Positions 1 to 64,000 of a stretch of 64,000 nt of DNA are shown here, piece after piece (position 1 is the first letter of the stretch; each line of letters opens with the position of its first letter). Source of the DNA: Photobacterium sanguinicancri. GTDB lineage: Bacteria > Pseudomonadota > Gammaproteobacteria > Enterobacterales > Vibrionaceae. The notes under the pieces are model-generated. The model worked only from the letters and a program-made list of their open reading frames with translations, ran no database searches and was not told the origin of the DNA. The DNA lies in contig NZ_AP024851.1 of the NCBI RefSeq assembly GCF_024346675.1, forward strand, positions 1,178,001 to 1,242,000. The letters are read 5' to 3'. The position numbers were made by a program, and so were the translations under genes.

Positions 1-897
1 TTGTAGTTCAGCTTTATTCTCTTCAAGCCAAGATTCAAAGCTTTGCGGTTTCTTACCTGTCAGCGCTTCAAACGCATCACTCGTACCATTGGACAATCCC
101 AAACGGTTATGATGATCCATTGTGGTACAGAGTGACACTATCGGTGCTGGCAAACCAAATGACTCAAGCTGCGCCTGATATTCTTCATCAGACAAATGCA
201 CCATATTGATACTTGTACCTATCACACTGTCGATGACTTTCGCCATCTCTGCATGAGTAAGTGCTTCTGCGCCATGCATAGGCAGTGTCACTTTACTCTG
301 ATACAGACCTTTAGACTGACTTCCTTTGACTGCTGCAGCTGCCGCTGCATAAGCTAAATCTTTACGAGATAGCTGAGCGATACGTCCTTCCCCCGCGGCA
401 GATAACCAATGGCCCGTCTGCAAAATGCTAGCGTAGTAGTCAGGAAGGTTATCGAAATACCAATTATTTTGCATGATAGTTACATTCGCAATAGTGCTAT
501 CCAGAATAGCTTGCTCAGTTGCCTCATGCTCATGAGCAAACACTACAGGTGACTGTGTAGGCACTAGCATTGAAGTATAGGCAATATGCTCAACACCCAC
601 CCTTTCTGCTGCTGCAACCGCATTTAAATGCGCTTGAGTACGTGGGCCAGAGGCATCTATGCTAATCAAAAGCATACTATGCGCGCCGAGGAAGGCTTGC
701 TCTAACGCATCAGGACTTGAAAAATCCGCTTCACGCACATCAACGCCTTTTGCCGCCAATTCAGCAAGTTTCTCTGCCTTACGGGTCGTCACAATCAATT
801 GACTCGGCTTCACTTCAAAATCATTCAGTAGGTAAGACACCACTTGCTGACCGAGTTTGCCCGAAGCACCTGTTACTAAAATTTTACGATCTGACAT
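1..897 (-). CDS. NmrA-like NAD(P)H:quinone oxidoreductase (partial)
   Basis: Reading the minus strand from an ATG at 897 gives an open frame to the window edge with no stop, so the last residues lie outside. The N-terminus has a Rossmann dinucleotide motif (VTGASGKLGQQV, residues about 8-19), followed by the layout of the NmrA/QOR2 (YtfG-like) atypical short-chain dehydrogenases. These reduce quinones with NAD(P)H or sense redox state in the cytoplasm. About 299 codons are visible, close to the usual 285-300 residues, so little is missing. An in-frame ATG at 903 is too near the GGAG at 906-909; the ATG at 897 has 8-base spacing and is preferred. It is divergent from a LysR gene, which probably regulates it (inference). 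Confidence 0.85.
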   Translation of the reverse strand, partial: MSDRKILVTGASGKLGQQVVSYLLNDFEVKPSQLIVTTRKAEKLAELAAKGVDVREADFSSPDALEQAFLGAHSMLLISIDASGPRTQAHLNAVAAAERVGVEHIAYTSMLVPTQSPVVFAHEHEATEQAILDSTIANVTIMQNNWYFDNLPDYYASILQTGHWLSAAGEGRIAQLSRKDLAYAAAAAAVKGSQSKGLYQSKVTLPMHGAEALTHAEMAKVIDSVIGTSINMVHLSDEEYQAQLESFGLPAPIVSLCTTMDHHNRLGLSNGTSDAFEALTGKKPQSFESWLEENKAELQ

Positions 898-1051
898 TTT
901 CATTTCTCCATCTCTTTATTCTATAAGAGCAAAACAAATCACTGAGTTAAGTGCTTGTCGCTGTTGATGGAGCTACTATATAGTTTACATCTTGATAGAT
1001 AATTAGCCTTTAGATAAACTCATTGTTTATTACAACTAAACAGCTAGAGCA

Positions 1052-1936
1052 ATGATCTCACTCGATGACATGATGGTGTTTGCCAAAGTCGCGGAAAAAC
1101 AATCCTTTACTCAAGCTGGCGATAGCTTAGGTATAGGTAAAGCGCGGGTTTCTCAAATCGTGACCAAGCTTGAAAAGTCACTCAGTACACGATTATTACA
1201 CCGCACGACTCGTTCGCTATCTTTAACCGACGCAGGTGCCAGATATTACGATAAGTGCAAAGCTATTAGTGAAATAGCAGAAGAGGCCAATAGCGAGACA
1301 CTCGACATCAACCAAATACCAAGTGGTACGATTCGTATTTCAACACCAAGTACGACTATGGTGGGTTTATTGAGTGAATTTCTACGCCAATACCCTGAGG
1401 TAAAACTCGATATTATTGAAAGTGATAGCTATAGCAATTTGATTGAGTCACGTTGTGATATTGCCCTGCGAGCTTCATCAGCGTTAGAGGACTCCAGCTT
1501 ATACGCGGTTAAATTGGGGTATTTTTGTGACATGCTGTGCGCATCACCCTCTTACCTAGCAAGCCATAAAGAGATAAAAACCAGCGAAGACCTGCTAAAG
1601 CTAGATTGGATCAGTCATCATATTGTGCACGGCGAAAAGCAACTAACACTCACGAACAGCTTAGGCCAAGTAACTCAATTACCCCACTCGCCTAAGGTAC
1701 AGGTACGAACTTCGGCTTCGGTGAAAGAGTTCGTATTGAATAGTTTAGGCTTTGCCATCATGCCAAGCTTTACCGTGAATAAAGAGTTAGCACAAGGTGA
1801 GCTTATTCGGATATTACCCGAAGTGCATGATCTGCAAATTCCAATTTACGCGGTATACCAAGAAAAGGCACTCATGCCCCTGCGAGTAAGAACCTTAATT
1901 GATTTCTTGAAACAGCATGAAGAGGCTTTTGGCTAA
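1052..1936 (+). CDS. LysR-family transcriptional regulator
   Basis: This 294-residue protein has the usual LysR architecture. An N-terminal winged helix-turn-helix occupies residues about 4-62 (FTQAGDSLGIGKARVSQIVTKLE, then LLHRTTRSLSLTDAG), and a periplasmic-binding-like effector domain covers about 90-290. It belongs to the CrgA/AaeR-like group by its opening (MISLDDMMVFAKVAEK-type) and its length. Its promoter shares about 150 bases with the divergent quinone oxidoreductase gene, the classic arrangement for LysR control of the neighbour. The effector is unknown. A perfect 10-base stem-loop overlaps its stop codon. Confidence 0.9.
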   Translation: MISLDDMMVFAKVAEKQSFTQAGDSLGIGKARVSQIVTKLEKSLSTRLLHRTTRSLSLTDAGARYYDKCKAISEIAEEANSETLDINQIPSGTIRISTPSTTMVGLLSEFLRQYPEVKLDIIESDSYSNLIESRCDIALRASSALEDSSLYAVKLGYFCDMLCASPSYLASHKEIKTSEDLLKLDWISHHIVHGEKQLTLTNSLGQVTQLPHSPKVQVRTSASVKEFVLNSLGFAIMPSFTVNKELAQGELIRILPEVHDLQIPIYAVYQEKALMPLRVRTLIDFLKQHEEAFG

Positions 1937-1944
1937 AAGCCTCT
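1921..1944 (+). terminator. Stem-loop over the LysR stop codon
   Basis: AGAGGCTTTT at 1921-1930 pairs perfectly with AAAAGCCTCT at 1935-1944 around a 4-base loop containing the start of the stop codon. There is no long T tract afterwards, so termination is likely but not certain. It could also serve the convergent Lrp gene ending at 1987. Confidence 0.55.
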
Positions 1945-1986
1945 AATAAACGTGATTACCCCAGCAACATATCAAGAAAATAGTAT

Positions 1987-2427
1987 TTAGCCTGCTTCTT
2001 TCGGGCTATCCATCACAACCATGGTGGTTATCGCATTCACTTGCGAGATCTCACCCAGCACATCCGCGTGAAAGCGTTTGTAAGCCGACAAATCTGCCGT
2101 TTCAATACGCAACAGATACTCACTCACACCTGTAATGTTATGGCACTCTTTAACTTCAATGGCATGCCTAACGCTCTCTTCGAACGCTAACTGTGCTTGC
2201 TTACTATGGCTTGATAACCCAATGGTAACGTAAGCAACAAAGCCCGTTCCCAGTTTATTTCTATCCAATACTGCGCGGTAACCTTTGATTACCCCACTAC
2301 GTTCAAGCTCTTGCACCCGACGCAAGGTCGCGGACGTTGATAGCCCAATCCTTTCAGCCAACTCCACGTTCGTCAGCCGACCATCCAATTCAAGCTCGCG
2401 CAATATTCTCTCGTCAAATCTATCCAT
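1987..2427 (-). CDS. Lrp/AsnC-family transcriptional regulator
   Basis: The 146-residue protein matches the Lrp/AsnC family in length and order. An N-terminal HTH spans about residues 5-50 (LDGRLTNVELAERIGLS, then ATLRRVQELERSGVI), followed by the alpha/beta RAM domain that binds amino acids and drives oligomerisation. It is divergent from the DUF2000 gene 157 bases away, so that gene is the obvious candidate target (inference). The start ATG lies behind a very AT-rich leader without a clear ribosome binding site. The effector cannot be read from sequence. Confidence 0.9.
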   Translation of the reverse strand: MDRFDERILRELELDGRLTNVELAERIGLSTSATLRRVQELERSGVIKGYRAVLDRNKLGTGFVAYVTIGLSSHSKQAQLAFEESVRHAIEVKECHNITGVSEYLLRIETADLSAYKRFHADVLGEISQVNAITTMVVMDSPKEAG

Positions 2428-2584
2428 ATATTAATATTATTGTGAATTGGTGAATACATAAGCCAAATATAGCAACAAAATTTACCTTATTGCGCATTAA
2501 AATATCAAACACAGCATACTTGCGGTTATATGCCTTTTGGTTACCGTAAATCAAAAGCACACAGCAGAAAGAGGACACAACACA

Positions 2585-3016
2585 ATGACATCGGTATCTA
2601 GTGAGAACGAAAAACGATTTGTCGCAGTATTAAACAAAAAAACAGAACTAGGTCGATCTCTTAATGTGCTGGGGCACTTAAGTGTTGGACTGACGAACCA
2701 ACTAGAAGCGGATGAAGCGCTGTTTGTTGATTATCAAGATGGTGACGGCGGTATTCACCCAAGCTTGTCCCACTACCCTTTTATTGTATTAAAAGCTGAT
2801 AACTCAAACAAAATCAGAAAAGCACGTGAACTAGCCATAGAGCAAGGCATCAAATTTACCGATTTTACTCATACTATGATTGAGGGAGGCTCTACCGTTC
2901 AGCAACGCACCACCAGCCAAACCAAAGAACAAGATTTCGAATACCTTGGCATCGCCTTTTTTGGCGATAGCGAAACACTTAAAAACATCACCAAGAAATT
3001 CAGCTTGTATAAATAG
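2585..3016 (+). CDS. DUF2000 family protein
   Basis: The protein is about 143 residues and matches my memory of the DUF2000 family (COG4954), whose opening is of the type KRFVAVLNKK-ELGRSLN-LGHLSVGL. The fold is said to resemble peptidyl-tRNA hydrolase 2, but no biochemical role is established that I know of. The frame stays open upstream to a TTG at 2537. I chose the ATG at 2585 because AGAGG at 2570-2574 sits at good spacing and the family pattern begins just after it. It is divergent from the Lrp/AsnC gene and probably controlled by it. A strong hairpin follows at 3106-3140. Confidence 0.75.
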   Translation: MTSVSSENEKRFVAVLNKKTELGRSLNVLGHLSVGLTNQLEADEALFVDYQDGDGGIHPSLSHYPFIVLKADNSNKIRKARELAIEQGIKFTDFTHTMIEGGSTVQQRTTSQTKEQDFEYLGIAFFGDSETLKNITKKFSLYK

Positions 3017-3105
3017 TGAGGAACGAGTCAAACAGCATGCTGTAATACGCATATTCAGTGTACTGCTCTCCTCTTTCAAATGCTACTGAATTGATACTTC
3101 AACCA

Positions 3106-3151
3106 ATTCAGGTTCTACACCTAATGTGTAGAACCTGAATATTCTTTCTTT
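3106..3151 (+). terminator. Terminator after the DUF2000 gene
   Basis: A perfect 15-base inverted repeat (3106-3120 with 3126-3140, 5-base loop) is followed by a T-rich stretch ATTCTTTCTTT. This fits a rho-independent terminator. Confidence 0.75.
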
Positions 3152-3179
3152 ACAGCAAGCTTATAAGTTTTTTATCAGA

Positions 3180-3230
3180 TAAAAAAGGGAGTAATAAATG
3201 TAACCATCAGGTTCAATTCATTACTCCCTT
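3180..3230 (-). terminator. Terminator of the metzincin gene
   Basis: AAGGGAGTAATAAAT (3185-3199) pairs with ATTCATTACTCCCTT (3216-3230) with one mismatch. Read on the minus strand, the stem is followed by TTTTTT, fitting a terminator for the protease gene ending at 3262. Confidence 0.75.
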
Positions 3231-3261
3231 AATTTTATTAAAGCTAAAACTCACTTATATC

Positions 3262-4518
3262 TTAATCCTGATCGTTGACCAATGATTGCAATGACTGTGC
3301 GTCCACATATGAAAATATTGTGTTTTCCACAGTATCATCTCCACCAACTTTAGGTGCAAGTTTTATCCCTACTGGCAAATCCGGATACTCAGACATCACA
3401 GTTGCCAACTGTATATTTTGATGAGGAAGACCAATGATATGCCCTATTTCATGCGCAATAACTTTATTCACTTTTTGTTGTAATCCAGAGTTATAAGAAT
3501 CGCTAATTAGTAACACATTTTTATTTAATTCCTGATCCCAAATCCCCGCAGCTAAAGCACCTTCAAGCTTTCCATGCCTGATAATTACATTAGCTTGTTG
3601 AACACTATAAACTCTTGAAGAGTCCGGGCTATAACCTAATGATTTTAATGAATCGATCGTGGCTTTTATTGTTTTTTCTATCGTAATTCTTTCACTCTGA
3701 GGGTCATATTCAGGAATTGTAGGGTCTATAAAATACTTAAAATCTAGATTTACCCCCATTTGATGGGCTGCAATATACCCAGGTTTTAGCTCTTGTAACG
3801 AGGAGCTTAAATACACTTCAGGTGTTTTCACTCCACTAGGAACGCTGTCAAATGACAATTTTTTATCGCCTTCTAAGAAAACGACACGATAACCATTTGT
3901 TAGTTGTTTTGGCGCATACGCTTGATATAAATCATTACCATAATTCCAATCTATATCGTAGACCATATCATTATTCTGAATATCTTCAGACGGGCATGTG
4001 AATTTACTAATGTATTTATCACCATCGTTAAGAAAAAAATTATTAGCTATTCTTTTCGTATCCATACCGTCATACAGACCAATGAACTCACATTTGATAC
4101 CGTTATCAGCACGCGTCTCTAGTGTTGCTTCACCATGACGCATAACTCGAGGATACAGCTTCAAACTTGGTGTGTATTGATGAAATAAGAAGTTACTGTA
4201 ATCCTGCTCTGAAATATTATCATCGTTATCAACTAACTTATATTTAAGATCACTCATACCATCAAAAATATTCTGTATTTTAACTTCAATATAATGATGA
4301 CTATCGTCTGTTGGAACCTTTACTTCTACCACTGGAGAGTAGCCATAATTAGCTCGGTTCCCATCAAACACTTTCACTGACATCGTGTACTTGTTCGTTT
4401 TAACTTCGTTCACTAAATGTGTGTAAGGGTCTCGTGTTGGTGCTGTATCTTCAGTAGCTTGCGAATTATAAGAAACTAAAACAGCAAACATACTTAATGC
4501 AAGAAATATCTTATTCAT
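3262..4518 (-). CDS. Secreted metzincin-type zinc metalloprotease
   Basis: This 418-residue protein begins with a signal peptide (MNKIFLALSMFAVLVSYNSQA) and should be exported. Near the C-terminus it carries the full metzincin zinc signature HEIGHIIGLPH at residues about 356-366, and a Met-turn candidate (TVMSEY, Met about 375). The three His are the expected zinc ligands and the Glu the general base. The first 250 residues are a beta-rich region without a family I recognise and may bind substrate or act as an inhibitory prodomain. The start has AAGGAA at good spacing. It stands alone between terminators. The substrate is unknown; a virulence or nutrient role is only a guess. Confidence 0.8.
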   Translation of the reverse strand: MNKIFLALSMFAVLVSYNSQATEDTAPTRDPYTHLVNEVKTNKYTMSVKVFDGNRANYGYSPVVEVKVPTDDSHHYIEVKIQNIFDGMSDLKYKLVDNDDNISEQDYSNFLFHQYTPSLKLYPRVMRHGEATLETRADNGIKCEFIGLYDGMDTKRIANNFFLNDGDKYISKFTCPSEDIQNNDMVYDIDWNYGNDLYQAYAPKQLTNGYRVVFLEGDKKLSFDSVPSGVKTPEVYLSSSLQELKPGYIAAHQMGVNLDFKYFIDPTIPEYDPQSERITIEKTIKATIDSLKSLGYSPDSSRVYSVQQANVIIRHGKLEGALAAGIWDQELNKNVLLISDSYNSGLQQKVNKVIAHEIGHIIGLPHQNIQLATVMSEYPDLPVGIKLAPKVGGDDTVENTIFSYVDAQSLQSLVNDQD

Positions 4519-4914
4519 AACGTTATTCCTTTCTAAATTAAAAACGCTCTAGATATCTAAAAATTGGAATTAGGCGTTATTTCATAAAAATCAATATGAA
4601 GTGGATTAAACTCCATCACAGAGCAACAAGTAAAAAACAAAATATTTTCCATTTATAAATCCTTCTGTACTTTTTAGGTTTATTTTATTTATTGTATAAC
4701 TTCACTTTTAACCACTTAACAAACCCTTACATCAATACATCGCTAAATTAAGTCTCAATATATTCAAAACCAACAATAAACAAGGCTCATTAAGTAGCAA
4801 AGCTCATATTAATGCGCAATTAATTACATATAAATAGTGATTAACGACAATCTAAGATTGCACATAGAAAACAGGGTTTTATTGATTGATTACACTTTAT
4901 TTAAATCAATAACA
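4519..4914. other. AT-rich intergenic stretch
   Basis: This very AT-rich gap separates the protease gene from the decayed flavin reductase. It must hold the protease promoter in its first 100-200 bases. I see no open frame with a ribosome binding site, no repeat and no recognisable operator. Confidence 0.5.
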
Positions 4915-4943
4915 AAATCAGGCACTAAAATAGTACCTGATTT
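4915..4943 (-). terminator. Terminator of the cyclase / flavin reductase unit
   Basis: A 13-base stem with one mismatch (4915-4927 with 4931-4943, 3-base loop) is followed on the minus strand by TTTTGTTATT. It lies about 20 bases past the end of the flavin reductase remnant. Confidence 0.65.
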
Positions 4944-4963
4944 ATTTTGAACTGAACTACCAC

Positions 4964-5236
4964 CTAAAATAACGCATCAGAATAAATAGTTAAACCGCCT
5001 TCATATTGGCACTCTAAATAAAGAAATGCGGCTTGCACCATTTAATTCCTTCCGCAGATAGAGCCCCCCCCCGCTGGCATGCTGGCTATTGAAAACGGCA
5101 GTTTGCCACTCTCACCAAGATCAATGAAAACATATTGGCCGGCTTTAAACTCGAACTCTCTATCCGCTTGTAAACAAACCGCCAGTGTTTTTGTATTTAG
5201 GTAAGTTAAGCTCACAACCTTACAATGTATTGTCAT
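4964..5236 (-). pseudogene. Decayed Fre/LuxG-type flavin reductase
   Basis: The first about 53 codons match the N-terminus of Fre/LuxG NAD(P)H-flavin reductases, including FKAGQYV and the flavin-binding motif PFSIASMP. The reading then jumps, in the same frame and across a 9-base C/G run at 5064-5072, to ICGR, a TAA stop, MVQAAFLYLE and a terminal YSDALF. Intact Fre proteins have an LCGRFEM-type motif about 150 residues later and end in YSDAF-type residues. So about 150 codons are deleted in frame and the conserved Glu after CGRF is now a stop (GAA to TAA is the simplest route). The N-terminal fragment still has a good ribosome binding site (AGGAAGG). A functional 64-residue product is unlikely. 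Confidence 0.75.
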
Positions 5237-5274
5237 CGTAACGCCTTCCTATAATTAGCTATAAAGCGTTTAAA

Positions 5275-5850
5275 TTACGCCTGACTCAACGCGATAACGT
5301 CACAACGCTTACCCGTTGAAGCCGATGTCGGATCAAAACTGATGTCTAGCGACACGGTTGAGTTAAGCATTGCTTGAGTCAGGCAAACATTTTCAATCAC
5401 AAAGCAATTGTGCGCTTCGCAACGTTTATCAAACGAAATATGCTCGTCGCCATGGGCACCAATCCCGTAGCTATCAATCACAATGAAATTCGGTTCTTGC
5501 TTCAATATCGCATCCAAAACATCGCTATCAAGTACCGTGGATTTGCCGCCATAACTCGGGTTACCGTAGCCGTTTTGTTCATAATTGCCGGTATACAGCA
5601 CCAGTGACTTACCATCTAGTTCCAGTCCTTCAACCTGATCAATCGTCGGCATCGCGCCTGAGCAATCAAGAATATGAACATCTGTTCGGTAGTTTGTTGC
5701 TAGTGGTACCTTGGTATAGCAATCAATGTGAGTACCAATATGTCCCATTGCATTGACTGAATCTGCTTGTGCTTTAGCCCACTGATAAGCGGGATGCTCT
5801 TCGTTTATCTCAAGGCTGATGTTTTTTGAATATAAATCGCTTTGAGTCAT
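5275..5850 (-). CDS. Cyclase-family (kynurenine formamidase-like) hydrolase
   Basis: The 191-residue protein contains the cyclase-family (PF04199) core motif HIGTHID at residues about 37-43, where the His and Asp normally bind zinc or manganese. Family members hydrolyse formamides or cyclise polyketides in the cytoplasm; kynurenine formamidase KynB is the best known. The usual continuation DAPxH is here DCYTKVP, so one metal-binding His is not where expected and the substrate may differ. It is the first gene of a two-gene unit with the flavin reductase remnant, starting 38 bases before it. No tryptophan-degradation genes are nearby, so I do not call it KynB. Confidence 0.7.
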   Translation of the reverse strand: MTQSDLYSKNISLEINEEHPAYQWAKAQADSVNAMGHIGTHIDCYTKVPLATNYRTDVHILDCSGAMPTIDQVEGLELDGKSLVLYTGNYEQNGYGNPSYGGKSTVLDSDVLDAILKQEPNFIVIDSYGIGAHGDEHISFDKRCEAHNCFVIENVCLTQAMLNSTVSLDISFDPTSASTGKRCDVIALSQA

Positions 5851-6148
5851 TGTTGTTCTCCTGTCTGGTTGATGGGGAGAATTCTATCGATTTAAAACCC
5901 AACCCATTACAAACATTAAGACAAAAAACATCAAAATAAGGACTTTGGGTTTTATCAGCCAACCCGCCTCCTATAAGAGCAAAAGAATGCTTAATTCAAC
6001 GCTGCTTATAAGCCAAGTGATCTATCATTAAGACTCGCTACGTACTGAACAGGTAAAGAACACAGCATTTCTACGTTTACAAGTAATGCTAAAGCCAGCT
6101 GAACCTTAGCCATCCACGACTGAACCTGCATTCATAAGAGGAGCTGTG

Positions 6149-6496
6149 ATGAGTCTCAATCCTTTCAAATACAAGCCACTAGTTGCATTTTCAATACTTG
6201 CTGCCATGACAGCCTATTCCCCTGCTCTCATCGCCTCTGAAACTGAACAATTTGAAATAGGAAAACAAAAAGCCAAAGTATGTATGACTTGTCACGGCGC
6301 TGATGGCATATCAACACAAGAGTCCTACCCTAACCTTCGTGGTCAGAAGATGGGTTACCTCATCTCATCACTCAAAGACTATAAAACCAGAGAACGCACC
6401 AGCGGTTTAGCTGTACTGATGCAGCAACAAGCCGATGCACTTTCTGAGCAAGATATTCAAGATATCGCCTACTTCTATTCACAGCTCGGTAATTAA
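6149..6496 (+). CDS. Small c-type cytochrome, first gene of the oxidase operon
   Basis: This is a periplasmic class I cytochrome c of about 115 residues. A signal peptide (hydrophobic core about residues 13-28, ending near LIASE) precedes one heme-binding motif CMTCHG at about 47-52. A Met in the second half (VLMQQQADALS region) is a candidate axial ligand. The frame is open from a GTG at 6146, but AGAGGAG at 6137-6143 places the start at the ATG at 6149. It lies 27 bases before ccoN in the same direction, so it probably shuttles electrons to or from this oxidase (inference). Confidence 0.85.
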   Translation: MSLNPFKYKPLVAFSILAAMTAYSPALIASETEQFEIGKQKAKVCMTCHGADGISTQESYPNLRGQKMGYLISSLKDYKTRERTSGLAVLMQQQADALSEQDIQDIAYFYSQLGN

Positions 6497-6523
6497 TCAC
6501 AACGTTAAGCAAAGGGGCTTGTT

Positions 6524-7933
6524 ATGGAACAGGTGACAACGCAGTACAGCACTAAAGTTGTGAAGTATTTCATACTGGCATCTTTCGTATGGGCAATTGC
6601 AGGCATGACTATCGGTGTTATTCTCGCGGCGCAGCTGTACTGGCCAGCACTCAACTTCGACTCACAATATTTCCAATTTGGCCGGCTCAGACCTCTTCAT
6701 ACTTCTGGCGTCATTTATGGCTTTGTCGTCAATATTTTAATGGGGACATCACTTTACATCGCGCAGCGCACTGGTCACTGCGAGATCTTTAATAAAAGCC
6801 TTTCGTGGATGGTCTTTTGGGGCTGGCAACTCATTTTACTGCTTGCACTTATCTCTTTGCCCGCAGGCTATACCACATCAAAAGAATATGCTGAATTAGA
6901 GTGGCCAATTGACCTATTGATTGTGCTAGTTTGGGTGCTATATGCCGTATTATTTTTTGGCACTATAGCTAAGCGTAAGGTCGGTCATATATTCGTTGCC
7001 AACTGGTTTTTTGCCGCATTTATTATCGTCATCGCTATGATCTTTATAGTGAATAATCTTGCAATGCCTGTGTCAGCCATGAAATCTTATTCGGTGTTTG
7101 CAGGGGCACAAGATGCCATTGTTCAATGGTGGTGGGGGCATAATGCCGTCGGCTTCTTGCTAACGGCGGGGGTGATCGGGATGAACTATTACTTCATTCC
7201 CAAAGCCGCTGAGCGCCCTATTTATTCATACCGTTTATCCGTTATTCACTTTTGGGGTTTAGTCGGTTTTTACACTTGGGCTGGTACCCACCACCTCATC
7301 TATTCATCAGTACCTGTTTGGGTACAAAACATCGGAATAGTGATGTCACTGATCCTATGGCTTCCCTCTTGGGCGGGCGCTTTCAACAGTGCGATGACCT
7401 TGCTACAAAATAAAGAGAAGCTTAAATCTGACTATATTCTGCTGTTCTTCTTCTCGGCGATTCTCTACTACTGCCTTGCCACATTTGAAGGGCCATTACT
7501 GGCTATCCGATGGTTCAATATGCTGGCACATAACACCGAGTGGGTTATTGGCCATGTTCACTCTGGCGCGTTGGGCTGGGTCGCCATGTCAGGCATCGCC
7601 GTGTTCTACTACTTCATCCCTCGTTTGTGGAATAAAACCGAACTGTGGTCACAGCGGCTGATCAAATGGCATTTCTGGCTAGCGCATGCTGGCGTGGCTA
7701 TTTACGCAATAGCACTCTGGGTAGCTGGCATTGGGGAAGGCTATATGTGGCTGGCGCAAAACGACAATGGCGAGCTGGTATACAGCTTTATTGAGGCTAT
7801 GGACTTCAAGGCGCCTTGGTTGTTCCTGCGTTTCTTCGGCGGTGCGCTATTTGTAGTTGGCTTACTTCTTATGGCGGTGAACTTATACAAAACTGTTCGT
7901 ATGCCAGCTGTACTTGTCGCGAAGGAGGCCTAA
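6524..7933 (+). CDS. ccoN: cbb3-type cytochrome c oxidase subunit I
   Basis: The 469-residue polytopic membrane protein is the catalytic heme-copper subunit that reduces oxygen to water and pumps protons. Expected ligand regions are visible: LRPLHTSG for the low-spin heme near residue 60, WWWGHNAVG for CuB near 200, the WAGTHHL His pair, and IGHVHSGALGW for the hemes near 340. The Tyr in the FYTWAG helix fits the cross-linked tyrosine of the family. Some positions differ from common CcoN (WWWGH for WWYGH, THHL for PHHL), suggesting a divergent second lineage. AAGGGG precedes the ATG. It is followed directly by ccoO. No ccoQ or ccoGHIS genes are in the window. Confidence 0.93.
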   Translation: MEQVTTQYSTKVVKYFILASFVWAIAGMTIGVILAAQLYWPALNFDSQYFQFGRLRPLHTSGVIYGFVVNILMGTSLYIAQRTGHCEIFNKSLSWMVFWGWQLILLLALISLPAGYTTSKEYAELEWPIDLLIVLVWVLYAVLFFGTIAKRKVGHIFVANWFFAAFIIVIAMIFIVNNLAMPVSAMKSYSVFAGAQDAIVQWWWGHNAVGFLLTAGVIGMNYYFIPKAAERPIYSYRLSVIHFWGLVGFYTWAGTHHLIYSSVPVWVQNIGIVMSLILWLPSWAGAFNSAMTLLQNKEKLKSDYILLFFFSAILYYCLATFEGPLLAIRWFNMLAHNTEWVIGHVHSGALGWVAMSGIAVFYYFIPRLWNKTELWSQRLIKWHFWLAHAGVAIYAIALWVAGIGEGYMWLAQNDNGELVYSFIEAMDFKAPWLFLRFFGGALFVVGLLLMAVNLYKTVRMPAVLVAKEA

Positions 7934-8548
7934 ATGATGAGCAAAGATTTCACCCACTCTCTTGTCATTTTAATCATAACAACCGTTGTGGTGGCCTCGT
8001 TTTCTCTGGTGGTTTGGGTCGTACCCAACATTGTTCGTGGCGATGATATTGCCAAAGGCAGCTTAGCCATACCCTTCACGCCTATTGAATTAGCAGGACG
8101 AGATATCTACATCAGCGAAGGGTGCCATGTATGCCACACCCAAATGGTGCGCCCGCTTGATCCCGAAGTGAAACGTAATGGTCGCCCGAACCAAGAAGCT
8201 GACGACATTTATGAGTTTCCTAACTTGTGGGGTTCAAAACGTACAGGTCCTGATCTCACAAATATAGGCAGAAAATATTCTGACCAATGGCATGTACTAC
8301 ACCTTGTCGACCCAAGACAGGTTATTCCAACCTCTATCATGCCTGCTTACCCTTGGCTGTTTGAACAAACACTGTCAGGTGATGACATCAGTGCCAAGAT
8401 GGAAACCCTTAGAACGCTCGGCGTGCCCTATACCGATGAAGAAATAGGTGATGCAAGATTACAGGTAAGAGGGAAAACCAAAGGGGAAGCATTGATCCGC
8501 TATCTACAAAGCCTTGGTAAAGATACGTCACAGGAGGTATCACCATGA
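7934..8548 (+). CDS. ccoO: cbb3-type cytochrome c oxidase subunit II
   Basis: The 204-residue protein has one N-terminal membrane anchor (about residues 10-32) and a periplasmic mono-heme domain with CHVCHTQMVRP near residue 64. The following LWGSKRTGPDLTNIG and SIMPAYPWLF are hallmarks of CcoO. It relays electrons from CcoP to CcoN. The ATG follows the ccoN stop without a gap and is preceded by a strong AAGGAGG. Its stop overlaps the ccoP start (ATGA), so the subunits are probably translationally coupled. Confidence 0.95.
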   Translation: MMSKDFTHSLVILIITTVVVASFSLVVWVVPNIVRGDDIAKGSLAIPFTPIELAGRDIYISEGCHVCHTQMVRPLDPEVKRNGRPNQEADDIYEFPNLWGSKRTGPDLTNIGRKYSDQWHVLHLVDPRQVIPTSIMPAYPWLFEQTLSGDDISAKMETLRTLGVPYTDEEIGDARLQVRGKTKGEALIRYLQSLGKDTSQEVSP

Positions 8549-10713
8549 GTGCATTTTGGGAACTATGGGCCGTAATTTTCACCTTAACCTTCTTCGTACT
8601 GATGGTCTCTGTGATAGTGAAATATTGGCGCAGTAACCATCAAGCCGATCAAAACCACACCATCGGCAGCTTTGATGGCATCGAAGAAAAAGATGCCCCA
8701 CCGCCAAAGCTCTTGTTTACCAGCTACGCTATCGCATTTGTGCTTTCTGCGGGTTATCTCGTGCTCTATCCTGGCTTAGGCGAATGGCAGGGCCTTATCG
8801 ATTGGCAGCAAAGTGACGATAAACTCAGCTCACCGCGCACTAGCCTTGATCAGCAGTTTTCCCAAATCAATGACACTGAAAATGGCATCAAATTAAACAA
8901 GCTAGCTAAAATCCCAGAGATAGTTGCAAGCGGACAAATTCTGTTTCAAACGCACTGCGCCGCCTGTCATCGTAACAATGCACAAGGACAAAAACATTTT
9001 CCTAACCTTATCGACCAAGAGTGGCTATATGGCGGCACTGACGAAGCCATAATTCATTCTATAGCGAAAGGCCGAAACGGTGCTATGCCCGGCTGGAGTG
9101 AAATACTTCGCCCTGATGAAGTGGCAAAGTTATCGTATTACCTCGCTTCACTGAACCAGCGTCATACCGATGTGCCAGAGGTAAAAGTGGCGTTAGGTAA
9201 AACCTTATTTACTCAATACTGTGCATCATGTCATGCCGACGGCTCAGTGGCTAACCAACAACTTGGTGTACCCGATCTCTCTGACGATATTTGGCTGCAT
9301 GGCGGTAGCATTGAAGAGATCCAACACACGATTAATTATGGTTTAAATAACCTGATGCCCGCCTTTGGTGAGCAGCTGACAGAAAATGAAATACTCGCTT
9401 TAGGTGCTTACATTCGCTACACAGGTTTTGAAGAACAACAGAAGTTAGAAAAATTAGAGGCAAAAGCGATCGAACGGGGTGAATACCTCGCTTACGCGGG
9501 TGACTGCGTCGCTTGTCATAGTGCTGAAGGTGGCGAACCTTTTGCGGGCGGACTGCCTTTTGTAACGCCATTTGGTACCGTTTATTCTACCAACATCACG
9601 CCGCATTCAAGCGAAGGGATTGGAGAATATGACTTTGACGATTTCAGTGATGCGCTTGTTCGAGGTAAGGGCAAAAACGGTTATCTCTACCCTGCAATGC
9701 CTTACACTTCTTATCAACACCTCACCGAGCAAGACATGCTCGACTTGTGGGAATACATGCAATCTATCACAACCGTTTCACGTCGTAACGATGACAACAG
9801 CATGATGTTTCCGTCGAACATTCGTTTAGGGTTACTGGGCTGGAATATCGTGTTTATGGACACAGATCCTATCGACTACAGCGTACCTAACGCATTGAAA
9901 GCACAAATAGCAGATGTCGAAAAATGGCAACAAGGAAAATACTGGGTGGCGGGGTTAGGTCACTGCTCTGAATGTCACACCCCAAGAAACATCGCACAGG
10001 CATTAATTGCTGAGCGTATTTTTCAAGGGAATCTCATTGATGGTTGGAACGCACCCGATATCACCGCTAATGAACTGTTTATCGATGGTTGGGATGAAGC
10101 CACATTGACTGATTTCTTGCACACAGGTCATTCCGATAAAGGAACAGCCTTTGCTGGCATGGCCGATGTGGTCAAAAACAGTCTGAGCCTAATGACACGA
10201 GAAGATGTTGAGTCTATGTCTTATTACCTACTAAGTGGCGATACGAATAACGTGATCAGCAAAGATGCAGTGCCACTACAGCCCAAAGGTTTTGATGATG
10301 CCTCTTATCAAACACCTATCTACACCACTTACCGCCAAACCTGCGGTGCATGTCATGGTGACGATGGTAAAGGCCGCCCACCGATTGCACCGACACTGTT
10401 AAACAACGGTATTATCATGCACAGCGATCCGTTCAATACCATTGCCGTCACTGTTCGCGGGTTACAACCTACCTATATTGATAAAGATCGTAACTTTATG
10501 CCCATGGCCAGTTTTGAGGACGTACTGTCTGATAAGAACCTTGCAGAGCTGATCACCTTTGTTCGTTCCAATCTTGGTGACAGGCATGAACCTGTTACCG
10601 CGGAACACGTCAGAGAAGTCAGAGAGACCTTGGAAGCTGCTGGTTATGCAGGAGGATTACACACCACACCCGATATGTATGACCGACGTGATAATACGAT
10701 TAATATTAAGTAG
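8545..10713 (+). CDS. ccoP: CcoP fused to a three-heme alcohol-dehydrogenase-type cytochrome
   Basis: This 722-residue protein is more than twice the normal CcoP length (about 300). Residues 1-295 are an ordinary CcoP: two membrane helices, the linker FDGIEEKDAPPPK, YLVLYPGLGEW, and two heme motifs (CAACH 138-142, CASCH 226-230). Residues about 305-722 match the membrane-linked cytochrome subunit of alcohol/gluconate dehydrogenases. This part has CVACHSAEGGEPFAGGLP with PFGTVYSTNITP (heme at 321-325), CSECH at 474-478 and CGACH at 600-604. One continuous frame thus carries five hemes. In the family the second part accepts electrons from a quinoprotein or flavoprotein dehydrogenase. Here it could feed them straight into the oxidase (inference). 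No partner dehydrogenase is in the window. Confidence 0.92.
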   Translation: MSAFWELWAVIFTLTFFVLMVSVIVKYWRSNHQADQNHTIGSFDGIEEKDAPPPKLLFTSYAIAFVLSAGYLVLYPGLGEWQGLIDWQQSDDKLSSPRTSLDQQFSQINDTENGIKLNKLAKIPEIVASGQILFQTHCAACHRNNAQGQKHFPNLIDQEWLYGGTDEAIIHSIAKGRNGAMPGWSEILRPDEVAKLSYYLASLNQRHTDVPEVKVALGKTLFTQYCASCHADGSVANQQLGVPDLSDDIWLHGGSIEEIQHTINYGLNNLMPAFGEQLTENEILALGAYIRYTGFEEQQKLEKLEAKAIERGEYLAYAGDCVACHSAEGGEPFAGGLPFVTPFGTVYSTNITPHSSEGIGEYDFDDFSDALVRGKGKNGYLYPAMPYTSYQHLTEQDMLDLWEYMQSITTVSRRNDDNSMMFPSNIRLGLLGWNIVFMDTDPIDYSVPNALKAQIADVEKWQQGKYWVAGLGHCSECHTPRNIAQALIAERIFQGNLIDGWNAPDITANELFIDGWDEATLTDFLHTGHSDKGTAFAGMADVVKNSLSLMTREDVESMSYYLLSGDTNNVISKDAVPLQPKGFDDASYQTPIYTTYRQTCGACHGDDGKGRPPIAPTLLNNGIIMHSDPFNTIAVTVRGLQPTYIDKDRNFMPMASFEDVLSDKNLAELITFVRSNLGDRHEPVTAEHVREVRETLEAAGYAGGLHTTPDMYDRRDNTINIK

Positions 10714-10743
10714 CGAATCGTCATAGTCGATTCGCTTAAAATC

Positions 10744-10790
10744 AATACCAATACCAATACCAATACCAATACCAATACCAATACTAATAC
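10744..10790 (+). repeat. AATACC hexanucleotide tandem repeat
   Basis: Six perfect copies of AATACC, then AATACT and a partial AATAC, lie 30 bases after the ccoP stop. The repeat is outside any gene. Such arrays vary in copy number by slippage; its effect here is unknown. Confidence 0.9.
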
Positions 10791-10809
10791 AAATAAACAT
10801 ACAATTAGC

Positions 10810-10848
10810 GCCCCCTAAAAGATCATCTATACAGTGATCTTTGGGGGC
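10810..10848 (+). terminator. GC-rich stem-loop after the oxidase operon
   Basis: GCCCCC...AGATCA (10810-10825) pairs with TGATCTTTGGGGGC (10835-10848) with a small bulge. There is no T tract after it. It is probably the 3' end of the oxidase transcript, less likely a processing or attenuation site. Confidence 0.45.
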
Positions 10849-11153
10849 ATCGATAAGCCTATTATCAGATTACACCGCAACGTCAGCTAACAGTTTATGA
10901 AAAATAGTGAATTTATGTTCACCTTTGCAGGCAAAAAATAGATACATGAATTGCCCCAGACTTGAGATGAAGCAAGAAGTAGCTCAAAACATCCGCAATA
11001 GAGCAATTAAACGCTCCTTTACAGTTTAATTTATGTAACAAAACATATATATTTACAAATCTGTCAATATAGAAATTCCGATAAAAACTAATTTATCGAA
11101 AGTAAGATAGACATCCATATCATCAACACTTCAGTCATTAAATGCAGGAAGCT
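10849..11153 (+). other. Leader region of the two ToxR-like cassettes
   Basis: This AT-rich gap must contain the promoter of the regulator cluster starting at 11154. I see no palindrome or known regulator box that I would defend. Confidence 0.4.
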
Positions 11154-11876
11154 ATGTGGGAATTTAGGCCAGGCACCTCAGAGCCATTAAAGCATCGCAT
11201 GACGGGAGAAGTGAGATCACTTAAGAATTCTGAAAGTCGATTGTTACTGTTACTGCTCACTCATTCGCATCGTACTGTAACGAAAGATGAAATTCACAAT
11301 TTCGCATGGCCGGGAAAAGTCGTATCGGATGACAGCATCACCCGTGCTATTTCAACATTACGTACAGCTTTAGGTGACAGCGCTGCCCAGCAAAAGATCA
11401 TTCGTACAGCTCCAAAGTCCGGATACTTTATCATCGGAAATCATGTTGTACTCATTGAAGAAACACCTCAGGCTACAATTACACCTGTTTCTAACCGCAC
11501 ACAGAAAAATAAACTAAGAGTGGGCCTCTTATTGACCTGTTTAGGATTCATATTGGTTAATGTCTTTTTATTTAATTTCCTTTTCATGCCTAGCGGCAAT
11601 TCAGATCAATACATGTTGTCGCGTATTATTTCGGGCAATACACAATTCATGGTGGAAAGCGATGACTTAGTCAGTCTCGAACTAATGAGCAATCTAAGTC
11701 ATAAAAAAAGATCTCAACCTGTAGATTTCTATATCACCTCGAATCAAGCGAGAATTTACGTAAGCTGCGTTATTCGCACCCCGGAAGCAAAAAGGCGTAA
11801 TAGTCTTAATTTATCAATAGATATCGATAACCCCCTTGAGTACATCAGTAATGAAATACATCAACAATGCCAATAA
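11154..11876 (+). CDS. ToxR-like membrane-bound transcription regulator, cassette 1
   Basis: This 240-residue protein has a cytoplasmic winged-helix domain of the OmpR/ToxR type (about residues 1-100, with FAWPGKVVSDDSITRAISTLR and the wing PKSGYFI). One membrane helix follows at about 121-144, then a periplasmic domain of about 95 residues. That domain holds two Cys, in IYVSC and in the terminal QQCQ. The frame opens at 11142, but the ATG at 11154 gives MWEFRP, which lines up with MWCFDP of its paralogue at 12352, so I start there. The 3' end overlaps the next gene. The layout is that of ToxR, TcpP, CadC and VtrA, which act as one-piece sensors and DNA binders. The signal and targets are unknown. 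Confidence 0.85.
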   Translation: MWEFRPGTSEPLKHRMTGEVRSLKNSESRLLLLLLTHSHRTVTKDEIHNFAWPGKVVSDDSITRAISTLRTALGDSAAQQKIIRTAPKSGYFIIGNHVVLIEETPQATITPVSNRTQKNKLRVGLLLTCLGFILVNVFLFNFLFMPSGNSDQYMLSRIISGNTQFMVESDDLVSLELMSNLSHKKRSQPVDFYITSNQARIYVSCVIRTPEAKRRNSLNLSIDIDNPLEYISNEIHQQCQ

Positions 11877-12348
11877 AGCCCTAATATTGCTGCTTGGGGC
11901 ACTGATCTTGGCTATTCCATTGCAAATATCGGTAAGCCAATTTCTGCTCCCCGAGTTTGTTAAGAACAGTCGTACCATTATAAATAAAACGATTATTTCT
12001 TACGGCAAGAAGCAAGTTACCGCTCAATCTCGGACGATTGAATATCGCTTAAAACCCTACTGGTGGAATCGATACCTACTACTTACAGACATTCAATTTG
12101 ATCATGGCGAAAAGCTCAAGACGCAGTTTATTATCACTTTTTGGCCTTCTAACTTGTATTCAATTCAATACATTAGCAAGTTATTTAATGCCGACGAAAT
12201 AAAGTATTTTGACCCACCAGAACAACACGTTCTCTTTGATGGCGGCGATGAAAACTTTCAAGTTTTAGTCGAAGATAGTCAACTTTATTGCTATATCCAG
12301 CTGTCAAACCAAGCTGTTCAGTGCGTCGATATAAACCAAAGAGAGTAA
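11851..12348 (+). CDS. Small membrane partner of the ToxR-like regulator, cassette 1
   Basis: This 165-residue protein has one N-terminal membrane helix (about residues 9-30) and a periplasmic domain. Near the C-terminus are two Cys in LYCYIQLSNQAVQC. It overlaps the preceding regulator by 26 bases when started at the ATG at 11851 (a TTG at 11836 is the alternative). The arrangement copies ToxR/ToxS, TcpP/TcpH and especially VtrA/VtrC, where the second protein completes the periplasmic sensor. Sequence similarity to those is too weak to name it, so the role rests on layout and on its paralogue at 13142. Confidence 0.7.
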   Translation: MKYINNANKALILLLGALILAIPLQISVSQFLLPEFVKNSRTIINKTIISYGKKQVTAQSRTIEYRLKPYWWNRYLLLTDIQFDHGEKLKTQFIITFWPSNLYSIQYISKLFNADEIKYFDPPEQHVLFDGGDENFQVLVEDSQLYCYIQLSNQAVQCVDINQRE

Positions 12349-12351
12349 AAA

Positions 12352-13158
12352 ATGTGGTGTTTTGATCCAACAGCAAGATGGCAGCTTACGCACACACAAA
12401 ACAGTACTGCGAAAAAGCTAAAATCAACCGACAGTAAAATACTTGAGATGCTGCTGCTTCATCAAGGTCAGGTGGTTTCGAAAGAAGAACTTGAAAACGC
12501 AGCTTGGCCAGGTCGTTTTGTGTCCAAATCAAGTCTAACTCAATCGATAGCCCAACTTAGGTTTGCGCTTGGTGACAGTGGACGAGAGCAAAAAATCATT
12601 AAAACACTACCAAGACAGGGTTATATGCTTGCCACCAATGTGATGATGATGGAGATAAATACACAATCCAAACCTTCCGTGGAAGTGTCCGTACAGCCTG
12701 AAGAACAGAGTGAACTTGATAGCCAGAACATACTAATTCTCCCCCGCAATTCGGAGAGTACGCACTCTTACGTTTCGTCCACTACCGGTATTTCGCGGAT
12801 TCAATGGTGCCTATTGATACTATTGTCTATTTCATTAATCATGAGTTCGTATTGGCTCACAGTGATGATCTACAGAAATAATCACATTGCACGAGATAAA
12901 TGGCAGCAAACCTCCTATCAAGGAGTACGCTACTTTTTTGAACCCAAAGAGCAAGGTGAACAACTGTTTAACTGGCTGAAAGATACCTATTCAGACAACC
13001 TTCGCATGCTCTATTTATCCAAAAATCCAGAGCAACTCTATGTTTCATGCATCTATCTATCAGGTAGTTTAAAAGAACGCAAAGTGACCAACATGAGCTT
13101 CATACATAACTTTTCACCAGAAAATATAAAGAGAGCGATTCGTGAACAATGTCAATAA
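12352..13158 (+). CDS. ToxR-like membrane-bound transcription regulator, cassette 2
   Basis: This 268-residue paralogue of the gene at 11154 starts 3 bases after the preceding stop. Its winged-helix domain (about 1-100; AAWPGRFVSKSSLTQSIAQLR and the wing PRQGYML) is clearly related. A longer linker (about 100-148, with many Ser and Glu) precedes the membrane helix at about 150-174. The periplasmic domain again has two Cys, in LYVSC and the terminal EQCQ, at equivalent places to cassette 1. The 3' end overlaps the next gene by 17 bases. The cytoplasmic halves are more alike than the periplasmic halves, suggesting the two copies now sense different signals (inference). Confidence 0.85.
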   Translation: MWCFDPTARWQLTHTQNSTAKKLKSTDSKILEMLLLHQGQVVSKEELENAAWPGRFVSKSSLTQSIAQLRFALGDSGREQKIIKTLPRQGYMLATNVMMMEINTQSKPSVEVSVQPEEQSELDSQNILILPRNSESTHSYVSSTTGISRIQWCLLILLSISLIMSSYWLTVMIYRNNHIARDKWQQTSYQGVRYFFEPKEQGEQLFNWLKDTYSDNLRMLYLSKNPEQLYVSCIYLSGSLKERKVTNMSFIHNFSPENIKRAIREQCQ

Positions 13159-13627
13159 AGTGATATGCACATTATTCGCTGCGAATGTACTGATTATAGT
13201 TAGCATTTTCGCTCTCAATGTTTATCATCATCCCATGTTTTTAGTGGGCAAAAATAATACGATGCTTTTTTCTCACGGGATGACTTATACAGAAGATCGC
13301 GTCGAGTCTTATCAAGAATATTTTACCGTTGATCATACATGGAACGGTTTTCATGACCTCTACTCGACCATACAGACTGAGGGTGTGATAAAGAAAAGTT
13401 TAAAAGTTTATTACTCCGTCTATTTCTGGGGACTCGATATTTTTTCAAGTCGGAACACCCTAAGAAGCAAAGAATACACACCGTCAACCGAACCTGATAT
13501 CACAGAGGCTCATCTCATTGATGAAAATATAGAACAGTTCTTTCAGATTTTATACCAAGATGATTTTAGCTTCTGTTACACCAGTTTACTGACCAGCAGC
13601 GTCCAGTGTATCACCGCTGACCAATAA
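13142..13627 (+). CDS. Small membrane partner of the ToxR-like regulator, cassette 2
   Basis: This 161-residue protein starts at a GTG inside the preceding gene. It has one membrane helix (about residues 7-28) and a periplasmic domain ending in FSFCYTSLLTSSVQCITADQ, whose two Cys match the LYCYIQLSNQAVQC segment of the protein at 11851. Both begin with a similar NN-NK stretch before the helix. These shared points, not overall identity, support a second VtrC/ToxS-like partner. Function is inferred from layout. Confidence 0.7.
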   Translation: MNNVNKVICTLFAANVLIIVSIFALNVYHHPMFLVGKNNTMLFSHGMTYTEDRVESYQEYFTVDHTWNGFHDLYSTIQTEGVIKKSLKVYYSVYFWGLDIFSSRNTLRSKEYTPSTEPDITEAHLIDENIEQFFQILYQDDFSFCYTSLLTSSVQCITADQ

Positions 13628-14021
13628 CGGTATTGCCACAAAAATACACCTTTAAAAGGCGCGACGCCTGCCTCCTTATAGCCATATCTCCCTTCTCATT
13701 TCACTTCGATATTTCGTCAATGAACGCATGTCACTGGTGACAGTGATTCTCTGCCTTGGCATATGATGAAGGCACTAAAATTAGAGTAATTAACCTAAAA
13801 CCAACCAACAGAAAAGGTAAAAACCAAGACCAGCAAGACTCCCCCCTTTAAAATCAACATATTAGGTAAACATAAATATCCCTATTCATACCTTAAAATC
13901 TCATTGTACTGTTCTTACAAGAGCCTAATATTGTTAATCAGATAAGTTCATTAGTGCTTTTGTCGCTTTAGGAACATAGTAGATCTCATTGAAAACTTAA
14001 TTAAGCATTGTAACAATTTCG
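13628..14021 (+). other. Intergenic region before the GlxA-type gene
   Basis: About 390 bases without a gene. A short AGGCG-CGA-CGCCT hairpin at 13657-13669 could end the cassette transcript, but it is weak and has no T tract. The promoter of the gene at 14022 must be here; no clear box is visible. Confidence 0.4.
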
Positions 14022-15011
14022 ATGATTATTCAGCACGAACCTTTAAGCATCACGGTGTTACTTTTTGAAGGTATGCCAACAACGGCAATATCCGGTCCGA
14101 TTGAAATGTTAACTGTTGCTTCTTCATTAGCTGGAATACCTCAACCTAAGGTTAATTTTGTTTCATCAACAGGCAGCAAAGTACAAGCTCTTGGTGGACT
14201 AATGTTAACTTGCAATCAGCATTGGCGAGAAGTAGAACACTGTGACATCCTTTTAATAGGAGCATGCGGAAACCCCGAACACAATGTGTTTGTTCTCCCA
14301 CAAGAGATGAACCAATGGCTAAAAAAGCTGATTCGACGCACATCATTTGTATACTCGTTGTGTACTGGCGCTTTCTTGCTAGCAGAACTTGGGGTATTGA
14401 ATCGTAAAAGTGCGACAACCCATTGGGTATATGCAGACATGTTTCGCAAGCGCTACCCTGAGGTCAAGTTAATGTCGCAACTAAGCATTACGCATGAAGG
14501 GCCTTACATCTGCACATCAAGCGTAAAAGATTATTTTCCTGCAACGATGATGATTATCGATAATTTATTCGGTTCAGCACACAGAGAAAAATGCGAACAA
14601 TTTATGAGTGGAGAAGTATCTACTATTCAGCAAATATCGAAAACAAGCTTTAACCAATTCCGACAGCATAGTGATGAATTAATTCACTCGCTGCAAGACT
14701 GGATGCACAAAGAGGATCCAGCCAAGCTATCCGTTGTGCGTTGCGCGAAAAAAAGCTTTTTAAGTGAGCGGCAAATGAAGCGGCGCTTTAAAGCAGCAAC
14801 TAGCGAAACCCCTATGAATTATATTCAACGCATACGAATTGTGTTTGCTAGAGATAAGCTGGGCACCACAAAGGTTAATGTCGACCAAATTTGTCAACAA
14901 GTCGGCTATAGCGATACTAATTACTTTAGAATGTTATTTAAGAAATTTTACGATATAACGCCGACTCAATACCGTAAAAAAACCCAAGTTTATTCAGCAA
15001 GCGAAGCATAA
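14022..15011 (+). CDS. GlxA-family AraC-type regulator with DJ-1/PfpI domain
   Basis: The 329-residue protein has an N-terminal DJ-1/PfpI-like domain (about residues 5-185). LCTGAFLLAELGVL carries the Cys at the nucleophile-elbow position, followed by ATTHW. A C-terminal AraC double HTH spans about 225-322 (FLSERQMKRRFKAAT and QICQQVGYSDTNYFRMLFKKF). Relatives such as GbdR, CdhR and ArgR of Pseudomonas respond to amines and amino acids (betaine, carnitine, arginine). The ligand here is unknown and no obvious target operon adjoins. The next gene on this strand is the aldehyde dehydrogenase 1.2 kb away. Confidence 0.88.
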   Translation: MIIQHEPLSITVLLFEGMPTTAISGPIEMLTVASSLAGIPQPKVNFVSSTGSKVQALGGLMLTCNQHWREVEHCDILLIGACGNPEHNVFVLPQEMNQWLKKLIRRTSFVYSLCTGAFLLAELGVLNRKSATTHWVYADMFRKRYPEVKLMSQLSITHEGPYICTSSVKDYFPATMMIIDNLFGSAHREKCEQFMSGEVSTIQQISKTSFNQFRQHSDELIHSLQDWMHKEDPAKLSVVRCAKKSFLSERQMKRRFKAATSETPMNYIQRIRIVFARDKLGTTKVNVDQICQQVGYSDTNYFRMLFKKFYDITPTQYRKKTQVYSASEA

Positions 15012-15028
15012 CGCCCTGATTCACCATT

Positions 15029-15052
15029 GGCTATACCTTATAAGGTATAGCC
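15029..15052. terminator. Perfect 24-base palindrome between convergent genes
   Basis: GGCTATACCTTA is followed at once by its exact complement TAAGGTATAGCC. It sits between the convergent GlxA-type gene and the small genes ending at 15106. That position suits a bidirectional terminator, though neither side has a long T tract. Confidence 0.5.
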
Positions 15053-15105
15053 ATATTCTGCCTCAGCCCTCGTAATGCGTGAAGCTTATGTAAATATAAA
15101 CACGC

Positions 15106-15354
15106 TTATTTATCTAACAATAACTGTGTTTTTTGATGCTGTTCGGTTTTTTCAAAGGCACCAAGCAACAAATGACCAGGGTTGGCAAGTGCACTAGTAA
15201 GGGCTGAACCTATATTGTTGATATGGATATCGTTATCAATCACACTGGCAATTATATAAGATCTGATAGTATGGCGGGACATATCAAGTTCAAGAATACG
15301 AGCACAACGTTTTGCTTCTTCAAGCCTTTCAATTAGAGTCGATTCAGGCAACAC
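15106..15354 (-). CDS. Hypothetical protein, second of an overlapping pair
   Basis: An 82-residue frame starts at a GTG that overlaps the end of the gene at 15344-15703 by 11 bases, suggesting translational coupling. The product looks soluble and helical, with no signal peptide, membrane segment or motif I recognise. Its reality rests on the overlap and on the absence of a better frame. Function unknown. Confidence 0.45.
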   Translation of the reverse strand: MLPESTLIERLEEAKRCARILELDMSRHTIRSYIIASVIDNDIHINNIGSALTSALANPGHLLLGAFEKTEQHQKTQLLLDK

Positions 15355-15703
15355 GATTAATCCCTTCTCCGTTTTGTATTATCACCATGTGAAACTCTTC
15401 ACTTATTCTAAGTGCTGCGCTAAACAATTTATCTCGGTATATTTTCCGGCCATTTAAATCACTATTTATATAATCAACTAACGTATTAACCGCGCAATCT
15501 ACTGTTATGTTTTTTTCAGCGGAAATAGCGGCCAAAATCGTTTTTGTTTGATCACTATAAACATCAAGATTGCGTTTTTTTGCTTCAACCAACATAGCCT
15601 GAATGACTGTTTTTTGGTGTGCTCGAATAATGCATTTTGATAATTCATCTTGATCATAACTATATCCCATTGCATCTAACTGTTTACTTATCTCTTTGTA
15701 CAT
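15344..15703 (-). CDS. Hypothetical protein, first of an overlapping pair
   Basis: This 119-residue frame starts with an ATG preceded by GGAGGTTATAAA, so translation is credible. The product is predicted to be a soluble, mainly helical protein without Cys-rich or DNA-binding motifs that I can name. It is followed by an overlapping 82-residue frame. The pair is convergent with the GlxA-type gene and divergent from the aldehyde dehydrogenase. A toxin-antitoxin or phage-remnant role is possible from size and coupling but has no direct support. Confidence 0.55.
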   Translation of the reverse strand: MYKEISKQLDAMGYSYDQDELSKCIIRAHQKTVIQAMLVEAKKRNLDVYSDQTKTILAAISAEKNITVDCAVNTLVDYINSDLNGRKIYRDKLFSAALRISEEFHMVIIQNGEGINRVA

Positions 15704-16169
15704 TTTATAACCTCCGAAATCCCCCCAGATATTAACGCGTAATTACTTTTATTAAAGAGTGCCCCTATATGCATAATTTATGTAAATTCATTTGATTACA
15801 GTTGGATAGATAAAACTTCACAAAAAAAAGTCCTAAAGGTGCATGAGATATGTCCCATTCGTAATGGCCAAATTTTCATTTAAGTCATAGTTATATTTCG
15901 GATTTTTATTATGGCATCAGAAATATTCTCAGAAACTGGAAACAAACAGCAATAAATATTCAATTTAGTGAGTAATGTGAAAACGCCTAATAAAGCAGTG
16001 TAATATGACTTTCTATCACGCCTGTAAACAATAAGCCTTTAATATATATAAGAAAAACATAATAAAAACTTTTCGTACGTATATAATTGCATATTTATAG
16101 ACCCTATAAAACAAGAGGATAATTACCCTCAGAAAAACAATTAATCTGAAAATAAGAAGGGGTGAAAAT
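15704..16169. other. Divergent promoter region before aldehyde dehydrogenase
   Basis: A very AT-rich stretch of about 465 bases between the divergent small-gene pair and the aldehyde dehydrogenase. AAGGGG at 16158-16163 is the ribosome binding site of the latter. I see no supported gene or operator. Confidence 0.4.
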
Positions 16170-17675
16170 ATGTTGTATACACAACCAAACAATGAAGGTG
16201 CTGTTGTCAACTTTAAGGAAAAATACCAGAACTTTATTGGCGGCAAATGGATTAAACCTGTCAATGGTCAGTACTTTACCAACACGTCTCCAGTAAACAA
16301 CACAGCCATTTGTGAGATCCCAGCATCAACACAAGATGATATCGATTTAGCCGTAAAAGCTGCGCACGAAGCACGCGTAACTTGGGCGGTCACCTCTGTG
16401 ACTGAGCGCGCTAACCTACTTCTGAAAATTGCAGATCGCATTGAAGCCAATTCAGAAATGCTTGCAGTCGCTGAAACTTGGGATAATGGTAAACCAGTTC
16501 GCGAAACACTGGCTGCTGATATTCCATTAGTGGTTGATCATTTCCGCTATTTCGCAGGCTGTATCCGAGCGCAAGAGGGTAGCGCAGCTGAACTAGACAG
16601 CACGACCGCATCTTACCACTTCCCAGAACCTGTGGGTGTAGTTGGTCAGATCATCCCATGGAACTTCCCACTACTCATGGCTGCTTGGAAACTCGCTCCT
16701 GCTCTCGCCGCTGGTTGTTGTGTTGTACTTAAGCCAGCAGAACAAACTCCAGCCTCGATCCTTGTTCTCATGGAGCTACTACAAGATTTAATCCCAGCAG
16801 GTGTCGTCAATGTCGTTAACGGCTACGGCCATGAAGCAGGCCAAGCATTAGCAACACACAAAGGGATCAATAAAATTGCCTTTACAGGTTCAACTGAAGT
16901 TGGTCAGCAAATTCTAAAATGTGCGGCAGATAGCCTAATCCCTTCGACTGTAGAACTTGGCGGTAAATCACCAAACATCTTCATGGCTGACATCTTTAAT
17001 CATGAAGACAGCTACCTTGATAAATGTGTGGAAGGTGTACTACTTGCCTTCTTTAACCAAGGCGAAGTATGTACTTGCCCATCTCGCCTACTGATCCAAG
17101 AGTCTATCTATGATCGCTTCATGGAAAAACTACAAGCACGTATCAAAACAATTAAACAAGGCAACCCGCTGGACACTGACACGCAAGTGGGCTCACAAGT
17201 GTCTCAAGAACAATTCGATAAGATCCGCGGCTATATTACTCTAGGGCAAGAAGAAGGTGCCGAGTTATTGGCTGGCGGCAACAGCAGTTCAGACAACGGC
17301 TACTTCGTAGAACCAACATTGCTGAAAGGTACCAATGATATGCGTATCTTCCAAGAGGAAATCTTTGGTCCAGTTGTCGCTGTTACTACCTTCAAAACCA
17401 TTGAAGAAGCATTAGAAATTGCTAACGATACTGAATACGGCCTTGGCGCAGGTGTTTGGACTCGCGACAGCAATACCGCATATAACATGGCACGCAACAT
17501 TGAAGCTGGTCGCGTATGGGTAAACTGTTACCACGCATACCCAGCACATGCCGCCTTTGGTGGTTACAAAAAGTCAGGTATTGGTCGTGAAACTCACAAA
17601 ATGATGCTAGATCATTATCAAAATACCAAGAACTTGCTAGTAAGCTACAGTGTTAACCCTCTAGGTTTCTTCTAA
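16170..17675 (+). CDS. NAD-dependent aldehyde dehydrogenase (AldB/ExaC/AcoD group)
   Basis: The 501-residue cytoplasmic enzyme oxidises an aldehyde, most likely acetaldehyde, to its acid with NAD. Family marks are the N-terminal [15 protein letters not shown], the cofactor region [27 protein letters not shown], the general-base motif [11 protein letters not shown] and the catalytic Cys in [13 protein letters not shown]. The double Cys (CTC) and the opening fit the acetaldehyde/chloroacetaldehyde group, in which AcoD and ExaC serve acetoin and ethanol use. It is a single gene with its own terminator. It could work alongside the alcohol-dehydrogenase-like cytochrome domain of CcoP, but they are 5.5 kb apart and any link is speculation. 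Confidence 0.9.
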
Positions 17676-17697
17676 TCGAAATCAGTACTTATATTTA

Positions 17698-17722
17698 AGA
17701 GCTCCTTCTCGGGGCTCTTTTT
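17698..17722 (+). terminator. Terminator of the aldehyde dehydrogenase gene
   Basis: An 8-base stem (17698-17705 with 17711-17718, one G-T pair) with a 5-base loop is followed by TTTTT. A standard rho-independent terminator. Confidence 0.85.
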
Positions 17723-17789
17723 CTATCTGAACATTTACGAAAATACCCCATAGTGATAACAATCAACTTCATAAGTTAACGAGAGTGAC

Positions 17790-18473
17790 TTAACTATTTC
17801 GTGTATAGTGCCGCGTAGGTCGCCCGACGCTACCATGACTGATCCTTGCTTCTAAAAATCCCATAGTGACTGCATATTCCAAATAACGTCTCGCCGTCGT
17901 TTTACTTACCCCTATCGCCTTACCGACTGAATCTGATGTCTGTTGGCCTTCTTGTTTGAAGGTATCCATCACTAAGTGCAATGTAATTGAGTCAATATTT
18001 TTGGGTAACTCATCGATAGATTGGCTATCTCTGCGTACACCATAAACTCGATTAATTTCAGACTGTTTAAATTCTTCTCGTGATGAAATCGTGCGGTGAT
18101 AATCTTTAAATCTATGTAATACATCGTTAAAAGAAGTCAAAGCAAGTGGCTTAATCAAGTAATCAAACGCACCTAGCCTCACACCTGATGTCACCGTCTG
18201 TGCATCTGCAGCAGCTGTTAGCATAATGACATCCACATCAGGAGACTGCCCTGAACGCAACTTCCTTAGCCAATCGATACCCACACCATCAGGCAAATAA
18301 TTGTCGAGGATTATCAATTCTGGCTTCATGGTGTTTTGCATGAAGCGCGCATCAGCCAACGAAGATGCAATGCCTACCACTTCAAAATACGGGTTTTGGT
18401 CAATATAAGCCGCGATCATTTCAGCAAGCTCTAGTTTGTCTTCAACAACGAGTGTTTTTATTTTATCTATCAT
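17790..18473 (-). CDS. citB: CitB/DcuR-type response regulator of citrate use
   Basis: This 227-residue response regulator has a receiver domain (about 1-125) with the phosphoacceptor Asp in LIILDNYLPDGVG and the switch Lys in YLIKPL. A C-terminal HTH of the CitB/DcuR/DpiA type spans about 165-225 (VGKAIGVSKTTARRYLEYAVTMG). Its start overlaps the kinase stop by 4 bases. Family members activate citrate fermentation genes in response to citrate. It lies divergent from citC-G, which are its likely targets. Naming follows Klebsiella CitB; dpiA is the E. coli name. Confidence 0.88.
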   Translation of the reverse strand: MIDKIKTLVVEDKLELAEMIAAYIDQNPYFEVVGIASSLADARFMQNTMKPELIILDNYLPDGVGIDWLRKLRSGQSPDVDVIMLTAAADAQTVTSGVRLGAFDYLIKPLALTSFNDVLHRFKDYHRTISSREEFKQSEINRVYGVRRDSQSIDELPKNIDSITLHLVMDTFKQEGQQTSDSVGKAIGVSKTTARRYLEYAVTMGFLEARISHGSVGRPTRHYTRNS

Positions 18474-20044
18474 GCTGATTTGTCCCCTTTGGGAATAAAT
18501 AGGCTAAATACCGCACCAAAAGGCTCATTATCTTCCACAACGATTTGTCCAGCGGCTTTAGTGGTTAAACTTGCAATCAAAGCCAGCCCGACACCATGAG
18601 GCGAATTATCATCAAGCTTACTGGTGTAACCATCTCTAAAAATGGATTCTTTATCTTTTTCCGCTACCCCCGTCCCATTATCAGACACTTCAATAATCAA
18701 CTCAGCACCTGCATCTGTCGCAAATAGTTCGATATCACCTTTACGGTCAGTATTGGCAACGGCTTCATATGCATTATCCAAAAGGTTTCCTAAAATGGCT
18801 GCTATTTCATCGGGTGATAGTGGGGACTCCTCTAAAGATAATGATGAACCATCAACAATATTCAGAGTATAACCAAGCTCAGAAGCCCTTCGTTTTTTCC
18901 CTAAAATAATTGCCGCCACAACAGGGTGAAATAGCGTCGTCAATTTAGAGATATCTTCTTGAAGCACATGATTTTCTTTATGGATAAATTGCTGTGCTTT
19001 GTCATATAAACCCATCTCTAACATACCAGAAACTACGGCCATATTATTGGCATACTCATGGGTTATAACCCTTAAATCATCACGCTCTTTCGCCACCTGG
19101 CTAACCATAAGCTGCAGCATTGTTGAGGTATCGCGTCTTCTAAAACTAACGACATAGCCAATCACAATATCACCATCCATCATCGCTGTGCGTGTTGCTA
19201 ATAATGTTTCGCCATTAACATTAATGGTGGTTTCTTGCATTTCATCAGCATGGCTCACAAAGAAAGTGCTCGGATAGCAACATGTTGATATGTGAGCGCC
19301 AAACAACTCAGATTTTGATTTCTCCATCCCCAGCATTTCAATTGCTCGGTTATTTATGACCAAAATCACCCCCTTCGTGTCTACCGCAATCACTCCTTCG
19401 GCCACACTATTTAGGATCCCTTTGCGTAACTGATACGCTTGGGCTATTTGCTCAGGGCTCATTCCCGATAATTTATCTTGTATGTAGTTACTAAAACGTC
19501 TCGAGCCATAAAGCATCACTGACAACATCAGTACAATTAACACCGTCGCTTGGAACAAATAATGTAACACCAAACTTTTCACATGCGTCTCAAGGAAACC
19601 CACCGAAATCATACCAATCACTTCCCCGTGTGAATAAACAGGCATTCGAGTCTTAATCGATAGCCCAGAAAGTCCTCGGTGGATCTCAGTTTGCGCTTGC
19701 CCAGTGATCACTTCTTTGAAGTTGTCATCTAAAATAAACTTACCTTCTTGCTTAGCATCGTTGTGATATAAACGCTCTCCGCTTTTACCTGCAACAACTA
19801 GAATATCCACATCAAATATCGCGTTATCACGTAAAACATCATCAAGCCTTATCCGATCTGAAGTTTCTATCGCTTGGATAACATCCGGATTAATCGCGAT
19901 TGCAGAAGCAAAATTCCTCGTCTCATGAAACTTATCATTTGTTAATACTTTATCGATCGCGGAAAGGCTGGTGAGCACGCAAAATATGGCAATTAAAATT
20001 GCAGCAATAGATTGAATCATTAAAATTCGACTTTTAAATTCCAT
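18470..20044 (-). CDS. citA: CitA/DpiB-type sensor histidine kinase
   Basis: The 524-residue membrane kinase has two transmembrane helices (about residues 8-30 and 170-192). They enclose a periplasmic PAS-like (PDC) domain that in CitA binds citrate. A cytoplasmic PAS domain follows (about 205-310), then the phosphoacceptor His in VITHEYANNMAVVSGML. The ATPase domain ends the protein, with N-box LGNLLDNAYEA and G-boxes DNGTGV and GVGLALI. It forms an operon with the response regulator and is divergent from the citrate lyase genes. Confidence 0.9.
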   Translation of the reverse strand: MEFKSRILMIQSIAAILIAIFCVLTSLSAIDKVLTNDKFHETRNFASAIAINPDVIQAIETSDRIRLDDVLRDNAIFDVDILVVAGKSGERLYHNDAKQEGKFILDDNFKEVITGQAQTEIHRGLSGLSIKTRMPVYSHGEVIGMISVGFLETHVKSLVLHYLFQATVLIVLMLSVMLYGSRRFSNYIQDKLSGMSPEQIAQAYQLRKGILNSVAEGVIAVDTKGVILVINNRAIEMLGMEKSKSELFGAHISTCCYPSTFFVSHADEMQETTINVNGETLLATRTAMMDGDIVIGYVVSFRRRDTSTMLQLMVSQVAKERDDLRVITHEYANNMAVVSGMLEMGLYDKAQQFIHKENHVLQEDISKLTTLFHPVVAAIILGKKRRASELGYTLNIVDGSSLSLEESPLSPDEIAAILGNLLDNAYEAVANTDRKGDIELFATDAGAELIIEVSDNGTGVAEKDKESIFRDGYTSKLDDNSPHGVGLALIASLTTKAAGQIVVEDNEPFGAVFSLFIPKGDKSA

Positions 20045-20384
20045 CTTCGCTCCGCCAAAATACTTTTACTGAATAATAGTTACGTTCAACAATAATATAA
20101 ATGCTTATTTCAGAAAACCTTACATTCATAATTGAATATCTGACATTAAGTTAATCCACCTAATGATTATTAGTTTAACACATTCAAATACAACAATGAT
20201 TCCCCCTATAACGTTAACACACACTAACAATAACAAACGAGTATCTCTATTCAAGCTCAACCTTAATATCTATGGACTTAAAATCATTAAATTTATTAGC
20301 ACCATTACCTCACTGTAAAATATTGATTTCCATCAAACTAAAATGATGTGGAAAAAATAAAAATAAGAAACACGGAGGTGAGGA
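20045..20384. promoter_or_regulatory. Divergent citAB / citC promoter region
   Basis: This 340-base AT-rich region separates the two-component genes from the citrate lyase operon and must carry both promoters. CitB binding sites in Klebsiella lie in such a region and are AT-rich, so I cannot place them by eye. A perfect FNR box is listed separately. CGGAGGTGAGG before citC is a strong ribosome binding site. Confidence 0.7.
20323..20336 (+). promoter_or_regulatory. FNR (anaerobic) binding site
   Basis: TTGAT-TTCC-ATCAA is a perfect match to the FNR consensus TTGAT-N4-ATCAA. Its centre is 55 bases before the citC ATG. If FNR acts at -41.5, transcription would begin near 20371, with an AT-rich hexamer near 20358-20363 as the -10. 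This implies anaerobic induction of the citrate operon. Confidence 0.75.
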
Positions 20385-21392
20385 ATGAAAATTCAAATCG
20401 CGACAATTAATGCTGATTCAGTGCTATACAAAGATTCAGTAAAGTATCTGATTGAAAGCCAAGGGCTCAATTACGAAGACGACCTAGAGTATTACTGTAC
20501 CGCACATGACGGTTCAGGTGAGCTTATTGGCTGTGTAGGGCTTGCTGGTACAGTGATCAAATGTTTTGCTATTCGTGATGACTACCAAGGCGAAGGCATT
20601 TCTCGCTCTATGATGACCGAAATTATTCTTTTGGCTTATCAACTTGGTCGTAAAAGTTTATCTATATTCACCTCACCAGATAACGTTGCAATTTTTGAAA
20701 GTATGCGTTTTCAAGCCATCACATCTAAATATAGGCGTTCCGTATTACTAATTAATCGTCCTGATGAAATCATTACACTTCAGCATCAACTCCACAGCTA
20801 TAAAGTTACGGGAAATAAAATTGGATCCATAGTGATGAACGCCAACCCATTCACGAAAGGTCATGCTTATCTTATTGAAAAAGCAGCAAGTGAATGCGAC
20901 TGGGTCCATATTTTTGTAGTACGAGAAAACAATCAAGCTTTCTCATTTAAAGACCGTTTTTCAATGGTTAAAAACGGCACTTTGCCTATTCCCAATTTAA
21001 CCCTCCATGCTGGCAATGACTTTATGATCAGCAAACGGACCTTCCCTTCTTATTTCTTGAAAGAAAGTGGCAACGTGCACCAAGTACACGCTGAAATCGA
21101 CTGTGAATTATTTGCCAATTATATCGCGCCAAGCCTTGGGATCACTCATCGTTATATCGGCAGTGAGCCCAACTGCAAAGTAACTGAAAACTACAACAGC
21201 ATCATGAAAACAATGCTGCAACCACATATTGAAGTGGTTGAATTTAATCGTCTTCTCGCCGAAGGCTGCACAATCTCAGCTTCAACCGTTCGAAATCAGC
21301 TTTCTAACGCAGCCTCAGCGGTTGCGAGTTTATTGCCGGTTTCAACCATTAATTATCTCGTTGAACACTGTGGCTACGCGCTACATATCTAA
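20385..21392 (+). CDS. citC: [Citrate (pro-3S)-lyase] ligase
   Basis: This 335-residue cytoplasmic enzyme acetylates the thiol of the citrate lyase prosthetic group with acetate and ATP, activating the lyase. An N-terminal GNAT-like region (about 25-125; IRDDYQGEGISRSMM) is followed by a nucleotidyltransferase domain (about 145-330). The latter has the HIGH-like motif NANPFTKGHAYLI and the late motif ISASTVRNQL. Length and order match CitC. It opens the citrate operon behind the FNR box. Confidence 0.95.
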   Translation: MKIQIATINADSVLYKDSVKYLIESQGLNYEDDLEYYCTAHDGSGELIGCVGLAGTVIKCFAIRDDYQGEGISRSMMTEIILLAYQLGRKSLSIFTSPDNVAIFESMRFQAITSKYRRSVLLINRPDEIITLQHQLHSYKVTGNKIGSIVMNANPFTKGHAYLIEKAASECDWVHIFVVRENNQAFSFKDRFSMVKNGTLPIPNLTLHAGNDFMISKRTFPSYFLKESGNVHQVHAEIDCELFANYIAPSLGITHRYIGSEPNCKVTENYNSIMKTMLQPHIEVVEFNRLLAEGCTISASTVRNQLSNAASAVASLLPVSTINYLVEHCGYALHI

Positions 21393-21405
21393 CATAGAGG
21401 CTCCA

Positions 21406-21693
21406 ATGAAAATATGTGAACCAGCAGTAGCTGGCACTTTTGAAAGCTCAGATCTCTTCGTTGAGGTCGAACCAAGTGAAGAATTCACCCTGAAGGTAAG
21501 TTCTTCAGCCACCCAATTTCGCGATGCTGTTGAATTACAGGTTCGAGCAACTTTAGACAAGCTCGCTGTCGGCAATGGCAAGTGGGTTATCGCCGATTCA
21601 GGTGCGCTAGATTGCATCATCAGTGCACGCGTTCAAGCGGCGGCTTTACGAGGTGCTCAGCAATCTGCACTCAATTGGGAGGAATTAGTATGA
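21406..21693 (+). CDS. citD: Citrate lyase acyl carrier protein (gamma subunit)
   Basis: The 95-residue protein carries the 2'-(5''-phosphoribosyl)-3'-dephospho-CoA arm of citrate lyase. The modified Ser is residue 14 in the N-terminal AGTFESSD motif, exactly where it lies in known CitD. The frame is open upstream inside citC, but the ATG at 21406 after AGAGG fits the family start. The stop overlaps the citE start (ATGA). Confidence 0.95.
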
Positions 21694-22565
21694 AACTTCG
21701 TCGCTCTATGCTTTTTGTGCCTTCATCTAACGCAGCGATGGTTTCAAACACCTTTATCTACGATGCTGATGCGATCATGTTTGATCTTGAAGATAGCGTG
21801 TCCCTTCGGGAAAAAGACACGGCACGTCTGATCTTATTTAACGCACTACAGCACCCCCTTTACCAAGAGATAGAAACCGTTGTTCGTGTGAATGCTCTTG
21901 ATTCTGAGTTTGGTGTTCACGATGTCAATGCCGTTGTCGCAGCTGGCGTTGACGTTGTTCGCTTAGCTAAGACCGACAGCGCACAAGATGTCGTTGATAT
22001 GGAAAAAGCCATTGCAACAGCTGAAGCCGCTTGTGGGCGCCAGATTGGCTCAACCAAAATGCTGGCAGCTATTGAATCGGCAATGGGCATTACAAATGCT
22101 AAAGACATTGCTTTTGCTTCTGAACGTTTAATTGGGATCGCACTAGGTGCAGAAGACTACGTCAAAGATTTGAAAACCAACCGTTCACCCGAAGGCACTG
22201 AACTTCTTTTCGCACGCTGCGCTATTCTCCAAGCCGCACGGGCTGCAGGTATTCAATGCTTCGATACGGTATACAGCGACGCCAACAATAACCAAGGTTT
22301 TACCGCAGAAGCCGAACACATCAAGCAACTTGGCTTTGATGGAAAATCGTTAGTAAATCCACGTCAAATCGAATTGCTTCACAACATCTATGCCCCGACT
22401 CAAGCCGAAGTTAACCATGCGGAAGCGGTCTTGATTGCTGCACAAGAAGCGGAAGATAAAGGTATTGGGGTTGCATCGCTCAACGGCAAGATGGTCGATG
22501 CACCGATCATCGAACGTGCGCGACTCACATTAAAACGTGCAACTTCAGGTATTAGAGAGGAATAA
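21690..22565 (+). CDS. citE: Citrate lyase beta subunit (citryl-ACP lyase)
   Basis: The 291-residue TIM-barrel enzyme cleaves citryl-ACP to acetyl-ACP and oxaloacetate. It begins [17 protein letters not shown], shows the metal-binding Glu/Asp in [13 protein letters not shown] and [11 protein letters not shown], and has the usual length. The frame extends upstream within citD, but GGGAGG before the ATG at 21690 and the ATGA overlap fix the start. Confidence 0.96.
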
Positions 22566-22567
22566 TC

Positions 22568-23992
22568 ATGGCTATCGCTCAGCAGCAAAGAAAAGTACGT
22601 TCAGATTTAAAAAACGCCATTCAAGCATCGGGCCTGCAAAATGGTGGGACTGTTTCTTTCCACCACGCATTCCGTGGTGGTGATCAATTAATCAATAATG
22701 TGATGAACACCATTGCAAATATGGGATTTAAGAACCTCACACTGGCTTCAAGCTCACTCACCGATTGCCATTCTCCACTGGAACGTCATATCAAAACAGG
22801 GGTTATTACTAAGATTTACACATCCGGTATTCGCGGACAACTTGCCGAAGAAATTAGCCATGGTCTAATGGCGCAACCGGTAGAAATTCACTCTCATGGT
22901 GGTCGCGTGCACCTTATTCAATCAGGTGAACTCAAGATTGATGTCGCCTTCTTAGGTGCGCCAACATCCGATATTTTTGGTAACGCCAACGCCGTATCTG
23001 GATCGGCACGCTGTGGTTCGCTGGGGTATGCGAAAGTTGATGCTCAATACGCCAAGCATACGATTGTATTAACAGAACAGCTGGTTGATTACCCAAACTC
23101 ACCAGCATCCATCGCCCAAGACTGTGTCGATAGTGTCGTCGTGGTTGATCAACTGGGTGATCCATCGAAAATTGGCGGCGGTGCAACACGCATGACCACC
23201 AACCCAAGAGAGCTCCTTATTGCACGTAAAGCCGCAGAGGTAATTGAGCACTCTGGCTACTTCAGTGATGGATTTAGCCTACAAACAGGTTCAGGTGGTG
23301 CATCGCTTGCTGTTACTCGATTCCTTGAATCAAAAATGATTAAAAAAGGCATTACCGCATCGTTTGGGCTTGGTGGGATCACAGCCACTATGGTCGATCT
23401 ACACGAAAAAGGTCTGATCAAAAAACTAATGGATGTACAGTCTTTTGACGCTACCGCTGCGGACAGCCTTGGTCGTAATAACCATCACATCGAAATCAGT
23501 GCCAACCAATATGCTAACCCTTCGAGCAAAGGGGCGACGGTTGATCAACTTGATATAGTGATCCTCTCGGCACTTGAAATTGATACCCAATTCAATGTTA
23601 ACGTAATCACAGGATCGGATGGTGTGATCCGTGGTGCTTCAGGTGGCCACTGTGATGCCGCAGCTGGAGCCAAACTCACCATTGTTGTCGCCCCTTTGGT
23701 TCGTGGCCGTATCCCGACACTCGTTAGCAAAGTGCTTAACACAGTAACAATGGGCGACTCGATTGATGTATTAGTTACAGATCACGGCATAGCAGTTAAC
23801 CCAAACCGCCAAGATGTAATTACTCACCTAACAAACAACAATATCGACCTCACTGACATCAATGAATTACAACAACGCGCAGCAATGCTCGTTGGTGACG
23901 CCAGTCCAATTCGTTATACCGACAGAGTGATAGCCAACATACGCTACCGCGATGGCTCAGTGCTAGACCACATTTTACAGGTCGCGCAATAA
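22568..23992 (+). CDS. citF: Citrate lyase alpha subunit (citrate-ACP transferase)
   Basis: The protein swaps acetyl for citryl on the acyl carrier arm. Conserved blocks are SFHHAFRGGD, FKNLTLASSSLTDCH, EIHSHGGRVHLIQSGE, GGGATRMTTNPRELLIA and LTGSDGV-like ITGSDGVIRGASGGHCD. At 474 residues it is about 35 shorter than the E. coli protein, the difference being a shorter N-terminal arm. It is two bases after citE; its stop overlaps the citX start (TAATG). Confidence 0.96.
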   Translation: MAIAQQQRKVRSDLKNAIQASGLQNGGTVSFHHAFRGGDQLINNVMNTIANMGFKNLTLASSSLTDCHSPLERHIKTGVITKIYTSGIRGQLAEEISHGLMAQPVEIHSHGGRVHLIQSGELKIDVAFLGAPTSDIFGNANAVSGSARCGSLGYAKVDAQYAKHTIVLTEQLVDYPNSPASIAQDCVDSVVVVDQLGDPSKIGGGATRMTTNPRELLIARKAAEVIEHSGYFSDGFSLQTGSGGASLAVTRFLESKMIKKGITASFGLGGITATMVDLHEKGLIKKLMDVQSFDATAADSLGRNNHHIEISANQYANPSSKGATVDQLDIVILSALEIDTQFNVNVITGSDGVIRGASGGHCDAAAGAKLTIVVAPLVRGRIPTLVSKVLNTVTMGDSIDVLVTDHGIAVNPNRQDVITHLTNNNIDLTDINELQQRAAMLVGDASPIRYTDRVIANIRYRDGSVLDHILQVAQ

Positions 23993-24522
23993 TGTTTGGG
24001 GGCGTAAAAGTGTCTGCGCTTGATGTGATGGCATTTAACGATGCTATCGCAGAATTACAGTGTAACTGGTTAAGCCAATACGGCGGCGTGCTAGTCAGTT
24101 TCACCGTTAATATGGCAGGACCAATTAAGGTTAACAAAGCATCCAGTGTCGTTTTTGAGCAAGGCTGCCAAGCCATCAATCACGTTTGCTCTAACACGCC
24201 CCTGAATATAATCAACCACCATCAAATACAAACCCATGCAGGGTTTCACTACTTGATAGCGCTAAACAATGCGCCTGATAACAACTTCGATGCCATAGCA
24301 CTGAAAAAACAGTTGATTCAGCTTGAATCCACTCACCCTCTTGGTCGGTTAATGGATATTGATGTACTGAACGGCTCACTCAGGCCACTCTCACGCTCAA
24401 ACATTGGCTTACCAAGTCGACGTTGCATCATCTGTGATGATGATGCAAAGAATTGCGCGCGCAGTCGTCGCCACTCTTTGCAAAACCTGTATATGGAAAT
24501 TGAGGAGATGTTAACACAATGA
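23992..24522 (+). CDS. citX: Apo-citrate lyase phosphoribosyl-dephospho-CoA transferase
   Basis: The 176-residue protein attaches the CoA-derived arm to CitD. The C-terminal block GRLMDIDVLNGSLRPLSRSN then LPSRRCIICDDDAKNCARSRRH is diagnostic of CitX. The ATG at 23992 overlaps the citF stop; a GTG at 24010 within the VSALDVMAF stretch is an alternative. Its stop overlaps citG. CitX is a separate gene here, not fused to CitG as in some bacteria. Confidence 0.92.
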   Translation: MFGGVKVSALDVMAFNDAIAELQCNWLSQYGGVLVSFTVNMAGPIKVNKASSVVFEQGCQAINHVCSNTPLNIINHHQIQTHAGFHYLIALNNAPDNNFDAIALKKQLIQLESTHPLGRLMDIDVLNGSLRPLSRSNIGLPSRRCIICDDDAKNCARSRRHSLQNLYMEIEEMLTQ

Positions 24523-25469
24523 TTTTTCCGCTAGAAAGTCTTGTCGATGACCAAAGCCTGCGCGTTATTAAAGGCCGTGTCACCATATCGAACCCTGCAA
24601 GGTTGATCGGTCACTTGGCCTATCATGCCATGATGTTAGAAGTCAGCCTACACCCTAAACCAGGCTTGGTCACATCACTTTCGTCAGGTGCACATTGCGA
24701 CATGGACATTGCTACCTTTGAGGCCAGTGCCCAAGCCCTTCTTCCTCATATGATTCGTTTTGCTGAGCAAGGTTATTGCTTCAGCGAACAACAAATGCAA
24801 AAAAAAACCTTCGGCAGCAATAAAGTCGATCTCACTGTCTTATTGGCCTCTATCAGACCATTAGGATTAGCGGCAGAGCAATCTATGTTCAGCGCAACTA
24901 AAGGGGTGAACACACACAAAGGCGCCATTTTTATCCTTGGCATTGTCTGTGCTGCTATGGGTTACCTCATGAAGCGACGCGGCATGATTACACCGTCACT
25001 GATCCAACAAACAACCAAGAGTATGTGCGCAGGTATAACACGTGAACTTTCGCAAGGTAACGCCACTACTAATGGTGAAAAAGTATTTAAGAAACATGGT
25101 ATTTATGGCGTAAGAGGAGAAGCAGAACAAGGCTTCCCAACGCTAATAGCAGGGCTTGATGTCTATCACAGTGCTATCGCATCAGGACGTAGCAATGACC
25201 ATGCAATGCAACTCGCGCTTCTTCGCTGTATGGCCACTAATATGGACAGTTGCTTAGTTAAACGAGGAGGGCTAACTGGATTAGATTTTGCGCGTAACAA
25301 TGCTAGCAAGCTCCTCTCGCAACCATTCAACCCAGTACAATTAAGGCACCAACTTACCGCTTTAGACACTGAGTTTATTAACAGAAATTTGTCACCTGGT
25401 GGAAGTGCTGACTTCTTATCAGCAATTTGGTTGATCTCACAAATCGAGCTGCTTACACAAGCCGAATAA
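24519..25469 (+). CDS. citG: Triphosphoribosyl-dephospho-CoA synthase
   Basis: The 316-residue enzyme joins dephospho-CoA and ATP to make the precursor of the citrate lyase prosthetic group. Family motifs are EVSLHPKPGLVTSLSSGAHCDMD, THKGAIFILG and KKHGIYGVRGEAEQGFP. It overlaps citX by 4 bases and completes the citCDEFXG set needed for an active lyase. Confidence 0.94.
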   Translation: MIFPLESLVDDQSLRVIKGRVTISNPARLIGHLAYHAMMLEVSLHPKPGLVTSLSSGAHCDMDIATFEASAQALLPHMIRFAEQGYCFSEQQMQKKTFGSNKVDLTVLLASIRPLGLAAEQSMFSATKGVNTHKGAIFILGIVCAAMGYLMKRRGMITPSLIQQTTKSMCAGITRELSQGNATTNGEKVFKKHGIYGVRGEAEQGFPTLIAGLDVYHSAIASGRSNDHAMQLALLRCMATNMDSCLVKRGGLTGLDFARNNASKLLSQPFNPVQLRHQLTALDTEFINRNLSPGGSADFLSAIWLISQIELLTQAE

Positions 25470-25573
25470 TACTCTAGACATCAGTCAATCAATATAAATA
25501 TTCAACGTGTAGAAAACAAAGTTGTCACTCACTATAGAAAGCAGCTTTTAATTAAATTAAGCAAGGTTATAAA

Positions 25574-26347
25574 ATGAAATGTTTTAGTTTAGGAATTATC
25601 GGTAACTTTTCTGGCCATTTATCAGGCGCAGAAAAAGTAGAAGAATCACATTTACCAAATGGCTTATTCGTTGTTAAAGATGCAAATAGCAATGCTGTAA
25701 CCACAGGCGAAATATTAAAATTCCCACCACATGGCGAGCATATACAAGCTGAGCCTGAATTCGTAGTTAAATTCGACGTGGAATACGATAATAACCATGT
25801 CAAATCATTATCACCACGTGCAATTACTGTAGGTAATGATATGACCATTCGTAAACTTGAAGGAGCCACAAAAATTGCAGAAAGAAAGTCTTGGGGCAGT
25901 GCATCAAAAGGAGTAGCAACTCACTGGTGGAACGTTGACCAACTCGAAACCTATGATCACGCATACAAACTTGTCTCTGTGGTTAAGCGTAATGGTAAGT
26001 CGGTTGACTACACACCTATCGCCGATCCTTCCGAGTTAAAAATCTTCTACCGTGAGATGTGTGACTGGTTAGTTAACACCATGAATAGTCAAACATCACA
26101 AGGCATCTGTAAAGAGATCCTACCGCAACTCGCAGCGGCAGGTTACCCATCTGAGGTTGTTATTTTTTGTGGAGCTCCCAACTACACCACATGGGGAGAA
26201 ACCTACTTCATTCAACCTAACGATGAGATTTCCATTGCATTAGTTAACAGCAAGAAGATCTCTGTAGAAGACATCACAACCAAGTTAAAGTCAGGTGTCG
26301 TGATAAATGACAGTGACGTAATTTCATATAGTCAAAAAGTAATTTAG
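25574..26347 (+). CDS. Unknown FAH-like protein in the citrate operon
   Basis: I do not recognise this 257-residue soluble protein with certainty (possibly the family listed as DUF5718). The order of motifs recalls the fumarylacetoacetate hydrolase fold: GIIGNFSGHLSGAEKV near the start, EPEFVVKFDVEY near residue 60, TVGNDMTIRKLEGATKIAERKSWG near 90-110. In FAH enzymes GxNYxxH, EPE-type and NDxSxR segments form the metal and substrate site. If so it could act on a 2-oxo acid such as oxaloacetate, the product of citrate lyase, but this is inference. It follows citG by 104 bases and is in turn followed by a strong hairpin. Confidence 0.6.
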   Translation: MKCFSLGIIGNFSGHLSGAEKVEESHLPNGLFVVKDANSNAVTTGEILKFPPHGEHIQAEPEFVVKFDVEYDNNHVKSLSPRAITVGNDMTIRKLEGATKIAERKSWGSASKGVATHWWNVDQLETYDHAYKLVSVVKRNGKSVDYTPIADPSELKIFYREMCDWLVNTMNSQTSQGICKEILPQLAAAGYPSEVVIFCGAPNYTTWGETYFIQPNDEISIALVNSKKISVEDITTKLKSGVVINDSDVISYSQKVI

Positions 26348-26368
26348 TAATATTAACTAGCCATTACA

Positions 26369-26400
26369 GGTAAAAGCTAGCTTCAGAGCTAGCTTTTACC
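26369..26400 (+). terminator. Perfect 13-base stem-loop inside the citrate cluster
   Basis: GGTAAAAGCTAGC (26369-26381) pairs perfectly with GCTAGCTTTTACC (26388-26400) around 6 bases. There is no T tract after it. It may partly terminate transcription, or stabilise the upstream mRNA, between the lyase genes and the permease/aconitase pair. Confidence 0.55.
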
Positions 26401-26612
26401 TCCCCTTAAAGACAATCATCAAAAAACTCACATTAAAGATAACCACCATCAAATAAAATCACCTTACCTTTATTACACACTGATATTACAACGTATTAAA
26501 TACATTAAATTCATTTCTGAAATTTAGTACCACAAAATAACCAACCCAAGTCAAAAAAAGCCCAAGGTAATAAAAGTATCGTATCCCTACATTCAATAAA
26601 CTGGAAACAGTA

Positions 26613-27923
26613 ATGCTAGAAACCATAATCGAATTATTAAAGGACGCGTCAATTCTTGTCTCTTTATTTACACTCATAGGCTGTGTGATTTTACGCAAGA
26701 ACATTAACGATACCATAGTTTCAGTCAGTAAAACTTTTCTCGGTTTTATATTATTATTTGCCGCAGCTAAGTTAATGATCTCACCATCATTAAAGCAGTT
26801 TTCTCATATCTTTATGATGGCTTTCCACGTCGAAGGTATTGTACCTAATAATGAGGTCATCATTGTTGAAGCCATCGTGCAACTTGGCCAAGAGTTTGGC
26901 AGTGCGATTGCCTTTGGCCTTATTGGAGCCATGGCGCTCAATGTGTTATTCGCACGCATTACTCCGCTAAAATATGTTGTCCTCTCCGGTCATCACGTCT
27001 TTTTTATGGTGTCATGTTTAACTCTTATTTCTATGCTTCATGGTTATAGCATTACTGTTTCTGCAATGATCGGAGCCGTTATTACTGCGATATGGTGTGT
27101 CATAAGCCCTTCACTCTTAGTGGGTTATTGCCGCCGAATCAAAGGGGTTGAACCGCTTCGCGCATCTGGTGATTTCTCTATCGGACAATTTGGTTCAACC
27201 AGTTACATGCTAGCAGGTTTCCTTGGCGACAAATTTGGTAACGCCGATAATGATATCGAAGAAGCAAAAATCCCAACTGCGATTGGCTTTCTTGCTGATA
27301 AAAATACCTCAACTTTTGTTGTGATGCTCGCTTTCTTCCTTGTATCCAGTGCCTTTGCTGGCTTTGACAATGTTCAAGAAATCGCAAATCAACAAGCCAA
27401 ACACGGCCACGAAAATGTCTTTTTATTCCTACTGAAAGAATCAGGCATGTTTGCTGTTGGTGTTTTTGCACTCACCAAAGGCGTTCACATGTTTGTCGAA
27501 GAGTTGATCCCTGCCTTTAAAGGGATCTCTCAAAAACTAATCAAAAACAGTATCCCTGCAATCGAAATCTACAGCCTATTCCCGTACTCAAAGAATGCTG
27601 TATTTGTTGGCTTTATCTGCTGTACCGTTGCAGGCTTCATCGCCATGATGCTCCTACCATTCTTTGGCTTACCTGTAATTGTTCCTTCACTTCTGTTTAC
27701 CTTTGCAAGTGGCGGTGGCGCAGGGATCATAGGTAATGCAACAGGAGGAACTCGTGGTTGTATCCTAGGTTCATTAGCATGTGGTTTCATCTCAATCATT
27801 GGATCTGGCATTGTTTTCCAACCCATCCACGACGCAGGCGTCACAGCGCCAACCACCTACTCCACCACTGACTTCTCTATTTTGGGTGAGTCACTTCACT
27901 TAGTGCTGTCGCTATTTAGTTAA
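26613..27923 (+). CDS. UlaA-like PTS EIIC-family permease, orphan
   Basis: This 436-residue protein has about ten or more membrane helices and aligns by eye with UlaA, the ascorbate EIIC. Shared points are an early RKxxxxI...GF-LL block, the TGH-like LSGHHVFF, GDFSIGQFGS, TKGVHMFVEEL-AFKGISQKLI and AIEIYSLFPYSKNAV. No EIIA or EIIB gene lies nearby, so phosphotransferase transport is unlikely from this locus alone. The cluster has no CitS, CitT or CitM, so this permease is the best local candidate for bringing in citrate or a related tricarboxylate (inference). The start at 26613 has only a weak ribosome binding site. Confidence 0.8.
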   Translation: MLETIIELLKDASILVSLFTLIGCVILRKNINDTIVSVSKTFLGFILLFAAAKLMISPSLKQFSHIFMMAFHVEGIVPNNEVIIVEAIVQLGQEFGSAIAFGLIGAMALNVLFARITPLKYVVLSGHHVFFMVSCLTLISMLHGYSITVSAMIGAVITAIWCVISPSLLVGYCRRIKGVEPLRASGDFSIGQFGSTSYMLAGFLGDKFGNADNDIEEAKIPTAIGFLADKNTSTFVVMLAFFLVSSAFAGFDNVQEIANQQAKHGHENVFLFLLKESGMFAVGVFALTKGVHMFVEELIPAFKGISQKLIKNSIPAIEIYSLFPYSKNAVFVGFICCTVAGFIAMMLLPFFGLPVIVPSLLFTFASGGGAGIIGNATGGTRGCILGSLACGFISIIGSGIVFQPIHDAGVTAPTTYSTTDFSILGESLHLVLSLFS

Positions 27924-27938
27924 CCCATTTAACTCATA

Positions 27939-27968
27939 CCTCTGGGGACTATATCTGGTACCCAGAGG
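27939..27968 (+). other. Stem-loop between the permease and aconitase genes
   Basis: CCTCTGGG (27939-27946) pairs perfectly with CCCAGAGG (27961-27968) around a 14-base loop in the 68-base gap. No T tract follows, so read-through into acnB is likely; it may tune mRNA stability. Confidence 0.4.
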
Positions 27969-27991
27969 CAACTTTACCTACATTTCGAGAC

Positions 27992-30574
27992 ATGCAGATG
28001 TATCAGTCATATAAAGAAAAAACTGAGGCGCGTCGAGCTCTAGGCGTTAGCGCACCAAGCCTAACAGCACAAGAAGTGACGGCTTTCTTTCGTTCAATCA
28101 CAAACGGTGAGCATTCGGCACATAACGAAACGCTACTAGATCTTATTACCCATATGACCCCATGTGGTGTCGATGATGCAGCGCTAACCAAAGCTGAATG
28201 CCTATGGCGATTTGCTCGCGGAGAATGGACAAGCCCATTAATTACGGCACCAAAAGCCATAGCATTACTCGGCACTATGCAAGGGGGTTATAATGTCCAG
28301 TATTTAGTGGCTGCGTTAGATATCAACGAACTAGCTCCTTTTGCGGCCCAAGCATTAAAATATCTGATCATGGTTTACGATGCTTTTAATGAAGTCGCAG
28401 AACGTGCAAACAACGGTAATGCATACGCACTCTCAGTGGTCCAGTCTTGGGCTGAAGCTGAATGGTTTTTCTCACGTCCAGACATTGCTGAAACGTTGAG
28501 TCTTACGGCATTTAAAGTTAATGGCGAAACCAACACGGACGATCTGTCGCCAGCACAAGATGCTTTTACCCGACCAGATATCCCACTTCACGCTCTAGCG
28601 ATGTACAAAAATGCACGTTCAGGAATTCAACCCGATCAAAGCGGTAAAGTTGGTTGCATCAACCAAATCACTCAAGCCAAATCATTGGGGCACGACATCG
28701 CCTTTGTCGGTGATGTCGTAGGTACAGGTTCATCTCGTAAATCTGCCGCGAACTCAGTAATGTGGCATTTTGGCCAAGACATTCCTTTTGTCCCCAACAA
28801 ACGCACTGGCAGCATCGTCATTGGCGGTAAAATCGCACCGATTTTCTTTGCAACACTTGAAGATTCCGGCGCACTGCCTATCGAGTGTGATGTAAGCCAA
28901 ATCAAGATGAACGATGAACTTACTATTCATCCGTATCAAGGCGTGATTAAAAACAACAAAAACGACGTTGTTAGTCAGTTCGATCTTAAAGCTGGTATTC
29001 TTGATGAAGTAAAGGCTGGTGGCCGAATCAACTACTTAATTGGACGTCGCCTAACTCAGGCGGCTCGCCTTCACCTTGGCTTACCTGAATTTGAACGCTT
29101 TAAAGACACAAAGCAAAATATCGTTGATGCAAAATTTACACTCGCTCAAAAAATGGTCGGACAAGCTTGCGATCAACAAGGCGTGCTACCAGGCCAATTT
29201 TGTGAACCTAAAACGACTACAGTAGGCTCGCAAGATACCACAGGCGCAATGACGCGCGATGAAATCAAAGATCTTGCATGCCTGTCTTTCTCTGCTCCCT
29301 TGGTCATGCAGTCATTTTGCCATACTGCAGCCTACCCAAAAAAAGTAGATGCAGAACTGCACCAATCATTACCAGAATTTATTGAACAACGAAAAGGTGT
29401 AGCGTTACGCCCTGGTGACGGTGTTATCCACTCGTGGCTAAACCGTATGTTAGTTCCAGATACAGTTGGAACTGGGGGCGACTCCCATACTCGCTTCCCT
29501 ATCGGTATTTCCTTTCCGGCTGGCTCAGGGTTAGTCGCATATGCCGCAGCAACAGGTACCATGCCATTAACCATGCCAGAATCGGTATTAGTGCGCTTTA
29601 AAGGTAAACTTCAATCAGGGATCACTTTACGTGATTTAGTTCATGCCATTCCATTAAAAGCCATTGAATCGGGTTTACTCAATACTGATACGGCCAACAA
29701 AATCAATATCTTCAATGGCCGTATCATTGAAATTGAAGGGCTTGATCATCTTAGCGTTGAACAAGCCTTTGAGCTCACAGATGCTAGTGCAGAGCGCTCT
29801 GCAGCGGCATGTACCATTAAGCTAAATCTCGACAGTGTAATCACTCATACTCAATCAAACGTGAGTTTAATAGAGTGGATGATTCGCGAGGGATACGGCG
29901 ACAAAGCGACACTAAAATCACGCATCGAAGTTATGCTGAAGTGGCTCGACAATCCCTCACTATTACAAGCCGATGAGGGCGCAGAATATGCAGCAGTGAT
30001 CGAAATTGATTTAAACGACATTAAAGAACCGATTGTCTGTTGCCCTAACGATCCTGATAAAGCCGCTCGCCTCAGCGAGGTAGCCGGCACGAACATCGAC
30101 GAGGCTTTTGTCGGATCTTGCATGACAAACATTGGACACTTCCGAGCAAGCTCTACTCTATTATCCCATTTAAACGGGGAACAAACACAAGCCCAACTTT
30201 GGCTTGCGCCACCAACCCGCATGGACGATAAACAACTTCACCGAGAAGGTGCGAAATCGGCCTACGCCATAGCAGGGGCGAGGGTTGAAATGCCCGGATG
30301 TTCCCTGTGTATGGGCAATCAAGCAAGAGTTAAAGCAGGTTGTACCGCAGTATCAACCTCGACACGTAACTTTCCTAACCGACTCGGCCAAGGTGCTAAT
30401 GTGTATTTGGCCTCTGCAGAACTAGCCACCGTCGCTGCCATTTTAGGTCGATTGCCAACGGCAAAAGAATACCAACAACATGTAGAGGGTGTTTTGACAA
30501 ACGATCACTATCGTTATTTGAGGTTTGATTTAATGCCTGAATACAACCAATCATTAAACATCGCATGCGTGTGA
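27992..30574 (+). CDS. acnB: Aconitate hydratase B-type enzyme of the citrate cluster
   Basis: The 860-residue protein follows AcnB throughout: N-terminal HEAT-like domain, the swivel block GETNTDDLSPAQDAF, GDVVGTGSSRKSA, then QDTTGAMTRDE and GGDSHTRFPIGISFPAGSG. The iron-sulfur ligands fall at Cys710 (SCMTN), Cys770 and Cys773 (GCSLCMGNQ), at or one off the E. coli positions. It interconverts citrate, cis-aconitate and isocitrate in the cytoplasm. The C-terminus and many surface positions look diverged from housekeeping AcnB. The setting suggests an extra copy dedicated to the citrate pathway, letting isocitrate or aconitate enter citrate cleavage (inference). The ATG is at 27992; a second at 27998 is possible. 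Confidence 0.9.
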   Translation: MQMYQSYKEKTEARRALGVSAPSLTAQEVTAFFRSITNGEHSAHNETLLDLITHMTPCGVDDAALTKAECLWRFARGEWTSPLITAPKAIALLGTMQGGYNVQYLVAALDINELAPFAAQALKYLIMVYDAFNEVAERANNGNAYALSVVQSWAEAEWFFSRPDIAETLSLTAFKVNGETNTDDLSPAQDAFTRPDIPLHALAMYKNARSGIQPDQSGKVGCINQITQAKSLGHDIAFVGDVVGTGSSRKSAANSVMWHFGQDIPFVPNKRTGSIVIGGKIAPIFFATLEDSGALPIECDVSQIKMNDELTIHPYQGVIKNNKNDVVSQFDLKAGILDEVKAGGRINYLIGRRLTQAARLHLGLPEFERFKDTKQNIVDAKFTLAQKMVGQACDQQGVLPGQFCEPKTTTVGSQDTTGAMTRDEIKDLACLSFSAPLVMQSFCHTAAYPKKVDAELHQSLPEFIEQRKGVALRPGDGVIHSWLNRMLVPDTVGTGGDSHTRFPIGISFPAGSGLVAYAAATGTMPLTMPESVLVRFKGKLQSGITLRDLVHAIPLKAIESGLLNTDTANKINIFNGRIIEIEGLDHLSVEQAFELTDASAERSAAACTIKLNLDSVITHTQSNVSLIEWMIREGYGDKATLKSRIEVMLKWLDNPSLLQADEGAEYAAVIEIDLNDIKEPIVCCPNDPDKAARLSEVAGTNIDEAFVGSCMTNIGHFRASSTLLSHLNGEQTQAQLWLAPPTRMDDKQLHREGAKSAYAIAGARVEMPGCSLCMGNQARVKAGCTAVSTSTRNFPNRLGQGANVYLASAELATVAAILGRLPTAKEYQQHVEGVLTNDHYRYLRFDLMPEYNQSLNIACV

Positions 30575-30610
30575 TGTTATCACTGACAAAATAGAGAGAT
30601 TATTCTCTAG

Positions 30611-30647
30611 GAACGTGATCACAGCTTTCTGACCAGTGATCACGTTC
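30611..30647 (+). terminator. Perfect 12-base stem-loop after acnB
   Basis: GAACGTGATCAC (30611-30622) pairs with GTGATCACGTTC (30636-30647). It closes the citrate cluster and lies between convergent genes. There is no T tract; each arm contains the palindrome TGATCA. Confidence 0.55.
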
Positions 30648-30682
30648 ATTAAACCGCTACATACTCAATGTAAACGCCATAC

Positions 30683-30988
30683 TTAATTGCACACAAAGCT
30701 TTTTATATGAACAATACAAGCCACATCATGCGGCTTAAGTAAGATCGCGATGGCGGTAATTAACATTGGTAGTACAATCAGTAACTTTTCAGCACCTTCA
30801 AAACTAACACCTAGCTTCTTCCCTCCCATCACTAATTCGACCTTTTCTTTAAACAACAGAAAAATAGACAACGCAAGTAAACCAACGCCCCAAAAACGGA
30901 AGCCTTCGACATTGCCAAAGTGATTATTCACATACAATAATGCATAAGTGAAAGTCACCACACACACGGCTCTTAGTAATTTATCCAT
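30683..30988 (-). CDS. Small membrane protein of unknown function
   Basis: The frame runs from a GTG at 31081, but the ATG at 30988 with AGAGATAAT before it is a better start, giving 101 residues. Three hydrophobic segments are visible: about residues 4-22 (RAVCVVTFTYALLYV), 30-47 (FWGVGLLALSIFLLF) and 75-93 (LIVLPMLITAIAILL). A short charged loop with GGKKLGVSFEGAEK lies between the last two. No family is recognised. It is convergent with the citrate operon. Confidence 0.5.
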   Translation of the reverse strand: MDKLLRAVCVVTFTYALLYVNNHFGNVEGFRFWGVGLLALSIFLLFKEKVELVMGGKKLGVSFEGAEKLLIVLPMLITAIAILLKPHDVACIVHIKSFVCN

Positions 30989-31081
30989 ATTATCTCTGAT
31001 TCCAATTCTTATCCTTGTTATGATACGTCTTTTATTAACAGTTAACTCATAAAAACCATTAATAACTTTATAAGGCCTCAC

Positions 31082-31401
31082 CTTCGAGCTGCATTTATTT
31101 TATAAATATCCAGCATGACCAGTGTAAATTATAAATATTATTATTTATTATTCAACTCTGCGCATTATATTAACACTTTAATTTATCACACAATTAGTTA
31201 AGCACCGCCACACCTAAATTAACCATTGAGTAACATATCTTCATGTATATAATAAAGTCAGAATATAAATTATAAAACCCACGTCAATATGGATGAAAAG
31301 CTAATCGTTATTAAAACAAGACCTCCGTATCTCAGCAATTAATCACAACACCAGACATATATACCATTTTCAATAATGCTGGATTTGACAACAGGAAAAT
31401 C
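31082..31401. other. AT-rich divergent intergenic region
   Basis: About 320 bases, very AT-rich, between divergent small genes. It must hold the promoter of the gene at 31402. Nothing else is seen. Confidence 0.4.
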
Positions 31402-31854
31402 ATGGAAAGAAAATTCAAAAAGCTTATTATCTCTAGTGTGAACTTTACTGCCAAAAAGGCACTTATTTTATCTCATGGCGGCTATACGCCAAGCCAATCT
31501 AAATTTAGAAAAGGCTCGGGACTAGTGGCGATTCCTCATGGGTTAACAATGGAGTTCAACAGCATGAGGAATGAACCTTCAATAGGTACAAAAGCGAACC
31601 ACTTGCTTAATGGATTCGATATCCAACCCCAAGATACTGTTGTATTTGGTGCCTTCATCAACAACTACTCTTTAACGCACAACCCATTATTTGATCGCTA
31701 TAAACCCAACGAGCAGTACGACTTAATCAGAATAGATACCGTTGGTAAATCTCATATGACGGATGTTTTTGAAGCTATCAAAACATTAGATCTTGGCTAT
31801 ACAGACATTCGAAGTTTCGCCTGCCGAATCAATAAACTGACATATGATTTTTAA
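31402..31854 (+). CDS. Hypothetical protein, possibly Stv-adhesin-like
   Basis: This 150-residue soluble protein has a conserved-looking core KKALILSHGGYTPSQSKF...GLVAIPHGLTMEF. The LILSHGGY then IP-G-T-F spacing recalls proteins annotated as putative adhesin (Stv) domain, a weakly defined group; I hold that lightly. There is no signal peptide. CAGGAAAATC before the ATG is a fair ribosome binding site. It is a single gene followed by an imperfect hairpin at 31942-31976. Confidence 0.5.
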   Translation: MERKFKKLIISSVNFTAKKALILSHGGYTPSQSKFRKGSGLVAIPHGLTMEFNSMRNEPSIGTKANHLLNGFDIQPQDTVVFGAFINNYSLTHNPLFDRYKPNEQYDLIRIDTVGKSHMTDVFEAIKTLDLGYTDIRSFACRINKLTYDF

Positions 31855-31978
31855 ATCACCCTTTTACGTTTAATTCTCACAACTTAGTTATATATTAATG
31901 CATGAGACTAAATGTAACGTAGTAAAAGTAACTTCCTGCCCCCTGAAAGATATAAAGCATCTTTATTAGCTTCAGGTA

Positions 31979-32008
31979 AAATAAATGGGTTATGAATAAT
32001 AACCCATT
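31979..32008 (-). terminator. Terminator of the AGE-fold gene
   Basis: AATGGGTTAT (31984-31993) pairs with ATAACCCATT (31999-32008), 5-base loop. On the minus strand the tail is TTATTTTA, fitting termination just after the gene ending at 32015. Confidence 0.65.
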
Positions 32009-32014
32009 ATAGAA

Positions 32015-33460
32015 TTAAGCCTGAATATGAGAAAATGCGACTTTGGTGACTTGCTTCGTTACAGGAAGCTTTTTTGATACCTCGGCTTGGAAGTAATAAG
32101 GTTGTAATGGCATCTCACTATTTTTCGGTCTTGCGTAATACAGTTCGGCAGGTTTTCCATCATTTTGCTGTGCGTAAAGGTAACCCACTAACGCATGTTC
32201 AAATTGATGATACCCGTTACCCCAATGAAACGCTTTGGTCGATTTAGGGTTCAATCCAACCCCACCATATTGATGATCAACCCATGCATCCATAAAGGTT
32301 GGCAGCGTATATTTCAACGTATCTTTCATTGAGCCATCAAGTAATGAAACAGTCATCGCCGCTTGATCGAGCTCTGCCCACTCCCATGAAGACGTGCCAT
32401 TGGAATATGCTCGAGATTGCCATGCAAGGATGGCTTTTCCTTGCCACTTCGCACTTAATGTATCTGAGAAAAACGGCTGCACTAAGTCGAAGTCCTGCGA
32501 ATATTGAGCCTGTTTCAGAGTATGCTTCATGCCCTTCAGACCAGTTTCAACCCAGCTTGGTTGATCCAGTAAACGCCCACTTAAATACGCCATCCAATAC
32601 GCTTTAATGGTATGACCAAAGTCATTATGCTTAGCGTCTTGCATCATCACAGCTTTATGATGAATTGCTCCATAGAAGCGCAGCTCTTTCTCAGACTGGT
32701 ATTGATCAAGCATTATTTGCGTTAACCAGCCTAAGTCTTGCTCCCACTTGGCTTTGGCTTTAGGTGGCAATAACGGTGCCACCAGCAACAAATAACCGTT
32801 TATTTGATCTAGCTGAGCCACGAGTTCTCGCTGTTTAGCACTATCTTCTTCACTATCTGCTAGCACCCATGCCAGCCCTTGATCATCAGTGAGGCGATAC
32901 TTATTAAAGATAAAAGCTTGTTGCTGGATAAGCACTTGTTCAACTTTAGGGTCTTGAGTTAAATAATAATACATCGCCAAACCGACTAAAGCATACGCTT
33001 GATCTTGCGCAGTACGCTGCTGCCAATCTAGTCCAGGCTTACCCATGTGGGTATAGCTAATAAAGCCACCATTTTGCTTATCTTGCAGATGGTCGATTAG
33101 GTAATATGTCCCTTTCTTGGCAAGCGCAAGCGCCTGCAGATCCCCCGTCAGGTGGAAAATAACTCCATAAGCATAAGTTTGACGCGACTTCATACGGGTA
33201 TACTCACGATTAAAGCTCGGAGTGATCCAGCCCTTGTTCAATTCATTACAAGGCTGAACCGTATTTAATATCGTGCCATTGTCACAACGAAATGTCGGAA
33301 AATTACCTACAGGCGCTCCCTGTGCGCTGTCCATCATCCAATACGGTGCTAACCCGTCTGTAACGTGATTGAGCCAGTCTGCACCCAATGGAAGATCTTG
33401 CGCTGCATAACCCGATAAGCTGAAGGTTGCCAGCATGATGCCGAGAAGGTTTCTTCGCAT
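32015..33460 (-). CDS. Exported AGE-family (N-acylglucosamine 2-epimerase-like) protein
   Basis: The 481-residue protein starts with a signal peptide (MRRNLLGIMLATFSLSGYA, cleavage near AAQ). The rest fits an (alpha/alpha)6 barrel of the AGE/cellobiose 2-epimerase type. Repeating helical pairs include SRQTYAYGVIFHLTGD, QDQAYALVGLAMYYYLT, KHNDFGHTIKAYWM and HWGNGYHQFEHALVGYL, whose His residues match the usual catalytic positions. Family members epimerise or isomerise sugars in the cytoplasm, so a periplasmic member is unusual. It is also compatible with a glycoside hydrolase of similar fold. It is monocistronic. Confidence 0.7.
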   Translation of the reverse strand: MRRNLLGIMLATFSLSGYAAQDLPLGADWLNHVTDGLAPYWMMDSAQGAPVGNFPTFRCDNGTILNTVQPCNELNKGWITPSFNREYTRMKSRQTYAYGVIFHLTGDLQALALAKKGTYYLIDHLQDKQNGGFISYTHMGKPGLDWQQRTAQDQAYALVGLAMYYYLTQDPKVEQVLIQQQAFIFNKYRLTDDQGLAWVLADSEEDSAKQRELVAQLDQINGYLLLVAPLLPPKAKAKWEQDLGWLTQIMLDQYQSEKELRFYGAIHHKAVMMQDAKHNDFGHTIKAYWMAYLSGRLLDQPSWVETGLKGMKHTLKQAQYSQDFDLVQPFFSDTLSAKWQGKAILAWQSRAYSNGTSSWEWAELDQAAMTVSLLDGSMKDTLKYTLPTFMDAWVDHQYGGVGLNPKSTKAFHWGNGYHQFEHALVGYLYAQQNDGKPAELYYARPKNSEMPLQPYYFQAEVSKKLPVTKQVTKVAFSHIQA

Positions 33461-33800
33461 AATAATAACTTAATCTTTTGAATTTTAGCTATTATAAGCA
33501 ACTATATGCTCACACATTGCCAACACAGTCACATCCATTTGAATTAGTGACGATGCATAAGACCGTCCCCTTTACCGACTAAATTAATAAAGAGACACAT
33601 CGACAAGATAAGGCAGGGATAGCGTAATTATTAAGACGATATAAATAGCTTAAAAGTATTTTTGAGTTATTCAAATTCAATAAGAAAAGTATTAAGTACT
33701 ATAATCCATAAAGACCTCACCAAATAAGGTTCATAAAAATCCAACAGACACACTTACCGACCATAATATGAAACTATCGACTTATATTGAGAGAGTGAGA
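33461..33800. other. Divergent intergenic region
   Basis: About 340 AT-rich bases between the exported AGE-like gene and the lipoprotein frame. It must hold the promoter of the former; I see no gene or operator. Confidence 0.4.
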
Positions 33801-33801
33801 A

Positions 33802-34614
33802 AATAAAACGAAAACTATCTTTTTAGTTACAATATCAATTCTGACTTTGGTCGGCTGTGGTGGGAGTAATAATAGTCAAGGTGAAAGCTCAAGTGGCGGC
33901 CGACCAATATCTCCATTAGTCCCGCCATCACCCAAACCGCCTACAGCGCCAGTTCTTCCCGAAAAACCAGAAGAACACTGTAGTATCAACAATATATATC
34001 GAGAACAGAAACAAGAAAACCCACAGTTAATTCAGTACCTTACCACTATGACTGTGAATAAATGCAATAATATTGACCATGAAAAAATGACACTACCAAG
34101 AGTAAATACTGACTCGAGTATTAATAACGCGTATGAACTGAACTATTATTCAGCAGTCTCCGAGTATGACACTTCAGGCCAACCAAAAGTATATAGTGGT
34201 TATTCAATGTTTCGCACGTATAGAAATGGAGGCGACTCGTTTGGTGCAGAGATCTGGCCTATGAAAATGACAACGTCTACCAAGACCGAGATTCCAGCAG
34301 ATGCACTATCACTCGGGGCGAGTAAGTGTGAGTTTTCTGCAAACCTTGATTTGGAAGCTTTAGTTATAAACGGGCAATTTAATAGTTTTAGAAATACCAA
34401 AAGAGGTGGTTTAGCGTCTTTTATATGTTTCGATGATAACAACCAAACGATATATTCTGTAAATGGGGAGATTTATTTTACTAGTGCGGGGGAATACGAT
34501 ACAGCTCATCCTAGCTATAATGAAATTTTGGCAACTAATTGGAGTCTGTACGGTTTTCAAGCATTTCGCAACAAATTTGCCAATGCTAATTTATTCGCAT
34601 CTCCATCGGAATAA
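33802..34614 (+). pseudogene. Lipoprotein gene without a visible in-frame start codon
   Basis: The mature part from LVGCGGSNNSQG onward is an open frame of about 255 codons with a Ser/Gly then Pro-rich linker, typical of an outer-membrane lipoprotein. Reading the same frame upstream gives KTKTIFLVTISILTLVGC, an ideal lipoprotein signal peptide with lipobox LVGC. However, no ATG, GTG or TTG exists between the in-frame TGA at 33796 and this region. A TTG at 33847 lies inside the lipobox and would remove the signal. A GTG at 33795 opens the +1-shifted frame as GTG AGA AAA; one extra base in the A-rich run after it would explain the loss. So it is a recent start/frameshift mutation, a sequencing error, or a non-standard start. 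Function unknown. Confidence 0.6.
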
Positions 34615-34714
34615 AAGGAAAGCTTTATCTAGGTTATTTTTGGTTATTGGCAGCAACTCATTTTTCTCCGCCAAAATATAAACTATCTATAATCCTTAAC
34701 GATGTTAGTGAATA

Positions 34715-34743
34715 TAAAAATAAGGGCTAGCAACCTAGCCCTT
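34715..34743 (-). terminator. Terminator of the adenine deaminase gene
   Basis: AAGGGCTAG (34722-34730) pairs perfectly with CTAGCCCTT (34735-34743). On the minus strand the stem is followed by ATTTTTATA. It lies just past the deaminase stop at 34750. Confidence 0.8.
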
Positions 34744-34749
34744 TAATCA

Positions 34750-35766
34750 TTAATGATTCGCTACGTAATGTTCTACCTGAGCACGATAGTCAGCCTTTAG
34801 TGCATCGCTGATAAAGCTGCCATTAATCGCATTAATGGTGAACAGTGCCAGTTCTTGCTTGCTCATCGGGTGGGCATGGCTGACCGCTAAGAAGTTATCT
34901 GTCATGTAACCGCCAAAGTAAGCAGGATCGTCAGAGTTAATAGTAACTGCTACGCCTTTTCGAAGAAGTTCGGCGATATTATGCTGTTCCATTCCATCAA
35001 ACACGCGCAGTTTAATGTTAGAAAGCGGGCATACTGTTAGTGGCATTTTACTGTCAATTAATGCATCGAGTAACAGCTCATCCTCTACACAACGAACCCC
35101 GTGATCAACACGGCTAACACCAAGCATTTCTACAGCATCCACAATGTTTTGCGCAGGGCCTTCTTCGCCAGCGTGTGCAACCGTCAGCAAACCTGCTTCT
35201 TTGGCTTGTTGGAATACTCGCTTAAACTTTGCTGGCGGGTGACCTTGCTCGGAAGAGTCCAGTCCTACCCCAATGATTTTATCTTGGTGATTCAAAATCG
35301 ATTGTAAGGTTTCTATCGCGCTTTCCTCTGAAAGATGGCGTAAGAAACACGCAATAATTTGCGAGGTAATGCTTAGCTGCTCGTGTCCGTCTTGCATCGC
35401 GCGGTGAATGCCATTGATAACGGTGTCGAAAGGAATACCACGATCTGTGTGCGTTTGCGGATCAAAGAAGATTTCAGTATGGATAACGTTATCGGCTTTG
35501 GACTTTTCTAAATATGCCCAAGTCAGATCGTAAAAATCTTGCTCGGTACGCAGCGCGTTTGCACCTTGATAATAGATATCTAAAAAAGACTGTAAATCTT
35601 CAAACTCGTAAGCTTTGCGAAGGGCTTGTGGGGATTGATATGGAATATCGATGTTATTTCGTTTTGCTAATTCAAACAGCAATTCTGGCTCTAGTGAACC
35701 TTCGATATGTAAGTGCAGCTCTACCTTTGGAAGACCCTGAATAAATGCGTTCATATTCTCATCCAT
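34750..35766 (-). CDS. add: Adenine deaminase (adenosine deaminase superfamily)
   Basis: The 338-residue TIM-barrel metal hydrolase converts adenine (or adenosine) to hypoxanthine (or inosine) and ammonia. Zinc ligands and active-site motifs are [10 protein letters not shown] near residue 18, HAGEEG near 200, DHGVRC near 223 and NSDDPAYF near 280. The blocks [21 protein letters not shown] and [16 protein letters not shown] resemble the Pseudomonas PA0148 type, characterised as adenine rather than adenosine deaminase. The upstream adenine riboswitch supports adenine as substrate. The ATG at 35766 has a weak site; the ATG at 35754 after GGATGAG is a good alternative. In Vibrio the homologue is called add. 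Confidence 0.9.
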
Positions 35767-35839
35767 CTTTTCTTATGGTTATTGTGGATACAATTACTCT
35801 AAGAATAGGCACAGATTTGAAAAAATGAACGCCATTACA

Positions 35840-35870
35840 AAGAGTAAGATCCACTGCGATCTCAACTCTT
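35840..35870 (-). terminator. Expression-platform hairpin of the adenine riboswitch
   Basis: On the minus strand AAGAGTTGAGATC (35870-35858) can pair with GATCTTACTCTT (35851-35840) around GCAGTG, with a small bulge, followed by TTTGT. Its first bases overlap the 3' side of the aptamer P1 stem, so the two structures exclude each other. Adenine binding should therefore favour expression. The T tract is short, so the block might be partial. Confidence 0.6.
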
Positions 35871-35934
35871 CGTAATCAGCACTTTGAGGGAGCTGGTAGA
35901 GACCCCCAAACCATATCATTGGGGTTATACGAAG
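35868..35934 (-). promoter_or_regulatory. Adenine-sensing purine riboswitch aptamer
   Basis: The minus strand reads CTTCGTA (P1), P2 CCCC...GGGG with loop AATGATATGGTTT, J2/3 GTCTCTACC, P3 CAGC...GCTG with loop CCTCAAA, then TGATTACGAAG. This is the purine aptamer with its two kissing loops. P1 is 7 perfect pairs. The specificity base (position 74 in the standard numbering) lies in GATTACG and is T/U, which selects adenine; guanine aptamers have C there. The sequence is close to the Vibrio vulnificus add element. P3 has one U-U mismatch. Confidence 0.93.
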
Positions 35935-36223
35935 CAAACGTCAGTGATTATACGCCAAAAGAGCCGATTGACTAGCTCCAATGTGTTCTATTTTATTGGA
36001 GTGAGATTATTTGAGAGATGACTAGGATGCAGGTTAATGATGGGATCTTATTAGATGCGACCTGGGGATTAGAAAAGCGCTGTTACGGTCGCTGTATACA
36101 TATAGATAGTGAAATATTTTCATCGAAAACCGGATACATAGCGCATCATGAAAGATGCCCTCTTTCATGATATAACAATTTAAGCTATTGTATTTAAAGT
36201 CATTTATAATAAAACATCGCCTT
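35935..36223. other. Divergent promoter region
   Basis: This gap must hold the promoter for the riboswitch transcript (minus) and that of the large gene at 36224 (plus). No clear regulator box is seen. Confidence 0.4.
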
Positions 36224-39200
36224 ATGAATCAATTTGATAAAAACAAAATAATTACCCTCGATATTCAAGATCCACAACAAATCAACGCTGCTCTAATTCA
36301 ATATCAAACGCTCCTCAATACTGACCAAGCTTTTAATAATCAACAGTTTGACGTGGAGTTCACACTTAACAGTTCTAACGAACAGCGCCGCTTACAGCCC
36401 AGCGATGCGGGACAGAACCTTGGGCTACTAAAGTCCGCGCTAGATAAAGGTCAAGAAGGTGGTTCTCACTACTATGACCATGAGATCACCGACACCACTG
36501 AAACCTATATCTCGGAGGTGATCCTATTTGCTGCCGCACTCCAATATCCTGAAATTAAAGACACTATTGTCGATACCGCTAAAGCCATTGTTGCTTATAC
36601 TCGCCGCATGAACGATACCAGTGAAATGTGGATTGATGACATGCGTGTATTTGGTGTCGAAGCGCTGTATATGCTGGCAAGCTCCGATCTGCAATACACT
36701 TACCTTCTGGGGCAGTTTTTCATCCCCTATTGGGACGATGAACATGCCACCCAATATGAAAGCTATCTTGCTTCATTATTAACAAAGCACGGCTGGCAGC
36801 CCACACTTATTAAAGCCTTTATTTGGTGTGACAACCCTACTTTTAGAACTGGGATGTTCAAGGATGATCCCTATAGCGATGCCGTCACCTATCAGCCTTT
36901 AGGTGAATACTTAAAGGAAAACCCAGATCAATACGACAGCTTTAAGCAGATGGTGATTGAGCGTTTTCAGGCCAAGCCCGTATTGTTGTCTAGCATAGAT
37001 ACCACAGAAGAAGAGGATGAAGATTTTAGCCACCATCATCCAGTATTATGGCTGTATCAGAGTCTCTTCTCACACTCTGATTTTTACGACGAAGATGAAA
37101 CGCTAGATGCCTTTGTGCAGCAAGCATTCATGGCCAGTACGCTGGAAGATGAAGCTTACGATCTAGAAGCCCATATTCGAAGCCAAGTGACAGATACCTT
37201 GGTGAAAGCCTCTGAAAATGCGCTAAAAGAACGTGCAGAGTATCTCGCCTATCTCGCCCGTGACGAGCGTCAATACGAACTCAATTTTGGCACCCAGGTA
37301 CTCAAACCGCTCATTCTCGCCATGCCGCAAGGTGAACAACTTTGGTGTTATATCGAAAACGGCGAAGACCGCAGTGCATTAGATGCCTTAGAAGAAGTTG
37401 AGCTAATTCCGCTCGCCAAGGCGCATGCACCTGAAATGTCAGCTCAAATTGAAGATCACTTGTGCAGCTTTGAATATAACAACCAAGGCGTTACCGAAGA
37501 ATTAAATAGTATTCTAGATTTAGTCCGTGGGGATCTACTAACAGATCACTTTGGTGAAGAGTCGACCATTGAACATGAAAATGGCTTGATCACGACCTTA
37601 ACTGTCACCGCAGACAACGATAAAGGTCGACTGGAAGCACGTCGCCAACAATACCTGCGTGTCATCGATGTCTTTTATCACGCGCTAGGTAAACGTGAAC
37701 TTCGCAAGTACATGATGGAATCACTCACAGAAGGTGATGAAGAGTCCCTACTGTCACGTCAAGACTACTACCGTCGCTATAGCCAACTACCAGCACCTGA
37801 AGCAACCACGTCAGATGCTGACAATGAACCTCTCGAACCTGCGCTATCGCGTGATGTACAGTCTATCTTCAGTAGCTTCACCGATAACGATGAGATGCTG
37901 TACAGCAAACATTTTAAGCATGTCGATAAGGTACTGCGTACCTCTCGCGAACTCTGTCGTCCTACGCACTGGCCTGAACCTCACATGGGCTTTATGGCGC
38001 TGGCAAGTTACCAGCTTCACCACGATTTCAATGAAAACCTAGGCGATGATATTACCGAGGCACTATTTCACTACGTAAACGAACACAATGTTTGGGAAAT
38101 GGCCGCTTCGCACATAATAAAAGAAGCCTTCATTCAAGGGGCGTACTACTGCCCTGAAGATAAAGGGCTAAGCGAAACAGATGTTGCTCGCATTAAAGCC
38201 TATTTTATGGCTGACAAACCAACTGAGAGCCAAGAAAGTCTATTGGCACTGCTTGAACCACAATTATTCCGCGATGATTGCTGCCGCCGCAGTAATATCT
38301 ACCTGAATAAATACAGCGAATACCAATCAGGCTACAAGTTATTCCAAGACCACGATGAAGACTTCCAGCGCTTCACCTTGATTGCATTCTGGCTACGTCA
38401 GCTGCCATTGCCTTTACGTGCACAAGCCGATCGCCTATGGCAATTTATCATTACCCTTGCCCCTGTTCGTACCGCACGGAATATCTTGCGCGCCTACTCA
38501 GATGATTCGTGGGATATAGAATTTGAGAACATACTTGATGATATCAACATCCAAGAACAACTCGAAAAAGCAGGGATTAACAAGGGAATACTCAGTGCTT
38601 ATGAAATGAATCGTCAATTCCATGATACCAAGCGTTTTAAACATTGGATCGATGTATATAGCGAAATAACCAGCACTGAAACCAGCATGTTCGGCAGCAT
38701 AGATCGTAAGAAAGCCGAAGCCATGCGTGACGGCTTACAATACATCAACGAACACACCAAAATTGAGTTCTTGCACCATGCATCGCTCAAGTACCCTGAG
38801 ATCCCACTTGATATCAACCACGACTTCAAACGTGCACTCAAAATCATGGTACAGCTGAATATTCAGTCTTGGGAACAAGCGTTGGCCTGCGAGTTTGGCA
38901 AAGGCTGCTTATTCATAGGTGATGGCGATAAGACACCAGCGAAACTGCGACTACCTATCATCGCAGATCAAGATACGGTTCACGACCAACCTTGTCATAT
39001 GGATGGCATGAGTTGGATGGCACTCACCGTGGTGCAAAAACGCCGTAACGAACAAGGCGACGATCACCATGTCATTTTGATGGCTGACCATGAAGTTCCC
39101 CTTGAGGCCTACCTTGAATCACTACCTCGCGGGCCATTGCTGATTTTCGCAGAAGATGCCGATAGCCAAGCGCTACTTACCCGTATCGCTGAACTACAAA

Positions 39201-39868
39201 ATACTAAGGCAAGAATCGAACATATCGTCGAGCAAACCTTAGAATACCTAGCAGGCGAAGTCGATTTCGACAGTATAGCTTCACTTTATGCAGCGCAGCT
39301 GTCAGACGAATATTTCAGCCCTAACGCTGAAGAATACACCATGTACGGTTTGAACCAATTCATCTGGACGATGGACCAAGTGCGCCGTGATCGTTTCGCC
39401 AAGTTACTGTTCAACCATAACTACCGTGGCTTTAAAATTATTGAAGGAAACTATGAAAAACCATGGTTACACCATCAGCTCAGCCAAGAAGATATTGACT
39501 TTGACACCTACCTTGAACGTATTCGTGAATATGACAACGAAGCAACAGAAACTGGACTGCGTTTCTTACTAAATTGGCTAATAGAACTGGAAGTAAACCC
39601 AGCCCACCTTACGCTATTTTGTATTAAACACGCCAACTTCGAAGCGTGTTGTGAATTTATTCACGACCATGCCCGCGGTGATTTGAGCCGAAGAAACTCA
39701 AATCTAGCAAGTTTCAAAAAAACCTTGGCCTATCTACATGCAGGTCGACGCGCACAACTACCTGAGATTTTAAGCCAAGCAAGCGATGCCGCTATCTTGA
39801 TGGAACCTCTCACTAAAGATCGTTCGCGCGCAGTAAAAGAAGCCGTGGCAAATTACAGCCCTGTATAA
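36224..39868 (+). CDS. Very large cytoplasmic protein of unknown function
   Basis: The frame opens at 36188 (1226 residues), but the ATG at 36224 (MNQFDKNKIITLDIQD) looks the more natural start, giving 1214 residues. There is no signal peptide or membrane helix. The sequence is acidic and rich in helix-forming, Leu/Asp/Glu/Tyr-containing repeats of irregular length. This looks like an alpha-solenoid scaffold. I see no P-loop, nuclease, protease or glycosyltransferase signature. A CHMDG segment near residue 930 and several Cys pairs (DDCCRR, EACCEF) stand out. Codon use looks like its neighbours. It is monocistronic with a strong terminator. I do not recognise a family. Confidence 0.75.
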   Translation: MNQFDKNKIITLDIQDPQQINAALIQYQTLLNTDQAFNNQQFDVEFTLNSSNEQRRLQPSDAGQNLGLLKSALDKGQEGGSHYYDHEITDTTETYISEVILFAAALQYPEIKDTIVDTAKAIVAYTRRMNDTSEMWIDDMRVFGVEALYMLASSDLQYTYLLGQFFIPYWDDEHATQYESYLASLLTKHGWQPTLIKAFIWCDNPTFRTGMFKDDPYSDAVTYQPLGEYLKENPDQYDSFKQMVIERFQAKPVLLSSIDTTEEEDEDFSHHHPVLWLYQSLFSHSDFYDEDETLDAFVQQAFMASTLEDEAYDLEAHIRSQVTDTLVKASENALKERAEYLAYLARDERQYELNFGTQVLKPLILAMPQGEQLWCYIENGEDRSALDALEEVELIPLAKAHAPEMSAQIEDHLCSFEYNNQGVTEELNSILDLVRGDLLTDHFGEESTIEHENGLITTLTVTADNDKGRLEARRQQYLRVIDVFYHALGKRELRKYMMESLTEGDEESLLSRQDYYRRYSQLPAPEATTSDADNEPLEPALSRDVQSIFSSFTDNDEMLYSKHFKHVDKVLRTSRELCRPTHWPEPHMGFMALASYQLHHDFNENLGDDITEALFHYVNEHNVWEMAASHIIKEAFIQGAYYCPEDKGLSETDVARIKAYFMADKPTESQESLLALLEPQLFRDDCCRRSNIYLNKYSEYQSGYKLFQDHDEDFQRFTLIAFWLRQLPLPLRAQADRLWQFIITLAPVRTARNILRAYSDDSWDIEFENILDDINIQEQLEKAGINKGILSAYEMNRQFHDTKRFKHWIDVYSEITSTETSMFGSIDRKKAEAMRDGLQYINEHTKIEFLHHASLKYPEIPLDINHDFKRALKIMVQLNIQSWEQALACEFGKGCLFIGDGDKTPAKLRLPIIADQDTVHDQPCHMDGMSWMALTVVQKRRNEQGDDHHVILMADHEVPLEAYLESLPRGPLLIFAEDADSQALLTRIAELQNTKARIEHIVEQTLEYLAGEVDFDSIASLYAAQLSDEYFSPNAEEYTMYGLNQFIWTMDQVRRDRFAKLLFNHNYRGFKIIEGNYEKPWLHHQLSQEDIDFDTYLERIREYDNEATETGLRFLLNWLIELEVNPAHLTLFCIKHANFEACCEFIHDHARGDLSRRNSNLASFKKTLAYLHAGRRAQLPEILSQASDAAILMEPLTKDRSRAVKEAVANYSPV

Positions 39869-39884
39869 CGCGATAGCTTCATTT

Positions 39885-39925
39885 AAAACGCCCTTGGCTT
39901 AATCAAAACCAAGGGCGTTTTTTAT
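39885..39925 (+). terminator. Strong terminator of the large unknown gene
   Basis: AAAACGCCCTTGG (39885-39897) pairs with CCAAGGGCGTTTT (39909-39921) and is followed by TTATTTC. A-rich on the other side, so it may work in both directions for the convergent genes. Confidence 0.9.
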
Positions 39926-39962
39926 TTCTTCACGGTTTCGGAAAGACCAAGACGAGACGACT

Positions 39963-42131
39963 TTACCTCACCCACTCTTTACTAAGTCTCACCCTAATCC
40001 CATTGATATTAAAACTGCCCGCTTCGCCTAGCCCGCGACCGTCATCATCGCCATTGGTTAAGACATTGTAGTTAGATTCAAAAACATCCCCTAAACGGTT
40101 GTACCCTAGCTCGGGATACCACCAGCTTAAATCCGCGACGACCACATTCAGTGCCAGATCAGAGTCTAACTTCAGCTGCTGGTAAATCGCTTGACCACTC
40201 TCGGCTTCTATTCGTACGCTGTCACCCTCAATAAGCCCAAGCGACAAGGCCGTCTCTGGGTGAACGCGTACTAATGGATTGGGGTGGGCATCACGCAGCG
40301 CAGCGATTTGGCGGCCATGAGAGAACATGTAATGTTTTGATTTTGCCGTGGTAAGAAGCAAAGGATAGCGCTTATTACTCGCAATTCGCATGGGCTTAAA
40401 TGCGGGTAATGGATCCGCACCTATCTGCACCAATGTCTTGCTATACAGCTCAACTTTACGGCTAGGCGTTGGAAAGCCATGATGCAAATATTTACGATAC
40501 TGCTTAACAGGTGGCGTGGGATCCAACCGTTGTTTTGCTTTCAGCGCAGTAAAATCCACACCACTTGGCTGCAAGAATAGGTTCCAATACGCATCATCTT
40601 GAAAGTATTTAAATGGGTCTTGCTCTAACAGCCTGTCATACTTCGTTTCAAAGACACCCAACGCCTCACCGATAGCTGCAATAATCTGATGATCGGGTTT
40701 CGCATCACCCACTTGTCCCAACTTAGGTTGATAACGAATGGCGCCATCGTTACCTTGTGTTAAACCTTCGTATTCCATAAAACTTGCCGCAGGAAAAACG
40801 ATATCAGCCATCATCGCTGTTGGCGTCATAAATAGCTCTGACACGGCTAGAAAGTCTAATGCTTTAAGCGCCTGATGCACTTTATGTGTATCTGGCCAGC
40901 TTAGTAATGGATTCGCACCAACCACAAATCCTGCTTTCACTGGGTTTTGCTCATCATGCAAAATGGCATCCGTGATCCCTTGATTCGTCGCTCGGAAATA
41001 TTCAGGGATAACAGGTGTTCCTGCGCTTTGATCCCGCTCAACTTGTGACAGGGTGCTGACTTCTTGATCATCGTAAGGCCAGCGACCGGTTATCAATGAA
41101 GTATCTTGATTGTGAAATTGGCCGCCAGGCACATCTAAGTTACCCGTGATAGCCATCAACATGGCGATAACTCGGTTCACTTGAAAACTGTCACTGTTAT
41201 GATCGAGTGCATTACCGCTCACGATCACCGCAGGTTTAGCTTGCGCATAGGCCCGCGTTGCTGCCTGAATTTGGCCTATCTCTAACTGTGCATCTTGTGC
41301 CAATCGATCAAATGAATAACGATTAAGCTGCTGTTGAAGCCATTCAAAACCTATGCACCAATTAGCGACAAAGTCATGATCATAAAGATCTTCTTCAATA
41401 ATGACTTTAAGCATCGCCAGTCCTAGAGACAGATCAGCTCCCGGTGCAATACGTAGCCAAAGATCGGACTGCTGAGCATGCTTCGTTTTTTGCGGATCAA
41501 TACAGATAGAGCGAGCGCCCGCTTTGAGTGCTCGCTTTAAGGTTTTGACCTCACTAAAACGCGTGTGGTACTTGTTAACGCCCCAAAACATAATGCACTG
41601 TGTTTGGTCGTTAATATCATGGCTTGGGTTATACCCTAACGTATATTCACGACCCAGTTTGGTCGGAGCCCAGCAGACAGTTTCAGGGCCGACAATATTG
41701 GCAGTATGCATCCCATTAGCAAGCCGCAATAACTGAGTATTAATAAAGTCTTTCGAATGCCCGTAAGCCAGAAAGACACTGTTATCGCCCCACTGCTGCT
41801 GAGTCTGCGCTAATCGCTCAGCCGTATAGTTTATCGCTTGTTGCCAACTCACCGCTTGCCAATGCCCATCTCCTCGCTGACCGATTCGCATTAATGGCTG
41901 TGTTAGGCGATCAGGGTGATTCATGATTGCTAACGCATTGTGCCCTTTACGGCATAACTGTCCTTGTGACACGGGGTCATCAATATCACCCATGATTTTC
42001 TGACACCCATCCAAAGACTCGATGATTTTTAACTGGCAGCCGCCACCACAAAGCGCACAACTGGTCATTGTGACTTTTTCATCTTGTTGCTGATTAAGCG
42101 TGCTAGGCTCCGTAGCTAATGAATTCAACAT
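39963..42131 (-). CDS. Cytoplasmic molybdopterin-dependent oxidoreductase
   Basis: The 722-residue protein belongs to the DMSO reductase superfamily. A 4Fe-4S site is formed by CALCGGGC near residue 26 and a fourth Cys in LCRKGHN near 60. Molybdopterin-binding blocks follow (VNKYHTRFSEVKTLK, VSGNALDHN, GANPLLSWPD), with a C-terminal cofactor domain (LTTAKSKHYMFSHGRQ, VRVHPETALSLGL). Cys in PETVCWAPT is the candidate metal ligand. There is no Tat signal, so it acts in the cytoplasm. A TTG at 42143 is in frame, but TTGGAGG before the ATG at 42131 sets the start. It follows an NhaC antiporter by 12 bases. No iron-sulfur or membrane partner subunit is adjacent. Substrate unknown. Confidence 0.85.
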   Translation of the reverse strand: MLNSLATEPSTLNQQQDEKVTMTSCALCGGGCQLKIIESLDGCQKIMGDIDDPVSQGQLCRKGHNALAIMNHPDRLTQPLMRIGQRGDGHWQAVSWQQAINYTAERLAQTQQQWGDNSVFLAYGHSKDFINTQLLRLANGMHTANIVGPETVCWAPTKLGREYTLGYNPSHDINDQTQCIMFWGVNKYHTRFSEVKTLKRALKAGARSICIDPQKTKHAQQSDLWLRIAPGADLSLGLAMLKVIIEEDLYDHDFVANWCIGFEWLQQQLNRYSFDRLAQDAQLEIGQIQAATRAYAQAKPAVIVSGNALDHNSDSFQVNRVIAMLMAITGNLDVPGGQFHNQDTSLITGRWPYDDQEVSTLSQVERDQSAGTPVIPEYFRATNQGITDAILHDEQNPVKAGFVVGANPLLSWPDTHKVHQALKALDFLAVSELFMTPTAMMADIVFPAASFMEYEGLTQGNDGAIRYQPKLGQVGDAKPDHQIIAAIGEALGVFETKYDRLLEQDPFKYFQDDAYWNLFLQPSGVDFTALKAKQRLDPTPPVKQYRKYLHHGFPTPSRKVELYSKTLVQIGADPLPAFKPMRIASNKRYPLLLTTAKSKHYMFSHGRQIAALRDAHPNPLVRVHPETALSLGLIEGDSVRIEAESGQAIYQQLKLDSDLALNVVVADLSWWYPELGYNRLGDVFESNYNVLTNGDDDGRGLGEAGSFNINGIRVRLSKEWVR

Positions 42132-42143
42132 AGTCGCCTCCAA

Positions 42144-43598
42144 TCAGTTCGTGATGTCTTTAGGCACACTGTAGCCCTGTGCAGGTTCATACTTAATAAG
42201 CGTACGTCCCATACCAACGAGCAACAGAGAGACAATGGGTGTAAGCCACACATACACGGCATAAGGCGCATAAACCAACGGACTAACCCCTAGCGTCGCC
42301 GTCATAAATGCCCCAGCAGTTGTCCACGGCAATAACATACCTGACGTCATCGAACCTTCACTAAGCAGGCGACTGAGCATTTCTGGCTTAAAGCCACGTT
42401 GGGCATATACCTCTTTGTAAAGGGAGCCATTGAGGATCATCGATAAGTAGACTTCACTGGTTGTGACATTCCCCAGCACGCAGGTACACAAAGTGGTGAA
42501 CACCAAACTGACATTACTTTTCAGCTTGGGAAGGATCTTCTCAAGCATCACAGTAAGAAAATGCGCCTTCTCAAGTAAACCGCCCATACAAAGGGCAATA
42601 AACGCCAGCGAGAAGGTCCACATCATGCTTTGAATACCACCACGGACTAGCAGCGTATCAGCCAGTTCATAACCCGTTGCATGAGTGAAACCGTAGTTAA
42701 GAGCCGCAAAAATGTCGTGTAGGCTATTGCCTTGTACAACAGCTGCAACCACACCACCGACGATGATGCCGCAGAACAAAGCGACTTGAGAGGGAATTTT
42801 AGCGAAGGTCATCGCCAAGGTGATCACAATAGGTGCTAGCACCAAGAAATTCATGTCGAAGGTTTGGCTGAGTACATGCTGTAATTCGATAATATGTTCA
42901 GTGCCGCCCGTTTCAGAGCCTGCATAATATGCGCCCATAAAGTAATAAGCGGCAGCAGATAATACCAATACGATACGGTTAACTTTACTGACTGCTTTTA
43001 AGTGATCACTGACTGTGGTTCCTGCTGTCGCCGACGATAAAATCGTGACATCAGAAAGTGGCGATAAATTAACACCAAACACACCACCTGAAATGATCAT
43101 CCCTGCAATCACAGGTAAAGGCACACCTAAGCTGATACCCATGCCAATTAGCGCGACACCTATGGTTGAAGCTGCGCCCCAGTTGGTGCCCGTAGCATAG
43201 GTGATACCACAACAGACCAAAAAGCCAGCAGGTAAAAAGAGTGCGGGAGAAACAATATCTAAACCATAATAGATCAAGGCAGGAATTGTACCCGCAAGAA
43301 TCCAGATACCGATGATCATGCCGATAAGCAGAAAGGCAAACATAGCCCCCGTTGCATTTTTTAAACTATTGCCCATGATCTCAATTTGCTGATCGAGGTT
43401 ATAACCACACCGCCAGCAAAGTAACATAGTGAGAACCACAGAAATAATCAGCAAGATATGAACATCGAGATGAAAAACCATGATGCCAATAATCAAGGAT
43501 ACAGTGATGAATGAAAGCAGAAATACGGCTTCGCCAAAAGATGGGAGGCGGACACCTTCTCTTTTATCGATAAGTGATGAACGATTTTCCACGGTCAT
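42144..43598 (-). CDS. NhaC-family Na+/H+ antiporter
   Basis: The 484-residue inner-membrane protein has about 11-12 helices and matches NhaC transporters. Characteristic blocks are LLCWRCGYNLDQQIEIM, ITYATGTNWGAASTIGVALIGMG, FGVNLSPLSDVTILSSATAGT and TTSEVYLSMILNGSLYKE. Some NhaC members (MleN) swap malate and protons for lactate and sodium, so an organic acid substrate is possible. It is the first gene of a two-gene unit with the molybdopterin enzyme, which may act on the substrate it imports (inference). Confidence 0.88.
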   Translation of the reverse strand: MTVENRSSLIDKREGVRLPSFGEAVFLLSFITVSLIIGIMVFHLDVHILLIISVVLTMLLCWRCGYNLDQQIEIMGNSLKNATGAMFAFLLIGMIIGIWILAGTIPALIYYGLDIVSPALFLPAGFLVCCGITYATGTNWGAASTIGVALIGMGISLGVPLPVIAGMIISGGVFGVNLSPLSDVTILSSATAGTTVSDHLKAVSKVNRIVLVLSAAAYYFMGAYYAGSETGGTEHIIELQHVLSQTFDMNFLVLAPIVITLAMTFAKIPSQVALFCGIIVGGVVAAVVQGNSLHDIFAALNYGFTHATGYELADTLLVRGGIQSMMWTFSLAFIALCMGGLLEKAHFLTVMLEKILPKLKSNVSLVFTTLCTCVLGNVTTSEVYLSMILNGSLYKEVYAQRGFKPEMLSRLLSEGSMTSGMLLPWTTAGAFMTATLGVSPLVYAPYAVYVWLTPIVSLLLVGMGRTLIKYEPAQGYSVPKDITN

Positions 43599-43860
43599 TT
43601 CCTTTGATGAAAAGTTGGAAAATCAATTCTAAAGAGCAAGGAAACAATAACCGTGACTTAAGGTGTTGTTTTTGAAGACTTTATATTGAAACCTCTATTT
43701 TGTTATACAAATCACTGAATATCGCCTCAAAAATCAGTTTATTAACAATATCGCCCTCAAAACAATCACACTAAGTTAAATCAATAACAACTTCACTCTG
43801 GCTACAAAGTCTATTCCCCCTCAGTTTAATTACGGCAATTTATCGTAAAACTTGTAAAGT
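43599..43860. other. Intergenic region before the NhaC gene
   Basis: AT-rich, with the NhaC promoter expected in it. No clear FNR, CRP or other box is present. Confidence 0.35.
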
Positions 43861-43892
43861 CAAAAAAAACACCGCTAGTAGAAACGGTGTTT
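43861..43892 (-). terminator. Terminator of the kefG-kefB operon
   Basis: AAACACCG (43867-43874) pairs with CGGTGTTT (43885-43892). On the minus strand the stem runs into eight T, a strong rho-independent terminator 23 bases past the kefB stop. Confidence 0.9.
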
Positions 43893-43915
43893 GATTCATT
43901 TGCTTGCGCAATAAA

Positions 43916-45853
43916 TTAGTTTGCTTGAGGCTGTTCGTCATCCTCTAAGCCATCAGCATATCCCTTCGGTGGTGGTGTCCAACCACGTTCCGAGCGGCTG
44001 TGCTTATCACTTCGATCAATTTTCATTTCTTCCGCCATCACTTCTTCAAGGCGAATAAATAAATCACGGTAGTTATTATCAAAACGGTCACCTTCGGAAT
44101 CATCTTCCCACACGGCATACAGCTTGTCTGATTTACGATCTTCAACACGCTTGTAAGTCGCTTTTTGCTGCTCAACGAAGAAAGGATGCAAGCCGAGCGA
44201 CTTCATCGCATGTCCGCCAATTTCTAGCGCTGAATGGTACGTTTCTGATTCAATAATATCGGCTCCCGCTTGGCGCAAGAGATAACCATGACCACGGTCG
44301 AAAGAGCGGGTAATAATCTTAACGTCTGGATAGGTATGCTTAACGTATTTGACCAATTCAACGCTGTGCTCGTGATCATCAATCGCAACCACCAGCGCAG
44401 CTGCATGTTCAATGCCTGCTGTATGCAGTAAATCTGGTCGGGTTGCATCACCATAGTAGGCTTTCGTTCCAATTTGGCGCACCATATCTACTTGATTGGC
44501 TTGATGATCCAGCACTACGGTTTTCACTCCATTGGAAACCAATAAGCGATTAACAATCTGACCAAAACGACCGATACCTGCAATAATCACAGTGCCTTGA
44601 TCATCAATCACATCGGTTTCGCGATCATTCGATGTTTTTTCAAACCGCGGTAAGATCACTTTATCAAACAAGATAAATAACCCCGGCGTTAAGAACATAG
44701 ACAGCGCCACTACCAACGACAAGGTCTGCGCGACGTCAGCAGGAATAACATGATTTTGCAGCGAGAAACTCAGCAACACAAAACCAAACTCACCCGCTTG
44801 TGCCAAACTCAGGGTAAATAACCATCGGTCACTGCCTTTGATCTTAAAGATCAATGCAAGGCTATAGAGCACTAATGCTTTTATCAGCATCACGCCAAGT
44901 GTCAGCCCAATAATCAAACCAAAATCATCAAACAATACGCCGAAATTAATCCCCGCACCAACGGTGATAAAGAACAAACCAAGCAGTAAGCCTTTAAAAG
45001 GGTCGATGTTAGATTCCAGTTCATGACGAAACTCACTGTTCGCCAATACCACGCCCGCAAGGAAGGTTCCCAATGCAGGCGATAAACCCACTAAGCTCAT
45101 TAGCGCAGCAATGCCAATCACTAACATTAAAGCGGTGGCGGTAAAGATTTCACGCAAGCCAGAACTAGCCACAAAACGGAACAGTGGCCGGCTCAGATAA
45201 TGACCGCCAATCACGACCACTATGATAGACCCCGTGATCACTAAGCCATATGCCCAACCAGGTAGACCTGCGACTAAACTGAGCTCTTCATGATGCTGTG
45301 CCGCTGCGCCAATCGCTGATTGCGCCTGAGCAACCAAATCAGGTAAGGCCAGTAACGGAATAAACGCCAACATAGGAATAACGGCAATATCTTGGAACAA
45401 GAGTACTGAGAAGGCATTCTGGCCGCCTTCCGTTTTCGTTAATCCTTTTTCATTAAAGGTTTGCAGTACGATTGCGGTAGAAGAAAGCGCGAAAATAAGA
45501 CCGATCGTTAATGCGATTGTCCAAGGTTGCTCAAAGTACAAGGCAAGCCCAAACACAACCGCAGTGGTTCCCCCCACTTGCAGGCCACCAAGCCCCATTA
45601 AGCGATTACGCATCGCCCATAGCATCTTGGGTTCTAATTCTAGCCCTACTAAGAACAGCATCATCACCACGCCGAACTCGGCAAAGTGCTGAATGGTTGT
45701 GGTCTCTTCACCAACTAAGCCAATAATGGGCCCAATCACCACACCCGCAATCAGGTAACCCAGTACAGAGCCTAAGCCCAATCGTTTCGCTATTGGCACG
45801 GCGATAACAGCGGCAGCTAGGTAGATAAAAGCTTGCAGAAAGATACTGGTCAT
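43916..45853 (-). CDS. kefB: Glutathione-regulated K+ efflux antiporter
   Basis: The 645-residue protein has an N-terminal CPA2 cation/proton exchanger domain with about 12-13 helices (residues 1-385; LGLGSVLGYLIAGVVIGP, ALSSTAIVLQ, SPALGTFLAGVVLANSEFRHE). A cytoplasmic RCK/TrkA-N domain follows at about 405-525 (VIIAGIGRFGQIVNRLL, YYGDATRPDLL). Kef systems acidify the cytoplasm by K+/H+ exchange when glutathione adducts of electrophiles bind the RCK domain. HALLN-type KefC details differ, and pairing with KefG points to KefB, though B and C are hard to separate by eye. It overlaps kefG by 4 bases (ATGA). Confidence 0.88.
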   Translation of the reverse strand: MTSIFLQAFIYLAAAVIAVPIAKRLGLGSVLGYLIAGVVIGPIIGLVGEETTTIQHFAEFGVVMMLFLVGLELEPKMLWAMRNRLMGLGGLQVGGTTAVVFGLALYFEQPWTIALTIGLIFALSSTAIVLQTFNEKGLTKTEGGQNAFSVLLFQDIAVIPMLAFIPLLALPDLVAQAQSAIGAAAQHHEELSLVAGLPGWAYGLVITGSIIVVVIGGHYLSRPLFRFVASSGLREIFTATALMLVIGIAALMSLVGLSPALGTFLAGVVLANSEFRHELESNIDPFKGLLLGLFFITVGAGINFGVLFDDFGLIIGLTLGVMLIKALVLYSLALIFKIKGSDRWLFTLSLAQAGEFGFVLLSFSLQNHVIPADVAQTLSLVVALSMFLTPGLFILFDKVILPRFEKTSNDRETDVIDDQGTVIIAGIGRFGQIVNRLLVSNGVKTVVLDHQANQVDMVRQIGTKAYYGDATRPDLLHTAGIEHAAALVVAIDDHEHSVELVKYVKHTYPDVKIITRSFDRGHGYLLRQAGADIIESETYHSALEIGGHAMKSLGLHPFFVEQQKATYKRVEDRKSDKLYAVWEDDSEGDRFDNNYRDLFIRLEEVMAEEMKIDRSDKHSRSERGWTPPPKGYADGLEDDEQPQAN

Positions 45854-46473
45854 TTCACCGCCTCCATCATACGAGGATCATCATTTAAATAATGATTTAA
45901 CTTTTCGAGCTGAGATGCACGTTCACGATCTAAATCTCCAGCAACCAACAGCTGTAGCAAATGACGCCATTCAGCAAGGTGGTTATCAATACGATTTTCT
46001 TCTAATGCGGTACGTGAACCAAACAAAGCTAAAGGAGGCAAGTAATACATGCCTGTTAGGCTCGCCATTTGCTCCAATGGGTACAATAATTGGCGAATCG
46101 TAAAATGGTTATACCCTTCGGCACGGTATGCATCTACTTTGGCACCCGCAGTAAGCGAACAGAAGAATGTCTTGTCTACTAACGCATCCCCACCAGTTCC
46201 GTAAGCAAAGGTATATTCCAACACAAGATCTTGCCACTCTTTCAAAATTGCAGGGGTTGAATACCAATAGAGTGGGAACTGAAAGATGATTACATCGTGC
46301 TCACGTAAGCGCTTTTGTTCTCTATCGATGTTGATATTGAACGTAGGGTACTCAGCATACAAATCGACAGTTGTTACGCCACTGACTTTCTTCGCCACGT
46401 CAAAAAGGGGAAGATTAACCTCAGAACGATGCTGAGAAGGATGTGCGAAAAGCACCAATACCTTTTGGGTCAT
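45850..46473 (-). CDS. kefG: Kef ancillary NAD(P)H oxidoreductase
   Basis: The 207-residue flavodoxin-fold quinone reductase is the soluble partner needed for full Kef activity. It opens KVLVLFAHPSQHRSEVN (FMN phosphate site), then VIIFQFPLYWYSTPAILKEW and TAGA-VDAYR. Length is a little over E. coli KefG/KefF. It is the first gene of the two-gene kef operon, and translational overlap suggests fixed stoichiometry. Confidence 0.9.
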   Translation of the reverse strand: MTQKVLVLFAHPSQHRSEVNLPLFDVAKKVSGVTTVDLYAEYPTFNINIDREQKRLREHDVIIFQFPLYWYSTPAILKEWQDLVLEYTFAYGTGGDALVDKTFFCSLTAGAKVDAYRAEGYNHFTIRQLLYPLEQMASLTGMYYLPPLALFGSRTALEENRIDNHLAEWRHLLQLLVAGDLDRERASQLEKLNHYLNDDPRMMEAVK

Positions 46474-46604
46474 AATATCCCTTATTATGTTGCAGAAATG
46501 CCTATCAAAATTGCTAGGCCTAAAGCCTAAAGCCTAAACCAAAATATGAGTCCAATAATCACATATATGGTAAGTGATAACTATAGGACTTAATGGGGGC
46601 TGAA

Positions 46605-46636
46605 ATAAAAAAGCCTCAGTGCGATAACACTGAGGC
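46605..46636 (-). terminator. Terminator of the chemoreceptor gene
   Basis: GCCTCAGTG (46613-46621) pairs perfectly with CACTGAGGC (46628-46636). On the minus strand the tail is TTTTTTATTTC. Confidence 0.9.
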
Positions 46637-46663
46637 CGAGAGCTCGTTCACAAAGCAAATAAC

Positions 46664-48247
46664 TTAACGTTGGAACTGTTTCATCAAACGGCTCAAGCCT
46701 TCTAAACGCTCAACCAAGCACTGGGTACTTTCTACGGCTCTGTCACTCACCGAAGAAGTCGCAAAGGACAGCTCGTTAATTTGCTCAACATTACGGCCAA
46801 TATCGTCAGACACACCAGCCTGTTCTTCAACCGCCGCCGCTATTTGATGGCTATTGTCTGTCACGCGATTCAGCATGTCGTTAATTTGGCTTAATTGATC
46901 GCCCGTTTCTAAAGCTTGGACTCGACACTGCTCTGATAAGTCGCCACCGCGCTCGACTGCATTCACTGCTTGCGCAGCCGTCTGCTGAAGATTCGTAATC
47001 ATGGCCTGAATTTCTTCTGTCGATGTTTGGGTTTTCTGCGCTAACGAGCGAACCTCATCCGCCACAACCGCAAAGCCACGTCCAGCTTCTCCCGCCCTTG
47101 CCGCTTCAATAGCAGCATTAAGTGCCAATAAGTTAGTTTGATCTGCAATTGAGCCAATCACATCTAAGATGCTTTCAATCTGACGGCTACTGTCTGATAG
47201 CGCATTAATCACTTGTTTAGAGTTATCCAATTCGCTATGCAGTGCTTGCACTGAGTCAATCGTCTCTTGCACACGTTGCTGGCCGCCTTCCGACATAGAT
47301 TGCGCTTGCGAAGTAAGCTCTGATGCTTGCGCTGCACTTTCAGCAACTTCTCGGATCGATATCGACATCTGCCCCATCGCCACCCCAACTTGCTCAGTGG
47401 CTTGTGTTTGACGAGCTAAATTAGTTTTAATCTCTTGGGAGTTCGCGCGCTCATCTTCTGCGGAAATCAAAATATCAGCAGAGGTTTCACTCGCACGACC
47501 AACAATGGCGCGTAGTTCTGCTTGGCGCATACGCAGCGCTAATTCAACAGCGGAGTAATCATCTTTACGGCCAGTATAAACCGCTTCCATCAACGGGTTG
47601 TCGTAGGCTTTGGCTGCCAATTCATTAATCGCGGCTTGGCGCTGACCCATCTTGCCTGACAAGCCAAGCGCTAACGATGAGATTGCTAGTAAACCAACAG
47701 AAACTAAATTGAAATCAGAAGCAAACATTTGGTAAGCCGCTAGTCCCATAGTCGCGATAAGTAAGCTATTTAAAATATAACCTTGGCGCAAACGAGGGCG
47801 CGTTGCCACACCTGCTTTTTGATTATGCTTTATCTTGCTATAGATCTCAGAAGCACGATTAATCTCATCACGCGATGGTCGGCTTCGAACCGATTGGTAC
47901 TCTACAACCCGCCCTTTATCATCAGTAATCGGTGTCACAAAAGCAGAAACCCAGTAATGGTCACCATTTTTACAGCTGTTCTTTACGACTCCCATCCAAC
48001 TTTTACCAGACTGGACGTATTGCCATAATTGAGCAAACGCGGCCTTAGGCATATCTGGATGACGAACCAAATTATGAGGTTCCCCATACATGTCTTCAGC
48101 TTGATAACCTGCGACATCGCAAAAATGCTGGTTGGTATACGTGATATGGCTTTGGGGATCTGTCGTAGAAATAAGGTTAAGCGACGAGGAATACTCGCGC
48201 TCTTTACCATGAGAGTGGGTGTCTTGAAGTGGCGTTGTTTGATGCAT
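46664..48247 (-). CDS. Aer-like methyl-accepting chemotaxis protein with PAS domain
   Basis: The 527-residue receptor has an N-terminal PAS domain (about 20-125; [33 protein letters not shown]) like the FAD-binding PAS of Aer. A membrane-hairpin region follows at about 155-200. The C-terminal signalling domain contains the hairpin tip [29 protein letters not shown] near residue 385-410. It lacks a large periplasmic sensor, so it probably senses redox or energy state from inside. That would suit a cell with alternative oxidases. It is monocistronic. Confidence 0.9.
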
Positions 48248-48555
48248 TACCAGCCCTTGGGTATATAATATTCTTGCAAGCAGATCTGGCTCACCTGCGA
48301 TTCATAGCAGATAAAAAAACATAAGCAACAACCTGCACACAAAAAGAGAAACTGTGACGTTACTCCAGCTTTATATACTAAACACAAGTAAAAACAAGTC
48401 ACTAATGGTGCAAATTAAGTTTGGAGAATTTGATTGACTCAATATCAACCATCTTATTTATACATTAAAACAGCATGTGAATAAACTGCGCATGCTCTTG
48501 AGATTTTGTATCTACAACGTAAGCAATTATAAACAATGGTTAACGTCAAACACAA
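48248..48555. other. Intergenic region before the chemoreceptor
   Basis: It holds the chemoreceptor promoter and the end of the envelope operon. I looked for a flagellar sigma-28 promoter (TAAA-N15-GCCGATAA) and did not find a convincing one. An imperfect inverted repeat AGCATG...CATGCT lies near 48470-48495. Confidence 0.4.
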
Positions 48556-49581
48556 TTAGATCACATCAGATTTAATGACTATTGGCTCAGCATTCTCAGA
48601 CTTGTTTAGTAGCGCTTTTAACTGAGGGATATGTGGCAACATCGCGTCATAGCCTGCAGACATTGCCGCTTCACGCTCTTGTCGGTTACCAAAATTCACT
48701 AAACTATCATCCCAAGGTGTAGGCCTTACAATAATGTCTGCACTATTTGTTTCTTTTCTTGAAGCATCGCAGCTTTGCAGCCAGTAAGTATTTGCAATAA
48801 CCTTAGCGGCGCTGTCTGTCAGCGGTGGCGGTTGGCTACAAAATACATCTATACCAATCACAATATCGGCCTTCATTTGGCGAGCAGCGTAAACAGGCAC
48901 TGGTGATAACACACCGCCATCAACTAAAATATCGTTATTGTTTTGAACAGGAACAAATACGCCAGGTACACTCGACGACGTTTGCACTGCTCGGCCCACA
49001 TCACCATGAGTAAACATCACACTACGCTTAGTTGTTAAATTAGTCGCGACGATCCCTGTTGGTATTGGTAAGTCAGCCACATCATCATAACTAATTTGCT
49101 TATTTAGCCACTTGGCCAATGCGCGCCCTTTGATTAAGCCTTGTTTAGATACATTAAAATCCGCAATTTCATGTTCAGCAAATGAATACATAATCTGTTC
49201 AATTTCATCGTACTCCTTGCTGCTGTATAGCACAGCGGCTATCGAACCGACGGAAGTACCAGTGACGATATCAGCTTTAATACCCGCTTCATCAAGAGCT
49301 TTCATTACGCCTAGATGCATCATGCCGCGAGCAGCACCACCGCCAAATGCAATCGCTAAGCGTGGTCGTTGTGCCTTATCGTAGCTAGTGCCCACTATAC
49401 TGTCAGATTGTTGTACCTCTGAAGGCGGCACAATATCTTTTGTTGTGAGCGCATCGTAATAATTTGTGGTCCCACACCCGCTTAAACCAACGGCAAAACT
49501 TGTAGCCAAAAACCACCTTTTTGCTGAACGGTAAGATGGTTTAAATGGTGCACATCGCTTGGCTCGCTGGTTATTTGTCAT
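48556..49581 (-). CDS. Patatin-like phospholipase lipoprotein
   Basis: This 341-residue protein has a signal peptide ending in lipobox LSGC (Cys36), so it is a lipoprotein. The patatin domain shows the oxyanion loop GGGAARG (80-86), the nucleophile Ser110 in GTSVG and the dyad partner Asp221 in DGG. Such enzymes cleave acyl chains from phospholipids. The position after Cys36 is Gly, not Asp, so Lol transport to the outer membrane is expected. It overlaps the preceding DUF4056 gene by 11 bases and is last in the envelope operon. Confidence 0.9.
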   Translation of the reverse strand: MTNNQRAKRCAPFKPSYRSAKRWFLATSFAVGLSGCGTTNYYDALTTKDIVPPSEVQQSDSIVGTSYDKAQRPRLAIAFGGGAARGMMHLGVMKALDEAGIKADIVTGTSVGSIAAVLYSSKEYDEIEQIMYSFAEHEIADFNVSKQGLIKGRALAKWLNKQISYDDVADLPIPTGIVATNLTTKRSVMFTHGDVGRAVQTSSSVPGVFVPVQNNNDILVDGGVLSPVPVYAARQMKADIVIGIDVFCSQPPPLTDSAAKVIANTYWLQSCDASRKETNSADIIVRPTPWDDSLVNFGNRQEREAAMSAGYDAMLPHIPQLKALLNKSENAEPIVIKSDVI

Positions 49582-50899
49582 TATTCTGCCTTAAAAGGAT
49601 TAAATCTTGCTCGTCTTGTTGCTGTGCAAAATCAGCAATTTTTTGAAAATGAATGTGTTCTATGCGCTGTTCCCACAATGCGGGAGGGACATGCGAGAAC
49701 GTCTCAGCATACCCATCATCAACTTCCAGTACTAAGCGTGCGACGTCGTCAAGCTTCACACCCTCTACTTCGCTTGGCAGTGATAATGGTGTGGGGGAAG
49801 CTTGAGTAACTAACGGCGATAATTCGGATGACGCTAGCAAAACCGTATCGCTACCGATAGCGGTCTCATTAACCAAGCCCTTATCTAAACCGCTTTCCAA
49901 ACCATTCTCTAAACCAATAACATGCGGAGTTTGATGATCGCCCATCGTATAATGACGTTTCAAAATCATATACTTGCTTGGAATCGATTCTGTTGAATCC
50001 CACCAATGGCCGTCAACCAAAGCTAACGCTTGTTTAGCTTGATCCGTATTTACCGCCCCTAGCTGTTGCAAGCTAGCGGCAATCCACAATGTTAAGTTCT
50101 GATTGTATTCGGTTTCGTTCAGCATTCTGTGCTGCTCGATCAGTGCAAGAGTTAACTTTGCCCCTAGCATGTTAGAGTACAAATCTTCAGGCGAATAAGC
50201 CGAAATAGTTTCAGGCCATTGCGAGAAGCTGCTGTAACCGTGCCACTGAGCAATTTCATGTGATTCTGCTTTGAAGTAAGCAATACGCGCTGCCATATTG
50301 GCCGCTATATGCCACTTTTGTGATTGACTGAAGCTTGATACATCAAATGCTTTCATTTCCACATAACGTGGACCTAATTCGGCAGGTAACTCAATACGGT
50401 GTTCAGTCCCTAAATTAGCCAACATCTCAAAGAACAGTCCGATAGTGTCATCGGCACTGTCCCGTACATGGGCTAAATCAATAAAGCCCCCTTGTCGGGT
50501 ATATAACAAGCCATTATTTTCGCTACCCGCAACACCAGATGCCGAAGCCGAGGCAGGCGTGTAGTGATAAATGCCACTCGCAAATTTATGTGGACCCATT
50601 TCATCGACGCTAATTACGTTATTTAAACGAAAAAATGGGATTGGCAGTGGTCCAACTTGCACCTTTTGCATATCACCAAACGCGCAGCAAGGGCGGACAT
50701 TATCCGGTACCGACAAATCTGGTAACTGCGATGTTGCAATTAGCCACTCCTCGTGGCGAAATTCTTCTCCCGATAACATGGCTTGAACATGATGCTCAGA
50801 GGGCATCAAATGAATTTGCCACGCTTCTTCTGTTGCACAGCCATTGAGCGATTGGATAAAAGTGAAGATCAGCAGTGACTTAACGCTAAGATTTATCAT
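49571..50899 (-). CDS. DUF4056 family lipoprotein
   Basis: The 442-residue protein has a signal peptide with lipobox LNGC (Cys21). The core matches what I know of DUF4056: RPCCAFGDMQKV, VGPLPIPFFRLNNV, GLLYTRQGGFIDLAHVRDSADDT. The last includes conserved His, Arg and Asp that could be catalytic, but no activity is established to my knowledge. An odd Gly-Leu repeat (GLENGLESGLDKGL) lies near residue 325, followed by a low-complexity linker. It is the third gene of the four-gene envelope operon, 6 bases after the barrel gene. Confidence 0.78.
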   Translation of the reverse strand: MINLSVKSLLIFTFIQSLNGCATEEAWQIHLMPSEHHVQAMLSGEEFRHEEWLIATSQLPDLSVPDNVRPCCAFGDMQKVQVGPLPIPFFRLNNVISVDEMGPHKFASGIYHYTPASASASGVAGSENNGLLYTRQGGFIDLAHVRDSADDTIGLFFEMLANLGTEHRIELPAELGPRYVEMKAFDVSSFSQSQKWHIAANMAARIAYFKAESHEIAQWHGYSSFSQWPETISAYSPEDLYSNMLGAKLTLALIEQHRMLNETEYNQNLTLWIAASLQQLGAVNTDQAKQALALVDGHWWDSTESIPSKYMILKRHYTMGDHQTPHVIGLENGLESGLDKGLVNETAIGSDTVLLASSELSPLVTQASPTPLSLPSEVEGVKLDDVARLVLEVDDGYAETFSHVPPALWEQRIEHIHFQKIADFAQQQDEQDLILLRQNNDK

Positions 50900-50905
50900 T
50901 GTTGA

Positions 50906-52069
50906 TTAAAATGCTTCATTTATTGCAAAGTAAAAACCGCTTTCGCCGTTGCCAAATCCCATATCCAAACGAAGATTTACACGCTGCTTAATTTCAAATC
51001 GATAGCCAACCCCAACAGTCGTTAGCCATTTTTCTTGCCCTAGTTCACTAAGTTGATCTGACAATGTGCCAGCACCGACCCAGTAAACCATACCGTGTCG
51101 ACCACCAATTGGCTGACGATATTCAACTTGAGATATCATCATATTACGATCACGATAATGGCCTTGCTCATAACCACGAAGCGCACTCCCACCACCCAGT
51201 AATGCCATTTGGTCCCAACTTACATCACCAAAATTTGCTTCAAGTAAGGCTTGCCATGCAATGACACCGTCTAATAAATCCGGGGAGTAATAATCACTGT
51301 AATTGACCGCCACGCGATCAAACTCATGATCGGAACCCAGTGAAGCACTGAAGTGGGTATAGTCTAACTTCACCAAACGCCCTTGCGAGGCATTTAAAGC
51401 AAAATCACGCGAGTCGTAGGCTAAAGACATGGTTACACCGGCACTGAATTGCTGATCAGGGAAGCCTGCCTGCGATTGTCCAACCCATGGCTTTTGTGGA
51501 TCTTCAATTTCAGCATCTGATGCTTCATTTTTTGAAAATTCAATCCCTAAACCAACATAAGTGTACTGCATGACTTGTAACAGACCCTTAACGGAAGCTG
51601 CATAAGTTCTACGGGTATAATCGACACGATCGTTATTCAGACCCGCATTCATACCTACGCCATAAAAAACGTCGGGGGAATCCATGAGCTCTGCGTCGAT
51701 AAATAATCGATATTTGTCATGGGCAAGATAGTTAGTGTTACTAAATGAAAGGCCGTAAGCACCATTAATCGAACCAAATCCATTAATAGTGACTGAACTA
51801 GGCTGTGTCACTGTATCGGCAAGATCAGGTTTATATAACCCCACCGCCGATACACCGATACCAAACTTTTTTTCTGGCGTGTAAAACGGCCCAGGCATGA
51901 CACTCCAATCAACCCCTTTATCAGGGTTAAACTGGCCATCAGCACCAAGTTCAAGCAACATCTGGTTCAACCAAGCTTGATAGCGTTCGTAGGTTGTCAG
52001 TTCTTTCTCTTCAGCGTAGACAGATAATGAGCAGGTCGCCGCGAGGAGTAATGCGAGTGTGTGTTTCAT
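50906..52069 (-). CDS. Omp85-type outer-membrane barrel without POTRA domains
   Basis: The 387-residue protein has a signal peptide (MKHTLALLLAATCSLSVYA) and then alternating beta-strands typical of a 16-strand bacterial surface antigen (D15) barrel. The diagnostic loop motif LRGYEQGHYRDRN is near residue 300, and the chain ends in Phe, the BAM recognition residue. Omp85 proteins normally have N-terminal POTRA domains; only about 35 residues precede the barrel here. It sits in an operon with a patatin lipoprotein. In type Vd secretion (PlpD) a patatin is fused to an Omp85 barrel, so this could be a split analogue (inference). Confidence 0.78.
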   Translation of the reverse strand: MKHTLALLLAATCSLSVYAEEKELTTYERYQAWLNQMLLELGADGQFNPDKGVDWSVMPGPFYTPEKKFGIGVSAVGLYKPDLADTVTQPSSVTINGFGSINGAYGLSFSNTNYLAHDKYRLFIDAELMDSPDVFYGVGMNAGLNNDRVDYTRRTYAASVKGLLQVMQYTYVGLGIEFSKNEASDAEIEDPQKPWVGQSQAGFPDQQFSAGVTMSLAYDSRDFALNASQGRLVKLDYTHFSASLGSDHEFDRVAVNYSDYYSPDLLDGVIAWQALLEANFGDVSWDQMALLGGGSALRGYEQGHYRDRNMMISQVEYRQPIGGRHGMVYWVGAGTLSDQLSELGQEKWLTTVGVGYRFEIKQRVNLRLDMGFGNGESGFYFAINEAF

Positions 52070-52080
52070 AGTTCACTCAC

Positions 52081-52992
52081 CTAAAATCGTCGGCCAAGGG
52101 CGAAAAATAAAGATTCACGCGCACCAAATCCAGCCTCGATTAGTACATCCCAATCACGGTTGAACGCGTACTGCATACCCACAACATTATTCCAGTTACT
52201 ACTGGCATGCTGGCTTACTTCAAAACCTGCATTCTCATTACCCGCATCTTTGGCAATCTTATCAGCTGCAGCAACAACGACAGATGGCAAACCTAAACTC
52301 GCAATATCACCAACTAAGAACTGATCAACTTTTTGATACATAACACCAGTGAAAACGCGCAATTCACGGCCACCGTCGTACTCCCAGCGATAACCCACAC
52401 GCGGTGCGGCAACGAAAGTACGAATATCGCCCTCAATGGCAGAAATACTGGTGTAGGTGTAGTTCATATCCAGCAAGGCAAACCAGTTGCCCACACCACC
52501 CGCTAGCGTTGTACCTATACCGTATGTACCACCATCCATTTCCAGATTGAACATAGTATTTTCAGGCAACTTATCACCGACGGCATTAATTACACCGCAC
52601 AGTAAATTGGGGCCATCAAATTTACTGCTATCACAACTAACAGAGTTGATCTTCGCTTTACTCTCACCTTGGGTATAGCCAATGATGCCATAGACATTCA
52701 TGAACGGAAAAACCCATACATCAGCACGAACGGTAATGTTCGATCCGGTAAAAGTGGCATTTTTAGCATCAATATCAATAGCTTCAAGCATTGGGGCCCC
52801 TGTTAATTCAATACTATCAACAGTAACTGGGTTGCTCATGTCCATGTAAGAAACAGAGATGCCATAAGGCTTTGGCAAGGTATAGCCCAATTTTTCAGCT
52901 TCGTTACCCCAAATAGGGAAAAAGGAATCTTGTGCGAAAGTCGTTGGGGAGGCTAACAAAGCGAACAGCAAGGCAACAGCGGGTGTTTTCAA
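52081..52992 (-). CDS. Outer-membrane beta-barrel protein
   Basis: This 303-residue protein starts at a TTG (no ATG fits) with signal peptide MKTPAVALLFALLASPTTFA. The rest is amphipathic beta-strands with aromatic girdles (VWVFPFMNVYGIIGYT, WFALLDMNYTYTSI, APRVGYRWEY) and ends GRRF, as barrels do. Two Cys in an extracellular-loop-like segment (SVSCDSSKF...LLCGVI) may pair. Family not recognised. It opens the envelope operon, 12 bases before the Omp85-type gene. Confidence 0.7.
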   Translation of the reverse strand: MKTPAVALLFALLASPTTFAQDSFFPIWGNEAEKLGYTLPKPYGISVSYMDMSNPVTVDSIELTGAPMLEAIDIDAKNATFTGSNITVRADVWVFPFMNVYGIIGYTQGESKAKINSVSCDSSKFDGPNLLCGVINAVGDKLPENTMFNLEMDGGTYGIGTTLAGGVGNWFALLDMNYTYTSISAIEGDIRTFVAAPRVGYRWEYDGGRELRVFTGVMYQKVDQFLVGDIASLGLPSVVVAAADKIAKDAGNENAGFEVSQHASSNWNNVVGMQYAFNRDWDVLIEAGFGARESLFFALGRRF

Positions 52993-53070
52993 AATTTTAT
53001 CTCAACAAAAATAACATTCACCTTCATATACAGCTTTTTATTGTGGTATAAGGTGTTGTTTTTACAAGTT

Positions 53071-53093
53071 ATTATATACGTGAACATGTTCAC
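53071..53093 (-). promoter_or_regulatory. Promoter with palindromic operator for the envelope operon
   Basis: On the minus strand a perfect 14-base palindrome GTGAACATGTTCAC (53080-53093) is followed 3 bases later by TATAAT (53076-53071), a consensus -10. The operator would sit in the spacer between -35 and -10, so a bound dimer should repress. The -35 is poor. It lies about 80 bases before the first gene. Confidence 0.6.
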
Positions 53094-53334
53094 TCTCGCT
53101 CGTCATATACCAAGCGATGCGGATTAGAATTCAGCAGATTAATTAATCAAAATAACGCAAGTGGAAAGTAGGCTAAGGGGCAGTTCAACATTTAATTGAA
53201 CGCTTGTCGATTAAAAAAAAGAGTATGGCCTTCAACTTATTCAGTAAACGAATAATACAGCCAGTTTCATGGTTTGACCAGTACGTAATTATTTGCTTTG
53301 CAAAAAAATGTAGTGTAACAATTTGATAAATAAT

Positions 53335-53361
53335 AAAAAAGCCCACTATTATATTGTGGGC
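53335..53361 (-). terminator. Terminator of the malP-malQ-glgB operon
   Basis: GCCCAC (53341-53346) pairs with GTGGGC (53356-53361), extended by weaker A-T pairs. On the minus strand the tail is TTTTTTATT. It lies 25 bases after the glgB stop. Confidence 0.85.
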
Positions 53362-53385
53362 TTGAATGTTTTCAATTGTTACGAT

Positions 53386-55569
53386 TTATTTCTTGAATGA
53401 TAAGAACACTGTTGAAAGTGGAGGTAAATCAATAACAATGGAATTGTCTAATCCATGAGAACTAACAACTTGTGTTGGCGTCACAGCATTAACGGCAACA
53501 CCACTACCCCAATACTCTTCGCTGTCAGTGTTAATTAGCAATTCATATTGACCCGCTTGCGGTACACCTAAGGTGTAGCCTAAACGAGGCACTGGCGTAA
53601 AGTTTGAAATAACTAAGACTTTATCGCCATTCAATGCAAAACGTTCATGGGCTAGAATACTTTGTTCAGCATCATCCATTAGGCGCCACTCAAAACCTTC
53701 TGGTGAACAATCTTGCTCATGCAGTGCAGGAACTGAGGTATACATCTTGTTTAGATCACGAACCAAAGCTTGCGTGCCACTATGACGTGGGTACTCTAAC
53801 CAATGCCACTCTAGTTGGCCTTCATGTGCCCATTCAGCACTTTGAGCAATTTCAGTGCCCATGAAGTTTAGTTTCTTGCCTGGCTGACCATACATGTAGC
53901 CCAAATAAGCACGTAAGTTGGCTGTTTTCTGCCATTCATCGCCCGGCATTTTGTCCAGTAGTGAACCTTTACCGTATACCACTTCATCGTGGGATAAAGA
54001 CAGCACATAGTTTTCACTAAACGCATAGACAAGTGGGAATGTAATAGTATCGTGATGATACTTACGGTTCACAGGCTCTTCTTGCATGTACGATAAGCTG
54101 TCATGCATCCAGCCCATATTCCATTTAAATCCAAAACCTAAACCGCCCATATCTGTTGGTTTTGACACCCCAGGGAACGCGGTAGATTCTTCTGCTATGG
54201 TCATGGCGTTTGGATAATGACGGTAAACTTCTTCGTTCATCCAACGTAATAAGCTAATAGCGTCGTAGTTCTCGTTACCACCGTCGTGGTTCGGGATCCA
54301 TTGATCATGCTCACGCGAGTAATCGAGGTACAGCATAGATGCAACAGCATCCACACGTAAGCCATCAATGTGGTAATGCTCAAACCAAAACAATGCATTA
54401 GACACTAAGAAACGACGAACATGATCACGGCCGTAATCATAAATGTAACTTTGCCAATCTTGGTGCCAGCCACGACGAGGATCAGACTCATTATACAAGT
54501 CTGTACCATCAAACTTGGCTAAACCATGATCATCCGATGGGAAGTGCGCAGGCACCCAATCAAGAACGATACCTATACCCGCTTGGTGGCATTGATCAAC
54601 AAAGTATTTGAAATCATCTGGCGAACCGAAACGACTTGTTGGTGAAAATAAGCCAATTGGTTGGTAGCCCCATGAACCATAAAATGGATGCTCAGAAACA
54701 GGCATCAATTCAATGTGGGTGTAGCCCATTTCGACAATGTATGGAAGCAAGGTTTCAGCTAATTCACGATAAGTTAGAAACTCACCTTGATCGTTACGAC
54801 GCCAAGAACCTGCATGCAACTCATAAAAAGACAATGCTTCTTGGTGCTTTGCAGTAACAGGACGTTGTTGCCACTGCTTATCTTGCCATTGGTAGCGTGA
54901 TTGGTCGTAAACTTCAGAAGAAAAAGATGGGTACTGTTCCGATGCATAACCCCAAGGATCGGCTTTATGCGGCAAACCATTACCTTGGCTGTCTTTCAAT
55001 TCAAATTTATAGCGTGTGCCTTCTTCAAGGCCAGGGATGAACAGCCCCCACAAGCCATCATCAAGACGTTGTAATGGATGACGACGGCCATCCCACGCAT
55101 TGAATTCACCCACAACACTTACCGCAGAGGCATGTGGTGCAAATACCAAAAAGCGAACGCCAGAAACAGGCATGTTAGCCTGCTGTAGGGTAATAAGCTG
55201 TGCACCCATCTCGCAATGCATTTGCGAAGGCGTCTTCAGCGCATCTCCTGCTGGCAAGATAGAGTGAAATTGGTAAGGGTCGTGAATAGTTTGCTCACCC
55301 TGAGGCCAGCAAATATGTAGTTGATAATAAGCAGTGGTTAAATCCACATCACCCTCTAAGATGAAGCCACTATCAGCTTCACGGGTTAATGGGTATTTCT
55401 CGCCGTTTTGTAGCTCGACGGTTACGCTTTCAGCTCCTGGTATCCATACCCTTAAGGCTATACCGTTTACATCATACTGTGGGCCGAGAAACGAAAACGG
55501 GTCTGAGAATGCAGCTCTTTCGAGCTGCAAATATTCCTTATCACTGCGGGTCACTTGGGTGGTGTCCAA
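53386..55569 (-). CDS. glgB: 1,4-alpha-glucan branching enzyme
   Basis: The 727-residue GH13 enzyme makes alpha-1,6 branches in glycogen. Order: CBM48-type N-terminal modules (about 20-230, with [20 protein letters not shown]), then the catalytic barrel. The barrel has [10 protein letters not shown], the nucleophile Asp in [10 protein letters not shown], the acid Glu in IAEESTAF and the stabilising Asp in LSHDEV. A C-terminal beta domain follows. It begins 4 bases after malQ and is last in the operon, linking maltodextrin use to glycogen storage. Confidence 0.96.
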
Positions 55570-55573
55570 CGCA

Positions 55574-57766
55574 TTACTCCTGATTAGTGTTTGGACTAGC
55601 TTTTGCTCGTGTTTCTGTTAAACGACGAGTCAGGTCAATGATATCCTGGCGGGTAAATAGATCGTCCAAAGTAGTAGAAAGCTTACGACGCCAGTTTGGA
55701 TATTCATTCACCGTTCCTGGAATATTGACTGGTTTATCCATTTCCAACCAGTCTTCCAGTTGTAGGCTTAGCAATGCACTTGAGCTCGATGCAAGGTGAA
55801 GTTGCATGCCTTCACTTAACGAACGGTCCATCGGTACATATGCAGCATTATGCCCTACACCTTGTGGAAGGTAACCGTGCCAGCTCAAACTATCAAGGAT
55901 TTTTTGCTTACTTTCAGCTCGGCTGTCAAATAAGCCATTAAGTTGTTCTTCATCAGGGTATAAACCCAGTTCTGCACCCATTTTAAGGTCATCACAATGC
56001 CAGAAACCACGAAGGGTTGGCATGTCATGTGTACACAATGTTGCCATTGATTGACTAGGGTAATGACTTGGTGAGTAATAACCACCATCTTCAGATGTTT
56101 CGAAGAAAAATACCTTGTAAGAATGAATGCCAGCATCTGAAAGTTGACCAACAATCTCATCAGGCACTGTACCTAGATCTTCACCGATGACAGTACATTG
56201 GTAGCGATGTGATTCTAGCGCAAGGATCGACATCATATCTTCAACGGGGTAATACATATACGCCCCTTCCGTTGCCGATTCACCTTTCGGAATCCACCAT
56301 AGACGCAATAAACCCAGTACGTGGTCAATACGCAATGCACCACAGTTACGCATATTGGCACGCAGTAGCTGTACAAACGGTTCGTAAGACATTTCTTGGA
56401 GTACTTGTGGGTTTAGTGGTGGTAAGCCCCAGTTTTGACCTAGAGGACCTAAGATATCTGGCGGCGCACCAATACTAACATCTTGGCAAAGCGCACCATT
56501 ATCTGCCCATGTCTCGGCACCTGAATCACACACACCTACCGCTAAATCACGGTAAAGGCCCATGGCCATGCCTTTTTCTTCTGCCAGTTCGTTCACTTCT
56601 GCTAATTGACTATCCGCCAACCATTGCAGATACATAAACAACTGAACATCTTTACCATTTTCTTTGATAAACGTTTTAACTTCAGCATTATCAAAATGAC
56701 GTAATTCTTCAGGGAATACAGGCCAGCCCCACGTATTATCATCTTGTTTTTTCAAATGCGCATGTAACGCATCGAAAGCGGCTTGATGAAGTAAGCTTTC
56801 GCCGCCATCTTCAACAAACTTCAAAAAATTGTCGGCACGCGCCGTTTTTTTACTTATATGACGCTCAACAAAAGTGTCGAACAACAATGGAAGTACTGCC
56901 ATTTTCAAGCAAGAAACTTCACTGTAATTCACCCAATTGGTTTCGCGAGCTTCCACTAAACGCTGTTGGAATTCAGGGCTGCCAACAAGCTGCTGAGCTT
57001 CATCACACTGTGCAAACTCGGCAACAGAGCTAACATCAATGTACATTAGGTTTAACCAACGACGTGATGATGGGCTATACGGACTCGCGCCTTCTGGGTT
57101 CGCAGGGAACAAAGAATGGATCGGGTTTAAACCAACAAAATCACCGCCACGTGCAGCAATATCAGCTACCAGTTGTTTTAAATCGCCAAAGTCACCAATA
57201 CCCCAGTTATGGTTAGTACGTACGGAGTAAAGCTGAACACTGGTACCCCAAAGCTTCTTCTCATTAACAAGCGCTTCCTGCTTATAACAAGACATTGGCG
57301 TAACAATCAAAGTCATTTCAAACGGTGATTTACGGCGTTTACGGAACAGTTCAAGTTTGTGGTAACCCCATGCAAGATCGTCGGGTAAAGCAAACGTTAG
57401 CTCCCCACCATCTTCACGGTCATCTTTCACTAACTGAGACTGTAACCAGCCTTCCATCACCTCACCTTGTTCTGTAGTTAGGCGCCAGCTAAAATCGCTT
57501 ACGCGTGCGCTAGCACCTAGCTGCAAAGCAATGTGCATTGCTTCACCACTTCGTACTACTTTCACAGGTGCAAGTACATCTGGACGGTGTTTCTTGCGTG
57601 CTGACTCGAGCAATGCTTCGTCATTCTTGGTGTCGTAACCTAAAGCCATTAGTAAGCGTCGAATGGTTTCGTCTTTTACTTTGGCTTCATCACCCCAGGC
57701 GCTGACGTAGCTGTCGGCAATTCCCACCATTTCAGCAACTTGTTTTAATGCTTGATTGTCTTTCAT
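55574..57766 (-). CDS. malQ: 4-alpha-glucanotransferase (amylomaltase)
   Basis: The 730-residue GH77 enzyme transfers maltodextrin segments and releases glucose. Marks are [21 protein letters not shown], the barrel motif [18 protein letters not shown] with the nucleophile Asp, [11 protein letters not shown] with the acid Glu, and [12 protein letters not shown]. The long N-terminal extension (about 150 residues) is usual for enterobacterial MalQ. It follows malP by 92 bases. Confidence 0.95.
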
Positions 57767-57858
57767 CGTTATCTCCGTTAGCGGCCCTTGGGCCGCTACG
57801 ATGTTTATTTTTGCTGATAAAAAGGTTTTTAAACCGGGCTGTTAATCACCGTATGCGA

Positions 57859-60318
57859 TTAACGTTTAACCGCTTTTAATTTCCAGATGTTGTTTACGTA
57901 ATCACGAATACTACGGTCTGAGCTGAACTTACCAACCAGTGCTGTGTTCAGAATTGCTTTACGTGCCCATGTTGCTTGGTCACGGTATTCCGCATCAATG
58001 CGAGCTTGCGCTTTTACGTAGTCAGCAAAGTCAGCTAATACTAGGTACTGATCGCCACCTTCAAGTAGGTTTTGACGAATCGCAGCCAGTTGACCTGGGT
58101 TACCCGGAGTAAACTCATCTGTATCCAATACATCTAACGCTGCACGTAGCAGGCTGTCTGCATGGTAGTAACGGTAAGGGTCGTAACCCTCTTCTTTTAG
58201 TTTCAATACTTCGTCTACTAGTAAGCCGAAGATAAAGATATTTTCATCGCCCACTTCTTCGCGGATCTCAACATTGGCACCATCCATCGTACCGACAGTT
58301 AATGCACCGTTCAGCGCCATCTTCATGTTACCTGTGCCTGATGCTTCTAGGCCGGCAGTTGAAATCTGCTCTGACACATCTGCTGCAGGAATAATGATTT
58401 CAGCAAGGCTTACACGGTAATCAGGAATGAATACCACTTTTAGTTTTCCGCCAAGGCGTGGGTCGTTGTTTACTTTTTCTGCCACTTTGTTGATGGCAAA
58501 AATGATGTCTTTCGCTAATGCATAACCCGGTGCTGCTTTCGCTGCAAAGATAAATACACGTGGGTGCATATCAAATGTCGGATCGTTCACTAAGCGGTGA
58601 TATAGCGCTAAGATGTGTAGCAAGTTCAAGTGCTGACGTTTGTACTCGTGCAGACGTTTGATTTGCACATCGAAGATAGCATTGGTATCAAGCTCGATAT
58701 CCATGTTATCCAGAACCCAGTCAGCCAGACGTTGCTTATTATCTTTTTTCACTGCCATGTAGCGTTTTTGGAAAGCTTTATCTTCCGCAAACTTAGCTAA
58801 ACCAGACAGTTTATCGAGGTTAGCAGGCCAATCTTTACCTACTTTCTCATTAACCAATTCCGTTAAACCCGGGTTACAGAACTTCAACCAACGGCGAGGT
58901 GTTACACCATTCGTTACGTTCTGTAGGCGGCCAGGGAATAACTCGTTGAATTCAGGGAATAGATCGCGCTTAACCAACTCAGAGTGAAGTGCTGCTACAC
59001 CGTTAACTGCGTAAGTACTCACTACACATAAGTTCGCCATGCGTACCATGCGTTGTGGGCCTTCTTGAATAATAGAAAGCTTACGTTTTACTTCGTTATT
59101 ACCAGGCCATTTTGCTTCAACTTCCAGCATAAAGCGGTGGTTGATTTCAAAAATGATTTCCATGTGACGTGGCAGCATGTCTGCGATCAGTTTCTCGCTC
59201 CATGTTTCTAACGCTTCAGGTAGTAGCGTATGGTTGGTATATGCAAAAACTTTCGAAGAAATTGCCCATGCCGCATCCCAACCTAATTGGTGCTCATCAA
59301 TCAAGATGCGCATGAGTTCAGGAATAGCAATTGTTGGGTGAGTATCGTTTAGCTGAATGGTTTCTAGTTTCGCAAGATCTTCAATGCTATGACCCGCCGC
59401 CGCGTGACGACGAAGGATGTCCGCTACTGAACATGCACAGTGGAAGTACTGTTGCATTAGGCGTAGCATTTTACCTTGGTCATGATTGTCATTCGGGTAA
59501 AGGACTTTTGTTACGTTACCCGCTTCTAGTTGACCGTATTGTGCACCTACGTAATCACCGTCGTTAAAACGCTGTAGGTTAAACGGTGCAGGTGAACGAC
59601 ATTCCCACAGACGCAGTGGGTAAACACTCTTGTTGTCATAACCTACGATTGGAAGATCCCATGCAACACCTTCTAGGTTCATTGCAGGTACCCAACGACG
59701 TTGAGCTTCACCTTTTTCGTTAGCCTGCGTTTCTACATGGCCAAATAAACCAACAGATTGCGCTAATTCAGGGCGTACCACTTCCCAAGGGTAACCTTCA
59801 ATTCCACGCCATGCGTCAGGTGTTTCAACTTGATGGCCATCTTCAAATGATTGACGGAATAGACCGTACTCATAGTGCAGGCCGTAACCTACAGCTGGAA
59901 ATTCTTGTGCTGCCAGTGAATCCATGAAACACGCAGCCAAGCGGCCAAGGCCACCATTACCGAGTGCTGGATCGCGTTCTTCTTCTAGCAGATCAGTTAA
60001 ATTAAGACCTAGTTCTTCAACGGCTGCACTGACTTCGTCGTACAAACCCATGCTGATTAAGTTATTGCCTGTTAGACGACCAATTAGAAATTCTAAAGAA
60101 AGGTAATTAACGCTACGTACATTTTGTTCAGCAACGTGCTTTTCAGTTTCAAGCAGGCTACCAGTGCTGATTTCAGCTAATGCTTTACCTACAGCTAAGT
60201 ACCAGCTACGTGCATCAGCCGTTTCTTTGGTTTTCGCGTACGTCGTCAGTAAATGCTTCTCTACTGAAGCTTTAAATAATGCTTTATCAAATTGTTGTGC
60301 TTGACCACGTGTTGTCAT
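57859..60318 (-). CDS. malP: Maltodextrin/glycogen phosphorylase
   Basis: The 819-residue GT35 enzyme releases glucose-1-phosphate from alpha-1,4-glucans. The pyridoxal phosphate Lys is in [15 protein letters not shown] near residue 660. Other marks are [30 protein letters not shown] and [11 protein letters not shown]. It is first of malP-malQ-glgB and divergent from malT, as in enteric bacteria, so I prefer malP to glgP. The start at 60318 has a moderate AGAGAGA site. Confidence 0.95.
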
Positions 60319-60818
60319 GGTTCATTCTCTCTCTAAGATTATCTCAACTGGAATCTATGCTGCCTGTTATCCCTAACGAAAGCATCCTCCTGAATTTTGG
60401 GACTAGAGGGAGGAGGAGGAGGGGCGTAGGTCAGTTAAGTACGTACTTTTTGTGACTCAAACCAAAGTTCAGGGGGGAGAGAGCATCATCCAATGAAAAT
60501 TAATGCAATATGATTCACACTTTAATCTCTAATTTTCACGTGCAGCGGGATGATGATTATTCTAATTGAATTGGAATATTTGTGATTTGGTTCATAAATC
60601 AAGGGATGAGAAAGCGATGTTCTGGTTACATTGCCCTTTTGCTAGGTAAAGTATTGGGGAAGATCAAATGCCGCACTATTCATTTAAGGCATGATTTTAA
60701 GGCCAAATGAGCATAACAAGACCAAGGAAGTGAAAGGTCGTTACGTCACTTTCCCCAATAACAAGAATTATATTGTGGTCATATTCAGAGTCGAAACAAC
60801 GGATTAGACAAAAGAACT
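60319..60818. promoter_or_regulatory. Divergent malP / malT regulatory region
   Basis: This 500-base region holds several matches to the MalT box core GGA(T/G)GA. They are GGATGA on the minus strand at 60486-60491, GGGATGATGA on the plus at 60547-60556, GGGATGAG on the plus at 60603-60610, GGAGGA on the minus at 60385-60390, and a GGAGGA-rich run at 60408-60424. A CRP-like site TGTGATTTGGTTCATA is at 60581-60596. A 12-base palindrome AAGTACGTACTT lies at 60437-60448. MalT activation of malPQ and CRP activation of malT are known in E. coli; the box calls here are by eye. Confidence 0.6.
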
Positions 60819-63527
60819 ATGTGGATACCATCGAAACTAACGCGCCCGGCGCGCCTTCATAATGCCATTCTCCGTCCTCGCTTGCTGGATCGTCTTAATC
60901 AAGCACCGTTTTACCGTCTGGTACTTTTCCGCTCTCCAGCGGGCTACGGTAAAACCACTATGGCAGCACAATGGCTAAACGATCACCCACATACTGGGTG
61001 GTTGAACATTGATGAAAGCGATAACGATACATTTCGATTCGCGAACTACTTCTTACAATCCATAAACAAAGCCACTAATGGCGCCTGTTTAAAAACACAA
61101 GCAATGGCTGAACGCCGTCAATTTGCTTGCTTATCGACGCTATTTAGCGAGCTTTTCGGCGAAATTGCCGAATATAACGCCCAAACATATTTAGTATTAG
61201 ATGACTACCATGTCATCAACAATGAAGACATTCATGACGGTATGCGTTTCTTCCTTAAGCACATGCCGGACTGCCTCACCCTTGTCGTCACGAGCCGAAC
61301 GCAACCACCACTGAGTACCGCTAACCTACGTGTGCGTGATTTATTGATTGAAGTAGACAACGAGCACTTAGCCTTCGATCAAGAAGAAACCCAACGCTTC
61401 TTCCAAAAGCGTGTCAGTGAAGAAATTGAACTCACAGTACTAAATTCATTGCGCGAGCAAGTTGAAGGTTGGCCATCAGCACTACAGCTGATCGCCCTTC
61501 ATGCCCAACAAAAACCGAATCACTTAGCAGAATCTGCCGAATCAATGGCAAGCTTTAATCGGGGCCACTTGTGGGATTACCTTGCGGAAGAAGTATTTGA
61601 TCAACTCGATCGCGATACTCAGCAATTCTTATTGCAATGCTCAGTATTAGATATTTTCAATGCGCAGTTAGTGACTGACTTAACAGGCCGTAATGATGCA
61701 CTGGCAATGCTAGAGTCACTGAACCGTTTCGGTTTATTCCTTAACACGCTTGAAAGTAACGATAACTGGTATCGCTTCCATAATTTGTTTGCAGAATTCC
61801 TTCGCCATCAGCGTTATTCCCAGATTCCGCAACAACAATCAGAACTGCATACACAAGCAGCTTACGCTTGGCTAAAACAAAAAAGCCCGCAACAAGCGCT
61901 GATCCATGCGCTAAAGAGTGAGAATCAAGATCTGATTGTTGAAGTACTGACAGACTACGGCTGGAACATGTACCATCACGGAGAGTTGAAATTACTAGAG
62001 GACTCTATTGCTTCCTTAACAACGGACAAACTATTCTCTTCCCCTCGCCTTGCTCTCCTTCGCGCATGGCTGGCACAAAGCCAACACCGTTATAACGATG
62101 TGGGTGATCTGATTAATGAAACCAAAGCACAATTAAGTAAGCACAGCATCGAATTAGATGATGCGCTGCAAGGTGAATTTAACGCACTGCTAGCACAAGT
62201 TGCGATTAACCAAAGTAAGCCTGAAGATGCGCTACTTTTATCTGAGCAAGCATTAGGGCAGCTACCTTCTACCACTTACCGTAGCCGCATTGTAGCGACC
62301 TCGGTTGTAGGCGAAGTCCACCACTGCCTCGGTAATCTCAGCCGTGCATTGCCGATGATGCAACAAACAGAGAAAATGGCACGTCAGTACCATGTTTACC
62401 ATCAAGCACTTTGGGCGCTACTGCAACAGAGCGAGATTCTGGTGGCCCAAGGTTACATTCAATCGGCTTATGAACTATTAGATCAAGCCTTCAAGCTGGT
62501 AAAAGAGCAACACCTTCAACAAGTGCCACTGCATGAGTTCTTGCTACGCTTACGTGCACAGATCCTATGGTGTTGGAACCGCTTAGAAGAAGCTGAAGAA
62601 TGTGCCCATAAAAGCCTAGAAGTGTTAGCACCTTTTGATGAAACCAAATCATTGCACGCCTATTCCATGCTGGCACGTATTGCGATCACTCGGGGTGAAC
62701 TCGATAAAGGCGCACGCTATTTAGACCTGTGTAACTGCCTGGTAGAGCGTTCTGAATACCATATTGACTGGCGAGCAAATGCTGATTTTGCCAACATTCT
62801 TTACTGGCAAGCAAAAGACGATAATCAAAGCTTGGCTGATTGGCTAAAACAGGCGGAGCGTCCTGAAGGTGGGTGTAACCACTTCCAGCAGCTACAATGG
62901 CGCAATATTGCCCGAACGCACTTGACGCTCGGCGAGTATGACCAAGCGCATGAAATTTTACTTTCCCTGCAAGAAGATGCGGGAAAGTACAATTTAGTCA
63001 CAGACAAAAATCGAAATCTTGTGGTACAAGCGGTATTAAGTAAACGTCAGGGGGAACGTGATACTGCACTTTTATACCTTAAAGAAGCATTACAACTGAC
63101 CAATAGTACTGGCATGATTGGTAACTTCTTATGCGAAGCGAATACCATCTGCGACCTACTAAAAGAGTTAGTCGATACGCGCCAATTAAGTGAGCTTGAA
63201 CTTCATCGTGCACAACAACTGCTACGTGAAATGACGAGTAAAGAACGAAACCGTTCCGTTCATTTTGATGAAAGCTTTGTCGATAAACTACTGACACTCC
63301 CCGATGTACCGGAGTTAGTACGCACTAGCCCACTAACACAGCGTGAATGGCAAGTTCTAGGCTTAATATATACGGGTTATAGCAATGAACAAATTGCATC
63401 TGAGCTAGATGTTGCATCGACAACCATCAAAACTCATATCCGTAATTTGTACCAAAAATTGAATATCGCCAATCGCCAACAAGCTATTGAAACCGCTGAA
63501 CGTTTACTTGGATTGATGGGGGTTTAA
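60819..63527 (+). CDS. malT: Maltotriose-responsive transcription activator
   Basis: The 902-residue STAND-family ATPase activates the maltodextrin genes when bound to maltotriose and ATP. The P-loop SPAGYGKTT is at 39-47 and the Walker B region [10 protein letters not shown] near 125-134. Helical superhelix repeats follow (about 440-800), then a LuxR-type HTH at the end ([43 protein letters not shown], in two parts). Length and order match MalT. It is divergent from malP. A 9-base C run follows the stop. Confidence 0.96.
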
Positions 63528-63572
63528 CTCCCCCCCCCTTCTTGCACCACAAACTAGGTTAAGGATAACCAC

Positions 63573-64000
63573 TTGATAGAATGGGCTACTGATCGCCTTT
63601 GGTACTACGACATGCCGCTCAACGTGAGCGGCATTCCTGTGGGTGCCCGTATGACCGTTATTCGGCTCAACAATAAAAAACTGCTTATTCATTCTCCGAT
63701 ACAGCTCACGACTAAATTACAGTTAGCACTGAGCAAATTGGGGCAAATACATGCCATTGTTACCCCCAATATTAATCATCACCTTTTTCTGTCTGAATGG
63801 TGGCTTGCCTACCCTGACGCTTACTTTTTTGCCCCTCCAGGGTTACAACAAAAGCGCTCTGATTTGATTTTTGATGATGCCCTGAGCGCGACAACGCCTG
63901 CATTGTGGCGTAATCAGCTATTACAAACGCTGATTAGGGGGAGCGACAAAATGGAGGAAGTGGTGTTTTGTGATCCACAATCGCACACCCTAATTGTGGG
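63573..64000 (+). CDS. DUF4336-like protein (partial)
   Basis: A frame starting at a TTG after AAGGAT (63561-63566) runs to the window edge without a stop; an in-frame TAG at 63555 rules out a longer N-terminus. The visible 142 residues (IEWATDRLWYYDMPLNVSGIPVGARM, IVTPNINHHLFLSEWW) match my recall of DUF4336, a group related to metallo-beta-lactamase folds. Function unknown. It lies 45 bases after malT and may share its transcript. Confidence 0.65.
   Translation, partial: MIEWATDRLWYYDMPLNVSGIPVGARMTVIRLNNKKLLIHSPIQLTTKLQLALSKLGQIHAIVTPNINHHLFLSEWWLAYPDAYFFAPPGLQQKRSDLIFDDALSATTPALWRNQLLQTLIRGSDKMEEVVFCDPQSHTLIV

Follow-up and report, generated by a model that had tools for sequence, protein, structure and literature searches.

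Four genes on the forward strand (positions 6146-10713) of the window, by which we mean the whole 64,000-nucleotide stretch of Photobacterium sanguinicancri DNA that was analyzed, form an operon predicted from sequence to encode a cbb3-type oxygen reductase. The first gene (6146..6496, +) encodes a small cytochrome c resembling the c4 and c554 types, with one CxxCH motif and an N-terminal signal-like stretch. Its PDB matches include cytochrome c554 (2zzs_A, E 9.8e-24) and the c4 cytochromes 8uf3_A and 1etp_A, and the cytochrome c4 chain 6q2u_A appears among them alongside the bc1-cbb3 entries 8smr and 8snh. Cytochromes of the c4 type are carriers that feed cbb3 oxidases. The second gene, ccoN (6524..7933, +), encodes the catalytic subunit, which scores 592.0 against TIGR00780 (cut-off 583.15) and matches 3mk7_A with 578 bits. 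Its histidine-bearing motifs align identically to those of that chain, in which we take the histidines to be metal ligands. The third gene, ccoO (7934..8548, +), encodes the mono-heme subunit, as recognized by NF011055 (232.6 versus 218) and the FixO Pfam family, with a TIGR00781 score of 197.7 that falls just below the cut-off of 200.65. Thus, the operon carries both a CcoN with the signature and histidines of a cbb3 oxidase and a mono-heme CcoO.

The fourth gene is a single 722-codon frame (8545..10713, +) whose 722-amino-acid product is a CcoP fused to a second cytochrome. The CcoP half (8545..9429, +; residues 1-295) resembles ordinary di-heme CcoP (3mk7_C, 8smr_G) in its two predicted membrane helices, its two heme c domains and its place in the gene order after ccoN and ccoO, but the frame then extends by approximately 425 residues that carry three more hemes. 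The ATG of the fusion gene overlaps the ccoO stop codon, and so there is no ccoQ between the two genes, which is a further difference from the di-heme form. After a short junction (9421..9462, +; residues 293-306), the protein continues into a tri-heme module of the dehydrogenase type (9463..10644, +; residues 307-700). The five CxxCH motifs lie, all on the forward strand, at residues 138 (8956..8970), 226 (9220..9234), 321 (9505..9519), 474 (9964..9978) and 600 (10342..10356), and candidate distal methionines are found at residues 181, 271, 385, 539 and 652/654.

A reading made from the letters of the window alone had proposed this single-frame fusion, its five hemes and an AdhB-type fold for its second half, and all three proposals hold when the halves are matched separately to profiles and PDB chains. 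The first half scores 198.3 bits against the NCBIfam ccoP profile TIGR00782 (cut-off 179.95; best stretch 32-291), as expected for the di-heme CcoP of a cbb3 oxidase, and residues 1-290/292 match 8smr_G (E 9.1e-47) and 3mk7_C (E 4.9e-45). A complete tri-heme cytochrome occupies residues 304-707; over this span, the three c-type heme domains and the family fold are shared with AdhB, the cytochrome subunit of quinone alcohol dehydrogenase, and with the fructose dehydrogenase subunit (8gy2_B and 7w2j_C, 32-33% identity), and the match of residues 306-700 to 8gy2_B has an E value of 1.9e-58. The heme 5 domain is the counterpart of the resolved part of 8hdd_B, the electron-transfer subunit of an FAD glucose dehydrogenase.

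An AlphaFold2 model of the fusion (pLDDT 86.0, pTM 0.80) places one helix (280-302) immediately before another (306-318) across the joint; an earlier run with 14 sequences gave a pLDDT of 49.9. Because the ordinary CcoP rows of the later alignment had their second heme domain placed in the column of heme 5, fewer sequences support the modeled heme 2 domain and the relative orientation of the halves. The junction is predicted to be mostly helical and is variable in sequence, with a mean pairwise identity of 28.6% among 30 fusions. In the same 30 proteins, conservation is stronger in the tri-heme half than in the CcoP half (mean identity 66.8% versus 54.7%, and higher in 435 of 435 pairs), which argues that the tri-heme half is under selection, and 30 of 30 retain all three arm heme sites.

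Could the frame be a sequencing error, or be read as two separate proteins? Both alternatives, which the sequence-only reading had itself raised, are rejected given the presence of exactly five CxxCH motifs in all 138 examined relatives of at least 680 amino acids. Moreover, codons 280-329 of the window gene hold no in-frame ATG, GTG or TTG, and a separate second protein would therefore lack a start codon there.

Distribution and ancestry of the arm

Among the best 120 relatives listed, 114 are at least 680 amino acids long and six measure 535-654 amino acids. The carriers named include species of Vibrio, Photobacterium, Aliivibrio, Psychromonas and Shewanella, a Gammaproteobacteria MAG and Sinobacterium norvegicum. 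A survey of CcoP in Vibrionaceae bore out that the fusion is not peculiar to one genome. A query spanning the junction found a match in 98 of 296 genomes, two of which (G432 and G483) matched solely through a separate tri-heme cytochrome, so that 96 genomes, or approximately one third, carry the fusion. A full-length frame is lacking in two of the 96, the fusion being broken in G017 and confined to a 472-amino-acid frame in G591. In an even sample of 369 genomes from the class, for each of which no more than about five candidates were scored at E 1e-50, the fusion was found in the source genome alone. A second P. sanguinicancri locus (L041) encodes a fusion protein 98% identical to that of the window.

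Of the 71 loci that carry a long fusion gene (the window and others, with three contigs fetched twice), 70 have the gene for the c4-like cytochrome c followed by ccoN, ccoO and the fusion, and the lone exception, L098, is cut by a contig end. No dehydrogenase gene lies inside the conserved four-gene block at these 71 loci. The cluster to which the small cytochrome belongs is present in 75 loci, including the window, five of which are without the long gene: in L030 and L092-L094 it is split in frame, and L104 ends at a contig edge. Clean loss of the arm was not seen among these 75 loci. Upstream of the operon, a best site with at most one mismatch to what we take as the FNR consensus occurs in 5 of 75 regions versus about 4% of shuffles, and one with at most two mismatches in 44 of 75 versus about 36%, counts that include related and duplicated rows uncorrected; the best site of the window, with two mismatches, is located at the gene start, and we read no FNR control into these counts.

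In a midpoint-rooted tree of 48 tri-heme modules, which has long branches and includes neither PQQ alcohol dehydrogenase nor cytochrome c5 rows, the 17 fusion modules form one group (100/99). Their sisters (together 100/99) are 13 cytochromes from operons of Vibrionaceae and Psychromonas (L024, L032-L036, L079 and L138-L143), each encoded with a large subunit of approximately 950 amino acids and a [2Fe-2S] subunit. The other 18 modules, whose partners are GMC enzymes, other Mo enzymes or of no assigned type, stand apart. We typed the L140 operon by Pfam, which identified MoCoBD_1 and 2, Fer2 and Fer2_2 followed by XdhC and a MocA-like gene, and the subunits of the other 12 sister operons by similarity. 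Like 8gy3_A, from a Gluconobacter aldehyde dehydrogenase that we take to be of the Mo type, these sister cytochromes share the three heme c domains of the arm, but each is a separate protein beside its own dehydrogenase, whereas the window module is fused to an oxidase subunit in an operon without a dehydrogenase. The Mo-type cytochrome of G027 scored 302 bits versus 201 bits for the PQQ alcohol dehydrogenase chain 8gy2_B. Given one group of 17 fusion modules that is sister to 13 Mo-operon cytochromes, these sequences suggest that the arm most likely came once, from the cytochrome of a Mo hydroxylase. The likeness to AdhB and gluconate dehydrogenase subunits proposed at the outset thus stands for the fold, but the nearest relatives found are Mo hydroxylase tri-heme subunits rather than those of the FAD gluconate type.

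Candidate partners and respiratory background

The sequence-only reading had envisaged that a periplasmic sugar or alcohol dehydrogenase might supply the electrons, with its large subunit perhaps elsewhere in the genome. None of the three classes of partner searched (PQQ, gluconate dehydrogenase and related Mo enzymes) was found in exported form in the source genome, which leaves a dehydrogenase dedicated to the arm unsupported. The Gluconate_2-dh3 family (PF13618) has no match in the source genome and is found in 0 of 36 same-genus genomes. Matches to PQQ_2 in the source genome are limited to one 389-amino-acid frame, and those in the same-genus genomes are frames of 388-397 amino acids, a size that fits BamB in each case, apart from three weak exceptions in G008 (a 325-amino-acid frame, under the cut-off), G034 (473 amino acids) and G035 (787 amino acids). 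Hence, the PQQ dehydrogenase that would accompany the cytochrome subunit II of a PQQ alcohol dehydrogenase was not found in the source genome. In contrast to AdhB and the fructose dehydrogenase subunit, the module showed neither a PQQ nor an FAD gluconate-type partner there; the operon encodes no dehydrogenase catalytic subunit, and the searches of that genome returned no exported one from the three classes.

Two GMC enzymes of the source genome (544 and 610 amino acids) were rejected as donors, because both open reading frames begin directly with the FAD-binding motif, which makes export unlikely. The Mo hydroxylases of this genome match the query at E 3e-14 at best and start without a signal-like stretch as judged by eye, and a Mo hydroxylase of the related type was not found among them.

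The genes flanking the four-gene block vary, and no neighbor family exceeds the 19 of 71 loci (window included) at which an aldehyde dehydrogenase cluster occurs within the flanks retrieved; an EAL/GGDEF cluster comes next, at 18 of 71. Ten frequent neighbor families examined by Pfam, which include EAL/GGDEF, GGDEF, ABC transporter ATPase, alpha/beta hydrolase, DUF3726, DEAD-box helicase, BCCT transporter and membrane dipeptidase families and one (603 amino acids) that has no match, present no clear partner. The tenth family, a protein of 155 amino acids encoded at 11 of 71 loci, shows a weak resemblance to Oxidored_molyb (22.1 bits against a cut-off of 24).

The oxidases of the genus place the fusion in context. 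At E 1e-40, 15 of the 36 same-genus genomes carry the fusion-type CcoN, eight of them beside an ordinary CcoN and seven (G001, G002, G010, G012, G017, G025 and G030) as the sole CcoN; 18 have ordinary CcoN alone and three have neither. Because the fusion-type CcoN is the only one in seven of 15, the fusion enzyme appears to stand in for ordinary cbb3 in those genomes, although in G017 both CcoN and the fusion have broken frames. Cytochrome c1 is present in all 36 genomes, and so the bypass of bc1 proposed from the window alone is not required. A COX2-type oxidase subunit is likewise present in all 36, and bc1 electrons may therefore have another outlet. FixH/CcoH occurs in 26 of 26 genomes of the genus that have ordinary CcoN, but no intact copy was found in the seven fusion-only genomes, one of which (G002) has a 30-residue fragment. 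In the source genome, FixH and a gene that we name CcoI-like from its sequence accompany an ordinary ccoNOP on contig 1, and the fusion operon is located on the second of the two contigs that make up this genome of 5.55 Mb.

Possible routes for electrons through the arm

We tentatively favor the possibility that the arm is an electron collector that draws on periplasmic cytochromes, above all that of its own operon, and passes electrons through CcoP to oxygen. We infer the donor, the direction and the path as follows. The small c4/c554-like cytochrome would be the most likely donor, reduced by bc1 and perhaps also by further dehydrogenases of the periplasm. The entry point for electrons would be heme 5, in the distal domain; their path would then lead via heme 4 and heme 3 to the pair of hemes in CcoP, on to CcoO and finally to the active site of CcoN. 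A c4-like donor can dock on an ordinary CcoP, however, and cannot alone account for the three additional hemes. Furthermore, the arm is strongly conserved, as if it had to fit one particular protein, and this counts against the c4-like cytochrome as donor.

Such a partner might be a periplasmic dehydrogenase that docks directly on the arm and sends electrons to oxygen past quinone and bc1. Among the Vibrionaceae genomes, the fusion is commoner where a related Mo hydroxylase is present (10 of 16 carriers versus 86 of 280 other genomes; Fisher p 0.012, with relatedness ignored), and the genes for this enzyme adjoin the operon at 3 of 71 loci, namely in P. profundum (L024/L089, one contig twice) and Psychromonas marina (L079). 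This association and adjacency favor direct docking in some species. Within the genus, the fusion occurs in 3 of 6 Mo hydroxylase carriers and 12 of 30 others (p 0.68). We reject an obligate role for the enzyme, as it was found in only 10 of 96 fusion genomes; it was not found in the other 86, with two candidates scored per genome such that some may be missed, nor was it matched in five of the seven fusion-only genomes (G002, G010, G017, G025 and G030). In addition, all 13 Mo operons compared keep a tri-heme cytochrome of their own, and the source genome yielded no exported partner from the three classes. We therefore consider direct docking rather unlikely as a general account.

Electrons might instead leave through the arm, from the bc1/CcoP pool to a periplasmic reductase or other acceptor. 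There is direct precedent for such a branch in the third heme of the extended CcoP of Neisseria, through which electrons reach nitrite reductase according to PMC2924362, and the weak Oxidored_molyb resemblance of the 155-amino-acid neighbor would fit an acceptor of this kind. A clear respiratory reductase is nonetheless absent from the ten neighbor families, none of which is constant across the loci. Moreover, the Neisseria domain derives from cytochrome c5, but the fused module falls among the cytochromes of dehydrogenases, whose electrons normally come from an oxidized substrate, and we judge outward flow to be quite improbable. AdhB-type subunits exchange electrons with ubiquinone, which would suit an arm that oxidizes quinol itself and makes the enzyme a quinol oxidase independent of bc1. 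We regard this as very unlikely, since every genome of the genus keeps cytochrome c1. The final stretch of nine fusions, from 85 residues past the last heme, also has no hydrophobic segment (15-residue hydropathy at most 0.2), but this argument is weak because the separate relatives long enough to measure likewise have none (up to 0.35); for the same reason, loss of a C-terminal anchor was discarded as a trait specific to the fusion. Most improbable of all is that the arm serves the structure or assembly of the oxidase, for instance by taking the place of CcoH. The split in FixH/CcoH occurrence (0 of 7 fusion-only versus 26 of 26 ordinary-CcoN genomes) would agree with such a role, but eight fusion genomes retain both FixH and the arm, and a scaffold would not need the arm heme sites that are preserved in every fusion checked.

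A broader form of the direct-docking account is that the exit module of a periplasmic dehydrogenase has been welded to a cbb3 oxidase, such that some periplasmic dehydrogenase, or several interchangeable donors, would dock on the arm and send electrons to oxygen without quinone or bc1, and that in some species ordinary cbb3 has given way to the resulting enzyme, which would mature in the absence of CcoH. As a whole, this is unlikely. Whichever donor applies to the collector that we prefer, this is a widespread natural oxidase in which gene fusion has remodeled the entry of electrons, with a module at home in substrate-oxidizing dehydrogenases, and it raises the question of how additional heme domains direct the flow of electrons at an oxidase. 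Likewise, the fusion-only genomes without intact FixH/CcoH raise the question of whether a cbb3 enzyme can mature without CcoH.

Relation to other extended CcoP proteins

In PMC2924362, the tri-heme CcoP of Neisseria is contrasted with the di-heme form of all other CcoP then known, and its origin is ascribed to fusion with a cytochrome c5. The window protein resembles it in having gained a C-terminal cytochrome domain by gene fusion, with a single origin proposed in each case. In Neisseria, however, one cytochrome c5 domain follows a region rich in Ala, Ser and Pro, whereas here a whole tri-heme cytochrome follows a short junction predicted to be helical; the three extra domains and their grouping with Mo hydroxylase cytochromes set the window protein apart from the Neisseria type. 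Covalent extra cytochrome domains on CcoP are also described in the work on Rhodobacter capsulatus cytochrome c1-CcoP-cytochrome cy fusions (6xkx; PMC7876108), but these are man-made and use different cytochromes. The five-heme cytochrome of PMC10732223 differs from the fusion in being a separate protein encoded beside ccoP. A five-heme CcoP was not named in any of the titles and abstract openings searched, a set that leaves most subscription journals outside. The cbb3 protein discussed in PMC3669370 is PBPRA1834. Public records name proteins of the fused type c-type cytochrome or cbb3 subunit III.

Maturation of the five-heme oxidase

Among the genomes of the same genus that carry only the fusion-type CcoN, and in which searches turned up no cbb3 operon other than that of the five-heme oxidase (G001, G002, G010, G012, G017, G025 and G030), an intact match to the maturation gene FixH/CcoH is absent. 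In contrast, such a match is present in all 26 of the 26 genomes with an ordinary CcoN. This distribution suggests that maturation of the five-heme oxidase may be possible without FixH/CcoH.

Interrupted copies of the fusion gene

Frame breaks split the fusion gene in genome G017 (locus L030, 9019-11218), where ccoN is likewise split, and in three further fetched loci (L092, L093 and L094). In another genome, G591, the fusion gene occupies a shorter frame of 472 aa. These split or shortened copies of the fusion gene may reflect either decay or assembly error.

Genes flanking the fusion operon

Directly downstream of the operon are two consecutive pairs (11142-13627, forward strand), each composed of a gene for a winged-helix protein with weak resemblance to CadC and, on its 3' side, a small ORF whose product begins with an N-terminal hydrophobic stretch. 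Farther along is an aldehyde dehydrogenase gene (16170-17675, forward strand) whose product is very close to the ExaC model, scoring 898.6 against a cut-off of 900; members of its cluster occur in 19 of the 71 fusion loci, counting the window.

Upstream, on the reverse strand (5042-5236), a stretch of 64 aa matches the N-terminal part of NAD(P)H-flavin reductase; in the related P. sanguinicancri locus, L041, an ORF of 232 aa occupies roughly this position. In 11 fusion loci the flank upstream of the operon holds a GGDEF gene and a gene for a 155-aa protein (for example, L042 1959-3458, reverse strand), the latter with a weak Oxidored_molyb match that falls under the cut-off.

More distant genes in the window

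A two-component system (17790-20044) precedes the citrate lyase genes (20385-25469, forward strand), which encode the ligase, an HpcH/HpaI-type lyase, CitF, CitX and CitG and are followed by genes for a PTS permease and aconitase B. A Pfam search of a 1226-aa ORF (36188-39868, forward strand) returned zero matches at E 0.001. On the reverse strand, a molybdopterin oxidoreductase gene (39963-42143) encodes a protein whose Fe4S4 domain begins at residue 22.
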